Part shown: one piece after another, positions 1 to 64,000 of the stretch
Layout of the letters: each line of letters opens with the position of its first letter
Position numbering within the stretch: the first letter of the stretch is position 1
NCBI GenBank assembly: GCA_948567375.1
Contig: OX419755.1
Span: 26,304,517-26,368,516 of the forward strand
Length of the DNA: 64,000 nt
Origin: Lunularia cruciata
Lineage: Eukaryota; Streptophyta; Marchantiopsida; Lunulariales; Lunulariaceae
Direction of reading: 5' to 3'
Made by a program: the position numbers and the translations under genes
The notes under the pieces: model-generated
The model's database searches: none
Told to the model about the DNA's origin: nothing
The model's input: the letters and a program-made list of their open reading frames with translations, nothing else

Positions 1-333
1 CCTCTAGTTTGTCTCATTGAGAGCTTTCCAATGGTATCTCACCCACGTGATTTTGAGATTCCTACAAGAAGATTCTCTAAAATATTCCCTCTGATCAAAG
101 CTTGTTTGACCAACCAGATAGGACCAAGACCAACATGTCACCCATCCAAGTAAGTAATCCAAGGGTGAAGCTTGCTGACATGTCACCTATCTATGTGCAT
201 AATCCTATGGTGGAGCTTCCTTGGAGGAGATCCTCTTTATCTATATAATAAAGAGAAGGTGCTCCTTTGGAGCATCAAAGGATTGAGTGTGAAATCTATG
301 TTTTCTCTCTTCTCTTGTCCTCAGAGTATTACA
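1..333 (+). repeat. Partial 5' LTR of family I copy 1, with primer-binding site just after it
   Basis: The sequence matches the last 300-odd bases of the LTR at 4931-5628 and ends in ATTACA. It is followed one base later (from 335) by TGGTATTGAAGCAAG, a weak match to the initiator-Met tRNA type primer-binding site seen better in the other family I copies (TGGTATTAGAGCGAG at 12434). Confidence 0.85.
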
Positions 334-539
334 ATGGTATTGAAGCAAGTTTCTTTATCCAAGAGAGTGGATCACCCTTCTTGGAAGAGGATGAACTATT
401 GATATAGAGTTAGTTGAGGTGGAGAACATAGAGTAATTGCTAGACTTGGGAATGTCTTTGAAAAGCAAATGGGATGGATACACCTGGAGGACAATTTCCC
501 GCACCTAGCTTCCTATTCTTGAATCCATTCCACATCAAG

Positions 540-1990
540 ATTATATACATCTAGCTTGAGAAAATGAGAGTATTACTAGTTTATCACTTTGGAGTAGAAT
601 TCATGGACAAAGTGATGAATTCACCAAACCCGATGATTCTACTTGTGGTAGTATACAACAAAGAGTGGGATTTGACAATCTAAATTCTATTATGATGTTA
701 TGGATGTGAATGTCTCAAATCTTCTCCCTTTTAATACTCAAGTAGAAATTTGTTATGGAGTGAGACCAAAAGTGATGTTTAGAGATTTTGTGGTTAGAAA
801 TTTTGGTGAGGAGTATTATCAACAAGTTATAGCTTTTGAGGACCCAATGCTTGTCTTGATAGTTCATGCACCCTCTAGAATGATCATATTAACTCTTTAC
901 TGAGGTAGACAATAGTGATTGAGGTTGTAGGAACCATGGATCCGTAGTTGCAAGAGTTGGTTCAAGGAATGCAAGGGATGTTGAACAAATTTTAAGAGAT
1001 TAAGATGACCGTGGAGGCATTACAAAGTCAAGTACAGATCTCCAAGAATGATAAAGCAATGCAAGAAGAAGAGTTGTCTCAAAACCCAATACCTACAACT
1101 AAAGTACTTGGAGAGGCACCCGTGCCAACAAACCTGGTCAATAATGAAGCCACATTGCTACTCTAGATGAAGAAGACTTGTTACATCAAGCCTTACAAGG
1201 GGCAATATACAATGGGAGTAGTGGAAAATTAGATCTCAAGAATGAATTGATATTTCTAATTGTTCTCAACAAAGATCATTGAGCATGTAGTAGGCATTTT
1301 TGCATGTGGGTACTTGACTAATAAAGCACTCACATGGTACGATGCTTGGGAACAATCCATGTTGGCAAAGAGAAGGGAGGTCACGTGGACAATAATGCAA
1401 GAAGGATTGCTAAAGAATTTTCAATTGGTGGATTCCGTATAGATAGCACAAATCCGACGATGGGAATTGAAACAAAAGAACAACTTTCAAGAGTATGTGG
1501 AGACATTTTTGGATCTACAAGTTTCAATAACTAACATGAGTCCAATAGAGGCTCTTGACAATTTCAAACAAGGGTTGAAGGAGCGGATTTGCCAAGAAGT
1601 CATGGTGCAAATCCCTTACATAATATTTGAAGCCATTGCTTGTGCATAGAGAATAGCAGGGGCTTGGGTGGAGGTGAAGGAGTAGTTCCACCTCAATATT
1701 ATTGGGCAAAAATGCCACACATGGTTGGACCAATATTGATGCAATTGGGCAACCTTTGGTTTTGATACCAAGGAGCATGACCGCTTCAAGGAGAGTGTGG
1801 ACAGGTAGAAGAAGGGAGAGATGGAGTCCCACAAGGAGAATGAACTCAAGGAGAACAACGCCATTGTTACAATTGTGGCCGTATTGAGCACAACCGCTTC
1901 CTAGAGGCCCTTGGCTTGCATACAAGCAATCTTTGAACAACATGGAGCAACACATTGAAGAGGAGAAGGTAGAAATCACTTTGGAAAAAA
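540..1990 (+). pseudogene. gag region of family I copy 1
   Basis: Fossil gag-side region. It aligns along its length with 12573-14130 of the second copy: two leader modules (about 540-900), then a capsid-like stretch with the peptide LTWYDAWE (about 1330-1360) and further capsid-like sequence to about 1650. Heavily decayed. Function is inferred only from the family: structural proteins of the virus-like particle. Confidence 0.75.
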
Positions 1991-2079
1991 GATTGCTAGT
2001 AAATGTACTTGGGCGGCCTTATTGGCTCAATAAGAAAGCAAAGAAATGAGGGAAGGAAGAAGATGAGTGTGCAAAGGTC

Positions 2080-4900
2080 CCAAAAGGCAACCTCACAATT
2101 GATTGCCATGAATGGAGTCCTCAAAGGCAATCAAGTGAGAGTATTAATAGATCCGGGAGCAAAAAATAATTTCTTGTCTTGTTCTATTAAAATAAGATTG
2201 GGAATGGATCTAGAAAGAGATGAGAGCAAAGAAGTAGAGTTACATAACAAGCAAATAGAGAGGATTGAATCATTACCTAGATAGGTAACACTCTATGTAG
2301 GAGAATATCAGGAAGCAATTGAGTGGCAAGTGATACAATTAGCTCATTATGATGCAATCTTAAGCATGCCATGGATGGAGCATTACAATCCTATGGTAGA
2401 TTGGAGGAAGAAAGTGTGAGAACCCACCAATGGTCAATCATTTGGGTTAAAGAAAAATTGCACAGGCAAGAACTACCTCTTTATGTCATAGGAATGGCAA
2501 CTATCTATAAGACCAATAGATGTTTCATGGGTCTAATAAGAGAAGTCAAGAGTGCATAACTTGATGGAAAAATTCTTGAGAAATTGAAAGATGTGGTGGA
2601 GAGTCTGAAGATGTCTTTCTCGATGATCTACCCTCAAGATTACCACCAAAAAGGAGAGTTGATCATAAAATTGAGACAATCTTGGGGAAGACACCTCCTC
2701 ATAAGGCCCCATATTGCTTATCACCTCATGAATTGGAGGAGTGTAAGACTCAAATTGAGAATATGCTATAGAAAAGGTTTATCCAATCTAGCATATCACC
2801 ATATGGGGCTCTTGTCTTGTTTGTGAAGAAGAAGTACAATACAATGTGCATGTGCATGTGCATGTGCATTGACTATTGGGGTCTCAATCAGCAAATAGTG
2901 AAGAACAAATACCCCTTACCTTACATGGATGACCTATTTGATCAACTCCATGAAGCAAGATACTTCACCAAACTGGACTTGCGGAGCGGTTACAATCAAA
3001 TCCAAATTGCAAAGGATGATGTGTACAAAACTGCCTTTCAAACCAAGTATGGCCACTTTGAGTATCTTGTGATGCCTTTTGGCCTCACCAATGCATATGC
3101 CACTTTCATGAATCTAATGAATGACATATTTCATCCATACTTGGATAAGTCTATTATTGTCTTCCTAGACGACATCTTAGTATACAATAGCACAATGATG
3201 GAACAAAAACAACATCTAGCCATTGTCCTTGCAACCAAGTATTGGAAGTACTATCTAGGCGAGAAGGCATTTGTAGTAGAGATAGACCACAAACCTCTAG
3301 TCTACCTAGAGACACAAATAGATCTATCTTTGCCAGATTTGGTGGGCACAGTGGCAACAATGCTTCAACATGACAATCACCTACATGGAAGGTAAGAAGC
3401 AACTTTCAAATGCATTCACCCGCATGCCACTGGTAAAAAATTTGGTGGCAGAGGTTAAGATTAACCTTGAATTTTGGCCAAAGATTTTGGCTACTACAAA
3501 AATTGATCCACAAATTATAGGAGCACAATCATCCAAAGGTGTCATTAGCACCCAATGACTCACCTTTTGTGATAGTAGATTATGGATCCCAAATGTCCCA
3601 AAATTACACACTATGTTCTAGTGGAATGTCATGATTCAGCCATTGTAGGTCATGTCGGAGTGGACAAGACCTTGGATGCAGTCTAATGCCATTACTATTG
3701 GCCCAAGATGAGCAATGACGTGATGGACTACATGCAAAACTGCCTACTCTATCAACAAAACAAAGCTTCTAATGAAGCTTTTGTTGGGTTACTTCAACCT
3801 CTCCCCACTCCTACATAATGTTAGAAATAGGTGAGTAGGGATATCGTATGTGAATTACCCAAGATCACCTCAATGTTTGACTCCATCATGGTCTTTGTAG
3901 ACTGGCTCAGCAAAATGATTCATGTATGCCCTACCACCAAGGATATGACCGCTCCACAACTAGCTCAATTATGCTTAGATGCAGTCTTCTCTCACCATGG
4001 CTTATCTCGAGTACTCATCACCGATAGATGCACTCAATTCACCAATTTGTTTTAGCAAACACTTTTTGGTTTCTTCAAAACCAAGTTGGCCATGTCCATA
4101 GCTTACCACCCACAAATTGATGGACAAAAAAAGCGAGCTAATTGCACTATTGAAGATAGGTTGCATGGCTTCACCTTAGAATAGCAAGAGAGGTGGGACA
4201 CCCTACTCTTCTTGGTGGAATTTGCTTATAACAATTTGGTGAATGCATCCACTTGTGTCACTCTGTTCTTCTTCATGTATGGTGACCATCTCTTCACACC
4301 TTCTAGCTTGATGAAGATCCATCCAATGGCTACCAAGGTTGATGCAATCAACACATTTGTTTCTAGAATCCAATAAGGTGTGGAGAGCACCAAGCACAGA
4401 TTGCAGATTGTGCAAAATTGATAAAAGCTAGAAGTAGTATGTTGATTGTACCATAGACACATGGAGTTCAATGTTGGGGATCAAGTGTTGCTGTCTACAA
4501 CCAACCTCACATTAGTTGGTCCTCATAAGCTTAGACATCATTTTATTGGGCCTTTTTCTATTCTTTGTCTAGTGACGCTATGGCCTATCACCTCAAGCTA
4601 CCACCACACATAAAGATCCATCTAGTGTTCCATGCTTCCCTACTATGAAAATATGCTCCCCGATTGGGCCACTATCATTCCACACAAGACCTTTGACCTT
4701 GTCCGACACTCATTGATGGCACGGAGGAATATGAAGTAGAGTGTATCCTCCAAAAACACATGCGTGGTACTCGCTACCTACGGATGGACTATCTAGAATG
4801 GTGGAAAAGGTTACCTCCTCTATGAGGCAACATATGAGCCCGCTGCCAATTTGACACATGCACCGATGTTGGTACAAGCGTTTGAGCAACAGTTGCACAA
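2080..4900 (+). pseudogene. pol region of family I copy 1 (protease, RT, RNase H, integrase, chromodomain)
   Basis: Recognisable parts in order are a retropepsin-like segment (VLIDPGA, about 2140-2160), RT ([14 protein letters not shown] near 2970-3010 and VFLDDILVY near 3160-3185), an RNase H piece (about 3215-3320), integrase core (about 3830-4440) and remains of a chromodomain (about 4725-4890). The chromodomain places it among chromoviruses, whose integrase can be steered to modified chromatin. Many breaks. Confidence 0.8.
2844..2869 (+). repeat. ATGTGC hexanucleotide microsatellite inside the RT fossil
   Basis: About four tandem ATGTGC units. The second copy of the family has only one such unit at the equivalent site (near 14993). 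Confidence 0.8.
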
Positions 4901-4930
4901 CGAGGACATTGTCTTAAAAGGAGAGAGGTT

Positions 4931-5628
4931 TGTAATACCAAGAGCTAGCCATATGATCTAGATGTGAAATTTAATTTGGTAATATCTGGAATGATGTTAT
5001 ACATGATGGACAACATAGACCAGATAAAAGTATCACCAAAAGAGTACATATACTAATATGGCAAAAACCAAAATAGACTTGAAAACCTTAGAACCAATAG
5101 CTAGACATATGATTTAAAGGTGAGAATTGGTTTGGTAACATCTAAGAGGATGTTACACACGATGGACTTAAAATATTAGAAAGAGGTATCACCAAAAGGG
5201 GACTTCTACTAATAGAGTAGGAACCAAAATATGCTTGAAAACTTTAAAGGCAATTTTGGAGGCCTAAAAGGATGAATTAGGCCTCAAAAATGTGCAAAAA
5301 TAGCTCTCCAATGGAAGTGAGGATGGCCTTCCCTCCCTTTCCTCTAGTTTGTCTCATTGAGAGCTTTCCAATGGTATCTCACCCACGTGATTTTGAGATT
5401 CCTACAAGAAGATTCTTTAAAATATTCCCTCTGATCAAAGCTTGTTTGACCAGCCAGATAGGACCAAGACCAACATGCCACCCATCCAAGTAAGTAATCC
5501 AAGAGTGGAGCTTCCTTGGAGGAGATCCTCTTTGTCTATATAATAAAGAGAAGGTGCTTGTTTGGGGTATTAGAGGATTGAGTGTGAAATTTGTGCTTAC
5601 TCTCTTCTCTTGTCCTTGGAATATTACA
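4931..5628 (+). repeat. 3' LTR of family I copy 1
   Basis: It begins TGTAATACCAAGAGC just after a purine-rich tract (AAAAGGAGAGAGG) and ends ATTACA, giving the usual TG...CA ends over about 698 bp. It matches the LTRs at 11697-12432 and 17585-18319 throughout. A TATATAATAAAGAG stretch near 5536 looks like a TATA region. Confidence 0.9.
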
Positions 5629-7951
5629 AGTTGCCATATGATAATTTAGTTGAGAGTGCACATGGTATGCCCATACCATTTTTGTGGGATATGGTTGAGA
5701 TTTATGAAGCATACAAAGGCCCCATATGCTATTTTTGTACAAAGGGTACCATTATCTTAGTTGACTTCATCCAAGAGTTTAATAGTTGGTGTGATATGTA
5801 ATAGATATAGAAATTGACTTTGTTCACACCCTCCATTGCATGGAAGAGGTTGTTCTAACACTTGGAAGGTCCACCAATAGATGACTATCATGAGTTCATG
5901 AGAGCTCACTTGGAAGAGATTGAGCTATGGAGACAATATTGGTCCTTGAAATACATCTCCATCACTTCAAGCTTGGTTTCTTAGGGGTAGATAGGCGGTA
6001 CCCATGAGTTCTAGCTCTAGTAGCATTAGTGTATCTAGTAGAGGTGCACTAGTTGGAGGTGGTGCTACTACAAGTGGAAGTACCATTCTAAGAGGTAGTG
6101 CAATATTGGAGTTCCTCCTATGTTTGAGGTAAAACTAATAGGTAGTATGGACTGACAAGCTAAGGAGCTTGCAAGAGTTCTAATGGAATGCTAGAGAGAG
6201 AGCCTATACAAGGCATAGACTTCCATGAAATGGCTTATTAGTTTCACTCAAGGAGTTATTGAGGCCAAAGTACTCTAATTTTGATATGGGATCCTAGCGT
6301 TGTGATGTAGTGTACATGATGTTATGTTGTTATAAGTTATCTCACCTTCTTTGGTAAGTTTATCTAAGTACATTAAGCTCAACATGGTGGAGGAGAGCGT
6401 GGTGACATCAAGATTTGGTAGGGGATCTCATCCACAATTGTTACTTCTTCTCGAGTGCAACAAAGTGCACGACATTGTGTCAACTTCCAAATGCAAAGTG
6501 GACAACCCATATCTTATGTAACTACACCCTTACCTTTATTTTTAGGTTAACGACAGCTAATGAGTGGTGGTGTTGCTTGTTGGACCTCACCACAAGAGAG
6601 AGAGCACACAAGGCAATGGACATAATACCTCTGATGCATCACAACCAACATAAAGATAGTGTGACTATTACTACAAATTTGGTCACACCAATGACTTGAC
6701 CTTTACTTAGAGTTACAAAGTGGTAAGGTTGCTATGCCAAGTGGTAGAGGAGCTCTAGGTCATGGAAGAAAAGGTAGTGGCAAAGGACCTACACTTGGTA
6801 GGAGCCTAGTCCCTATGCTTGCTTTTGATATAGCTATGGCTACTTGGATTGAGCATTTGGAACAAAGATTAACTATCATAGCTATAGCTCAAAGGAGATC
6901 AAGTGCTAAGGCTTCCACCTCTTATGTTGGTGATAGAGATATCTTGGACTATGCAGACTAGCATAGGCAGATCCATTTGCTGTAGTGATTAGGAGGGCAA
7001 TACATGCTCCAAAGCCTAGGGTAGCATCAATGGAGTTGGAAAGGCTGGAAGATAAGTCAAAATTCCCTAGTTTTCTACACTCTCTAAGGCACTATAGATG
7101 GCACACATAGAGAGGAAAGGTTGGCAGATAAGTCAGAATTCCCTAGTTTTCTACACTCTCTAAGGCACTATAGATGGCATCCATGGCTCCTAGACATCAG
7201 AGTGTAGGTATGGTAGGTGGTGATAGAGTGCATGATGGACTAGATACTAGTCAACCACTTTTTATTACATAGGTTAAGTTTGGCATGATGTTGGGAACGG
7301 CTCAGTTGATTACACACTTCCCTTTATCCTTAGCCAATGTCATGGTTACATTAGGAGTTGGCCCAACTCATGTGTTCTGCTTGCCACCATACTTTGTAAG
7401 AATATAGATGATGTAGTTCCTACTTCTAGAGTAGGGGTGGTTGATAGTGGAGTTGACCTAATTGAGGAGCATCCACTCAACAACTAGTGGTTTGTGGCAA
7501 GCAGTAATAATTAGGTTGGAGGAAGTACTAGCTAGACTTACCTTTGAGTGAGCTTGGTTCACACTTGGAATTGTCCTATTGGATAGCCAAAGTGAGTTCT
7601 TCTATTTTTTGAGACCTCTAAAGAAGGTCTATACACCATAGAAGGTTTTATTAAACTCTAGTGCGTAACCCTTTATGTTGGAGAATGCTATAGTTGTTTG
7701 TCTTGAGTTATGAAAGACCAATGTGGAGAAGTGTCTAGTTTAGATCCAAACATCTTTAGGGGGTGGTCCTATACAGTATATCACATATGGGGAATTCATT
7801 GTCCGGATTCAGCTTGGCCATCTGGTTGAGAGCTCAAGCCATTGCAATAATAATAGAGTCATATGATGTATTGGTTGGTAGAGCAATATTATACCCCATG
7901 GGTTTCAATATTGATTATTAGGAAGAGATAACCTCCTATAGGCCAGGTTGG
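5629..7951 (+). mobile_element. Family D (methyltransferase-bearing Ty3/gypsy) copy 2, left piece: gag and protease
   Basis: This aligns collinearly with about 35530-37870 of the better family D copy: the gag peptide FLWDM, the DDYHEF-type region, the glycine/serine-rich linker, the zinc-knuckle region, and the protease-side sequence ending near the tract GTTGG. Differences are mostly C-T and G-A, so it is old, with dozens of breaks. The left part of this copy lies outside the window because copy 1 of family I was inserted at 5629. The right part resumes at 29530 after the minus-strand insertion. Confidence 0.85.
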
Positions 7952-8510
7952 TGTAATGTTCTAAGGACAAGAGAAATGCAAGGCTTCATCCCTCAATACT
8001 CCGATATCCTAAAGGAGCACCTTGTTTTTAGTACATAGCAAAGAGGATCCATTCAAAGAAAGCTCAACCTTTGGATTAGATACATGGATTAGTGATATGT
8101 CAATAAGCTCCATCCTACATGGATTGGTGACATGTTAATCATTGTCCTATTTGGTTGGTCAAACAAGTTTGCCTAGAGAGAATATTTAGGGAATCTTCTT
8201 GTAGGAAGTTCAGAACAACATGGGTGAAGTACCATTGGAAAGCTCTCAATGAGAAAAACAAGTAGGAAAGCAATATCCAATCTATTAGGAGGAGAGAGTA
8301 GTTCATTTTTCAAGGCCTAATTAATTTTTTTAGGTCTCTAAAATTTACTTTGAAGTTTTCAAGGTGTTTTTGACTTCTGCTCTATTGATGGAGGTACTCT
8401 TTTGGTGGCACCTCTATCTCATCTACTTAGATCATCATAAAGAATATTTATCAAGATATTACCAAGCCAATTTACACCTTTAGATAATATGTCTAGTTAA
8501 TGATATTACA
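7952..8510 (-). repeat. 3' LTR of the minus-strand family I element
   Basis: The reverse complement of the family I LTR, shorter than in the other copies (about 559 bp). It runs TGTAATGTT...ATTACA on the plus strand, with the polypurine tract (as pyrimidines, AACCTCTCTTCTTTTAAG) directly to its right. Confidence 0.85.
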
Positions 8511-8675
8511 AACCTCTCTTCTTTTAAGATGCAACATCCTCATTGCAAAGTTGTTGCTCAAAAGATTGCATTAAGACTGATGCATAGGTCAAGTTAGCTA
8601 TTAGCTCATAGGTTACCTCATACAATGGGTACCTTTTCCAATATACAAGATATTCCACACATAGATGGTGGGTAA
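8511..8675 (-). pseudogene. End of pol (chromodomain tail) of the minus-strand family I element
   Basis: The reverse complement matches 4745-4930 of copy 1, the chromodomain end and the short tail before the polypurine tract. It stops abruptly where an LTR-like sequence of family II starts at 8676. Confidence 0.7.
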
Positions 8676-9243
8676 TGTAACACCCATTTGTGCATGTGTG
8701 TGATATTGTGATATTTGTATTACAAGTACTTGGGAGATATTATTTATATAGATAAAGGATGGTTCTACATTAGTTATGATTAGCTAAATTTGGTCATAGC
8801 TAAGATAGAGGAGACCTTACTTTAGAGGAAGTGGAAAAGATGAGCACCATTATTTTGGATTCTAGTGTGTTGACTTGGTATTATTCTTAGATGTTTGGCT
8901 TTGAAGAAAGAGTTGAGAACTCTTGGGCCCGCAAGCCTTTTTGATTTGGATTCTTTTGTAATCCAAGGATAACCACTATGAATGAATCCTTGACTTAGTG
9001 GGTGGGACCCACTAAGTCAAGATAAAATTACATGCTTAGTGGAATATGCCCATGTAGATGGATATTCCTTTATACTTTTTGACTTTATTTGACTTTTAGC
9101 CTAGTAACTTGAGTTAGTGTGGTAAATAGTAACTTTAGTGCTTAACTATTTCACAAGTATATAAACTAGAGGTGAAGAGATACTCATCATCCTTTCATTT
9201 ATAACTATCTCTCTCTCATTGAGTTCTCTAGTGAGCAATGTCT
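8676..9243 (+). repeat. Partial family II LTR joined to copia sequence
   Basis: It starts exactly at the LTR terminus TGTAACACCCATTTGTGC and follows the family II LTR (compare 39142) for about 570 bp, up to the phrase GTGAGCAATGTCTTG. There the similarity stops, and the sequence runs on within about 40 bp into copia gag. The last hundred or so bases of the LTR are not present. Confidence 0.75.
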
Positions 9244-9284
9244 TGTCTTCTTTGAGAACAAGCTTTGAGGTGCAAGTTTGGAGA

Positions 9285-10686
9285 TGGCAATCATGAAGAC
9301 TAGAGGAGCTAAATTTGACATTGCCAAGTACAATGGACACTTTGATTTCTCTTGTGGGAGCATCAAGTGAAAGGTATGCTCAAGGCCAATAGTTTTGGGA
9401 AATTGCTAAGACCCAAGACAGATTTGGTGTCAGAGGATGATTGGAATGACATGCAAGAGATAGCTGTACATATAGTGGTTTTACATCTGCAACCACATGT
9501 CATAAAGAAGCTGAGTGAGTACAAGGAGTGCATTACTCTTTTTGATGAGCTATAACAAAAGTACCATCAAAAAAGTTGTCAAATTGTCTATACACATCCT
9601 TGAAGCTGTTAAGCTTCAAGATGAAGGACAATGGGACCAAGATACAAGATCATATTGATGCCTTCAATGATCTTGTTTTGGACTTGCAAAATCTTAGAGA
9701 GGACCTGAGTGACAAGAGAATGGCCCTCCACTTGTTGAGTTCTCTCCCTATGTCCTACCAGTCCTTGTCACGAGTGTTATTACATTGTGATAGGAAAACT
9801 ATCACCTATAATGAGGTGATGAGTGCTCTATTAACAAATGATCTTCAATAGAAGATGTTGCTACCTTCTCAACCCTTGACTCCTTTAGGAACAATTTTGG
9901 ATGTCAATTGTGGAAGGACTCAAATGCGGATAGATGGTGGGGAGCAGAGATCTAAAACTATATCTTGGTCTAGGAGGAGATCCCAAGACCATAAGACTGT
10001 GCTTTGTTGGAAATATGGCAAAGCTGGCCGCCTCAAGAGAGATTGTCGTGGCAAAACAGTCGTGCTTTCTCCAACAAATGTGGCAAACAACAACAAGCAA
10101 GAAGAAGGAGATGCTTTGATGATGACTATGCTTTATGATGCCAACTGTATGCCCTTTGCTTTTCTTTTCAACAAAGAAGAGATGAATGGATTCTAGATTG
10201 TGCTTGTTCATACCGTATGTGTTACATAAGAGAGTTTTATTGTTCTTACTTGATATCAAATGGTTCAATTTTGATGGGGAATAATCACCCTTGTCAAATT
10301 ATAGGCATATGTTAAGACTCAAATGTTTGATGATTTTGTGCACACATTGACTAATGTCAGATATATCCCTAACATGAGGAAGAACTTGATATCTCTTGGC
10401 ATGTTAGATACAAATGGTCATCAATGGGAAGTAGTTGATGGTGTACTTCAAGTCATGGCTAAGAGAAAAGTCATCTTGAAGGGTAATAGACACAAGAATC
10501 TTTATGTGCTAGAGTGCAACACTATTTGTGGAGAAGCTCATGCTAATAGATCTCATGGTATGATTGACTACTTGTGGCATTCAAGGCTAGGTAACATTAG
10601 TGAGAAGAGCATGTCTATTCTTTGCAAGAAAGGCATTATTTCTACACTAAGTTCTAGTAGTTTAGAATTTTGTGAGCATTGTGTAC
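9285..10686 (+). pseudogene. copia gag, protease and pre-integrase region
   Basis: Gag begins at an ATG near 9286 with KTRGAKFDIAKYNG, the usual copia gag opening, and continues with UBN2-type gag sequence (LLSSLPMSYQSL, near 9735). A zinc-knuckle-like stretch (GKAGRLKRDC) lies near 10020-10045, a protease start (WILD) near 10190, and a GAG-pre-integrase motif (LWHSRLGN) near 10574. It is cut by the family II insertion at 10687. Confidence 0.85.
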
Positions 10687-11341
10687 TGTAACACCCATTT
10701 GTGTAGGTGTGTGGTATTGTGATATTTAGCTTGGTATTACAAATACTTGAGAGGTATTATTTATATAGAGATAAAGGATGGTTCTACATTAGTCATGATT
10801 AGCTAAAGTTAGTCATAGCTAAGATAGAGAAGACCTTACTTTAGTGGAAGTGGAAAAGATGAGCACCACTATTTTGGATTCTAGTGTATTGACTTGGTAT
10901 TATTCCTAGGTGTTTGGCTTTGAGGAAAGAGTTGAGAACTCTTGGGCCTGCAAACCTTTTTGTTTTAAGTTCTTCTATAGTCCAAGGAAAGCCCATGTGA
11001 AGGAATCCTTGACTTAGTGGTTGAGTCAAGATAAGATCACATGCTAGTTTTTGACTTTACTTGAATTTTAGTCTAGTAACTTGAGTTACTGCGGTAATTA
11101 GTAACTTTGGCACGTAACTATTTCACAAGCATATAAACAAGGGGTGAGGATGTACTCATCATCCTTTCATTTGCAACTATCTCTTTCTCATTGAGTTCTC
11201 TAGTGAGCAATGTCTTGACTCTTGGAGTGTTAGCCTTGGAGGAGTATGATAGAGTTGGGGTTCCTTGCCTTCTTAGTCCATGGTGTGCTACCATAATTAC
11301 CATTAGAGGTTCATCTTGAGTGAGAGACAGGTCAGATTACA
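10687..11341 (+). repeat. 5' LTR of older family II copy
   Basis: It runs TGTAACACCC...GTCAGATTACA and is followed by TTTTTGGTTTTGTTGCC, a worn version of the primer-binding site seen at 39821 (TGGTTCCGTTGCCGGGA). Confidence 0.9.
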
Positions 11342-11553
11342 TTTTTGGTTTTGTTGCCATGACCTCTCTAGAAGGCAAGATAATTTTCCATGTTCAATTC
11401 TACATTAGACAAAAGGAGGCTATGAGAGCTCACTTGGAGAGAACATTAGGAGAGGAAAGGGCTGAACTTATGTTAGAGAACCAAGATCCATTTGTATACC
11501 CTGTAGTTCATTATAATGAATTTGAAGTGATTTTGTCCATCTTGTACACATGA
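11320..11553 (+). other. Leader reading frame across LTR end and primer-binding site, older family II copy
   Basis: A 77-residue open frame, nearly the same as the one at 39799-40032. It shows a module of about 55 residues with YIRQKEAMRAH, GEERAEL, QDPF and VVHY. Its conservation in frame between two copies hints at coding, but the start overlaps the LTR end and primer-binding site, so it may simply be conserved leader. Function unknown. Confidence 0.4.
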
Positions 11554-11696
11554 GAGGAATTGGAGAGATTGTGTGAGGTGGATTGCAGATTTTGGGCAAA
11601 ATATCAAGTTTGAGATCTGGACTTGAAATTTATACACATGATAGCTTGGGTTATCCTTCAGTTAGCACACTTGAAATTATTGTGAGAGCTACTGTG

Positions 11697-12432
11697 TGTA
11701 ATACCAAGAGCTAGCCATATGATCTAGATGTGAAATTTGGTTTGGTAACATCTAGAATGATGTTATACATGATGGTCAAAATAGATAAGCTAGAAGTATC
11801 ACCAAAAGAGTACTTCTACCAATAGGGCAGAAACCAAAATAGACTTGAGAACCTTAGAACCAATAGCTAGACATATGATTTAAAGGTGAGAATTGGTTTT
11901 GTAACATCTGGAAGGATATTACACATGATGGACTAAACAGATCAGAAAGAGGTATCACCAAAAGGGGACTTCTACTAATAGAGTAGGAACCAAAATATGC
12001 TTGAAATTTTTGAAGGCAATTTCAAAGGCCTAAACGGATGAATTAGGCCTAAAAAATGTGCAGATTTCTGCTTGAAAAAGGAAAGGTTGGCCTTCCCTTC
12101 CCCCTGCTTTGTCTCATTGAGAGCTTTCCAATGGTACCTTACTCACATGATTCTGAGATTCCTACAGGAAGATTCCCTAAAAGATTCCCTTTGGTCAAAG
12201 CTTGTTTGACCAACCAGATAGGACCTAGAGCAGACATGTCACCCATCCAAGTAAGTAATCCAAGGATGGAACTTGCTGACATGTCACCTATCTGTGTCCC
12301 TAATCCTATGGTGGAGCTTCCTTGGAGGAGATCCTCTGTCTATATAATAAAGAGAAGGTGCTCCCTTAGGGCATCAAATGTTTGAGTGTGCAATCTGTGT
12401 TTTCTCTCTTCTCTTGTCCTTGGAGTATTACA
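11697..12432 (+). repeat. 5' LTR of family I copy 2 with primer-binding site
   Basis: It runs TGTAATACCAAG...ATTACA. TGGTATTAGAGCGAG starts at 12434 and resembles the complement of the initiator-Met tRNA 3' end (TGGTATCAGAGC). A TATATAATAAAG stretch lies near 12340. Confidence 0.9.
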
Positions 12433-12572
12433 ATGGTATTAGAGCGAGTGTTCTAGTCCAAGAGAGTGGATCACCCCTCTTGGAATAGCACGAACTACTG
12501 AAACTGAGTAATTTGAGGTGGAGAACATAGAGTAATCGCTAGACTTAGGAAGGACTGTAGAGAGCGGATGGG

Positions 12573-13002
12573 ATGAATGCACCGGGAAGACAATTTCCCG
12601 CACCTAGCTTTCCATTCTCAAACCCATTCCACATCAAGGTTATGTACATCCAACATGAGCAAATGAGGGTATCGTTAGTTTATCACTTTGGTGCTGAATT
12701 CATGGACAGAGTGATGAACTCACCGAACCCGGTGATTCTAACTGTGGTGATATATGATAGAGAGTGGGATTTGACAATCTACATTCTATTATGATAATAT
12801 GGACATGAATGTCCCAAATCCTCTCCCTTTCGACACTCAAATAGAAATCCGTTATGTAGTGAGACCAAAAATGATGTTTAGAGATTTTGTGGTTAGGAAT
12901 TTTGGTGAGGAGTATTATCAACGAGTGATAGCTTCTAAGGTCCCAATGGTAGTTCCGATAGTTCGTGCGCCTTCCAAAGTGATTATATTGACTCTGTATT
13001 GA
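12573..13002 (+). pseudogene. Leader/N-terminal gag modules of family I copy 2 (two related modules)
   Basis: Two adjacent stretches of about 55 residues each. The first (about 12630-12795) shows IKVMYIQHEQMR, FGAEF and VVIYD. The second (about 12835-13002) shows IRYVVRPKMMFRDF, FGEEYYQ and VPIV. They resemble each other and the single module in the family II leader at 39850-40030. I do not recognise the domain. It precedes the capsid-like part and could be a matrix-like piece of gag. Confidence 0.5.
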
Positions 13003-13029
13003 AGTAGACATTAGCAATTGAGTGTTGCA

Positions 13030-14130
13030 AGAACCATGGATCCGCAGTTGCAAGAGCTTGTGCAAGGAATGCAAGGGATGTTGAATGAATTTTGAGAGAT
13101 TAAGATGACCATGGAGACATTACAAAGTCAAGTGTAGATCCTTAGGAACGATCAAGCCATGCAAGAAGAAGAGCCATCTTGAAACCCAATACCTGCGACT
13201 AAGTACTTGGAGAGGCACCCGTGCCTATGAACCCTATCAACGATGAAGCCACATTGCTACTCCGGATGAAGAAGACCTGCAACATCGAGCCTTACAAGGG
13301 GCAACGTACAATAAGAGTAGTGGAAAATTGGATCTCAAGAATGAATTGATATTTCCAGTTGTTCTCAACAAAGATCACAGAGCATGCTGCAGGCGTGTTT
13401 GCATGTGGGTACTTGACCGATAAAGCCCTCACATGGTATGATGCTTGGGAACGATCCATGCTGGCAAAAAGAACAGAGGTCACATGGACAGCAATACAAG
13501 AAGGGCTGTTGAAGAATTTCCAATTGGTGGGTTCTTTGCAGATGGCTCAAACTTGACTATGGGGATTGAGACAGAAGAATAACGTACAAGAGTATGTGGA
13601 GGTATTTCTAGATCTACAAGTTGCAAGTACCAACATGAGTCCAGCAGAGGCTCTCGACAATTTCAAACAAGGGTTGAAAGAGCGGATTTGCCAAGAAGTA
13701 ATGGTGCAAAATCCTTGCATGATATTTGAAGCCATTGCTTGTGCGCAAAGAATAGCAGGAGCATTAGGTGGAGGTGAAGGAGTAGATCCAACTCAACATT
13801 ATCGGGCAGAAATGCCACACATGGGTGGACCAGTACCGATGGAATTGGGCAACCTTTGATTCCGAGATCGAGGAGCACGACCGCTTCAAGGGAAGCAAGG
13901 ACAGGTAGAAGAACAAAGAGATGGAGTCCCACGAGGAGAAGGGACTTGAGGAGAACAATGCCATTGTTACAATTGTGGCCGTATTGGGCACATATCTACC
14001 AATTGTTGCACTTGTTTCCCTAGAGGCCCTCAGCCTTTGTACAAGCAATCTTTGAACAACATGGAGAGGCACATCAAAGAGAGGAGGTGGAAATCACTTT
14101 GGAAAACAAAGATCGCCAGTAAATGTACCT
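13030..14130 (+). pseudogene. gag of family I copy 2 (capsid-like region and zinc knuckle)
   Basis: A capsid-like region with ALTWYDAWER (about 13425-13455) and ALDNFKQGLKERI (near 13650-13690), the retrotransposon gag pattern. A CX2CX4HX4C zinc knuckle (CYNCGRIGHISTNC) lies at about 13965-14008. Expected role is RNA packaging and particle assembly. Broken. Confidence 0.8.
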
Positions 14131-14214
14131 CATAGCCTTACTGGCTCAATAAGGAAGCAGAGAAGCAAGGGAAGGAAGAAGAATAATGCGCAAAGATCCC
14201 GAAAGGCAACCTCA

Positions 14215-16020
14215 CAATTGATTGTCATGAATAGAATCCTAGAAGGTAATCAAGTGAGAGTCTTAATAGATCCGGAGCAGTAGAGAATTTCTTGTCTTGC
14301 TCTGTTGCAATAAGATTGGGAATGGATCTAGAGAGAGATGGAAGTGAAGAAGTAGAGTTACCAAATGGGTAAATAGAGAAGATTGAATCATTACCTAGAC
14401 GGGTAACCCTCTCTGTAGGAGAATATCAAGAAGCAATTGAGTGGCAAGTGATACAGTTAGCTCGTTATGATGCAATTTTAGGCATGCCATGGATAGAGCA
14501 GTATAACCCTATGGTGGATTGGAGGAAGAAAGTAGTGAGAACCCACCAATGGTCAATCATTGGGGTTAAAAAAAATCACACAGGCAGAAACTGCCTCTGT
14601 ATGTCGTAGGGACGGCAACTATCTGTAAGACCAATAGATGTTTTATGGGTCTAATAAGAGAAGTCCACAATGCACAACTCGATAGACAAATTCCTAAGAA
14701 ATTGAAGGATGTGGTGAATGAGTTTCAAGATGTCTTTCCCGATGATCTACCCTCAGGATTACCACCAAAAAGGCGAGTAGATCACAAAATAGAGACACTC
14801 CCGGGGAAGACACCTCCTTGTAAGGCCCCATATCGCCTATCACCTCATGAGTTGGAGGAGTGTAAGACTCAAATTGAGGAGATGCTGCACAAAGGGTTCA
14901 TCCAACCTAGCCATATGGGGCCCCTGTTCATCCAACCTATCACCATATGGGGCCCCTGTCTTGTTTGTGAAGAAGAAGGATGGTACAATACACATGTGCA
15001 TTGACTATCAGGGTCTCAATCAGCAAACAGTGAAGAACAAAGACCCCTTACCTTGCATGGGTAACCTGTTTGATCAACTCCATGGAGCAAGATACTTCAC
15101 CAAATTGGACTTGCGGAGCGGTTACAATCAAATCCAAATTGTACAGGAGTATGTGTACAAAACTACCTTTCGAACCAAGTATGGCCATTTTGAGTATCTT
15201 GTGATGCCTTTTGGCCTCACCAATGCACCTGCCACTTTCATGAGTCTAATGAATGACATATTTCATCCATACTTGGATAAGTTTGTTATCGTCTTTTTGG
15301 ATGATATCTTAGTATATAGTAGTACAATGACAGAACACAAACAACATCTATGAGAGGTCCTCCAGATTCTAAGACAAAATCAATTGTACGCCAAAATCTC
15401 AAAATGTGAGTTTGGCAAGTCTGAAGTAGACTACTTAGGGCATAGAGTAAGTGCAGAGGGCATTCAAGTATTGACAGATAAAATAGAGGTCATTCAAAAA
15501 TGGAGTGCCCCAAAAGATGAGACTCAACTTAAGAGCTTCTTGGGGTTGACGGGATTCTATTGTAGATTTATCAAGGACTTCTCCAAGATTGCACATCCTT
15601 TAACGGCACTACTTGGCAAGGGGAAGAAGTGGACATGGGGAACTGCACAAGAGTTGGCCTTTCAAGAATTGAAGGCCGCCTTGCTACATGCAACCAATCT
15701 TGAAGTGGTATGACCCAAAACGTCCAATCAAGTTGGCTACGGATGCATCAGGCGTAGCAATAGGAGCAGTCCTACAACAAGAGTGGCATGACGGATGGCA
15801 TCCAATTGCATATTTCTCTCAAAAATTGTTACTGGCAGGGCGCAACTACCACACCACAAAACAAGAAGAGCTGGCCATCGTTCTAGCAACCAAGCATTGG
15901 AAGCACTACTTGGGCAAGAAGGCATTTGTAGTAGAGACAGACCACAAACCTCTAGTCTACCTCAAGACACAGAAGGATCTATCTTGTCGCCAAATTTGGT
16001 GGGTAGAGTAGCAACAACAC
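14215..16020 (+). pseudogene. Protease, RT and RNase H of family I copy 2
   Basis: A protease-like segment (about 14225-14560) precedes RT. RT shows [15 protein letters not shown] (near 15000), [15 protein letters not shown] (near 15100) and the catalytic [10 protein letters not shown] (near 15290-15320), followed by the thumb region CEFGKSEVDYLGHRVS (near 15405). RNase H shows LATDASGVAIGAVLQQ (near 15735) and [10 protein letters not shown] (near 15935). This is the order of Ty3/gypsy pol. Broken. Confidence 0.9.
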
Positions 16021-16026
16021 TTCAAC

Positions 16027-17530
16027 ATGACAATCACCTACGTGGAAGGTAAGATTCAACTTGTAGATGCATTCACCCACATGCCAATGGCCAACAACTT
16101 GGTGGTAGAGGTTAAGATTAACCTTGAATTTTGGCAAGAGATTCTGGCTACTACAAAAAATGATCCACAGATTGTAGAAGCACAATCATCCAAGGGTGTC
16201 ACCAACACCCAAGGACTCACCTTTTGGGAAGGCAGATTATGGATCCCAAATGTCCCAGAATTACGCATCACCATTCTAGCGGAATGTCATGATTTGGCCA
16301 TGGCAGCTCATGTCGGAGTGGACAAGACCTTGGATGCAATCAAGCGCCATTACTATTGGCCCAAGATGAGCAACAACATGATGGACTATGTGCATAGCTG
16401 CCTACTTTGTCAATAGAACAAAGCTTCTAATCAAGCTCCTGTAGGGCTCCTTCAACCTCTCCCCACTCCTACCCAACGTTGGGAACAAGTGAGTATGGAT
16501 CTCATCTGTGAATTACCCAAGACCACCTCAGGGTTTGACTCCATTGTGGTCTTTGTGGACCGGCTCAGCAAAATGATTCATGTACGCCCTACCACCAAGG
16601 AGGTGACCGCTCCACAACTAGCTCAATTATACTTAGATGCAATCTTTGCTCATCATGGCTTGTCTAGAGTACTCATCACGGATAGAGGCACCCAATTCAC
16701 CAGTTTGTTTTGGCAAACACTCTTTGGTTTCTTCAAAACCAAGTTGGCCATGTCCATAGCTTACCACCCACAAACAGATAGCCAAACAGAGCGGGCTAAT
16801 CGCACAATTGAAGACATGTTACGCGGCTTCACCTTAGAAGAGCAAGAGCGGTGGGAGACCCTACTCCCGTTGGTGGAATTCACTTACAACAATTTAGTGA
16901 ATGCCTCCACCCAGGTCACTCCGTTCTTCCTCATGTATGGTGAGCATCCCTTCACACCTTCTAGCTTGATGAAGATCCATCCAGTGGCTACCAAGGTCGA
17001 TGCAGTCAACACATTTGTTTCTAGAATCCAACAAGGTGTGGAGAGCGCCAAGCACAGGTTACAGATTGCGCAAAATCAACAGAAGTAGTATGCTGCTGCA
17101 CACCGTAGGCACATGGAGTTCAATGTTGGGGATCAAGTGTGGCTATCGACAACCAACCTCACATTAGTTGGACCTTGTAAGCTCAGACCTCATTTTATTG
17201 GGCCTTTCTCGATTCTTTGTCGCATCGGCGCTATGGCCTATCACCTTGAGCTACCACCACACATGAAGATCCATCCAATGTTCCATGTCTCCCTACTACG
17301 CAAATATGCTCCCCGATCAGGCCAGGGTCATTCCACCAAAGACATTTGACCTTGTCCGACACTCATTGATGACACATAGGAATATGAAGTGGAGCGGATT
17401 CTCCAAAAATGCATGCGTGGTACTCGCCATCCGTGGGTGGACTATCTAGTACAATGGAAAGGTTATCCCTTCTATGAAACCACTTGAGAGCCCGCTGCTA
17501 ATTTGGCACATGCACCTGTGTTGGTGCAAG
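16027..17530 (+). pseudogene. Integrase with chromodomain of family I copy 2
   Basis: The zinc-binding HHCC region lies around 16290-16415 (CLLCQ at its end). The DDE core has VVFVDRLSKM (about 16540), ITDRGTQFTSLFWQ (about 16675) and SQTERANRTIED (about 16780). After the integrase tail (HPMFHVSLLRKY near 17270) a chromodomain follows at about 17385-17530, recognisable from EYEVE-type and QWKGY-type peptides. Chromodomains guide some chromoviruses to heterochromatin marks. Confidence 0.85.
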
Positions 17531-17584
17531 CATTTGAGTAACAATTGCACAATGAGGACGTTGCGTCTTAAAAGGAGGGAGGTC

Positions 17585-18319
17585 TATAATACCAAGAGCT
17601 AGCCATATGATCTAGATGTGAAATTTGGTTTGGTAACATCTAGAATGATGTTTTACATGATGGTCAAAATAGATAAGATAGAAGTATCACCAAAAGAGTA
17701 CTTCTACTAATAGGGCAAAAACTGAAATAGACTTGAGAACCTTAGAACCAATAGCTAGACATATGATTTAAATGTGAGAATTGGTTTTGTAACATCTGGA
17801 AGGATGTTACACATGATGGACTAAACAGATCAGAAAGAGGTATCACTAAAAGGGGACTTCTACTAATAGAGTAGGAACCAAAATATGCTTGAAATCTTTG
17901 AAGGCAATTTCGGAGGCCTAAACGGATGAATTAGGCCTCAAAAATGTGTAGATTTCTCCTTGAAAAAGGAAAGGTTGGCCTTCCCTCCCCCTTGCTTTGT
18001 CTCATCGAGAACTTTCCAATGGTACCTTACTCATATGATTCTGAGATTTCTACAGGAAGATTCCCTAAAAGATTCCCTTCGGTCAAAGCTTGTTGACCAA
18101 CCAGATAGAACCTAGAGCAGACATGTCACCCATCCAAGTAAGTAATCCAAGGGTGGAGCTTGCTGACATGTCACCTATTTGTGTCCCTAATCCTATGGTG
18201 GAGCTTCCTTGGAGGAGATCCTCTGTCTATATAATTAAGAGAAGGTGCTCCCTTGGGGCATCAAATGTTTGAGTGTGCAATCTGTGTTTTTTCTCTTCTC
18301 TTGTCCTCGGAGTATTACA
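17585..18319 (+). repeat. 3' LTR of family I copy 2
   Basis: It matches 11697-12432 throughout and ends ATTACA. The purine-rich tract AAAAGGAGGGAGG lies directly before it. Confidence 0.9.
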
Positions 18320-18806
18320 CTATGTGCACTGGGCTAGAATTTTTGAAAATTGATAGTGTAAACTGCTCCCGCAACTGCATGCTCTTTAGAAAATGGTAAA
18401 GAGTCTTCCATTTTTCAATTTTCAGTGAATTGTCCTGAAAATTACCAAGAAAATGAGGTGCATTGTATCCTACGTGACACAAAAATTAGAGAGAGATAAT
18501 TCTTGTATAGGGAGTTATGAGTTTTTGAAGTGAAGGGGGTGGTTTTCAGACCAAATCTGAAATATGTGTGCTAAATAGAAAGGTGTCTAGGCCAAATGGC
18601 TCAATGAAAAGATTTGAAATTTTGCGGGGAGGGATGTCCTAGAGTTGAAATCAAGTGTATAAAATTTTAGAGGACTATGACATACTGGTAGGGAGATTTG
18701 AGTGACATTGTGATGAAGGGTCAATTCTGTAGAGTGGAGATCTCATGCATGAGGAGTTTGAGAGCAACAAAAAGCATGTTTGAGTGTTTAGATTCATTTT
18801 AGGAAC

Positions 18807-19280
18807 ATGGAGGGTCATCAAGAGTGGAAATTGAGACTATACAAGGTTCCCCAAGGGTTTGAAGTGATTGTAGGGGTGGATTTGAGGAAAATAGAGTTTA
18901 TAATAGAATTTGAAGAGAGTGTTGAGAGGATCCAAAAACCTACACCACTTGGAGGAAAGAGTGAGTCTAAGTGTTTTCTATGTGGAGAGAAGAAACATAA
19001 GGCAATTTTATGTCCATTGACCTTTGAGAGCAAGAGATTGAGGGAAAAGAGAGCCTTACTTGACTTGGGTTTGCATGTTAGACCTTCTTCACCAAGATTG
19101 GGAGGGAGAAGATCTAAGACCAAGGAGTTGTGTGAGGTTTGTGGAGTTGAAGTACTTCCAAAAGGACATGAGTGTAGTGGAGTAAAATTAATTTTGGAAA
19201 CTTTGGTGAAGTATCTTGGAGAGAGTCTTAGTAAAACTATAGAAATACTACCACTTTCATCAGCTAGTTCTCAAGATTAG
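18807..19280 (+). other. Upstream zinc-knuckle frame of older family II copy
   Basis: A 157-residue frame from ATG to stop, with the same start and length as the frame at 40681-41154. It carries CFLCGEKKHKAILC (CX2CX4HX4C) and a second cluster CEVCGVEVLPKGHEC. It lies before, and separate from, the gag-pol frame. That it stays open in an older copy supports coding. Role unknown; nucleic-acid binding is suggested by the knuckle. Confidence 0.6.
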
Positions 19281-19519
19281 TGATGGAGATAATCTTTCAA
19301 CTTGTGGATAAACTATCCATGAGGGTTTGATTAATATGCACTCTAGTATTTGATGTTGCTATAGAAATCTTGGAGGAACCTGAACCTTTTGTGTTCCCTA
19401 GGGTGGATTAATCTCAAATGGTGTTAGTCATGTATATACTCTATTAGTTATAGAGTGAGAAAAAAGAAAAAAGAAAAAAAAGAAAAAAAATTGAGAGAAA
19501 AGAAAGATAGTGAAGGGTT

Positions 19520-20760
19520 AAGATGGGGAAACTTCCGGTTTTCTTTGGCAAAGATGGAGAAGATGTGGAGGCCTTTTTGAGAGGCCTCAAGAGATCTTGC
19601 ACAAGAAGCAATGAGAGGAGGAAGAATGAGTGGGCCTCATTATTACCAGATTTCTTTGAGGATGCAACACTTACATAGTATGAGTCAAAATACCAAAAGA
19701 GAGAGAGAGGAGAGATGAGGAAGAAGAGTCTTGGAAGAGTTTGACTTCAGCACTCATTGAAAACTTTCTCCCATATGAGAGTTATGAGAGATTTATGAGT
19801 GAGGTTACTTTTCTCAAACAAGGGAGATAGAGAGAAAGTGAGAGTCTATGTGGAAAGAGTGGAAAAGTTAGAGTCCAGATTTCACATAGTGTTGAGGAAG
19901 GGTAGGGATGATGTGGAGACTACTATGGTTGGCATAGGGGCAATGCTCACCAAGAATTTTGTGGGAGGGTTGAGACCACAAATTAGAAGCAAGGTGAGAT
20001 ATGAGAAACCTTCTTCCAAGGTTGAAGCTATCAAGATCGCAATTTGTATGGAGGAGAGTTTGGAAGGGGATGAGAGTGATTTGGTGGTGAAGGAGGTTGT
20101 GCCTCCTCCTCAAGGCTACAAGTATGGTGGAACTTCTGATACTTTGGTGGCAAGGGTTTCACCACAAGTAGTAGTTGCTCTAGTTCTTGCACCTCCACCA
20201 AAAGATCCACTTCAAACCATCACAGAACAACTTGCAAATCTCAAAATCAATGTGGTGCAACTATGGGAGAAGAGAGAGGTGGATCAAAATGTAGGGAAAG
20301 GGCCTAGGAGTTATGGAAAATATCCATACAGAGGAGGCCAACCAGCCAACAATTTCAATGATAGAAATTGTTTTGGTTGTGGAGGAAAAGGCCATATCCA
20401 AAGGAATTGCCCAAATTCTACTTACCATTGAGGAAGGGGTTATGAGAGAGCCAATAGAAGGAAAGAGTGAAACCCAAGTGACTCCTTATCCAAACAAAAG
20501 TAAGAGGATATCATCCATAGATGTGGTTGAGAGCAAGTATGAGAAGGGAGAGTGCTCAAACTCCAAGGGTCTTAATTTGGAGCTTTTGGCACAAGAGAAG
20601 AAGAGAGCTCGTTTTGTAGAGGATGTTCACTCTTCTCAAGGATTTACTCCAAGCAAGGATACTCCAATATCTACTAGGAGCACTTGCACCTCAACACCAT
20701 CAACAACAAAGACTCCAAGGAAGGAGTTGGGGATGGAGGATTTCTTGATTTCAAAGCAAT
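19520..20760 (+). pseudogene. gag of older family II copy
   Basis: Collinear with the first 415 or so residues of the frame at 41390. It includes the opening GKLPVFFGKDGEDVEAF, the capsid-like part and the knuckle CFGCGGKGHIQRNC (near 20370-20412). Broken. Confidence 0.85.
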
Positions 20761-20769
20761 AGTAGAACT

Positions 20770-23700
20770 ACAATGTGTTGGAGGATGTTGGTAGCCACAA
20801 GGTTAACATCATAGTGGGCCAATTGATTGCTTTGAACCCTACCTTGAGAAAAGAGCTTAGAGGTGGTTTGAGTTCTACAAGGAGCAAGAGGAAGAAGAAG
20901 GCAAAAGCTCTAGTATCAATAGGGATGGTGGATGCCAAACCACCTACCATAGGAGGCTTGTGAATATGCCTCCAAGATTGATGTGAGAGTGCATGGTCAC
21001 AACATCAAGGATGCATTGGTTGATGGAGGATCAACAATGAATGCCATGTCAGAAAGTTTGATGAAGAAGTTGGGTATGATACCTTCAAGATCTTCAACAT
21101 TTGTGGTGAGCATGGAAAACAAGCAACAAGTTCAACCAGTAGGGGTGATGGATAAAGTGGTAGTTTCAGTTATGGGAGTTCAAAATCTCATGACTTTCCA
21201 AGTCTTGAAGGATTCAAGCTATGACTTACTTCTTGGAAGGCCATGGTTGAGAGCAGCATGCATAATTGATAGGTGGCACAAAGGGTACTTGAGGATTGGG
21301 CTATCAAACCATAGAGTCACAGTTCCTATGACTAACACCACCAACACTTCACATTTAGATACACCATCTTCTGATTATTGGGAATCAGATTTTGAAGAAG
21401 GAGCTTCAGGTGTGGACACAAGCATAGAAGAGGAGACTTCCACGGAGGAGGATGAATCTGAATCTGATTCAGATGTGTATCCTATGTGTGCTTTGGATTT
21501 TGCACATAAGCTAGAGGTTTTGAAGGACCCAGATAAATCACCATTGACACTTGAGGAGATAGAGAGAAGGTTAGCTACCCTCAAGTATGGCCCAAATGTT
21601 ACCAAGGAGGAGAAGGTGAGATTTGAGGAGATTTTTTGCAAGTTCATCCATGTGTTTGCTTTTAGTTACAAGGATTTGAAGGAAGTCATCTTGGAGGAGC
21701 ACAAGATAGAGGTGGAGTCACATGCAAGACCAATATCTTTGGTTGTGAAGGAAGAGATTGATAAGCTCAAGGATGCCGGATTTATCTTTGAGGTAGAGAA
21801 TTCAAAATGGGCGTCTCCAATTGTCATAGTGAAGAAAAAGAATGGCAAGCTTTGGGTATGTGTGGATTACAAGAAGCTCAATGTTGTTACCAAGTCGGAC
21901 TACTACCCATTGCCATTCATTGATGAGATCTTGGAGGAGGTTGCAAGTCATGAGAGGTATAGTTTTGGAGATGGTTATATTGGATATAACCAAATCAAGA
22001 TTGCACCAGAGCATCAACAACTCACCACATTCACCACACCTTGGGGAACTTACACTTTCAAGGTCATGTCTTTTGGGCTTTGCAATGCTCCAACAACATT
22101 CCAACGATTCATGAACAAGGTATTTGAAACTTTGATTGGGAAATTTGTGAGAGACTTCATTGATGACTTTTGTGTCTATGGGAGCAAAGAGGAGCACTTT
22201 GAGCACCTAATCAAGGTTGCAATGCTTGGATGAGGCAAATGCATCACTCAACCCAAAGAAGTGCATTTTTGGATGTGAAGAAGGTCTACTTTTGGGGCAC
22301 ATCATCTCCAAGGATAGAATAGCAGTTGATCTTGAGAAAGTGAGGAAGAAAGTGAGGAAAATCTCAGACTTCCATTCCCTTCAAGCTTGATAAAGTTATG
22401 CTAATTCTTGGAGATGGTTAAGTACTATAGGAGGTTTATCTTCTCATTTTCCAACAAGGCTTATGCATTGATCATCTACATGAAGAAGGGTGTAGATTAC
22501 ATGGTGATTTTGGAGAACAAGGAGGCTCTCAAAGCTTTTCAAGAGCTCAAGCAATCCCTTGTTGTAGCTCCAATTCTTGCTAAACCTGATTGGAGTAAGC
22601 CTTTTCATCCTCTACACTGATTCTTCTAATGTAGCTATGGGATGCACTCTTAGTCAATTAGACCAAGATGGGCATGATCATTCAATAGTTTATGCTAGTA
22701 GGCAGATGGTTTCAGCAGAAAAGAACTACTCTGTCACAGAGAGAGAAAGGTTTGCAATGATCTTTGGTCTCAAGAAGTTTAGACACTACTTGATTGGAGG
22801 GAAAGCCACCATTGTCACGGATCACAAGGCTTTGAAGTAATTCTTCAACAAGCCTAATGTTGAAGAAAGACTAGCAAGGTGGATGATACTCTTGTCTAAG
22901 TATGACTACACAATTGAGGATAGGCCAGGAAAGAAACATGCAAATGCTGATTTGTTATCTAGAGCCTATGATCATGATGGAGATGAGCCAGTGGATGATT
23001 TTGTGGATGATTCCTTCTCAGATGAGGAGCTCATGACAATCTCAATCACTCAAGAGGTTCCAATGGAGTACAAGGAGATTGTGGATTTTGTGACAAGAAG
23101 TAACTATCCAGAAGGGATGCATGCTAGGGAGAGGAAGGCCCTTGTAGCAAGATCTAGACCTTACACAATGGTGGAGGATATTCTTTTTCACCAAGGAACA
23201 GATGGTCTACTTTGAAGAGCAGTGGGTAAGGAGAGTCTATCCTACTTATAAAGGAGTTTCATGAAGGTTTAGTGTGTGGAAGACACTTTGCAAGAAAGGT
23301 GACTGCTTTCAAGATTCTAGATGCAGGTTACCATTGGAGAGGGATTTTCAAGGATTGTCTTGATTATTGCAAAACTTGTCATGTTTGTCAAGCTTTTGCT
23401 AGAAAGTCTACATCCACTCCACCACTTAGATCAATTCCATTGCTATGACCTTTTGAGAAGTGGGGAATTGATTTTGTAGGTCCTCTCAATAGAACCCCAA
23501 GGAACATTGGTACATTTTAGTAGTTACTGATTACCTTACCAAGTGGGTTGAGGCTAGACCATTGAGGGACAAGAATGAAGATGAAGTTGGTAGATTTCTT
23601 TATGAATGCATTATCATTAGATTTGGATGCCCTTTGGAGTTGATTTTTGATAGGAGAGGAGAGTTTACAAGAAGCATCACTACAACCATGCTACAACATT

Positions 23701-24330
23701 TCTCTATCACACATAGAGTAACTACAACCCATAAGCCAAATTCCAATGGCTTGGCAGAGAGAACCAATCAGACCTTGTGCATGATGTTGGCCAAAGATGC
23801 AGAAATGGAGGGGGCTAAACATCATTAGGACAAGAGGATTCATGCGGTTTTGTGGGAGTATAGGATAACCATGAAGACTTCCACCGGATATTCTCCATTT
23901 CAATTGGTATATGGTATTGAGTCTACTTTACCTATTCACTTTGATCTTCCTACCTTCCAAAGCATTCATAGGAGATTGAAGAAAGCACAAGGAGGTGATG
24001 CAGAGAAGTCAAGGAAGGAACAACTCATGGAGTGGGAAGAGGCAAGAGCTGTTGTTATGGTTTGAGTGGAGCAAGCCCAAAGGAAACAAAAGGAGAGCTA
24101 TGACAAGAGGCAAGGCAAGAAGAAGGTGGAGCCCTTCAAATAAGGTGATAGGGTAATGTTGTTTGATTCCATTTGATTCAAGAGAGTGCAAAAGAATTTT
24201 TTTTGCCTAAGTACTTTGGACCTTTCATAGTGGAGGAGGTGTAGAGCAATTACATCTATGATCTCAAGGAGTTGGGAGGAAGACACTTTGATAGGATTAA
24301 CCATGATAAGTTGAAGATATATCATAGAAG
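20770..24330 (+). pseudogene. Protease, RT, RNase H and integrase of older family II copy
   Basis: Protease DALVDGGS (near 21010), RT with NGKLWVCVDYKKLN (near 21840) and FIDDFCVYG (near 22160), RNase H with TVTDHKA-type sequence (near 22815), and integrase with GIDFVGPL (near 23467) and a DRRGEF-type site (near 23650). It ends near 24330 before the polypurine tract. Several breaks. Confidence 0.85.
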
Positions 24331-24382
24331 GTAGAGAGACCTTCACTTTGAGGACAAAGTGAAAACTTAGTCAGGGGATAAA

Positions 24383-25073
24383 TGTAACACTCATTTGTGT
24401 AGGTGTGTGGTATTGTGATATTTAGCTTGGTATTACAAATACTTGAGAGGTATTATTTAGATAGAGATAAAGGATGGTTATACATTAGTCATGATTAGCT
24501 AAAGTTAGTCATAGCTAAGATAGAGGGGACCTTACTTTAGAGAAAGTGGAAAAGATGAGCACCACTATTTTGGATTCTAGTGTGTTGACTTGGTATTATT
24601 CCTAGGTGTTTGGCTTTGAGGAAAGAGTTGAGAACTCTTGGGCCCGCAAGCCTTTTTGTTTTGGATTCTTCTATAGTCCAAGGATAGCCCATGTGAAGGA
24701 ATCCTTGACTTAGTGGTTGGGTCAAGATAAGATCACATGCTAGTGGAATATGCAAATGTGAATGGATATTCCTTTCTACTTTTTGACTTTACTTGACTTT
24801 TAGTCTAGTAACTTGAGTTACTATGGTAATTAGTAACTTTGGTACGTAACTATTTCACAAGTATATAAACAAGGGGTGAGGAGGTACTCATCATCCTTTC
24901 ATTTGCAACTATCTCTCTCTCATTGAGTTCTCTAGTGAGCAATGTCTGGAGTCTTGGAGTGTTAGCCTTGGAGGAGTATGATAGAGTTGGGATTCCTTGC
25001 CTTCTTAGTCCATGGTGTGCTACCATAATTACCATCAGAGGTTCATCTTGAGTGAGAGATAGGTCGGCTCACA
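24383..25073 (+). repeat. 3' LTR of older family II copy
   Basis: TGTAACACTC...GTCGGCTCACA, about 691 bp, preceded by the purine-rich AGTCAGGGGATAAA. Copia integrase sequence follows directly. Confidence 0.9.
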
Positions 25074-25775
25074 ATACTAGGGAAGCAACATCAAACTACT
25101 TTTGGTGTTGGAACTCATAGTTCCAAATAAATTCTTGACTATATACATAGTGATGTGTGGGGCTCATCCCCTACTCCCTCACATTCTAGAAAGCAATACT
25201 ATGTATCTTTCGTTGATGATTATCCAAGGCTTGTATGGATTCATTTCCTACATGAGAAGTCTGAGGTCTTTGTCACTTTCAAGAAGTGGAAAACCCAAGT
25301 TGAGACTTAGACTAATAAGAGAGTGAGATTTCTACGATCAGATAACGGCAAGGAATATACTTCTAGAGAATTTGAGATGTATTGTCAACAAGAAGGGATA
25401 ACTTGCCATCTCACTATAGTATATACTCCACAATAGAATGGTGTTGCTAAGAGGCTCAATCAAACATTATTGGAGCAGATGAGGAGTATGTTGAGCCAAT
25501 CCAGTTTATCACATGTGTTTTGGGCTGAAGCTATTAACATTGAAGCTTACTTAGTAAATCTTTCTCCTTCTAGTGCAATTTATTACATGACACCATTTGA
25601 GATGAGGCATGGACAGCCTATAGATTATAATCATTTATTAGTCTTTTGATGTAATGCATATCCTCTCATACCCAAGGACAATAGATTTTACTTCCAAGAA
25701 TCTTACTAAATCTTACTTCCAAGAAATGTAATTTTTTTTGCTATTAGAATAGTGTGAAGGGTTACAGGTTATGGG
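25074..25775 (+). pseudogene. copia integrase region
   Basis: Copia integrase core: YIHSDVWG-like sequence with HSRKQYYVSFVDD-like sequence (about 25140-25220), a DNGKEYTS-type site (about 25345) and GVAKRLNQTLLE-type sequence (about 25440). It leads to a GYRLWDP-type peptide just before the solo repeat at 25781. Broken. Confidence 0.8.
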
Positions 25776-25780
25776 ATCCT

Positions 25781-26294
25781 TGTCACGTCATTTGTAGTGT
25801 CACATTTAGATTGCTTGGACACTAGAGTTCCAGTGATAGTAGTTAGAGTTATTTTAGCAGTTTCTCAAAGACTACTTTCCGACGGTCAGATTTCATGTTT
25901 GGGGTACTAACTTCACGGTGGGGCCCACCGTCACTTTGCACCGTTTGCACCATCGAGTGTGCCATCAGCAGGACCGTTAGGGTTCAGACCTAGCTCAAGT
26001 CCAGGGAGTATACTTTTGAAGTGCAACTCCAAAGAGCTCACTTCTCTGATGTTGAGCCTTCGAGTTCTTGGCTATGGTGGACAGAGGCCGGCGAGTGTCA
26101 CCTGGATTCTCTATGCTTGAGTGGGTGTGGCTTGACTATAATCAGTGCCTAGTTGTTGGCAGTTTATAGAGTGACAGATCAAGTACTGATCTGAGTTGAG
26201 TTGAGTTGAGAGTGGTAAACAATCTGATTTTGCTTCTATAGTGTATGATGTTGACAGTGATGTATGTTGTGTAGCGATGTATATACGTACGACA
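25781..26294 (+). repeat. Solo terminal repeat of family D in the copia element
   Basis: About 514 bp, starting TGTCACGTCATTTG and ending ACGTACGACA. ATCCT stands at 25776-25780 and again at 26294-26298, so the target duplication is 5 bp (or 4 bp if the final A belongs to the repeat). The copia sequence reads straight across (GGGATCCT then CTTACC). It holds block A followed by part of block B, the same order as the right end of the full family D copy at 50744-51291. Confidence 0.9.
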
Positions 26295-26298
26295 TCCT

Positions 26299-28200
26299 CT
26301 TACCTTTAAATTGATTATTAGTAGAGATGTTTTGTTCAATGAGTCTAGATCATCAACTAAGGGGGAGAAAGCTTTGACTTCTCATACTGACAAGGGAAAA
26401 TCTCCTCTAAATATTTTTGAGGAGGAGATTAATTATGATGGTGTTCATGATGAGTCACAAGGAGGTGCTCCCATAGAGGAGCAAGTTCCCCAAATTGAGG
26501 AATTACAAGGGCATGAGGAGATTGGTGTACCTTGATACCTATCAACACAAGAAGATCAAGAAGAGTCATTAACAAGGAGGATGTCTGGATGTTCTATTTG
26601 TTCTCTTGAATGATTTGGCAAATGGGCTAATTCAACACAATTAGGAGATGAGAATATCTCTCTTGATGATGATGATGGTATGGCTTTGATCTTGGCAGAA
26701 GTGAAACCTTCTTCATACAATGAGGCTCTAACTTTGATGGACAAGCTTGAATGGAATGCTGCAATGCAAAGAGAGATGCAATTATTGATTGACAACAAGA
26801 CTTGGGAGTTAGTGAAGCTTCCAAACATCAACAATTGGTGGACAATAAGTGGGTTTACAAATTGAAAGATAGCCCCACTGATGGAGAAAAGAAGATCTAC
26901 AAGGCCAGGTTGGTGGCCAAGGGCTTCATACAAGAAAAAGGTGTGGATTACAAGAGGTCTACTCTCCCATTGCTAAGTATGCCACTATTTGCTTATTGTG
27001 TGTACTTGTGACTTACTTTGGTCTTATCTTAGATCAAATGGATGTTGTCATTGCTTTCCTCTATGATAATTTAGATGTGGTGATCTTCATGAGACAGCCT
27101 TTGTGAAGCAAAGCCAAAAGGATGTGGTTTGTAGGTTGCTAAAATCCTTATATGAATTGAAGCAAGCTCCTAGATAATAGAACAAACAATTTGATGATTT
27201 CATGAGGATTTAAACAGAGTGTGTTTGATCCTTGTATATACATGAAAAAGGTGAGCAATGAAGTCTTTGGCTTCATTATTCTGGTACTCTATGTGGATGA
27301 CATGGTTATTGCAGCTAGAGACAGATATGATGTTGGTAAGCTCAAAGCTCTCTTGGGTTCCAAACTTAGAATGAAAGATCTTGGAGATGGGATCCAATGA
27401 AACTTGGAGGATGGAAAGTTGTGGTTAACCCAAGGGAAGTATGCTAGAAAGGTACTTGTGAGATTTAACATGGAGAATTGCAAAATTGTGAGTACTCCTT
27501 TAGCTCCTCACTTCAGGCTTTCATCAACTCTTTGTCCAATAAATGTGGTGGAGATAGGTTTGATGTCCAAAATCCCCTATGACAAGGCAATGGGAAGTCT
27601 CATGTTTTTGATGATTTGCACTAGGCCTGACATTGCTCTAGCTATGAGCAACACTAGCAAATACATGTCAAATCTAGGGAATATACATTGGGAAGTTGTG
27701 AAGGGGATCCTCAGATATCTCAAAGGTACATTGGATTTGGCTTTTTGTTTGATGCTAAATCTTACAATGCCAAATCACTTATTGGCTATGTAGATGTTGA
27801 CTATGGACAAGACTTGGATGGGAGGAAATCTATGACTGAGTACGTGTTGACACTTGGAGGTGGATGCATAAGTTAGAGATCTATATTGCAAAAGTGCGTA
27901 GCTCAGTCTACTTCAAAAGCTGAGTATGTAGCAACAACAAAAGTTGTCTTTGATAATACAATTGAGTTAGTCAAGATTGATGGTAAACTCAATCCTTTTT
28001 ATGCTTTAACAAAAGTGATATCTTTGGAAAGCTTTTGAGACATTGTGTCAAGCTGCAGGTGTTGCATATGGGCACAAGTAGAGTAGATTAGCAGTTTTGC
28101 TATCTATATATATGATTTTAGTCTATCTTGTTTAGGCTATGGCTTAGTTCTAGTTAACTCTAGTTTACAGAGGGACTTATGTAAGGCCTCCTTTTAGGAC
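26299..28200 (+). pseudogene. copia RT and RNase H region
   Basis: It opens with the IISRDVLFNES peptide that joins integrase and RT in copia pol. RT has WNAAMQREMQLL (near 26755), KARLVAKGFIQEKGVDY (near 26900) and the catalytic LYVDDMVIA (near 27290). RNase H-side sequence includes ICTRPDIALAM (near 27615) and AQSTSKAEYVA (near 27903). More than a dozen breaks across the element. Confidence 0.85.
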
Positions 28201-28251
28201 TTCCCATAGAGTAATCATATAGGTTATAGAGGTTAAGGATGCCAAGACATG

Positions 28252-28430
28252 ATTCAAGGGGGAGAATGTTAGGAGTTAACTCAAGTATGGAGTAACTCAA
28301 GTTATCATGATTGTGATAATAAGTTTGGGGTGGACTACCATATGTGCGAGCTAGTAGGAGCTCTTGGAGACACATTACTTTGATGATGAGAAATGTTATT
28401 TTTGTGTGTTCCCATGGACATAGCCTCAAT
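28252..28430 (+). repeat. copia polypurine tract and start of 3' LTR
   Basis: The tract AAGGGGGAGAA (about 28256-28266) is followed by TGTTAGGAGTTAACTCAAG, a typical copia LTR start. The right end is uncertain because similarity to the minus-strand family I element begins by about 28430-28460. Confidence 0.65.
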
Positions 28431-28972
28431 GAGGTGAACCATATATCTTCTTGTGTAGACCATGGTGAATGCTTAACCTGTGTATTATCAAATTGGATTT
28501 GCAAAATTGTGGACTACAAAATCCTTGAATACCACTTTTGATCTAACTACATAATGGATTTCTACTTGAGTGTTAAAAAGGAGAAGATTCATATATTCAT
28601 ATCTATTATATCATAATATAATATAGATTGTCAAATCTCACTTTCTATTGTATATCATCACAAGTAGAATCATGGGGTTTGGCAAATTCATTATTATGTC
28701 TATGAACTCTATTCCAAAATGGTAAACAAGATATACTATTGCTTGCTCATGCTGGATATACATAATCTTGATGTGGAACATATTCAAGAATAGAAAGTGA
28801 GGTGCAAGAAATTATCTTCCATGAGTATCTATCATAACTTCTCTCTAAAACACTCTTGATCTATTGATTATATTATGTTTTTTCCTCTCAAAATTACTCA
28901 ATCTTAGTAGCTCATGTTCCTCCAAGAGGGATGATCCACTCTCTTGGATTAAAACCCTTGCACTAATACCAT
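28430..28972 (-). pseudogene. Leader and N-terminal gag modules of the minus-strand family I element
   Basis: The reverse complement matches the leader of family I (compare 335-900 of copy 1), including the module region and, next to the LTR, a primer-binding site that reads TGGTATTAGTGCAAG on the minus strand. Decayed. Confidence 0.75.
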
Positions 28973-29529
28973 TGTAATATTCAAAAGATAAGAGAACCCC
29001 AAGAAAGAAACACAAGACTTCATCTCTCAATACTCTGATGTATCAAAGGAACATCTTGTCTGCACTATTTAACAAAGAGGATCCACTCAAAAGGAGCTCC
29101 ATCCTTGGATTAGATATATGCACACTTAGATTAGTTGCATTGATTGGTGACATGTTGATCCTTGTCCTATTTGGTTGGTCAAACAAGTTTGAATAGAGTG
29201 AATCTTTGGCAAATCTTTCTATCAAAAGCTCAAAATAGCATGGGTGAAATACCATTGGAAAGCTCTCAATGAGACAAACAAGGGGAAGACAATGCCCTTT
29301 ACTTTAAGAGAAGTAGGAATCTTTTATTTTTCAAGGCCTAAATTCATCATTTAGGCCTCCAAAATTGACTTTAAAGTTTTCAAGGTGCTTTTGGCCTCTG
29401 CACTATTAGTGGAAGCACTCTTTTGGTGCACCTTTATTTAATCTACTAAGACCATCATATATAATATCCCTCAAGATATTACTAAGCTAATTTCCTCTCT
29501 AGATAATATATCTAACTAATGGTATTATA
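28973..29529 (-). repeat. 5' LTR of the minus-strand family I element
   Basis: The reverse complement of the family I LTR, about 557 bp, similar in length to its partner at 7952-8510. It is followed on the right by the target duplication GTTGG and by family D sequence. Confidence 0.85.
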
Positions 29530-31985
29530 GTTGGCAATCAAGTAAGAGACATGTATGTTGCTATTAGTACGCTTTAGTAGTTACAATCTAGGCTCACTAT
29601 AGTCAGGGACCATGGCATTCAATTTAAGCTTTCAATAGTTTTGTTACTTGGCCTAGTGACTTATTGGAAAAGAAAGCACATGTGGAGGATATACCATTAC
29701 CAAAGGAGATCACTCAAATTTGGAATACAAGAAGGATTATTCCATCCACCTTGTGTGTTCCATTATGGAGTTTTGAGGAGGCAATGCAGTAGTATGCGGA
29801 TCAATTAGTACAACAAGCTCATAATGGAGTCTTTGTACTATCAAGAGACCAATGTGAAGATGAGCTTCCAAAATCTATTACCTTATCACCTTTGGATACT
29901 ACACTTATTGCTTGGTAGTATCCAATAGAAAGAGTATACTTATTGGAATTGTTTGGTAGGATTGTCATTAAAGTAGTTGTAGTACTACAAGCAATTATAC
30001 AGATTTAGAGTCACTTCTGTATGGAGAGAGATGAGATTGCTAAGAATATCTCTCTATATCATGTGACACACTTGGCCTATTGCTACCATGAACTTTTACT
30101 AATGTCAATAGTCAAGGATTACCAAAAGACCATACTAGTAGACATTTCCTTGTAGGGGGCATAGGATTTGAAGAGATGTGTTCCCATTCATTTAGTGACT
30201 TTTGGGATGGCTATGTTAGGGACATATCTATGCTTACCAAGGTCAATCTATAGAATCCCCATTCCAGTGTGTTTTGGAAGATGTTATGTACACTATGACA
30301 TCTCCAAGTGCATCAATCTGTTTCTCTACCCTACATATTGGAGAATGTCCCTTTGATGAGTGATTCTTATATATTGGTGGTGGCAAGTACAAATTAGGTC
30401 CATTCTTGGATGGGACCTACTATGTTGTTGGATGCAGTTAGAGTGGGATCACAAGCTCATTATCTTTGTCTTTGGTGGACAAACCTCTTACCTAGAGAGG
30501 TTTTATAATGTGCTTATGATGGAATTCAACAACTAGATTGCCTAACTATCAATGATATTTTGGATGTTGGATGTTAGTCTCAGATGGTGGTAGTGACAAA
30601 TAGGTCACCTATGGTAGTGGTGAACCATGTTAGATAGCCCACAACTGCTTTACCCACACTTATGAGTTTCCCAAGCTTTCATGCTTTTTTGAGAAGGAGG
30701 TCATGGACTTGTTTGAAACTCACATTTATAGCAATCAGTGGAGCCCAATGCAAATGAGAGGGAGAAGGCAATGGATTTTTGTATTGATAATGTTATTATT
30801 ATAATAGTGTTAGAGGCATCCAAGTGTCAAGTGCTAGGTCAGGCTATGGACCTAAACTATCTACCTTGGATTGTGAGCCTTGGCTTCATAGAGCAATATA
30901 AGATGTGCTTGAGAGGCATCACCAATCGGACACTTGTGAATTTTGTGCCTATCTAGATGATTTAGGCACATATTGGGGGTAATGGACTAAGTGTGCATGG
31001 TATTATTAGGACATAGCCAATCTTTATTAGTGAGAGTGGTCCACTTGGTCCATTCATGTGAGCACGGTCTACTTGGGATGTAACTAGAGGATTATGGAGC
31101 TTGTAGCCAAAGCAAAAGGAATCTTTTGCACTAAGGTTGAGGACTCTAGTGGTTGGAAGCATGACATTATTGCTCCTAAGAGCTTGATGTAGCAACAAGT
31201 TAGTATGTCTTTTGCTCCTATATCAATTACAAAGGATACACGGGAGCCAAAAATTAGACCTAAGCTTATAAGAGTGGAAAGACAACAAATGTGGAGATTC
31301 TTGAAGAGCTACAAGTTGTTTTACCTTTGGTATGAAGGATTCAAGTGCTTTGAAAGGAATTAGTATTTGGATTGATCTAACTAGTGGAACAACAGTTGTC
31401 AACATCCTTATAGATATAATGATATGGATAGAGCATTGATTTAGAGTTGGATTAGAGAACTTTTTGAGGTTGGTTTAGTAAAGATTTTGCATGGAGAGTA
31501 TGCTTCAATTACAATGATGCTAACCAAGAAGGGTATGCATGGCAACTACACAAATAGTTGGATGTGTGGAGATTACTATCCTATCAATTGATAGATTAGG
31601 GTTGATTGGTATGCCCTACTACATTGAAAGAGATTTGTGCTACGATTGGTGATGCAAATGTCTTCAATACTTTGGATCTTTAAGCAAGATATCATCAATT
31701 GCCAATTAGGGAGGAAGACAAGTCCAAGATAACATTTTGGGCTATTAATCCTCATGGAAAAGATGTGTTATATCAATGAAGGTTCTTATCATTTTGGTTA
31801 AAGAATGCTCTTGTTGAGTTCTAAAAGGCTATGGATAGGATTCTAGAAAGATTAGATTTTGCTCGGTGCTATAATGATGATATTTTGGTCTATAACAATA
31901 CTATGGAGGAGCATGAGACATTTTTTAGAGGTGTTTGAGAGGTTGAGATCTCATGGACTCAAATTACATCCTGGGAAGAGCATTG
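29530..31985 (+). mobile_element. Family D copy 2, right piece: methyltransferase and RT start
   Basis: It continues family D from where 7951 stops and aligns with about 37866-39141 and 46944-48140 of the better copy. In this copy the methyltransferase runs straight through the site where the other copy carries a family II element, which confirms that gap. Similarity ends near 31985 inside the RT. Old, with dozens of breaks. Confidence 0.85.
29905..30970 (+). pseudogene. DNMT3-like methyltransferase domain of family D copy 2 (fossil)
   Basis: It aligns with the methyltransferase of the better copy from motif I (LELFGRI-type, near 29945) through the Cys-loop region (near 30210), an ENVPL-type motif VI (near 30340), motif VIII (LLDAVRVGSQAH-type, near 30430), motif IX (near 30760) and a LGQAMDLN motif X (near 30830). 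It is a second, independent witness that the domain is a regular part of family D. Confidence 0.8.
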
Positions 31986-32761
31986 TGCATATCAAATATT
32001 TATTGTATATCAATATGCATAAAGTAGCTCACTAAAGTATGTTGCATTATGAAAATGAAGTGCTAAATACATATTAGAGCACTTGACAATTATACACATT
32101 TAAGATAGCATTTCAATATGCACTACATTATGCACACATAATTTCAATATGCAATATTATACTGGAACATTTTAAAGTTTGGAAGTTTCCATGTCCTAAT
32201 TTTGGTTTTGGATTCTAGAGGTCTCTATATTTAACAATATTCAATATGAAATATTGCATTGGAACACTTTGCAAGCATAAAATATTTAGTAACATATGTT
32301 ATAGGTTGAAAATTATAAAGTGCACGCTAGTAAAATTACTTGACTTATTATTTGTGCATAATGTAGCATGTAACTTTGCATTATATTATGCATGTACAAT
32401 AAAAATATCACCTCAGAGCATAATAAACCAACATCTGATAAAATTTAGAAGTTGCAATCTCATACTTCTTAGTTTTGGGTTATAGAGATCTCTACATCTA
32501 TTTTATTGACCATCATTTTGTACATTATTCTTCAGTATTGATGCTTTCTTCTATCCCTTTAAATCTTTATTTCCACCAAAATTCCTTTACCTTAAACTCT
32601 GTCTCTAACTTAGTTGACCATTAAGAACGAGCTTTGATTGCAATGCTTCATTTTCATCCCTTATAAAGTACAATGATTGTTTAAGATGCTAAAAACACAT
32701 ATTTCCCATGGTCAATAATACCCTTGACAAGAAAATTTATTTGAAACATATCATTTATCTT

Positions 32762-32920
32762 GATATGAAAGTTGCATAAAACAAGTTATCATGATTTATT
32801 CTACATTCCTATGTAAACATCCAATCTCTCTCACATATATTCATATGAAAGTTGCATGAGACAAGTTATCATGATTTGTTCTACATTCCTATGTACACAT
32901 CCAATCTCTTTCATAGTATA
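32762..32920. repeat. Two-copy tandem repeat, period about 80 bp
   Basis: The phrase ATATGAAAGTTGCAT starts one unit at about 32763 and again at about 32843. Both units continue through ACAAGTTATCATGATTT and CCAATCTCT with few differences. Confidence 0.85.
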
Positions 32921-33094
32921 TTGTACTAACTTTATAATCAAGTCTTATGCATACAACCAATAACTCTTTTGATCCTTTGGCTTTGGAGTATCCTTTTTCA
33001 AAATTTCCAAAGAGAATTAGAGGAAGAGAATAATTATAACGGATAAAAATAAAGAAAGAGTTCAAAACCAAAAAAGAAAACTGAAAATCGATAT

Positions 33095-33120
33095 TTCTTT
33101 CTTTCTTTCTTTCTCTCTCT
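33095..33120. repeat. TTTC/CT microsatellite
   Basis: About five TTTC units followed by CT dinucleotides. Confidence 0.85.
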
Positions 33121-33597
33121 AAAAAACCAAATGTGGAGTGAAAGTATAGAGATTAATGATCTTTTTGTCTAGATCTTCTACTTAAGCAACATGAATCATG
33201 AAATATTCACTATAGAGCAGTTCAAAATTGTGCAAAATATTTCAATCACCGCACTGTTTGTTCTAGTTTGCTTAAATTTATAGAGCCTTAGTTTATGCTT
33301 GTCATTTACAAGTCATAAGTTCATATGCTAGTGATTCTAATGAAATCATAAGATATAAGGAAAATATATAATATTCCATATACCTCTTTGCCAATAGTCT
33401 ATAACTACTCCTAGCAAACATAACTCGTTGGGTAAACCAAAATTTTTTTTATATTAGACAAGTGTTGGTGTGTTATCATGTATAGAAGGTTTTGTGAGTT
33501 AAAACTCTGTCTAGGAATGTGCAAACTTATCAAGGTTTAATGTTTATCTCAGTCACTTCAATAAATTTGCAACGGATATATTTATCTATGTGATAGT

Positions 33598-34046
33598 TGT
33601 CACGCCATTTGTAGTTCCGCATCTAGATGCTCGGACACTAAAGTTCCAATGATGGTAGTTAGAGTTATTCTAGCAGTTTCCCAGGGACTACTTTCCGACG
33701 GTTGGATTTCGTGTTTGGGGTACTGACTTCACGGTGGGGCCCACCGTCACTTTGCACCGTTTGCACCGTCGAGTGTGCCGTCAGCGGGACCGTTAGGGTT
33801 TCAGGGTTAGCTCGAGTCCAGGGGGTATAGTTTCGAAGTGAGCTCCAGAGAGCTCACTTCTCTGATGTTGAGCCTTCGAGTTCCTGGCTATGGTGGACAG
33901 AGGCCGGCGAGCGTCACCTGGATTCTCTATGCTTGAGTGGGTGTGGCTTGACTGTAATCAATGCCTAGTTGTTGGCAGTTTATAGAGTGACAGATCAAGT
34001 ACTGATCTGAGTTGAGTTGAGTTGAAAGTGTTAAGCAATCTGATTA
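33598..34046 (+). repeat. Left terminal block A of family D copy 1
   Basis: It matches 50744-51184 and the first 440 bp of the solo repeat at 25781, from TGTCACG to CAATCTGATTA. Unlike the right end, no block B follows here; CATCAGAGAAG comes next. I see no clear tRNA-type primer-binding site after it. Confidence 0.85.
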
Positions 34047-34048
34047 CA

Positions 34049-35334
34049 TCAGAGAAGTGAAGTCAGGGGGAAATTGGGTGCATGAATGTTGAGTGTTGGT
34101 GGTATCTCCAAGCTCGGTGGATTGTGGTAGCTCGATTCAAGTTCTGTGTTTCCCTAGTGTGCAAAAGCTCGTTCAGTTGATGTAGATTTGGCAGTTAGGC
34201 GGATGGTGTGCAGAAGTGCTGGCCAAATTTTGAGCAAAGAAGGAGCAATTTTTGAGCAGTGTTGTGATTTTGAGCTCAGGAGGTGAAGGCATGACCAATC
34301 TGCTACGAGTTGGGCTCAGAAAGTCAAATTGAAGGTGGAGTTGGAAAGCTCTTCTCATGAAATTATGATTTGGAAAAACCCGTTTTGTCAATTTGGCTCG
34401 AGTGGAAAGTTAGCGGGGGATTTGGCGGACATCCATCTTTAGGGTTTACGTCAGATTTATGTCAGATTTTGGGCCAGAATTGGAGGATTTTTGCTGTTTG
34501 GCCAGATTTGGAGAAGTTTCGCTAGTTTGGAGGAGTTTTGCAGATTTGGAGAAGTTTTGCCAATTTTGGAGGAGGTTCGAAGTGGCAACAAGAAAGGCCT
34601 CATTTGGCTGAATTTCGGCGTTTAGAGTCTTCAAGGCATAGGGATGTGGGCTATGAGAGGCTAGAAGGACCAGAAGGGCCAGCAAGCCAACTTGCTGGCG
34701 TGAAGCTAGCTAGTTTAGAGTAGATCTTGGTCATTGGTTGGCAAAATCTGCCTTTCTTGCTAGATTGTGCGCAACAGGGTTTGACCCCTAGATCTCTTGT
34801 TACTAGATTGGTGCCCTAGCCGACTGGTCCACCCTCACTTGTTGTCCTAGTGACTGCACCACTGTTATCTATACACATGTAGCTTTGGCTAGGAGAGGCA
34901 GTTTGATCCCATTCTTGGTGATCCTGGTAGCTTAGGACTTAGATACGAACTACTCTTATGTCAAATGCCAAATGGTGGCAGAGTCAGTCCCGTGTTGTGT
35001 TATGAGATGGAGGGTTTTCATTTAGATTTCTTGTGATTGGATCCCCTCCATTCTATGCTTCCTGTTTGTGCACCACGTTTGTGTGAGGTGCCCTGACTTT
35101 TGAGCGTTGGTGCTCTGGTGTGCTCTCGGTGGTGAGGCTGGAGTGATGACCAGTCAGACTACCTTTGTTTCTCTCCGATGAGGCAGGAAGTGATGACTTG
35201 CAGACCGTGAGAGTGCGTGTTATGATGGCAGGTTACAGGTTGCCCTTCCCCTAGTGTAGTTATCTTGATAGAGTTACATTAGTGGGTGGTGTTTAGTTGG
35301 TGTTGGCACTTAGTGGGGCACGTGCGGTTGCGAC
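34049..35334 (+). other. Long leader of family D copy 1
   Basis: About 1.3 kb between block A and gag without a convincing coding frame. It contains a short tandem repeat (CAGATTTGGAGAAGTTT at 34503 and again at 34541, period 38 bp) and a tRNA-like stretch on the minus strand. Long leaders are common in gypsy elements and usually hold packaging signals. Confidence 0.6.
34770..34835 (-). other. tRNA-like stretch with A and B box look-alikes in the family D leader
   Basis: On the minus strand it reads TGGACCAGTCGGCTAGGGCA (a good A-box look-alike, about 34812-34831), then an anticodon-arm-like stretch, then GGGTCAAACCC (B-box-like, 34777-34787). Spacing suits a tRNA or tRNA-derived SINE head. 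It is too diverged for a working tRNA, and no acceptor-stem pairing is evident. Confidence 0.45.
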
Positions 35335-36680
35335 TTGCGGTTGCAGTTGGTGGTTCGAGTTTGCTGTTGCAGTTACGTGGTCACGACGGAGTTCTTTGGA
35401 GATTCCAGAGGAGTTAGCCCTGTAGTACGCAGTGGGTTTACTCGGAGTGGTGCTCGGTATCAGCCTGTATCTCGAGTCCCAGTGAAGGAGGAGATTGACT
35501 CTGAGTTGGAGTTCGACACAGGAGCTAATTCAGTTGAGAGTGCACTTGGTGTGTCCGCACCGTTGTTGTGGGACATGGACGAGATTTATGGGGCCTCCAA
35601 AGGCCCTAGGCGTTACTCTGGTACAGTGGGTACCATTGAGTTGGATGACTTCATCCAGGAGTTTGATAGTTTGTGTGATCTGCAGCAGATGCGGAACCCG
35701 ACTTTGTTCACACCCTTCATGGCATGGAAGGGGTTGTTTCAGCACTTGGAGGGTCCACCGATGGATGACTACCATGATTTCAGGAGAGCTCATTTGGAGG
35801 AGATTGAGTTATGGAGACAGTATTGGTCTCCACACTATGTCTCCATCACTTTAGGCTCGGTGGCCAAGAGTAGATCGGCTGTACCTACGAGTTCTAGCTC
35901 GAGTAGTGTAGGTGGAGCTAGTGGAGGTGCACTAGCTGGAGATAGTGCTACTACGAGAGGAGGTACCGCTGTAGGAGGTGGTGTGGTACCGGGGTTTAAC
36001 CCCATGGTTGAGTTCTTCCTATGTTTGAGGCAGAACTACCAGGGAGTGCGGACTGACAAGCTGAGGAGCTTGCAGGAGTTCCAGCGGAAGGCTGGAGAGA
36101 GCCTACGCGAGGCATATACTTGCATGAGGCGGCTGATCAGTTTCACTCAGGGAGTTACTGAGGCCCAGGCAGTCCAATTTTGGTATGGGATACTGGACAG
36201 GGAGTTGCGACGTAGAGTTTGTGATGCTACGTTGTTGCAGGCTACTTTGCCCACTTTGGCAGTAGTCTTTGGTTTGGCTGAGCATATTGAGCTCAACATG
36301 GTGGAGGAGAGAGTGGTGACAGCTGGATTTGGTCGAGAGACCTCATCCACAGTTGTGACTTCTTCTAGAGTTCAACAGAGTGCACCACGTCCAGTTGGTT
36401 TTTGAGGATAGGGTGGACAGCCCAGATCCTATGGAGCGAGTGGAGGGCCTAGTGGAGTTAGACCCTTATCCTTATTTTCGGGTCAGCATCAGCCAGTGAG
36501 TGGTGGTGTTGCTTGTTGGACTTGTGGTGGACCTCACCATAGGAGAGAGTGTACTTAGGGCAGCTGACCTGATACCTCTGGTGCATCACAGCCAGCACAG
36601 AGGTAGTGTGAGCATTGCCACAGATTTGGTCACACTAGTGACCGGTGTTTTGACCTACACCCAGAGTTACGGAGTGGTAG
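35335..36680 (+). pseudogene. gag of family D copy 1 with zinc knuckles
   Basis: An open stretch of about 356 residues. An acidic N-terminal part is followed by FLCLRQNYQGVRTDKL and LREAYTCMRRLI (about 36020-36135), typical of retrotransposon gag, after a Ser/Gly-rich linker (about 35880-35985). Downstream come two zinc-knuckle-like stretches: CWTCGGPHHRREC (about 36517-36555) and CEHCHRFGHTSDRC (CX2CX4HX4C, about 36609-36650). Expected role is particle shell and RNA binding. Broken. The start is unsure. Confidence 0.8.
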
Positions 36681-36687
36681 GGCTGCT

Positions 36688-37540
36688 ATGGCAGGTAGTA
36701 GAGGAGCTCCAGTTCATGGAGGACAAGGTGGTAGAGGTGGTGGTAGAGGATCTACACCTAGTAGGGGTGCAGTACCTGCCCTTACTTCTGACACAGCTAT
36801 GGCTACTCGGATTGAGCAGTTGGAGCAGAGATTGGCTAGTATGGCTATTGCTCAGAGGAGATCAGATTCGGGTGCTGAGGCTTCCACCTCATATGCTAGT
36901 GATAGAGATGCTTTGGACTTCATGTGCGGAGCAGCACAGGTGGATGCATCTGCAGTAGTGACTAGGAGTGCAGTACGTGCTCTAGAGCCTAGAAGAGCAT
37001 CAGTGGAGTTGGACCCACAGAGAGGAGAGGTTGGGAGACAGGTCAGACTTCCCCAATCTTTCACGCTATCTGAGGCATTGCAGACGACATCCATGGTTCC
37101 TAGACGTCCCAATGCAGGTGTGGTAGGTGGTGATGGAGTACCTGATGGAGTACCTGCTAGTCAGCCACCTGCTACTACACAGACTGAGTCTAGCATGATG
37201 TTGGGGGCGGCTCAGCTGATTATGCGGCATCCTTTATTTTCAGCCAGTGACATGTTTACATTGGGAGTTGACCCAGCCCCATGGCTGCCACGTTGTGTGA
37301 GAGTAGGGATGGTGCAGTTCCTACTACTAGAGCAGAGGTGGTTGGTAGTGGAGCTGACTTGGTTGAGGAGCATGGGATCCGTTCAGCGACCAGTGGTTTA
37401 TGGCAGGCAGCAGCGGCTAGACTGGAGGAGTTGCCAGCTAGACCGGCCTTTGAGAGAGCGCGGTTTATACCTGGTGTTGTCCTATTGGATAACCAGAGGG
37501 GGATCTTTCATTTAGTGGGACCTTCAGGGAAGGTCTATAC
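36688..37540 (+). pseudogene. Gly-rich and linker region between gag and protease, family D copy 1
   Basis: It starts with a Gly/Arg-rich stretch (GGQGGRGGGRG) followed by a coiled-coil-like ATRIEQLEQRLASMAIAQRR (about 36798-36857). Similar sequence stands in copy 2 near 6720-6960, so it is a regular part of the family. Function unknown; it could be the end of gag or a spacer. Confidence 0.6.
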
Positions 37541-37840
37541 ACCACAGAGAGTCTTGTTAGACTCTGGTGCGCAGCCCCTTATGTTGGGGAAGGCTGCAGT
37601 TGTCGGTCTGGAGTTACGGAAGACCAATGTGGAGAGGTGTCCATTTCAAATCCAGACATCTCTTGGTGGTGGTTCGACACAGTACATCACACGTGGAGAG
37701 CTTGTTGTCCAGGTTCAGCCTGGTCATCCGACTGATAGCTTGGTGGTGAGAGCTCAGGCTATTGCGACGATAGCTGAGTCATATGATGTGCTAGTTGGGG
37801 GAGCAGTGTTATACCCTATGGGTTTCAGCATTGACTATTG
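37540..37840 (+). pseudogene. Aspartic protease of family D copy 1
   Basis: The catalytic motif VLLDSGAQPLML lies at about 37554-37590. The second characteristic loop is SYDVLVGGAVLYPMG (about 37780-37825). Retropepsins cut the polyprotein into its parts. It lies directly before the methyltransferase, in the same reading frame as it. Confidence 0.8.
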
Positions 37841-38264
37841 GGAGGAGACAGCCTCTTATAGACCTGGTTGGCAGTCTGGTGAGGGACGGGTATGTCGCCT
37901 ACCAGTACGCTTCAGTAGTGGCAGTCTTGGCTCACTACAGTCCGAGACCATGGCAACATCAGTTTTAGCTTTCAGCGGTGCAGTTACTTGGCCTGGTGAC
38001 TTGTTGGAGGGGAACGCCCATGCAGAGGATACTCCAGTACCAGAGGAGATCACTCGGCTATGGAGTACGAGTGGGATTGTTCCATCCACCTTGGATGTTC
38101 CATTGTGGAGTTCCGAGGAGGCATTGCAGCAGCATGCAGATCAGTTGGTGCAGCAGGCTTGGAGTGGAGCCTTCGTACCATCAGGGGATGAGTGTGAGGA
38201 TGAGCCTCCAGAGGCAATTGCTTTGACACCTCTGGATACCACACTCATTGCTTGGCAGTATCCA

Positions 38265-39141
38265 GTAGAGGGGATATGTCTATTGGAGTTGTTTGGTGGG
38301 ATCAGCACCGGACTAGCTGCGGTGTTACAGGCGGGTATCCGAGTACAGAGGTACTTGTATGTAGAGAGAGATGAGACTGCTAGGCGAGTCTCTCTACATC
38401 ATGTGGCACACTTGGCCTATCGGTATCCGGAGTTATTACCGATGTCAGCAATCAGAGGTTACCAGAAGGCCTTACCAGGAGACATTTCCTTACTGGGGGC
38501 GCATGACCTAGAAAGACATGGGCCTATTCACTTGGTGATTTTTGGATGGCCATGTCAGGGACATACACGTGCGGGCCGTGGTTTGGGTCTTCAAGATCCT
38601 CATTCTGGTGTGTTTTGGGAGATGTTACGGATACTACGACATCTCCAGGTTCATCAGTCTGTTTCTCCAACTTACCTTTTGGAGAATGTTCCATTGATGG
38701 GTGATTCTCGCACTAGAGTGGTGGCGAGTACACATCAGGTCCATTCTTTGATGGGACCTGCTGTATTGTTAGATGCAGCCAGAGTGGGATCACGGGCTCA
38801 TCGTCTTTGTCTTTGGTGGACAAACCTTTTACCCAAAGAGGTTCTACAACGTAGTTATGATGGGATTCAGTGACTTGACCACATCCTTGTTGATGATATC
38901 TTGGATGCTGGGCGTCAGTCTCAGACAGTGGTAGTGGCTGATAGGTCATCTATGGCAGTGGTGAACCTAGTTGGACAGCCTAGAGCTGCATTTCCCACAC
39001 TCATGAGTTTCCCAAGCTCTCATGCTTTTCGAGAGGGAGGACCTGGACTTGTTTGGGACTCACAGTTACAGCAGTTGGTGGAGCCCAATGCTGATGAGAG
39101 AGAGCAGGCGATGGGTTTTTGCACCGGTATTACCGCTGTTC
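38265..39141 (+). pseudogene. DNMT3-like cytosine-5 DNA methyltransferase domain, main part (family D copy 1)
   Basis: C5-methyltransferase motifs stand in canonical order: I, LELFGGISTGLAA (about 38283-38322), which binds S-adenosylmethionine; II, YVERDETARR (about 38360); IV, VIFGWPCQGHTRAG (about 38536-38577), with the catalytic Cys of PCQ; VI, LLENVPLMGD (about 38678); VIII, LLDAARVGSRAHRLCLWWTN (about 38767-38826); a short target-recognition region; IX, ending EQAMGF (about 39105-39120). The motif VIII pattern (DA..V...HR...W.N) is that of DNMT3-type enzymes rather than DNMT1, CMT or bacterial types. Protease precedes it and RT follows, so it belongs to the retroelement and is not a host gene. 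A family II element interrupts it at 39142 and motif X lies beyond. Confidence 0.9.
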
Positions 39142-39820
39142 TGTAACACCCATTTGTGCATGTGTGTGGTATTGTGATATTTAGCTTGGTATTACAAGTA
39201 CTTAAGAGATATTATTTATATAGAGATAAAGGATGGTTCTATATTAGTCATGGTTAGCTAAAGTTAGTCATAGCTAAGATAGATGGGACCTTACTTTAGA
39301 GGAAGTAGGAAAGATGAGCACCACTATTTTGGATTTTAGTGTGTTGACTTGGTATTATTCCTAGGTGTTTGGCTTTGGGGAAAGAGTTGAGAACTCTTGG
39401 GCCCGCAAGCCTTTTTGTTTTGGATTCTTCTTTAGTCCAAGGATAGCCCATGTGAAGGAATCCTTGCTTTAGTGGTTGGGTCAAGATAAGGGGAATATGC
39501 CCATGTGAATGGATATTCCTTTCTACTTTTTGACTTTACTTGACTTTTAGTCTAGTAACTTGAGTTACTACGGTAATTAGTAACTTTGGTACGTAACTAT
39601 TTCACAAGTATATAAACAAGGAGTGAGGAGGTACTCATCATCCTTTCATTTGCAACTATCTCTCTTTCATTGAGTTCTCTAGTGAGCAATGTCTTGAGTC
39701 TTGGAGTGTTAGCCTTGGAGGAGTATGATGGAGTTGGGGTTCCTTGCCTTCTTAGTCCATGGTGCGCTACCATAATAGCCATCAGAGGTTCATCCTGAGT
39801 GAGAGACAGGCCGGCTCACA
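39142..39820 (+). repeat. 5' LTR of young family II copy
   Basis: TGTAACACCC...CCGGCTCACA, 679 bp. TATATAAACAAGG (about 39609-39621) looks like the TATA region. The primer-binding site TGGTTCCGTTGCCGGGA follows from 39825 and resembles the TGGCGCCGTTGCCGGGG type used by many plant gypsy elements. Confidence 0.95.
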
Positions 39821-40032
39821 TTTTTGGTTCCGTTGCCGGGACCTCTCTAGAAGGCAAGATAATGTTCCGCGTCCAATTCTACATTAGGCAGAAGGAGGCT
39901 ATGAGAGCTCACTTGGAGAGAACATTAGGAGAGGAGAGGGCTGAACTTATGTTAGAGAACCAAGATCCATTTGTATACCCTGTAGTTCATTATGATGTCT
40001 TTGAGGTGATTTTGTACATCTTGTACACATGA
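39799..40032 (+). other. Leader frame of young family II copy
   Basis: A 77-residue frame over the LTR end and primer-binding site, with the same module as at 11320-11553 (FRVQFYIRQKEAMRAH, GEERAEL, QDPFVYPVVHYD). Preserved in both copies of the family. Unknown function; the related modules in family I stand at the N-terminal side of gag. Confidence 0.45.
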
Positions 40033-40680
40033 GAGGAATTGGAGAGATTGTGTGAGGTGGATTGCAGATTTTGGGGATTAAGGTGATTTTGGGCAAAATC
40101 TCAAGTTTGAGATCTGGACTTGAGATTTCTACACATGATAGCTTGGGTTATCTTTCAGTTAGCACACTTGAAATTATTGAGAGAGCTTCTATGCGCACTG
40201 GGCTAGAATTTTTGAAAGTTGATAGGGTAAAGTGCTCCCGCAACTGCATGCTCTCTGGAAAATTGTACAGAGTCTGCCATTTCTTCAATTTTCAGTGAAT
40301 TGTCCTGAAAATTTCCAAGAAAATTCAGTGCATTGTATCCTACCTGGTGCCACAAAAATTAGAGAGAGATCGTTTTTGCGCAGGGCGTGATGAGTTTTTG
40401 AAGTGAGGGGGGTGGTTTTCAGACCAAATCTGAAATATGGGTGCTGAATAGAAAGGTGTCTAGGCCAAATGGCTCAATGAAAAGATCTGAAATTTTGCAG
40501 GGAGGGACGCCCTGGAGTTGTGATCAAGTGTGCAAAATTTCAGAGGACTGTGACGTATTGGTTGGGAGATTTGAATGACATTGTGAGGAAGGGTCAATTC
40601 TGCAGAGTGGAGATCTCATGCATGAGAAGCTTGAGATCAACAAAAAGCATGTTTGAGTGTTTAGATTCATCTTGGGGAAC

Positions 40681-41154
40681 ATGGAGAGTCATCAAGAGTG
40701 GAAATTGAGATTATGCAAGGTTCCCCAAGGGTTTGAGGTGATTGTAGGGGTGGATTTGAGGAAAAGAGAGTTTACAATAGAATTTGAAGAGAGTGTTGAG
40801 AGGATCCAAAAACCTACACCACTTGGAGGAAAGAGTGAGTCTAAGTGCTTTCTATGTGGAGAGAAGGGACATAAGGCAAGTTCATGTCCATTGACCTTTG
40901 AGAGCAAGAGATTGAGGGAAAGGAGAGGCTTACTTGACTTGGGTTTGCATGTTGGACCTTCTTCACCAAGATTGGGAGGGAGAAGATCTAAGACCAAAGA
41001 GTTGTGTGAGGTTTGTGGAGTTGAAGGACTTCCAAAAGGACATGAGTGTAGTGGAGTAAAAGCACTTTTGGAAACTTTGGTGAAGGATCTTGGAGAGAGT
41101 CTTAGTACAGCTACAGAAATACTACCACCTTCATCAGCTAGTTCTCAAGATTAG
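40681..41154 (+). CDS. Upstream zinc-knuckle protein of young family II copy
   Basis: A 157-residue frame starting at the ATG that matches the start of the older copy (ESHQEWKLRLCKVPQGFEV). A CX2CX4HX4C knuckle (CFLCGEKGHKASSC, about residues 58-71) is followed by a basic stretch and a second Cys/His cluster CEVCGVEGLPKGHEC (about residues 107-121). It lies 235 bp before gag-pol and is separate from it. An extra frame before gag is not standard for gypsy elements. It may be a nucleic-acid-binding accessory protein, or a split-off part of gag. Function is inference only. Confidence 0.65.
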   Translation: MESHQEWKLRLCKVPQGFEVIVGVDLRKREFTIEFEESVERIQKPTPLGGKSESKCFLCGEKGHKASSCPLTFESKRLRERRGLLDLGLHVGPSSPRLGGRRSKTKELCEVCGVEGLPKGHECSGVKALLETLVKDLGESLSTATEILPPSSASSQD

Positions 41155-41389
41155 TGATGGAGATAATCTTTCAACTTATGGATAAACTATCCATGAGAGT
41201 TAGATTAATATGCACTCTAGGATTTGATGTTGCTATAGAAATCTTGGAGCAACCTGAACCTTTTGTGTTCCCTAGAGTGGATTATTCTCAGATGGTGTTA
41301 GTCATGTATATACTCTATTAGTAATAGAGTGAGAGAAAAGAAAAGAGAAAAAAAAAATTAAGAGAAAAGAAAGATAGTGAGGGGTTAAG

Positions 41390-44300
41390 ATGGGGAAACT
41401 TCCGGTTTTCTTTGGCAAGGATGGAGAAGATGTGGAGGCCTTTGTGAGAGACTTCAAGAGAGCTTGCATAGGAAACAATGAGAGGAGGAAGAATGAGTGG
41501 GCCTCATTATTACCAGATTTCTTTGAGGATGCAGCACTTACATGGTATGAGTCAGAATACCAAAAGAGAGAGAGGAGAGAGGGGGAAGAGGAGTCTTGGG
41601 AGACTTTGACTTCAGCACTCATTGAGAACTTTCTTCCTGATGAGAGTTATGAGAGATTGATGAGTGAGGTTACATTTCTCAAGCAAGGAGATGGAGAGAA
41701 AGTGAGAGTCTATGTGGAAAGAGTGGAAAAATTGGAGTCCAGATTTCGCATAGTGTTGAGGAAGGGTGGGGATGATGTGGAGACTACAATGATTGGCATA
41801 GGGGCCATGCTCACCAAGAATTTTGTGGGAGGATTGAGACCACAAATTAGAAGCAAGGTGAGATATGAGAAACCTTCTTCCAAGGTTGAAGCTATCAAGA
41901 TCGCAATTCGTATGGAGGAGAGTTTGGAAGGGGATGAGAGTGATTTGGTGGTGAAGGAGGTTGTGCATCCTCCTCAAGGCTACAAGTATGGTGGAACTTC
42001 TGATACTTTGGTGACAAGGGTTGCACCACAAGTAGTAGTTGCTCCAGTTCTTGCACCTCCACCAAAAGATCCACTCCAAACCATCACAGAACAACTTGCG
42101 GATCTCAAGATCAATGTGGTGCAATTATGGGAGAAGAGAGAGGTGGATCAGAATGTAGGGAGAGGGCCTAGGAGTTATGGAAACCATCCATATAGAGGAG
42201 GCCAACCAGCCAACAATTTCAATGATAGAAATTGTTTTGGTTGTGGGGGAAGAGGCCATATCCAAAGGAATTGCCCAAATTCCACTTACCATGGAGGAAG
42301 GGGTTATGAGGGAGCCAATAGAGGGAAAGAGGGAGGTAGTGAAACCCAAGTGGCTCCTAATCCCAACAAAGGTAAGGGGATAGCATCCATAGATGTGGTT
42401 GAGAGCAAGTATGAGAAGGGAGAGTGCTCAAACTCCAAGGGTCCTAATTTGGAGCTTTTGGCACAAGAGAAGAAGAGAGCTCGTTTTGCAGAGGATGTTC
42501 ACTCTTCTCAAGGATTTACTTCAAGCAAGGATACTCCTATGTCTACTAGGAGCACTCGCACCTCAACACCATCAACAACAAAGACTCCAAGGAAGAAGTT
42601 GGGGATGGAGGACTTCTTGATCTCCAAGCAACAATGGAACTACAATGTGTTGGAGGATGTTGGTAGTCACAAGGCTAACATCACAGTGGGCCAATTAATT
42701 GCTTTGAACCCTACCTTGAGAAAGGAGCTTAGAGGTGGTTTGAGTTCTACAAGGAGCAAGAAGAAGAAGAAGGCAAAAGTTCCAATATCAATGGGGGTGG
42801 TGGATGCCAAGCCAGCACCATGGGAAGCTTGTGAATATGCCTCCAAGATTGATGTGAGAGTGAATGGTCACAACATCAAGGATGCATTGGTTGATGGAGG
42901 ATCAGCAGTGAATGCCATGTCAGAAAGGTTGATGAAGAAGTTGGGTATGATACCCTCAAGAGCTTCAACATTTGTGGTGAGCATGGCAAACAAGCAACAA
43001 GTTCGACCAGTAGGAGTGATGGATAAGGTGGTAGTTTCAGTTATGGGAGTTCAAAATCTCATGACTTTCCAAGTCTTGAAGGATTCAAGCTATGACTTAC
43101 TTCTTGGGAGGCCATGGTTGAGAGCAGCACGCACAACTGATCGATGGCACAAAGGGTACTTAAGGATTGGGCCATCAAACCATAGAGTCACTGTTCCTGT
43201 GACTAACACCACCAACACTTCACATTCAGATACCCCATCTTCTGATTATTGGGAATCAGATTCTGAAGAAGGAGCTTCAGGTGTGGACACAAGCATGGAA
43301 GAGGAGACTTCCACGGAGGAGGATGAATCTGAATCTGATTCAGATGTGTATCCCTTGTGTGCTATGGATTTTGCACCTAAGCCAGAGGTTTTGAAGGACC
43401 CAGATAAATCACCATTGACACTTGAGGAGGTAGAGAGAAGGTTATCTACCCTCAAGTATGGCCCAAATGTTACCAAGGAGGAGAAGGTGAGATTTGAGGA
43501 GATTTTCCGCAAGTTCATCCATGTGTTTGCTTTTAGTTACAAGGATTTGAAGGAAGTCACCTTGGAGGAGCACAAGATAGAGGTGGAGTCACATGCAAGA
43601 CCAATCCGCCAAAAGCAACGTCGCATTAGCCCACCAATATCTTTGGTTGTGAAGGAGGAGATTGATAAGCTCAAGGAGGCTGGATTTATCTTTGAGGTGG
43701 AGAATTCAGAATGGGTGTCTCCAATTGTTATTGTGAAGAAAAAGAATGGCAAGCTTCGGGTTTGTGTGGATTACAAGAAGCTCAATGCTGTTACCAAGAA
43801 GGACTACTACCCATTGCCATTCATTGATGAGATCTTGGAGGAGGTTGCAGGTCATGAGAGGTACAGTTTTGGAGATGGTTATAGTGGATATAACCAAATC
43901 AAGATTGCACCAGAGCATCAACAACTCACCACATTCACCACACCTTGGGGAACTTACGCTTTCAAGGTCATGCCTTTTGGGCTTTGCAATGCTCCAGCCA
44001 CATTCCAACGGTTCATGAACAAGGTATTTGAACCTTTCATTGGGAAATTTGTGAGAGATTTCATTGATGACTTTTGTGTCTATGGGAGCAAGGAGGAGCA
44101 CTTTGAGCACCTAATCAAAGTCTTGCAACGCTTGGATGAGGCAAATGCATCACTCAACCCAGAGAAGTGCATTTTTGGATGTGAAGAAGGTCTACTTTTG
44201 GGGCACATCATCTCCAAGGATGGAATAGCAGTTGATCCTGAGAAGGTGAGGAAAATCTCAGACCTTCCATTCCCTTCAAGCTTGACAAAGTTACGCCAAT

Positions 44301-46216
44301 TCTTGGGAATGGTTGGGTACTATAGGAGGTTCATCTTCTCATTTTCCAACAAGGCTTATGCATTGACCATCTACATGAAGAAGGGTGTAGATTACATGGT
44401 GATTTTGGAAGACAAGGAGGCTCTCAAAGCTTTTGAGGAGCTCAAGCAATCCCTTGTTGTAGCTCCAATTCTTGCTAAACCTGATTGGAGTAAGCCTTTC
44501 ATCCTCTACACTGATGCTTCTAATGTAGCTATAGGATGCACTCTTAGTCAATTAGACCAAGATGGGCATGATCATCCAATAGCTTATGCTAGTAGGCAGA
44601 TGGTTTCAGCAGAGAAGAACTACTCTGTCACAGAGAGAGAAGGGTTGGCAGTGATCTTTGGTCTCAAGAAGTTTAGACACTACTTGATTGGAGGGAAGGC
44701 CACAATTGTCACGGATCACAAGGCTTTGAAGTACATCTTCAACAAGCCTAATGTTGAAGGGAGACTAGCAAGGTGGATGATTCTCTTGTCTGAGTATGAC
44801 TACACAATTGAGGATAGGCCAGGAAAGAAACATGCAAATGCTGATTTGTTATCTAGAGCCTATGATCATGATGGAGATGAGCCAGTAGATGATTCCTTCC
44901 CGGATGAGGAGCTCATGACAATCTCAGTCACTCAAGAGGTTCCAATGGAGTACAAGGAGATTGTGGATTTTGTGACAAGAGGTAACTATCCAGAAGGGAT
45001 GCATGCTAGGGAGAGGAAGGCCCTTGCAGCAAGATCTAGACCTTACACAATGGTGGATGATATTCTTTTTCACCAAGGAGCAGATGGTCTACTTCGAAGA
45101 GCAGTGGGTAAGGAAGAGTCCATCCTACTCATAAAGGAGTTTCATGAAGGCTTAGTATGTGGAGGACACTTTGCAGGAAAGGTGACTGCTTTCAAGATTC
45201 TAGATGCAGGTTACCATTGGAGAGGGATTTTCAAGGATTGTCTTGATTATTGCAAAACTTGTCATGTTTGTCAAGCTTTTGCTAGAAAGTCTACATCCAC
45301 TCCACCACTTAGATCAATTCCATTGCTAGGACCCTTTGAGAAGTGGGGAATTGATTTTGTAGGACCTCTCAATAGAACCCCAAGGAACAATCGGTACATT
45401 GTGGTAGTTACTGATTACCTTACCAAGTGGGTTGAGGCTAGACCATTGAGGGACAAGAATGAAGATGAAGTGGGTAGATTTCTTTATGAACGCATTATCA
45501 CTAGGTTTGGATGCCCTTTGGAGTTGGTTTCTGATAGAGGAGGAGAGTTTACAGGAAGCATTACTACAGCCATGCTACGACACTTCTCTATCACACATAG
45601 AGTAACTACATCCTATAAGCCAAATTCCAATGGCTTGGCAGAGAGAACCAATCAGACCTTGTGCATGATGTTGGCCAAAGATGCAGAAATGGAGGGGGCT
45701 AAACATCATTGGGACAAGAGGATTCATGCAGTTTTGTGGGAGTATAGGACAACCATGAAGACTTCCACTGGATATTCTCCATTCCAATTGGTGTATGGTA
45801 TTGAGTCTACCTTACCTATTCACTTTGATCTTCCTACCTTCCAAAGCATTCATAGGAGATTGAAGAAAGCACAAGGAAGTGATGCAGAGAAGTCAAGGAA
45901 GGATCAACTCATGGAGTTAGAAGAGGCAAGAGCAGTTGCTATGGTTCGAGTGGAGCAAGCCCAAAGGAAACAAAAGGAGAGCTATGACAAGAGGCAAGGC
46001 AAGAAGAAGGTGGAGCCTTTCAAAGAAGGTGATTGGGTAATGTTGTTTGATTCCATTCGATTCAAGAGAGTACAAAAGAAGTTTTTGCCTAAGTACTTTG
46101 GACCTTTCATAGTAGAGAAGGTGTGGGGAAATTACACTTATGATCTCAAGGAGTTGGGAGGAAGACACTTTGATAGGATTAACCATGATAAGTTAAAGAT
46201 GTACCATAGAAGGTAG
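41390..46216 (+). CDS. gag-pol polyprotein of young family II copy
   Basis: A single 1608-residue frame. Order by residue: capsid-like gag (about 1-250), zinc knuckle CFGCGGRGHIQRNC (about 282-295), a Ser/Thr-rich linker, protease with LVDGGSAVNAMS (about 500), an acidic linker, RT with KLRVCVDYKKLNAV (about 787-800), PFGLCNAPATFQRF (about 862-875) and FIDDFCVYG (about 890-898), RNase H with LYTDASNVAIG (about 1039-1049), HHCC zinc-binding region with CKTCHVCQ (about 1288-1295), DDE integrase with GIDFVGPL (about 1319), VSDRGGEFTG (about 1381) and NGLAERTNQ (about 1412). It has the length and order expected of Ty3/gypsy gag-pol. No chromodomain and no envelope. Confidence 0.95.
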   Translation: MGKLPVFFGKDGEDVEAFVRDFKRACIGNNERRKNEWASLLPDFFEDAALTWYESEYQKRERREGEEESWETLTSALIENFLPDESYERLMSEVTFLKQGDGEKVRVYVERVEKLESRFRIVLRKGGDDVETTMIGIGAMLTKNFVGGLRPQIRSKVRYEKPSSKVEAIKIAIRMEESLEGDESDLVVKEVVHPPQGYKYGGTSDTLVTRVAPQVVVAPVLAPPPKDPLQTITEQLADLKINVVQLWEKREVDQNVGRGPRSYGNHPYRGGQPANNFNDRNCFGCGGRGHIQRNCPNSTYHGGRGYEGANRGKEGGSETQVAPNPNKGKGIASIDVVESKYEKGECSNSKGPNLELLAQEKKRARFAEDVHSSQGFTSSKDTPMSTRSTRTSTPSTTKTPRKKLGMEDFLISKQQWNYNVLEDVGSHKANITVGQLIALNPTLRKELRGGLSSTRSKKKKKAKVPISMGVVDAKPAPWEACEYASKIDVRVNGHNIKDALVDGGSAVNAMSERLMKKLGMIPSRASTFVVSMANKQQVRPVGVMDKVVVSVMGVQNLMTFQVLKDSSYDLLLGRPWLRAARTTDRWHKGYLRIGPSNHRVTVPVTNTTNTSHSDTPSSDYWESDSEEGASGVDTSMEEETSTEEDESESDSDVYPLCAMDFAPKPEVLKDPDKSPLTLEEVERRLSTLKYGPNVTKEEKVRFEEIFRKFIHVFAFSYKDLKEVTLEEHKIEVESHARPIRQKQRRISPPISLVVKEEIDKLKEAGFIFEVENSEWVSPIVIVKKKNGKLRVCVDYKKLNAVTKKDYYPLPFIDEILEEVAGHERYSFGDGYSGYNQIKIAPEHQQLTTFTTPWGTYAFKVMPFGLCNAPATFQRFMNKVFEPFIGKFVRDFIDDFCVYGSKEEHFEHLIKVLQRLDEANASLNPEKCIFGCEEGLLLGHIISKDGIAVDPEKVRKISDLPFPSSLTKLRQFLGMVGYYRRFIFSFSNKAYALTIYMKKGVDYMVILEDKEALKAFEELKQSLVVAPILAKPDWSKPFILYTDASNVAIGCTLSQLDQDGHDHPIAYASRQMVSAEKNYSVTEREGLAVIFGLKKFRHYLIGGKATIVTDHKALKYIFNKPNVEGRLARWMILLSEYDYTIEDRPGKKHANADLLSRAYDHDGDEPVDDSFPDEELMTISVTQEVPMEYKEIVDFVTRGNYPEGMHARERKALAARSRPYTMVDDILFHQGADGLLRRAVGKEESILLIKEFHEGLVCGGHFAGKVTAFKILDAGYHWRGIFKDCLDYCKTCHVCQAFARKSTSTPPLRSIPLLGPFEKWGIDFVGPLNRTPRNNRYIVVVTDYLTKWVEARPLRDKNEDEVGRFLYERIITRFGCPLELVSDRGGEFTGSITTAMLRHFSITHRVTTSYKPNSNGLAERTNQTLCMMLAKDAEMEGAKHHWDKRIHAVLWEYRTTMKTSTGYSPFQLVYGIESTLPIHFDLPTFQSIHRRLKKAQGSDAEKSRKDQLMELEEARAVAMVRVEQAQRKQKESYDKRQGKKKVEPFKEGDWVMLFDSIRFKRVQKKFLPKYFGPFIVEKVWGNYTYDLKELGGRHFDRINHDKLKMYHRR

Positions 46217-46251
46217 AGAGACCTTCACTTTGAGGACAAAGTGAAAACTTA

Positions 46252-46264
46252 GTCCGGGGGTAAA
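46252..46264 (+). other. Polypurine tract of young family II copy
   Basis: The tract CCGGGGGTAAA stands directly before the 3' LTR, in the place where plus-strand DNA synthesis is primed in LTR elements. Confidence 0.7.
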
Positions 46265-46943
46265 TGTAACACCCATTTGTGCATGTGTGTGGTATTGTGA
46301 TATTTAGCTTGGTATTACAAGTACTTAAGAGATATTATTTATATAGAGATAAAGGATGGTTCTATATTAGTCATGGTTAGCTAAAGTTAGTCATAGCTAA
46401 GATAGATGGGACCTTACTTTAGAGGAAGTAGGAAAGATGAGCACCACTATTTTGGATTTTAGTGTGTTGACTTGGTATTATTCCTAGGTGTTTGGCTTTG
46501 GGGAAAGAGTTGAGAACTCTTGGGCCCGCAAGCCTTTTTGTTTTGGATTCTTCTTTAGTCCAAGGATAGCCCATGTGAAGGAATCCTTGCTTTAGTGGTT
46601 GGGTCAAGATAAGGGGAATATGCCCATGTGAATGGATATTCCTTTCTACTTTTTGACTTTACTTGACTTTTAGTCTAGTAACTTGAGTTACTACGGTAAT
46701 TAGTAACTTTGGTACGTAACTATTTCACAAGTATATAAACAAGGAGTGAGGAGGTACTCATCATCCTTTCATTTGCAACTATCTCTCTTTCATTGAGTTC
46801 TCTAGTGAGCAATGTCTTGAGTCTTGGAGTGTTAGCCTTGGAGGAGTATGATGGAGTTGGGGTTCCTTGCCTTCTTAGTCCATGGTGCGCTACCATAATA
46901 GCCATCAGAGGTTCATCCTGAGTGAGAGACAGGCCGGCTCACA
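46265..46943 (+). repeat. 3' LTR of young family II copy
   Basis: 679 bp, identical by eye to 39142-39820. Family D sequence resumes right after the GTTC duplication. Confidence 0.95.
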
Positions 46944-47060
46944 GTTCCAGCAGTGTCAGAGGCATCCAGGCGTCAGGTGTTAGGTCAGGCTATGGACCTG
47001 AACTGTTTGACCTGGATTGCAAGCCTTGGTTTGGCAGAGCAGCGTAGGATGCGCTTGATA
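46944..47060 (+). pseudogene. Methyltransferase motif X region, family D copy 1
   Basis: It carries SEASRRQVLGQAMDLNCLTW (about 46953-47012), the motif X pattern (R..LG.A..) that closes the cofactor site in C5-methyltransferases. It continues the domain that stops at 39141. The uninterrupted order is seen in copy 2 at 30760-30870. Confidence 0.8.
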
Positions 47061-47590
47061 GGCATCACCACCCGGACACTTGTGAGCCCTGTGCCTATCG
47101 AGACGATTCAGGCACATGCTGGGGGCGATGGACCGAGTGGACATGGTATTCTTGGGACACATCCAATAGCTACTAGGGAGAGTGGTCTACTTGGAGTCCA
47201 TCCAGGTGAGCGTGGGCTACTTGGATTACACCCTTGGTCCACATGGGATGCAACCAGAGGACGTATGGAGCTTGCAGCCAGAGTGGAGGGAGTTTTTCAC
47301 ACAGAGGTTGGGACCTCTAGTGGTCGGGAGCATGACACTATTGCTCCCAAGGGCCCAGTGTAACAGCCAGTCAGTACGTCTTCCACTCCTACTACAGTTA
47401 CAGAGGATACTTGGGAGCCAGATCTTGGACCCAAGCTTACTGGAGAGGAAAGACGGAGGGTTTGGAGGTTCTTGAGGAGTCACACGAATTGTTTTGCCTT
47501 TAGTATGAAGGATTTGGGTGCTCTGAAGGGACCTGGTATACGGATTGAGCTGACTAGTGACACACCAGTTTTCCGACGTCCTTATTGATA
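47061..47590 (+). pseudogene. Linker between methyltransferase and RT, family D copy 1
   Basis: A Gly/His-rich stretch (GLLGVHPGERGLLGLHP, about 47176-47240) leads to the segment that precedes gypsy RT (FAFSMKDLGAL, near 47495). The same linker is seen in copy 2 near 30960-31440. No known domain. Confidence 0.55.
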
Positions 47591-48840
47591 TAGTGATATG
47601 GAGAGGACATTGATTCAGAGCCGGAGTAGTGACCTTTTTGAGGCTGGTTTGGTGGAGATTTCACATGGAGAGTATGCATCAGCGACAGTGATGCCAGCCA
47701 AGAAGGATATGCATGGCAACTATACAGATAGGCGGATGTGTGGAGATTACCATCCTATCAACCGACAGACCAGGGCTGATCGGTATGCCATGCCTACACC
47801 GGAGGAGATTTTTGATGCAATTGGGCATGCAAAGGTCTTCAATACTTTGGATCTTCGAGCGGGATATCATCAGTTGCCGATCAGGGAGGAAGATAAGTCC
47901 AAGACAACATTTTGGGCTATTGATCCTCAAGGATGTGTTATATCAGTGGAGGTTCTTACCATTTGGGTTGAAGAATGCTCCCGCTGAGTTCCAGAGGGTC
48001 ATGGATAGGATCCTAGCTGGATTGGATTTTGCTCGGTGCTATATTGATGACATTTTGGTTTATAGCACTACTGTGGAGGAGCATGAGAGACAGTTGTTGG
48101 AGGTGTTTGAGAGGTTGAGATCTCATGGACTCAAATTACATCTTGGGAAGTGTAGGTTCTTCCATGAGCAGGTTGAGTATTTGGGTCACACTATCTACCC
48201 CGGAGGACTTGGTGTTCAGCAGACCAAGGTGGAGGCTATTGCACGTATTCCTCGGCCTACGGATGTGAGCAGAGTGCGAGCATTCCTTGGGTTGGCAAAC
48301 TTCTATCACCGCTATGTTAGAGGATTTAGTATCATTGCCAAGGCCTTGACGAAGCTGACCAAGCTTACATAGGAGTGGTGTTGGGGAGATGAGCAGGAGA
48401 GAGCTTTTGTAGAGCTCAAGGAGAGGTTGACATCTGCTCCTATTTTGAGGAGACCAATCAAAGGATGACCATTTCAGGTTCACATTGATTGGAGTATGTT
48501 GGGGCTTGGAGCAGTGCTCACCCAGCATGATGATGAGGAGAAGGAGTTTGTGGTGGCCTATGCTAGTCGCTCCAACAATTCAGCGGAGGCGAAGTATAGT
48601 TCATATGAGGGAGAGTGCTTGGCAGCAGTTTGGGCAGTAGCACATTTCCGATGTTACCTATTTGGTAACCCCTTCACTCTCATCACTGATCATCAGCCGC
48701 TGAAGTGGTTGATGGAGTCCGACAAGCTTTCAGGGAAGCTTGCACGATGGGCTCTGATTTTACAGGAGTATGATTTCACGGTTGTTCACAGACCTGGAGT
48801 GGTGAACCGTGATGCAAATAGGTTGAGTAGAAACCCATGT
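47591..48840 (+). pseudogene. RT and RNase H of family D copy 1
   Basis: RT: RRMCGDYHPINRQT (about 47730-47770), FNTLDLRAGYHQLPI (about 47838-47880), a PFGLKNAPAEFQRV motif (about 47960) and the catalytic CYIDDILVYS (about 48039-48066). RNase H: GLGAVLTQHDDEEKEFVVAY (about 48505-48560) and LITDHQPLKWLM (about 48683). These are standard Ty3/gypsy domains. Broken. Confidence 0.9.
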
Positions 48841-49189
48841 CCCAGCCATCAGGATCAGACCGGAGAGATGGTATGGTGAGACAGATGAGGAGATGGTGCC
48901 AGGTTGGCATGCATTGGCCTTTCTATGTATATTTGCAGAGACTTTGGTGGTATCTCTCTCCGCGCATACAGGAGGAGTTATTGAGGTCACAGATCCAGAG
49001 AGTGAAGATATTGGTACAGTTCAGCGAGACATTCATGATGATGTCTTAGTGATGGACTATCTTTGCATTGGTGTTGTGGGTGGCACAGTTGGGGCCAAGG
49101 AGAGAGACCGTGTTCTTCAGCGATCCAGACGGTTCAGATTGGAGGGTAGACATCTTTTGCGTGTATGGGAGGATGGTAGAGTGCGAGTA

Positions 49190-50310
49190 GTACCACTTCC
49201 ATCACAGAGACCACAGTTGGTCCGTCATGCTCATGAGGAGCTAGGACATTTTGGAGTAAAGCGTACATATAGCTTACTCCAGAGTCATTATTGGTGGCAC
49301 GGTATGCAGACCAAGGTACAGCAATTTGTTGCCAAATGTGTGGTTTGTGACCGAGTTAGAGCATCATTCAATGCTCCTACGCCACAATTACACCCATTAC
49401 CTATCATGGGATTGGGTTACCATTGGAGTTTGGACTTCGCCGGACCTTTCCCGCTGACTGTGAGACATCATCGGTATGTTTTGGTGATGGTGGAGCACTT
49501 CTCCAAGTGGATTGAGTTGGTGGCACTTCCTGACAAGTCTAGTGAAGGGACAGCTTACTCGTTCCTGGATCAAGTTCTTAGTCATTTTGGTGCACCAGCT
49601 GAGGTTTTGATTGATTAGGGTACAGAGTTCTTGGGAGAGTTTCAGGTCTTGTGTGACAAGGCTTTGATTGATCATCTTACTACATCCCGAGATCACCCTG
49701 AGGCAGATGGCTTAGCAGAGAGAGTGGTTCAGACGGTGAAGAGAGGATTGCGAAAGTATAGTTTGCAGAGAGGCCACTTGGGAGATTGGGATCTCTAGTT
49801 ACCTTGGTTGGCCATGGGCTATCGGTTCAGCCGGCAAGCCTCTTAGCATCCTTCTCTCCATACTTTCTACTCTATGGATGAGATCCAGATTTACCTGTAG
49901 CCATTCATCGAGATGCTACTGTAGTTTTGGACTTGGATGACCCCGATGTATGGATGAGCGCATGTTCTCAGCGGGCAGAGATTTTTCGGAGAGTGATGCC
50001 AATGGCTTTTGAGAACTTGGCGATTGCTCAGCATAGAGACTTTACGCTATGCTACCATTCGGGGAGGAGGTTATAGACCCTCGATCCGTCGATTTCATCC
50101 AGGTGACTATGTATATCTACAGCAGACAGCACCGACAACACTTGATGTTTCTACAGGCCGCACTATCTTGAGAGTGCGCGAGGTTTTGCCATCTGGAGTC
50201 CTTGTGTTAGAAGGACGTGATGGTGTTGTTTGGAAGGATCATGTGCGCAATTGTGCGCCATGCCACCTTCCAAACATTGATGGTACTATGGACCCAAGCT
50301 TGGCACTTGT
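49190..50310 (+). pseudogene. Integrase of family D copy 1
   Basis: HHCC zinc-binding region: HAHEELGHFGVKRT (about 49225-49266) and KCVVCDR (about 49336). DDE core: SLDFAGPFPL (about 49429) and VMVEHFSKWIELVALP (about 49486), with later D- and E-side motifs near 49610 and 49715. The C-terminal tail has TILRVREVLPSGVLVLEGRD (about 50164-50220) and NCAPCHLPNIDGT, which leads into the PHD finger. The DDE integrase fits the 4-5 bp target duplications. Broken. Confidence 0.85.
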
Positions 50311-50326
50311 ACGTGCAGGCTTGAGG

Positions 50327-50461
50327 TGTATGTTATGTGGCTCTTCTGGTGGAGCTGCTACTATGTTAGTGTGTGATAGCTGTTCGAGAGGATGGCATAT
50401 GGCATGTATGACTCCTCCCCTCACGGGGGTTCCTCAAGGATAGTGGTTATGTCCTAGATGT
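50327..50461 (+). pseudogene. PHD finger at the C-terminus of the family D polyprotein
   Basis: The C4HC3 pattern is clear: CMLC, then VCDSC, then GWHMAC, then a WLCPRC-type end, with the usual spacing and the typical MLVCDSC...WH core. PHD fingers bind histone H3 tails, often depending on methylation of Lys4. It sits where chromoviruses carry a chromodomain, so a role in choosing insertion sites is a reasonable inference. Part of a decayed element. Confidence 0.9.
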
Positions 50462-50623
50462 ACTTGACCTATAGCTAGTTCATTCTTTATATGGTATAGA
50501 TTGCAGACAGGCGACTAACGATGGGGCTCCATAGCACCCGGCCTCCTGATCTTTGCCCATTAGAGGGTATACCATATACTTAGAGTAGATGGCTATCTGG
50601 AGTTAGAGGGACCTAACCGCCAG

Positions 50624-50635
50624 CTAGGGGGGCGA
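50624..50635 (+). other. Polypurine tract of family D copy 1
   Basis: The G-run TAGGGGGGCGA stands after the coding region and directly before block B1, not before block A. Confidence 0.65.
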
Positions 50636-50743
50636 TTGTGGCACTTTAGAGTCTATGTATGACTTATGTGTGAGTTGTGCTTTTATAGTGTATGATGTTG
50701 ACAACGATGTATGTTGTGTAGAGATGTATATACACACGACAGC
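50635..50743 (+). repeat. Block B1 of the family D right terminus
   Basis: From ATTGTGGCACTTTAGAG to CACACGACAGC, about 107 bp. It is the same sequence as block B2 at 51185-51291 with few differences. The join to block A forms the perfect palindrome GACAGCTGTC (50738-50747). Confidence 0.9.
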
Positions 50744-51184
50744 TGTCACGCCATTTGTAGTTCCGCATCTAGATGCTCGGACACTGAAGTTCCAGTGATG
50801 GTAGTTAGAGTTATTCTAGCAGTTTCCCAGGGACTACTTTCCGACGGTTGGATTTTGTGTTCGGGGTACTGACTTCACGGTGAGGCCCACCGTCACTTTG
50901 CACCGTTTGCACCGTCGAGTGTGCCGTCAGCGTGACCGTTAGGGTTTTAGGGCTAGCTCAAGTCCAGGGGGTATAGTTTCGAAGTGAGCTCCAGAGAGCT
51001 CACTTCTCTGATGTTGAGCCTTCGAGTTCCTGGCTATGGTGGACAGTGGCCGGCGAGCGTCACTTGGATTCTCTATGCTTGAGTGGGTGTGGCTTGACTG
51101 TAACCAGTTGTTGGCAGTTTATAGAGTGACAGATCAAGTATTGATCTGAGTTGAGTTGAGGTGAAAGTGTTAAGCAATCTGATT
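50744..51184 (+). repeat. Right block A of family D copy 1
   Basis: It matches the left block A (33598-34046) from TGTCACGCC to CAATCTGATT, with a few percent differences by eye. Confidence 0.9.
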
Positions 51185-51291
51185 ATTGTGGCACTTTAGA
51201 GTCTATGTATGACTTATGTGTGAGTTGTGCTTTTATAGTGTATGATGTTGACAACAATGTATGTTGTGTAGAGATGTATATACGCACGACA
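51185..51291 (+). repeat. Block B2, right end of family D copy 1
   Basis: A second copy of block B. It ends CGCACGACA at the target duplication. The solo repeat at 25781-26294 also ends with a shortened block B, so this is a genuine end of the element. Confidence 0.9.
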
Positions 51292-53245
51292 TAGTGGAAA
51301 ATGATTTAAGGAAGAAGCTATTTAGATTACTAAGATAATGGAAATTAAGAAATATGCAAATTATGGATAATCATTAATACAAAACATATCGAAACATTAA
51401 GATGTAGCAAAAGCTTTAGATGCTTCCATATACTTTCCTAAAAGCTTAAAGAAGTGATATATTGAGATTCAAAAAACAATTGCAAAATACATCCAATTTT
51501 ATATTTTTTGTTTTTGATATGGAAGTTGTAGCTTAAATGCTACTAACCATCAACTCAATAAATGAGAGATGTTCTTGAAACGATGGTTCTTAATCTCTAG
51601 TGACTCTAAGGAGGACTAAATAGTGAATCATTCCTAATTGATGCTTGAAGATTTTATAAAGCTAGACTGTTGAAATTTTAGATGAAAAATTTACTACCAA
51701 AAGCACTAATTTAATTTGCAAACTTTAAAAGTTTGAGCCATATTTATTTTTAAGGCTTGTAATAATATTTAACATTCATTCCTTTTTGATCTCAACATCG
51801 TGTCTTATCTCCTTCCATCACAAATGGACATTAGAATTCTATATTTTTTTGTACACATAATGTCACTTATTGAGAGATATAATATAAATGATTTATTTCT
51901 CTTATGATTTATAGATTGTATTCTATCTTTTTGTAAGATAAATATTCATTGGTAAACTTGAATAATTTTATACACCTAATATGATATTTATTTATAATAC
52001 GCAAATTTGTGATACGATATTTATAATATGATATGCCAATTTATATTTATTTTAATACATATATTTATTTTATTTTATAAATTTAAAATTTATTCTCTTG
52101 TAGGATTAATTATTATTAATAAATTGTAGTTTTTTTACAGATGAAGTCACTTTCAATTTAAACATATTATGAAAAAATTCACTATGTTGCAATTTTCATC
52201 TATTTTTGCTAATAAATTATTTTTTACTTAATAATATGCCACATTTAGATAATATGACCAGAAATGACACTAAATAATATACCACATATAGATAGAAAGA
52301 AAAATAATTCAAAATGGCTAAAATTGTTTACCATTGGAATTTACTTAACAAATAGCTAAAATGAATAGCTCATAGTTCATTATAGTCCATAGACAATAAG
52401 ATGTTTGGATTCTTACGGTAAGCGGTGTAAAAAGTGAATAGAAATTGGAGATCAAAAGTGACATACAAACTATTTTTAGAATATTGAATGGTGCACCAGA
52501 AATTCAGCAATAGCTATCAAAATGCCAAATTTGGCATCTACTTATCCAACAAAAAAAATAAAAATATGCAAAAGAAATGAAAGTTTTGTACCTGTTTGGA
52601 CGGTCTGCTGTTAGGATGTGTATTATTTATAAATCATCTTGGATATCTCATATCAACTTTAATATCATATCTTCCAATAGAGCAATCAAAAGGACTTATA
52701 TACATTAGCTTAGAAGAGCATCGTACAAACCGTCAGATTGCAACATGAAACACATGTGAAAGTTCAAACATTGTTATTTAAGTAACCTGATTCACTCTTC
52801 CGTTGCAACCGGATGTCAAGTGTCTTTCAGGAGAGTGTGGAGACAGTAGAGGAGAGAGATAGGAGAGTGTGGAGACAGTAGAGGAGAGAGATGTGAGAGG
52901 AAAGATCTGTACTTTTTGAGTGCTCTTTTGCATATAGCACTCGAGTGAATGGTCTATTCTGTTTGTTTTTCAATTTTGGTTCCATTGGTACCTAGATTGA
53001 AAACTATGGAGAATTGAGTAGAAAGTTGTAAAGATTTTAAGTTTTTTTAGATTTTAGAATGATCATTACACATTGAGAGTGAAAGGTTTGGAAATTTCAT
53101 TTCTCATCCCTTGGTTTTCATGATTAAGTTCCATAAGAATTTAATTTAAAAATTTGGAAGATGGAAATTGAAAGTGATGAGAGTTTAGAGAGGTTGTATT
53201 TTCTTATGTGAATTGGGATGTGAGTGGTTGTGGTTTTGCATGTAT
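51292..53245. other. AT-rich stretch with no supported gene
   Basis: It continues the sequence left of 33598. No coding similarity was found on either strand. It contains long A/T runs and the small tandem duplication listed below. Confidence 0.6.
52829..52892. repeat. 32 bp unit in two tandem copies
   Basis: The unit AGGAGAGTGTGGAGACAGTA plus 12 more bases occurs twice in a row, without visible change. Confidence 0.9.
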
Positions 53246-55496
53246 GGGAAGATATGGAGAGGAGCATCATGTGTTACTATTGTTATTCTTGTGCTAGCCA
53301 TGGCTATACCTCCCCATGTGGGGCTGCTTAGAGTGGCTTGAGATACACCTTGCCTGATGTGTCACCATCGTTTTACCTCATAAGGGGTAAAGACACACGT
53401 GGGAAGGATGCACAAGGACTATGATTGGACCACTTGGGATATCCACGTGAGGTGAGCAACCACATTGATAGTAGTGACACTCGGGATTATGCATGCTTCT
53501 CCTATTTTGTTGTTGACCGTTCTAGGGATATCGATTGAGTCGTGGGAGTGGTTGGCTTCTCAAGCGGGTTGCATTTTAGGATTATTTGAGACTAGTCTTC
53601 CATGTCCACGTCTATTCCATAGGCTACCCTGCACACTCCATGATGAGGCTAGACAAGATTTTGCCTACCACTTGATTGTTTGGTACATGATCACTTGGAT
53701 GAGTTAGCATGGTTCCTATTCCTCTTACTGCCTTGATGGTGTCTTTGTTATACTAGAGGGAGACGTGTGGGGCATAAAGAGGTGGCTGTTAGATTTCATC
53801 AATTTCAAGGAGGATTAGGCAGCAAGAGGAGTCTGTAAGGGCTACATGTTTTAGGAGATAGGTTTCATCATAGGATGCAACACAATCCACTCGATTACAA
53901 TGGTGTAGGACATTGGGTTAGGCGGGAGAGTTTAGTAGAGTAGTATGTTAAGGCTACAACCTTTATCTATGGTGAGTCCTATTGATGAGACTATCTCTTT
54001 TCTATGCTCACTACATCCTATAGCAGTAGAGGGACTACCACTAGAGGTCTTAGATTATCAGCATGAGAAGCCTTTATGTCTTGATAGGTTGCTTTTTGCG
54101 CAAGCATTGTGCATTGCCCCTCACCTTTCGTCATAAGGTCAAGGATGGTATATGAGCACCTTAAAGATTGCTTTCAGGCAGATGATCCTTCTAGTGGTTT
54201 TATCAAGTTGCTTTAAGTGGTTACGATAGTAGCAAGAGGAGACATTCTTATGTTTGTTAGTCGGGAGTTAGGTGCTAGTCTACTTCTCGTGATGGAGAAG
54301 GACACGAGGAGCATTAGACCATTTGCTATTGGAGAGATCTTTTTGTGTTTGGTCAATTGTACCATTGTCCTTCAGCATTGTTCTCACTTTTGACAGCACC
54401 TTAGTCCATATTAGTTGGGAGTAGCTACACCTGGAGGATGTGAGGCTATATCTCTAGGCATTACGACACTCTTAGATATCCATTTGGAGTGGATTGTCCT
54501 ACATGTGGATAATGAGAATGCTTTTAATAGCGTCTCATGGGCATCTATCTTTAGAGAGCTTAGGGAGGCTGGTGGATCCTTGGCAAATCTTATTCCTTTT
54601 GTGTGGTCTTTTTATGGCTCTCCTACTTCCCTTTACTACCAACACAATGTTCACAAGAGAGAGTCACCGTCTTGGAGTCAATTGTGGGTACACATCAAGG
54701 AGATCCTTTAAGAGGACCCTTATTTGCCATGGCTCACTTTAGAGCTCTCTATCTACTAATTTGGCCATGCTAGGTTGTGTATTCCACTCCTTGGCAGATG
54801 ATACACACATCATGGGCCTTGTAGATCAGATTAGGTAGGCCTTTGACCACTTGACTATCAAGCTACATCTAGTATGCTTGAGAGTCATGGTGTCAAAGTG
54901 TAGGGCATGGTCCCCTTTAGGTATTCCTCCCCACCTTGAGCTTCCAAAGGGGTGTATCACATCTATATATAGACAACATGTTCTTGGAGTGCCAGTAGTA
55001 TCCAAGGATCCTCGGATACTGCTGGCACTCCGAGGATACTTTTCTCTCCAGATATTATTGTGGCAGATGAGAGATAGCCTATCCCCACGGGCACAAGAGG
55101 ACTTTCCATCTTTTCCAGTCTTCCTTGATGGAGCAACGTGTAAGCATACACTACATTCTCTCTTAGTTGACTCGTCCATTCCTCAGGTTACTAGAGCACG
55201 TCTTTGCTCTTGCTCCGGCAAGGGTGCATGCTCTTGGATCCTAGCTAGACCATGCATTAGGGCATTTTGATTTGCACCAACTACTTTCTCTATAACAATG
55301 AGGTTTTCACCACGGTTTGGTCCACCCATCTACATCTTCATTACTCACTTTGAGTGTGGTTCTACACTAGATGCAGCCAGCAGTCCATATGACACGGTGT
55401 CCTTTTCAAGGACAAAGGATAGCTACCCATGATGCTATTAGAGACATAGTGTTTTCTATGGCACAAGAGAGTGGATACTTGGCTTGAAAGGAGCGT

Positions 55497-56015
55497 TTGT
55501 ATGCCTTGCAGGCAACACATGTCAGGGCAGACTTATACTTGGTCCGAGATGATGAGGTGATAGTAGCGGATGTTGTGGTTATAGACCCTACACAAGATAC
55601 AATTTTGGGGGGAGTGATTACCCATCCCCCTGGATGGGCGGCAAGCACAGCAACAGATCCTAAGGTTTCCAAGTATAGAGGCATGCAGCAAGGTCACCTC
55701 TTTGTTCCTCTAGCCTTGGAGTTGTATGGAGCTATGGACACGGCATTAGACACATTTGTCAGGGAGTGCACGAGAGCTTATCATGTTAGGCACCAACGGG
55801 TACCACTCTCACTCTCATACTTTGTAGCATATTTTAGACAGCGTGTGTCCATTGCTCTACAGAGTGCAGTGGCTAGTGCAATCCGTAGGAGAGCAATTAC
55901 ACTAAGTGATGCTTCTTTGGATGCTCCAGTTGTTTGTAGACCACACGACTTGCATAGCTCGGATATCTTAGGTGCAGTGGGGCAGATTTCTCATGTAGAC
56001 TCTATTGGGGCTTAG
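55497..56015 (+). pseudogene. C-terminal nuclease-like domain of the LINE
   Basis: A 172-residue open stretch, the best kept part of the LINE. It shows the spacing R-x-D (VRADLYLV), then a D-V-x-V-x-x-P strand (VADVVVIDPT), then K-x-x-x-M (SKYRGMQ), FVPLALELYGA and a helical tail, which resembles the PD-(D/E)XK fold used by restriction-like endonucleases of early LINEs. The assignment rests on pattern only; no search was possible. It ends about 80 bp before the conserved 3' tail. Confidence 0.5.
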
Positions 56016-56088
56016 CCACACTTTACCTTTTTCATCTCTCCCTTGGGCTTGATGGGTCTTCCCATCCTTCATTTTTTCTACGCGGTCG
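55996..56088 (+). repeat. 3' tail of the LINE, copy a
   Basis: From TAGACTCTATTGGGGCTTAG to CTACGCGGTCG. The same sequence appears at 56841-56937. It has no poly-A tail. Confidence 0.75.
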
Positions 56089-56110
56089 TTCTTTCTTTGT
56101 TATTTAAGTA

Positions 56111-58647
56111 AATGAAATTTCAAGTGAATGGCATGGCATTCTTCAAATACGATATTTGATGACTTGCAGCAACTATGCAAAATTTTCTCACCTACTTATC
56201 ATATTAATACCACTGGATATTTTTGATTGCAGTATTGTAGAGCTAAGTTTGTTACTGGATATCTCTTCTTGTTTAAAATGCTGCAGGGCTGAATTTGTCT
56301 TAAAAGCAGTTCAACAATAGTTGCAATTCCGCTGTTGGCCGTCAGTTCATGCGGTGCTATAAAAATCCCCTAAACCCCAAGTGTGTCTAGAAGTTTTAAC
56401 AAAGTTGTACCGTTTTATGTGAAAGATGTAATCTCATGAAAGAAAAAGAATTTCAGCAGAAGTATTCTCCGCATTCTTGTTTCTTTGTTGAGGTAAACAT
56501 GACTTTCCCTCAACAACTTTCCCTGAAATTGTATTATCCCAAACTGTTCGAGTTTCTTCAGCAGTGAGACGCCAAAGTCTGGTTGTTAGTTGTCTTGATT
56601 AGGATTAGCTGTAGTGGTCTCATTCCTTAGTTGTATGTAACCAGTGGGCATTCTCTTAGAGCCCTCTTCGTGTCTCTCAGTTCAAGTTCATGGTCAATTT
56701 GGCTTATCTTGGCAATTTGGCAACTCTGCAAAACATCTCATATGTGCACTGTTTCCCTTAAGTACGCCTTCGTTATAACCGCAATGAGACTAGATGCTAT
56801 CGTAGATTGGAGAATACACACCCACGTAGACACTCTCATATAGACTCTATTGGGGCTTAGCCCCATTTTACCTTTTCGTCTCTCCCTTGTACGGGCTTGA
56901 TGGGGTCTTCCCATCCTTCGTTTTCTCTACGCGGTCGCCCGTTTATTATACTTAGACAGAACCGAAGCAAGTTGAATTCATGCAGGTATTGATATAGCTA
57001 GTAACCCATGGACTAATAGCGGAGATGCGGTGCTTCAATGTCGAGAACATTTCTGGAGTTGCATGTGGATACTGATGGAAATATTATCCTAAAATTTTTT
57101 GGGGTGTGCTTTTCCTTGCAATCCACTGTATTTACTCAATCACGCAAAATACACATGTAGAACCAGAGAACGTTGAACAAACATTCTTGTGTAGTGTATA
57201 TAGCAGATAGGACGTTCCAGCGAACCTCTCAACTCCACTGCAATGTGTTGCAAGAGTGATTGGTTTCGTGCTACGTTGCATGTTGGATGTAAAGGTTGGT
57301 GCGTATGAGAAGCATGCATATCATACTGTTTCCAGACAATTCGACCTCATCTGGTCGGTGGACGATTGATGGACACCGGCACATTGTCTGTCCGTCTGAT
57401 TGTTTAATAGATACATCTGATGCGTGTCAGTTTATAATATCGTTCGATTCAAATCTACCAAAGCTCTACATGAATAAGGCTCTATATTGGAAAGCGTCAA
57501 CAGGGAATCGGAATCAGTGACAGTTCCGATTTGTGCTTGTGTTACTGAATGAGGAGATTCAGCTCGTCAAGAGGATGACGGTTGTGAAGCTAAGAGGGGA
57601 CAGGTCATGCTGCGCCTTCAGGGATGTATTTTGGTTCTTTTCGAATCATAGAGCAGGAGCTTGTCCCCATACCAGAATTAGAGTCTACCTTTACAGAATG
57701 TGTCCGGCTAAATTACATACTTGACGGCCGAGTAAATAAGGTGGGCGATGGAACATCCGAACTGGTATTCGAATGTCTCGTACTGTTCGGCTGATTTACT
57801 CCGAAAAGTGCACGAGAAAAGAATAAATTGTTCTCACAGTGGGTGGAAGGACCCCACCAATTGTGAAAATTTAAATTTCATGGACCCACACGTAAGGCTT
57901 TTGGACCCGATCGCTTTGCATGCCATACTTGTAGCTGAAGTCCCCGCCGTCGTTAGCGGCGATATGTGGGTGAGTGACGCCGTCATGTCCCTCACGACGG
58001 AAGGGAACCTTAGCTCAAACAAACTTAACGAACTACTGGCGGGGTAACGAAAAACGAGGAAAGATTGGCAAATATGAATATATTGGGCTGTGGCAATAGC
58101 TACAGTCGAGTGAATTGATCGAGTGATAGTTTTGCTTAACGAAGCAATGGGGCCGGGGGCATAGTTGAAGGAGGTGATTGAGGAGTGGGAGGAACGTGCA
58201 GGGAAGCGGGTCCAAAAGCAGAAGGGAGAAGCAGACAAACCCAAGGTAGTTGTAGCATTCGGCGGAGGAGAGCACAAATAAGATCTCCGTCTGCGATCGA
58301 GGATTACGCTGAAAGTGAAGAAGCACCCTTCTGCCTTAATCCTGTGTCCCTTGCGACGCAGAAGACTGGTAGGCAATTAGGGTCGCTTCAAAGCCCAGTG
58401 TCCAGCTCTCGTTGTAGGCAGGCACAAAGCGGAGCAGTTCAGCTCATTGGAGCAGCAACGTACCTAGCAGCAGCAGCAACTCCCGCCGAGGGAGAAAAGG
58501 TCCAATTCAAGTCAATTCACACAGTCAATTAGGTTCGTACATATGAGGTTTGTGGACGCACACAACTACTTGGCACGCGTTCAGATTTGAATTCATAGGA
58601 GGTATAGCACAACTAGGTGGAACGTGGTAGCCTATAGCCGTCAGCAG
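56111..58647. other. Region upstream of the COBRA-like gene
   Basis: Apart from the LINE tail at 56841 I see no recognisable gene. Small open frames on both strands (57748-58047 +, 57834-58376 -, 58185-58532 +) overlap each other and resemble nothing I know. The last 500 bp become richer in G+C and probably hold the promoter and 5' UTR, but no TATA box or start site can be fixed by eye. Confidence 0.5.
56841..56937 (+). repeat. 3' tail of the LINE, copy b (5'-truncated copy or related SINE)
   Basis: About 97 bp closely matching copy a. It starts abruptly without coding sequence, as in a short 5'-truncated LINE insertion or a SINE that borrows the LINE tail. Confidence 0.7.
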
Positions 58648-60882
58648 ATGATGCAGCGTTGGTTGGGCAGCATCATGGTGATGGGAAGCGTGAGGGGGCG
58701 ATGGGAAGCTGGACCTTGGAAGGCAGCAGTACTGGTGCTACTCTTGTGTGTTTGTTCTTGGTCGTTGCCAGCAGGAGTCAGGGCCTTACGGCCCTTCGGA
58801 ACCAACATTTCAGCTCTGCCTCTCAGTGAGCAGTACCTGTATACCTGCAAAGGAGTGGTTCTTACGTACACGGTCGACGAGAATGTCGAGAGGATCATGC
58901 CAGTTTCGGAAGACAATGCAACTCAACCTTACAAGTTCGAGGCCAAAGGGACATTGACCAACGCGGGATTTAACGAGTTGGAAAATTGGGAGCTTTTCAT
59001 CGGGTTCCAGCACGATGAAGTGCTGGCGGCGGCCCCAGGTCTCATTATATCAGACGGATCCGAGAAAACTCCAGGTGCGCTCGTAGGAAATGGAACAACT
59101 ATCATCGGCATCGACAGTCCTGATCTGTTGACTTCAATCAACACGGCCGAAGATCTTGACTTAATCCAGGTCAAGTACAGTCTCACAGGAACCGAATTCG
59201 GCATCGGTCCCGACCAGCCCATTGACATTCCTCTTCCCAAGAACATCACCTTGTTGAATCCTGGCTACAAGTGTGCCAAACCGGAGAAGGAAGAGAGTAA
59301 GTCCTCCACCTTCCACTAAATTTAATGCTGTAGGTTTAATTTTCTCAATTGCAGCAACTCGAGCAAGAACGTAAGCTAACCCGTCGTGGACTCGATGATC
59401 GAATGAATTGCAGACGTCACATTGGTCGTCTGCTGCAAGGAGAACAGGACCATCGAGGTGTCCACGAAGAAATTATCCAAACGCGAAACGGGAGACCTGA
59501 CAATCTACTTCGACGTGATAACAGCTTTCAAGACTTCTTACACAGCTCAGGTGACAATAGAGATGAATCAGCAGATTGGCAGAATCGACCACTGGAATCT
59601 CACCTGGGACTGGCTGAACAACGAATTCATCGACACTATGAAAGGTGCGCAAACTCTAGAGCAGGTCCAAGAAGAGTGCTTAGAGGGCCCTATTCTCAAA
59701 GCGTACCCCGACAGGGACTTCTCTGCGGTGATGAGTTGCCAGAGAACTCCCTCGATAGTGGATCTCGACACTGACGGTTCGTACGATTACACCAACCCGA
59801 AAGAATGTTGCAGAAACGGATCCCTTCTGCCCGCCGCCATCAACCCCAAAGCCGGCAAGTCCGCGTTCCTTCTGACTGTTATGAAGGGCATAAAGCAAGA
59901 CAGTCGAGATTTAATCGATCCTCCGCAGAACTGGAGAATCAGCGACTTAAACAAACCAACCTCGCAGAACGATTACAAGTGCGGGCTTCCTAAGATGGTG
60001 TCACCTTCGGAATTCGATGCTCCCGGTCTCCGTATCTCCTCTGCTGCTAAGACGTGGCAGATAACTTGCAACGCGACTGTCATTCAACCGAAAACACCAC
60101 GCAAATGTTGTGTCTCCTTCTCCGGTTTCTACAACTCGAGCGTCATTCCCTGCCCGACTTGTGCTTGCGCCGGCTGTGCCTCTCTCACCAAGGGCAAGAA
60201 CCCCCAGTGTAATCCTAACATCGATCCCATGCTTCTTCCCACCTACAGTCTGCTCCTGCCACCTTCCAACCGAACCAAATTGGCTGACGACCTGGCCAAA
60301 ATCGAGAGCTGGCCCATTCCTACTCCCAGGCCGTGCCCTGATAACTGTGGAATGACTATCAACTGGCACGTCTACTCGGACTACACCAATGGATTCAGCA
60401 CCAGGATTACTCTTTTCAACTGGGACGTGCCAGTGTTGCCCGACTGGTTCCTGGCCATTGAGTTGGATAAGAATCTCCTAGCCGGATACCTCGATACGTA
60501 CAGCTTCAACGGAAGCACCATCATTGAAAGTGACACCAAGACCAAGACAAATAAGACTCTTATCTTCCTCAAAGGAAAAGAGTTTTTCAACAACTATCTC
60601 AACGGGTTGGAGAAAGGGCTCATTCCCGGAAAGGTGCAGTCGCTCATGTCTTTCGATAAGCGCATGATCAAATATCCAAATGGAACCAGGAGGGAGATCG
60701 ATGTCATCGGAGGAGATGGGTTCCCCAAGAGTGTGTGGTTTAACGGTGATGAGTGTGCTCTTCCTGAGATTTTCCCCCTGAAAGCCGCCGCCGGCCGTTC
60801 TTCTGCATTGTCGACGTCGACGGCAATTTTGTCATTGATCTTCAGCACCTTCATCGTCCTGGCCGGTGGTGGTTTCATCTGA
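58648..60882 (+). CDS. COBRA-like GPI-anchored protein (COBL7-type), two exons
   Basis: Exon 1 is 58648-59296 and exon 2 is 59414-60882, giving 705 residues. The first ATG in frame (58648) is used. It precedes a signal peptide (hydrophobic core about residues 25-46, AVLVLLLCVCSW). An N-terminal extra domain (about 50-215) is followed by the COBRA domain (from about 217, VVCCKENRT), with the family hallmark CCVS at about 446-449, the Cys-rich CPTCACAGC after it, and a hydrophobic C-terminus (LSLIFSTFIVLAGGGFI) after small residues, as for GPI anchoring. Several N-x-S/T sites. Length and extra N-terminal domain match the COBL7-11 subgroup rather than COBRA itself. In flowering plants, family members act at the cell surface in cellulose orientation and tip growth. 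It appears intact and is the only confident host gene here. The start is less sure than the rest. Confidence 0.92.
59297..59413 (+). other. Intron of the COBRA-like gene
   Basis: The donor is GTAAGT at 59297. The acceptor TTGCAG at 59408-59413 keeps the frame (the split codon gives Asn, then VTLVVCC). The earlier acceptor at 59353 would give a stop soon after, so the 117 bp intron is preferred. Confidence 0.85.
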
Positions 60883-63800
60883 TCTCCATCTCTGAACAAC
60901 ATCTCTTGTAATCAACAACCATGCCATGCACCATTTGTTCATCATCAGGTTTTTGTAAATCATAATGACTGAGCGTAGATAAATTTAGAAGAACGAACAA
61001 TGCCATGCACTTTGTTGTAAGTACAGACAACCCGTCTTCTTCAACTCGCTTTTCAGATTCGTGGAGCCTATATACAACGATCTAGAACTATCCATTTATT
61101 TATCAGAAGTCCTCCTGATAAAAGTTTACATAATCCAATTCTTTGGGCTATGCAGATAAAGGATTGCGCCCCCCACCTCATTGGGATTACTAGTGTAACA
61201 ACAATTTAGCTACTTACCTAGAGTACTGGACCTTCACCTCTCCGAGTTTCTTCAAATTGATCGACTCAATAACGTAAACGCAACGTTCACATGTAGCTAG
61301 CTAGCTCAGTTCTTGTCTCGGTTCGACCCCTATAGTATGGGCAGATTGTAGCTTAGAAACGAATTTTCATTCAGCTCTGTCGAACTAATTAGTGACAGAC
61401 ATATAAACTGACAGACATAGAGACGGATCAGTTGTAGGAGTTGGCTTGATAGACAGGACGAAGCTTCAAGCCTGCCATAGATTCTCAAAAAACAACAATC
61501 CGCTACGTTTGTGGTGCCAAACAGCAATCAATAGTTTTTGTAAGCGTGACGGATATGCAACTACAATAAACGATTCGACAGAACCATTGATATTGTTTCG
61601 GCTCTCGAGTATCAACTTTCTTCTTCTATTTCTGTCTGACTTCTATTTGCTGCATGCAAGGTACATTTATGTAATGCCTCTAGACGGACGAATTTGTAGG
61701 TCATTCACCTTTCCTGCTCCTAGTAGATTTTAAGATTCAAAGAAGAATCTATAAGCCCAAAATACTGACTAAAAGAAGTTCCGAGAACCTCGTTGTTGGA
61801 ACATTCGGGCATGTCCAGTTGTGAATGGTCCCCAAACTACTCTCTACTACTGCACTTCATGGAAATAGGAATATGAATTTTGAGGCATTTTCTCGAGTAA
61901 TGTCGCGGTGACGTAATGACCCCGGGTCCTTAACTTCTATCATCCTCGAACTCCCATGGCGTTCACTTTCCATTTAATTTCCACTTCAGCAATTGTATAG
62001 TGGAATCGCTAGTACTGAATACACAGCTCAGTCACTTGCTCACTCAAGGCACGAGTCTTCTCAATATATATTGCATTACAATATACTTCTATATAGTCAT
62101 ATGAAAGTCACGTGCATGTGAGCGCTCGATGAGACTAAAGTTTCTCTTCCATTTGCCATGATAATTGCTTCAAGTAACTCTAAAGCACACTCCATTTAGA
62201 CCTCGCCTTCCTTTAATTTGCTTAAAGAGCTTGCATTTCATCAACAAACCTATACCGTGAGATCTTCATAAGGGTTTGGTCTAACACATCCGAGATAGCG
62301 AAAAATTCTAAGCAACGTGACTAATCAAGTGTGTTTGCTGGATAGATCTCGCGTGGCTCATTCATCTTGAGGGCATTGGTTATCATATTGACGTGCCTCT
62401 CGTAAGTCCAATCTTGCTCGGCAGACGCAGTGACTCATGCTAGAAGGAAGCTTGTGAACGTTGAGGAAAAAACGAGAGAAGGACGTTGTCGAATCAGGCG
62501 TCGTGGCTCTACAGTCTCACGAAAAAGAGTAAACACGAAAAGAAAGGATGCTCGTAAACAAAACAAAAATGAGGATGGGAAGACCCCATCGAGCAAGCAG
62601 TTCAAGAAAAGCCAAGCGGACTAACAGTAGTCAACCCAACAGTATACATCAGCAACTCTCAACACGTTTGAGTTGTGCTGGAGAGAAGCAATGGACCAGG
62701 TGGATGCGTGCAAGTAAAGTGGGGATCTCGGTTGCAGATTTGCCGGGTTCTTTACAGGTAGACCCTCTTTACCCGTCATAACATAACGGGCAATCATCTA
62801 AACTCTTGAATTCGTTTCTGAAGGTTGCTCTAACAAATTAGGGAGTTATGCAAAGCTTTCCTTAGGCGAAATTTTGGGCGAATTTAAACTCATTATATCT
62901 GTGGATTCCAGTAACCCCGTAAAATTTTACGAGTACCGTACTTCACATTCCCGTATAATTTCCTACGGCTGCGGACATTTTCCCGTAAATCTCAAGTATC
63001 TTTTGCTTCGCTACCCTAAAACCTTTACAAAATGCCCATAAAATTAGATATGTGAAAATTCCGGGTACCCGTATATCCCCAACAGAACTCCGGGCCAGTT
63101 TTAAGTAGAGCTTTTTCATTATCTATAAAATGTTAATGAAATTATTTGGATATCTAAAAGTAAAATTTACGGACAAAGTGCAAAGGTAGTCTTTATTTAT
63201 TTTCGGGGAAGACCCCATAGTCATACAATATTAACGGATCATAAAATTCATAACCCGAAGTGTTCTACGGAGTTCCCCGTAAGTTTTAATTAACCCATAG
63301 AGTTTAGTTAGGGTCATTAATCATAGTTTGGAAATGTGTCATCTCGATATGAAGCAAACCATTGATTTCTTTTGAAAGAAAGAGTTGTGGTGGGCGATGG
63401 GTTCTCCTTCCCTTGTGTTTTCATTTGTTGTGAGAACTTTTGAATTGTGTGAAATTGTACGATATGGTGTTGTAGCACATGGCAAATATCGATATTTTTG
63501 GTATGTATTCAATTTTTGTGAGAATTTCCTTGTATGTTTTCATTTCTGGTGAGAAATTTTCATTTGTGTGTAAGATGCAGCATTGCAACACACACAAAAA
63601 TTTTAACAAAGGAAATTAAGAAATACATACAGAAACGGATTTCCAATAGTGAATTCACTAGAAAGTGAATTGGCTTTCGTCAATGGTAAGTGGACGAGGG
63701 GATCGGAGAATTAGAGTTTAGGAAAATTGAATGAAACATGAAATGACAACCATTCTCACCAAATTCTCACAGGTAGAAGAAGATTGGACGGAGAAGGTTC

Positions 63801-63917
63801 GGGAGAAGAGAGGGTGTAAAATTAGTAAGAGAGAAGTAATTATCTGAAGGAAGTTACTTTTAGAAGGACTAGGAGAGAAAAGCAGAAGGTTTCTATATCT
63901 CTCTTACTAATCTCTTT
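60883..63917. other. Downstream region with no supported gene
   Basis: It holds the 3' UTR of the COBRA-like gene (no clear polyadenylation signal; ATAAAT occurs near 60978). A basic open frame at 62430-62624 is low-complexity and not convincing. Imperfect direct repeats (TTTTCATTT...GTGAGAA) occur near 63419 and 63538. Confidence 0.5.
62920..63290. repeat. Cluster of CCCGTA motifs
   Basis: The words CCCGTAAA, CCCGTATA, TACCCGTAT, TTACGGAC and CCCCGTAAG recur about every 30-60 bp, including the perfect palindrome CGTAAAATTTTACG near 62938. It looks like a decayed repeat. Not the plant telomere word CCCTAAA. Confidence 0.4.
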
Positions 63918-64000
63918 CCAAATCTAACCTAGGGTCTAATACCATTGGAATAGAGCAACAACTGTAGTATTCTATGCCAATGGATCTCTCCTGCTTCATG
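63918..64000 (-). mobile_element. Edge of a minus-strand LTR element (primer-binding site and LTR end)
   Basis: On the minus strand 63918-63944 reads TGGTATTAGACCCTAGGTTA and onward, a good match to an initiator-Met tRNA type primer-binding site (TGGTATCAGAGCCAGGTT). One base away, at 63946, the plus strand has TGGAATAGAGC, the terminus of an LTR that runs out of the window. I see no gag in the adjoining sequence. Confidence 0.5.

What the first reader, a model, noticed from the sequence alone, without database searches (positions are those of the whole stretch)
38265..47060. DNMT3-like DNA methyltransferase carried inside the pol region of a Ty3/gypsy element
Seen in the sequence: C5-methyltransferase motifs I, II, IV (with PCQ), VI, VIII, IX and X stand in order between an aspartic protease and an RT, in the same frame as the protease. 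Motif VIII is of the DNMT3 type. A second, older copy (29905-30970) has the same arrangement at the same place. Known: I recall that cytosine methyltransferases have been reported in retrotransposons of dinoflagellates and of the charophyte Klebsormidium. I am not aware of a land-plant case with this protease-methyltransferase-RT order. Inference: the element may have marked its own copies or host chromatin, perhaps to survive silencing or to target integration.
Basis: partly seen in the sequence, partly recalled or inferred. Interest (0 to 1): 0.93.

Follow-up and report, generated by a model that had tools for sequence, protein, structure and literature searches.

The report
Plant jumping gene carrying DNA methyltransferase
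A family of jumping genes, found in very many copies in what looks like a liverwort or moss genome, carries its own DNMT3-type DNA-methylating enzyme and a probable histone-reading finger, so it encodes a writer and perhaps a reader of the chromatin marks with which hosts silence such elements.

Summary
Window 38226-39141 plus 46944-47060, split by a recent nested Gypsy, encodes a DNMT3-type cytosine methyltransferase (MTase) fused to an aspartic protease inside a Ty3/gypsy element (33598-51291). It is no chance capture. In the window's 566-Mb genome an MTase 32-mer occurs 1,723 times. Over 20 copies, pN/pS of the MTase is 0.32, like RT (0.33) and unlike the adjacent tail (1.15). Protease-MTase-RT order recurs in Marchantia, and parts of it in Calypogeia, Sphagnum, Riccia and Closterium. 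The closest published case is KnitGypsy-Dnmt3 of the alga Klebsormidium; my paper searches found no land-plant report. Features seen in none of the passages read: a PHD finger at the integrase C-terminus; the MTase on the Gag side of an in-frame UAG-CARYYA (readthrough-type) stop; 4-bp target duplications around A-internal-B-A-B repeats, suggesting a circular DNA intermediate. The MTase lineage stands apart from the host's own DNMT3-like and DRM genes, so the capture looks old. Most likely the MTase is packaged with Gag and methylates the element's cDNA before integration; that step is inferred. CG and CHG deamination scars suggest that integrated copies become methylated, as host silencing alone would also do.

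The parts
33594..33597 (.). left copy of 4-bp target-site duplication TAGT (right copy 51292-51295)
   Evidence: same 4-bp rule in 14 of 14 genome copies with both ends compared
33598..34046 (+). 5' A repeat (starts TGTCACG); lacks B
   Evidence: 95% identical to the 3' A repeat
35335..37280 (+). gag and CCHC region, broken by frame changes in this copy
   Evidence: ORFs; no Pfam match for the first ORF; assignment by alignment to genome copies with one 1428-aa frame and to Marchantia P0042
37281..38225 (+). aspartic protease (LLDSGAQP from 37554) and linker
   Evidence: Asp_protease_2 matched only below cut-off in relative P0002
38226..39141 (+). MTase motifs I-IX; TGA stop at 38871-38873
   Evidence: PF00145, DNMT3A/3B, fold of homologue P0001
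39142..46943 (+). nested young Gypsy element, 1608-aa ORF, inserted in the MTase; duplication GTTC at 39138-39141 and 46944-46947
46944..47060 (+). MTase C-terminal part with motif X (GQAMDLN from 46983)
47361..47363 (+). conserved in-frame stop between ORF1 and ORF2 (TAA here; TAG-CAG-CCA in genome copies)
47364..48879 (+). RT and RNase H (broken)
   Evidence: RVT_1 below cut-off on one fragment; RT tree
48893..50233 (+). integrase: H2C2 zinc finger, rve core, GPY/F-like part (the last by eye)
   Evidence: PF17921 7e-19, PF00665 2e-7 slightly below cut-off; coordinates
50318..50464 (+). PHD finger at integrase C-terminus, one stop inside in this copy
   Evidence: PF00628 E 1.1e-12 with X at the stop; coordinates
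50635..50741 (+). internal B repeat, preceded by a polypurine run
   Evidence: 98% identical to 51185-51291
50744..51185 (+). 3' A repeat
51185..51291 (+). terminal B repeat (ends ACGACA)
5642..7951 (+). older copy, gag-protease half
29530..31978 (+). older copy, MTase-RT half (many stops)
25781..26294 (+). solo A-B unit with duplication TCCT

Best explanation
It is a large, recently active family of Ty3/gypsy elements whose first ORF is Gag-CCHC-protease-DNMT3-type methyltransferase and whose second ORF, behind an in-frame UAG of the leaky CARYYA type, is RT-RNaseH-integrase-PHD. Shown: domain order, DNMT3 class, conservation under purifying selection, genome-wide carriage, the conserved stop, A-internal-B-A-B repeats with 4-bp target duplications, and a lineage separate from the host's own enzymes. 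Inferred: the MTase is made at Gag level, travels in the particle, and methylates cytosines of the element's double-stranded cDNA before it integrates (probability about 0.45); the PHD finger, which resembles fingers of histone-tail readers, steers integrase to chromatin (about 0.5); and the DNA passes through a circle opened by integrase at the CA-GC-TG site inside the repeat (about 0.6).
For: Class; AlphaFold of homologue P0001 (pLDDT 88.4, pTM 0.88); the 50 listed Foldseek matches are all DNMT3-family entries (3A, 3B, one 3C), best 6f57_D E 1.2e-18, TM 0.83 by target. Order in other genomes: Marchantia P0042 (gag-CCHC-PR-MTase) and P0046 (PR-MTase-RT-RNaseH; a gene model, so splicing over a stop is possible), Closterium P0030 and P0189, unnamed P0139 and P0184. 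Selection: pN/pS MTase 0.32 (bootstrap over copies 0.26-0.45), protease alone 0.26, CCHC-protease 0.42, RT-RNaseH 0.33, tail 1.15, 18-20 copies per region; MTase 0.32 between the two window copies. Motif patterns I, IV, VI, VIII in 20 of 20 and X in 19 of 20 copies, any frame. Carriage: 32-mers with up to 2 mismatches: MTase 1,723, PR 2,253, RT 4,785, reversed controls 0; 11 of 12 sampled RT sites without a listed exact MTase 32-mer have MTase sequence. Stop: TAG-CAG-CCA in 20 of 20 copies, one shifted by 1 base; 747 exact genome matches. PHD: 12 of 13 homologues whose integrase match is complete, 17 of 20 genome copies. Repeats and duplications.
Against: No activity, substrate or transcript was measured for this family. 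In the 2018 study the isolated KnitGypsy-Dnmt3 domain gave no methylation in yeast (authors call it inconclusive; PMC5890265 section 10). Scars in integrated copies (C-to-T 4.1% at CG, 2.1% at CHG, 0.4% at CHH) are what host MET1- and CMT-type silencing would give and show no mark that only the element's enzyme could leave. CpG is less depleted in this element (0.43-0.48) than in the MTase-free nested Gypsy (0.15). Among 32 homologues with most of the MTase profile covered, all five strict motif patterns are present in 12; the rest are truncated, mutated or do not fit the patterns. If the UAG is not read through, RT would need reinitiation. The circle rests on structure alone.
Confidence: 0.6

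Rival explanations
1. The MTase acts on chromatin at or near the integration site (guided by integrase-PHD), not on the cDNA, so that new copies land in or create a silenced but safe niche.
For: PHD finger on the integrase resembling PHDs of chromatin proteins such as CHD4, KMT2D, DPF3 and KDM5A. A readthrough product would hold MTase and integrase-PHD in one polyprotein (inference).
Against: Most MTase would be made without integrase if the UAG is only leaky (inference). No insertion-site preference was tested.
Confidence: 0.2
2. Self-restraint: the enzyme seeds methylation on the element's own copies so that the host silences them, limiting damage and prolonging family survival.
For: Copies show CG and CHG deamination; de Mendoza 2018 raises a related idea in its discussion (PMC5890265 section 11).
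Against: Very many copies and A-A divergence of only 0.4-3.3% in 15 copies show that restraint is weak. CpG depletion is milder than in an MTase-free family.
Confidence: 0.13
3. The domain is kept for a non-DNA-methylating task (RNA methylation, or nucleic-acid binding as part of the Gag polyprotein).
For: Position on the Gag side of the stop.
Against: Catalytic motifs kept; DNMT3-type fold and motif VIII.
Confidence: 0.1
4. Land-plant elements captured a DNMT3 independently of the Klebsormidium elements.
For: The 2018 paper describes an independent acquisition in the K. nitens lineage. I could not obtain the KnitGypsy MTase sequence or host DNMT3s of other streptophytes.
Against: The 12 element MTases put in the tree, one of them from Closterium, split from the host's own DNMT3-like gene, two DRM-like genes and human DNMT3A (100/99, unrooted). 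A 17-column insert between motifs II and IV, absent in DNMT3A, is seen in 9 of the 10 element sequences (P0153 has a deletion there). MTase and RT identities co-vary over these 10 (r 0.89, 0 of 5000 permutations; one pair, P0169/P0143, was linked only by equal contig length). K. nitens RTs fall among these RTs, and the repeat plan matches.
Confidence: 0.15
5. Chance capture: a passenger domain without function.
For: Both window copies are broken.
Against: Purifying selection equal to RT, genome-wide carriage, and homologues in several bryophytes and Closterium.
Confidence: 0.02

Closest known systems
KnitGypsy-Dnmt3 of Klebsormidium nitens (de Mendoza et al. 2018, PMC5890265)
   Same: Gypsy domain set, Dnmt3-type MTase without rearrangement in the element's coding region, DIRS-like A-coding-B-A-B repeats, purifying selection on the domain, several copies.
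   Different: Here bryophytes; very many copies; PHD finger at integrase end; MTase before a conserved UAG-CARYYA stop; 4-bp duplications. None of these was found in the parts of the paper read (term search for PHD: 0 hits; figures and supplements not seen).
SymbioDIRS-Dnmt3 of Symbiodinium (same paper)
   Same: DNMT3-type MTase in a retroelement with split A/B repeats.
   Different: Tyrosine recombinase there; here an rve integrase with zinc finger and target-site duplications.
Chromoviruses (Gypsy with C-terminal integrase chromodomain; recalled, and seen in abstracts)
   Same: Histone-reading type of domain at the integrase C-terminus.
   Different: PHD finger instead of chromodomain; MTase added; split repeats.
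Host DNMT3 and DRM
   Same: Same enzyme class.
   Different: No partner domain found by Pfam; own insert between motifs II and IV; 29% identical to the host's own DNMT3-like gene over 148 positions; motif order not rearranged as in DRM.

Membership tests
KnitGypsy-Dnmt3-like elements | Gypsy-type protease, RT-RNaseH, rve integrase | tested here: met
   (protease by motif and weak Pfam matches)
KnitGypsy-Dnmt3-like elements | Dnmt3-type MTase, motif order not rearranged, inside the element's coding region | tested here: met
KnitGypsy-Dnmt3-like elements | A-coding-B-A-B repeats | tested here: met
   window; 3' B-A-B in 17 of 20 copies, complete 5' A as well in 15
KnitGypsy-Dnmt3-like elements | MTase sequence groups with that of K. 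nitens elements | not tested
   no K. nitens MTase among the listed hits; only K. nitens RT proteins P0176, P0194
KnitGypsy-Dnmt3-like elements | RT in the same clade as K. nitens elements | tested here: inconclusive
   K. nitens RTs fall within the sampled set, but there is only one outgroup and these two proteins show no MTase
KnitGypsy-Dnmt3-like elements | purifying selection on the MTase | tested here: met
   pN/pS 0.32 over 20 copies; published Ka/Ks below 0.2
SymbioDIRS-Dnmt3 | tyrosine recombinase | tested here: not met
   rve and H2C2 integrase; 4-bp duplications
Chromovirus | chromodomain at integrase C-terminus | tested here: not met
   Pfam finds PHD and no chromodomain in homologues P0143, P0144, P0173
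DRM | rearranged motif order | tested here: not met
   I to X in order; host locus L019 does show the rearranged order
Animal DNMT3 | ADD and PWWP domains | tested here: not met
   Pfam scans at E 0.01 show neither
Active DNA cytosine MTase | 5mC activity | not testable with these tools
   motifs intact only

The most novel reading that the evidence does not exclude
An ancient streptophyte retroelement lineage that carries both a chromatin writer (DNMT3-type MTase, made with Gag ahead of a leaky UAG) and a chromatin reader (PHD on integrase), and that replicates through a circular DNA opened by its own integrase inside the repeat: a Gypsy machine running a DIRS-like cycle, which pre-methylates its cDNA and has loaded a bryophyte genome with more than a thousand DNMT3-type gene copies.
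Probability: 0.3. Interest if true: 0.88.

Novelty: new variant of a known kind. Interest (0 to 1): 0.76.

Why it matters
DNA methylation is a main weapon of plants against transposons; here the transposon owns the writer, keeps it under selection about as strict as that on its reverse transcriptase, and has spread it to more than a thousand sites of one genome. It turns a curiosity known from one alga and dinoflagellates into a feature of bryophyte genomes, including the model Marchantia polymorpha, where it can be tested. It also complicates DNMT3 gene counts in plants. The repeat plan offers a test of whether an rve integrase can use a circular substrate in vivo.

Tried and rejected
Viral contig scans: no member of the family, only two loci with 27%-identical MTases. 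Protein search 2 probably drew most words from gag-protease and missed MTase-only relatives; one search lists only 120 of 803 hits, so vascular plants are not excluded. Independent capture from this host's DNMT3 was considered and disfavoured. A tRNA primer site after the 5' A repeat was looked for by eye: no TGG start; a short hairpin is there instead. RT outnumbering MTase pattern hits (4,785 to 1,723) first suggested MTase-free copies. Of the first 15 exact RT sites listed, 3 have a listed exact MTase 32-mer at the expected distance; the other 12 were fetched (601 bases each): 11 hold MTase sequence at 68-93% identity, L070 only a 49-residue piece, L071 none. Those 12 may still hold 32-mers with 1-2 mismatches, which the listing does not show. 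Results against my reading: no unique methylation scar, CpG less depleted than in an MTase-free Gypsy, integrase pN/pS 0.74, yeast test of the relative negative, strict motif set complete in only 12 of 32 homologues. The 20 copies were picked from the 81 scored hits, favouring long open frames, so counts of intact ORFs are biased upward and were not used as frequencies.

Not in print refers only to searches of an open-licence library (listings and abstract starts). PMC5890265: abstract, sections 9, 10, 11, 15, part 1 of 7 of the text, and term passages seen. PMC12344493, PMC6338049, PMC6317226, PMC9516144, PMC5784723, PMC10952607, PMC6453930, PMC5382211: term passages only. No supplement and no figure was seen. 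GPY/F, chromovirus and MET1/CMT context preferences are recalled except where passages above state them.
Full report
WHAT IS THERE. The ORF at 37281-38873 of the window reads from an aspartic protease (LLDSGAQP) straight into a C5-cytosine methyltransferase. Pfam's DNA_methylase is matched above its cut-off. Among solved structures DNMT3A is best (E 1e-7), DNMT3B next (5e-5), HaeIII 0.015, DRM2 0.04. With a family profile the figures are 4e-15 for DNMT3A, 2.5e-6 for HaeIII, 3e-5 for DRM2, and 5.5e-7 for 4onj, listed only as 'DNA methyltransferase' and which I recall as a tobacco DRM. A model of the homologue P0001 (pLDDT 88.4, pTM 0.88) has DNMT3-family entries (3A, 3B, one 3C) as all of its 50 listed Foldseek matches (best E 1.2e-18, TM 0.83 by target length). 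Motif order is canonical, not DRM-like. The reading frame is broken by a TGA at 38871 and by a nested Gypsy at 39142-46943 whose LTRs are 99.85% identical; motif X follows at 46983.

THE ELEMENT. It runs from 33598 (TG) to 51291 (CA) between 4-bp duplications TAGT. Its repeats are A (33598-34046), B (50635-50741), A (50744-51185), B (51185-51291). A solo A-B unit at 25781-26294 has its own duplication TCCT. The integrase ends in a PHD finger (50318-50464; PF00628 E 1.1e-12 with X at its one stop). The older copy is 5642-7951 plus 29530-31978.

THE FAMILY IN ITS OWN GENOME. The window lies in a 566-Mb assembly. The protease-MTase query gave 16,328 first-look candidates, of which 81 were scored; these, the window's own copy included, are 95-100% identical over at least 529 of 530 residues, and 9 list an open frame of 1428 aa, 7 of them with no stop inside the match. 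A 32-mer of the MTase with up to 2 mismatches occurs 1,723 times, one of the protease 2,253 times and one of the RT 4,785 times, reversed controls 0. Of the first 15 exact RT sites listed, 3 have a listed exact MTase 32-mer; of the other 12, 11 have MTase sequence in the 601 bases fetched, at 68-93% identity (L070 only 49 residues; L071 none). In 20 copies read (chosen from the 81), ORF1 is gag-CCHC-protease-MTase (1428 aa stop to stop; uninterrupted in 5 of the 20) and ORF2 is RT-RNaseH-integrase-PHD (1037 aa stop to stop, uninterrupted in L035), in the same frame, separated by TAG followed by CAGCCA in 20 of 20, one shifted by a single-base indel; 747 exact genome matches to that junction with its flank (the comparison with other codons at that place did not complete). 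UAG-CARYYA is the type I readthrough context of plant viruses (PMC5382211, passages); note that in L028, L032 and L033 the bases after CAGCC vary slightly further downstream, and L032 reads CAGCCT. The PHD zinc pattern is found in 17 of 20. MTase motif patterns I, IV, VI and VIII are found in 20 of 20 and X in 19 (any frame).

SELECTION AND AGE. pN/pS: MTase 0.32 (0.26-0.45), protease alone 0.26, CCHC-protease 0.42, protease-MTase linker 0.29, RT-RNaseH 0.33, gag 0.41, GPY-PHD 0.44, integrase 0.74, the tail after the MTase 1.15 (0.64-3.05) (18-20 copies per region). Between the two window copies the MTase value is 0.32. The two A repeats of a copy differ by 0.4-3.3%, median 1.6% (15 copies). 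So the enzyme was kept by selection up to a recent burst.

OTHER GENOMES. Three protein searches return Marchantia polymorpha, Calypogeia fissa, Sphagnum, Riccia sorocarpa and Closterium, and many unnamed environmental proteins; one search lists 120 of 803 hits. Locally made profiles (protease by motif only) over the 225 proteins held show protease-MTase in 28, MTase-RT in 7, protease-MTase-RT in 4, MTase-RT-integrase in 3, RT-integrase-PHD in 11, MTase-integrase-PHD in 1 and RT-MTase in 1; of the other 170, 57 show MTase alone, 51 protease alone, 31 RT alone, 11 RT-integrase and 20 none of these. Of 13 proteins whose integrase match reaches its end, 12 have the PHD (P0034 included); P0205 of Closterium does not. 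Whether the UAG between the ORFs exists in the other species could not be read from protein records; some single-ORF forms are gene models. The window's MTase sits in a clade with Calypogeia, Marchantia, Sphagnum and environmental rows (100/95) and its RT with Calypogeia, Marchantia and environmental rows (99/98); K. nitens RTs fall among the sampled RTs. Twelve element MTases split from the host's DNMT3-like gene (L015, apparent intron), two host DRM-like loci (L019 with rearranged order; L023, only its motif I-IV part matched) and human DNMT3A (100/99, unrooted). MTase and RT identities co-vary over 10 sequences (r 0.89). This favours one old capture; a wider set of host DNMT3s is needed.

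REPEATS AND REPLICATION. 17 of 20 copies end in B-A-B, 15 with a complete 5' A as well; two more (L026, L027) are A-internal-B; L025 shows only the 5' A in its stretch. Four-bp duplications flank the A...B unit in 14 of 14 copies with both ends compared (L031 and L032 have no complete 5' end), and by eye in L042, L026, L027, the window element and the solo unit. The internal B starts just after a polypurine run; internal B and A are parted by two bases between CA and TG; A and B abut at the 3' end. If reverse transcription makes repeats of the form B-A, the integrated form is a two-repeat circle opened at CA-GC-TG. This is my inference; it would explain why an element with an rve integrase has the repeat plan of DIRS elements, which the 2018 paper reports for K. 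nitens without explanation in the parts read. Recombination among repeats could also make the A-internal-B and solo forms.

FUNCTION. With the MTase on the Gag side of a leaky stop, it should be made in larger amounts than RT and be packaged (inference). The simplest task there is methylation of cDNA, as proposed in 2018 for SymbioDIRS. Against over-reading: differences between the two A repeats are 94 transitions of 105; C-to-T is 4.1% at CG, 2.1% at CHG, 0.4% at CHH (15 copies), as expected from host CG and CHG methylation; CpG depletion is milder than in the MTase-free nested Gypsy. Substrate, timing and benefit remain unproven.

VERDICT. Real, old, selected, abundant; a new variant (PHD finger, Gag-side MTase, land plants, very high copy number) of a known kind (KnitGypsy-Dnmt3).

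Noticed in passing
P0156 (environmental protein): A Gypsy-like RT-RNaseH protein with an MTase region of the same lineage placed after, not before, the RT (found by my profile and tree, not by Pfam at E 0.01); a different architecture on a long branch.
   Followed up: partly
window 39142-46943 and 18320-25073: Nested Gypsy family with a 1608-aa ORF and, in the first copy, almost identical LTRs, yet CpG observed/expected of 0.15 (0.07 in the other copy), lower than in the older element it sits in (0.43-0.48).
   Followed up: partly
window 34039-34053; same in L028, L035, L037, L039, L041: Perfect short hairpin TCTGAT-TAC-ATCAGA across the A/internal boundary where a tRNA primer site would be expected; no TGG start seen. 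Possible self-priming.
   Followed up: no
L025-L044, integrase region 7801-8800: Integrase pN/pS 0.74 (0.60-0.97), higher than RT and MTase (0.33, 0.32) in the same set of copies; unexplained.
   Followed up: no
G000:C7:31989816-31990154 (L015); C6:13140243 (L019); C1:48270087 (L023): Host loci: one DNMT3-like gene with canonical motif order and an apparent intron, one DRM-like gene with rearranged order, and a second DRM-like locus of which only the motif I-IV part matched.
   Followed up: partly
P0034, Marchantia Mp_7g09570: Annotated Marchantia gene model that looks like a deletion product of this family (part of the MTase joined to integrase-PHD); such models can mislead PHD and DNMT gene counts.
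   Followed up: partly
L066, G000:C1:723841-724441: A second MTase subfamily in the same genome, 68-75% identical to the main one.
   Followed up: no
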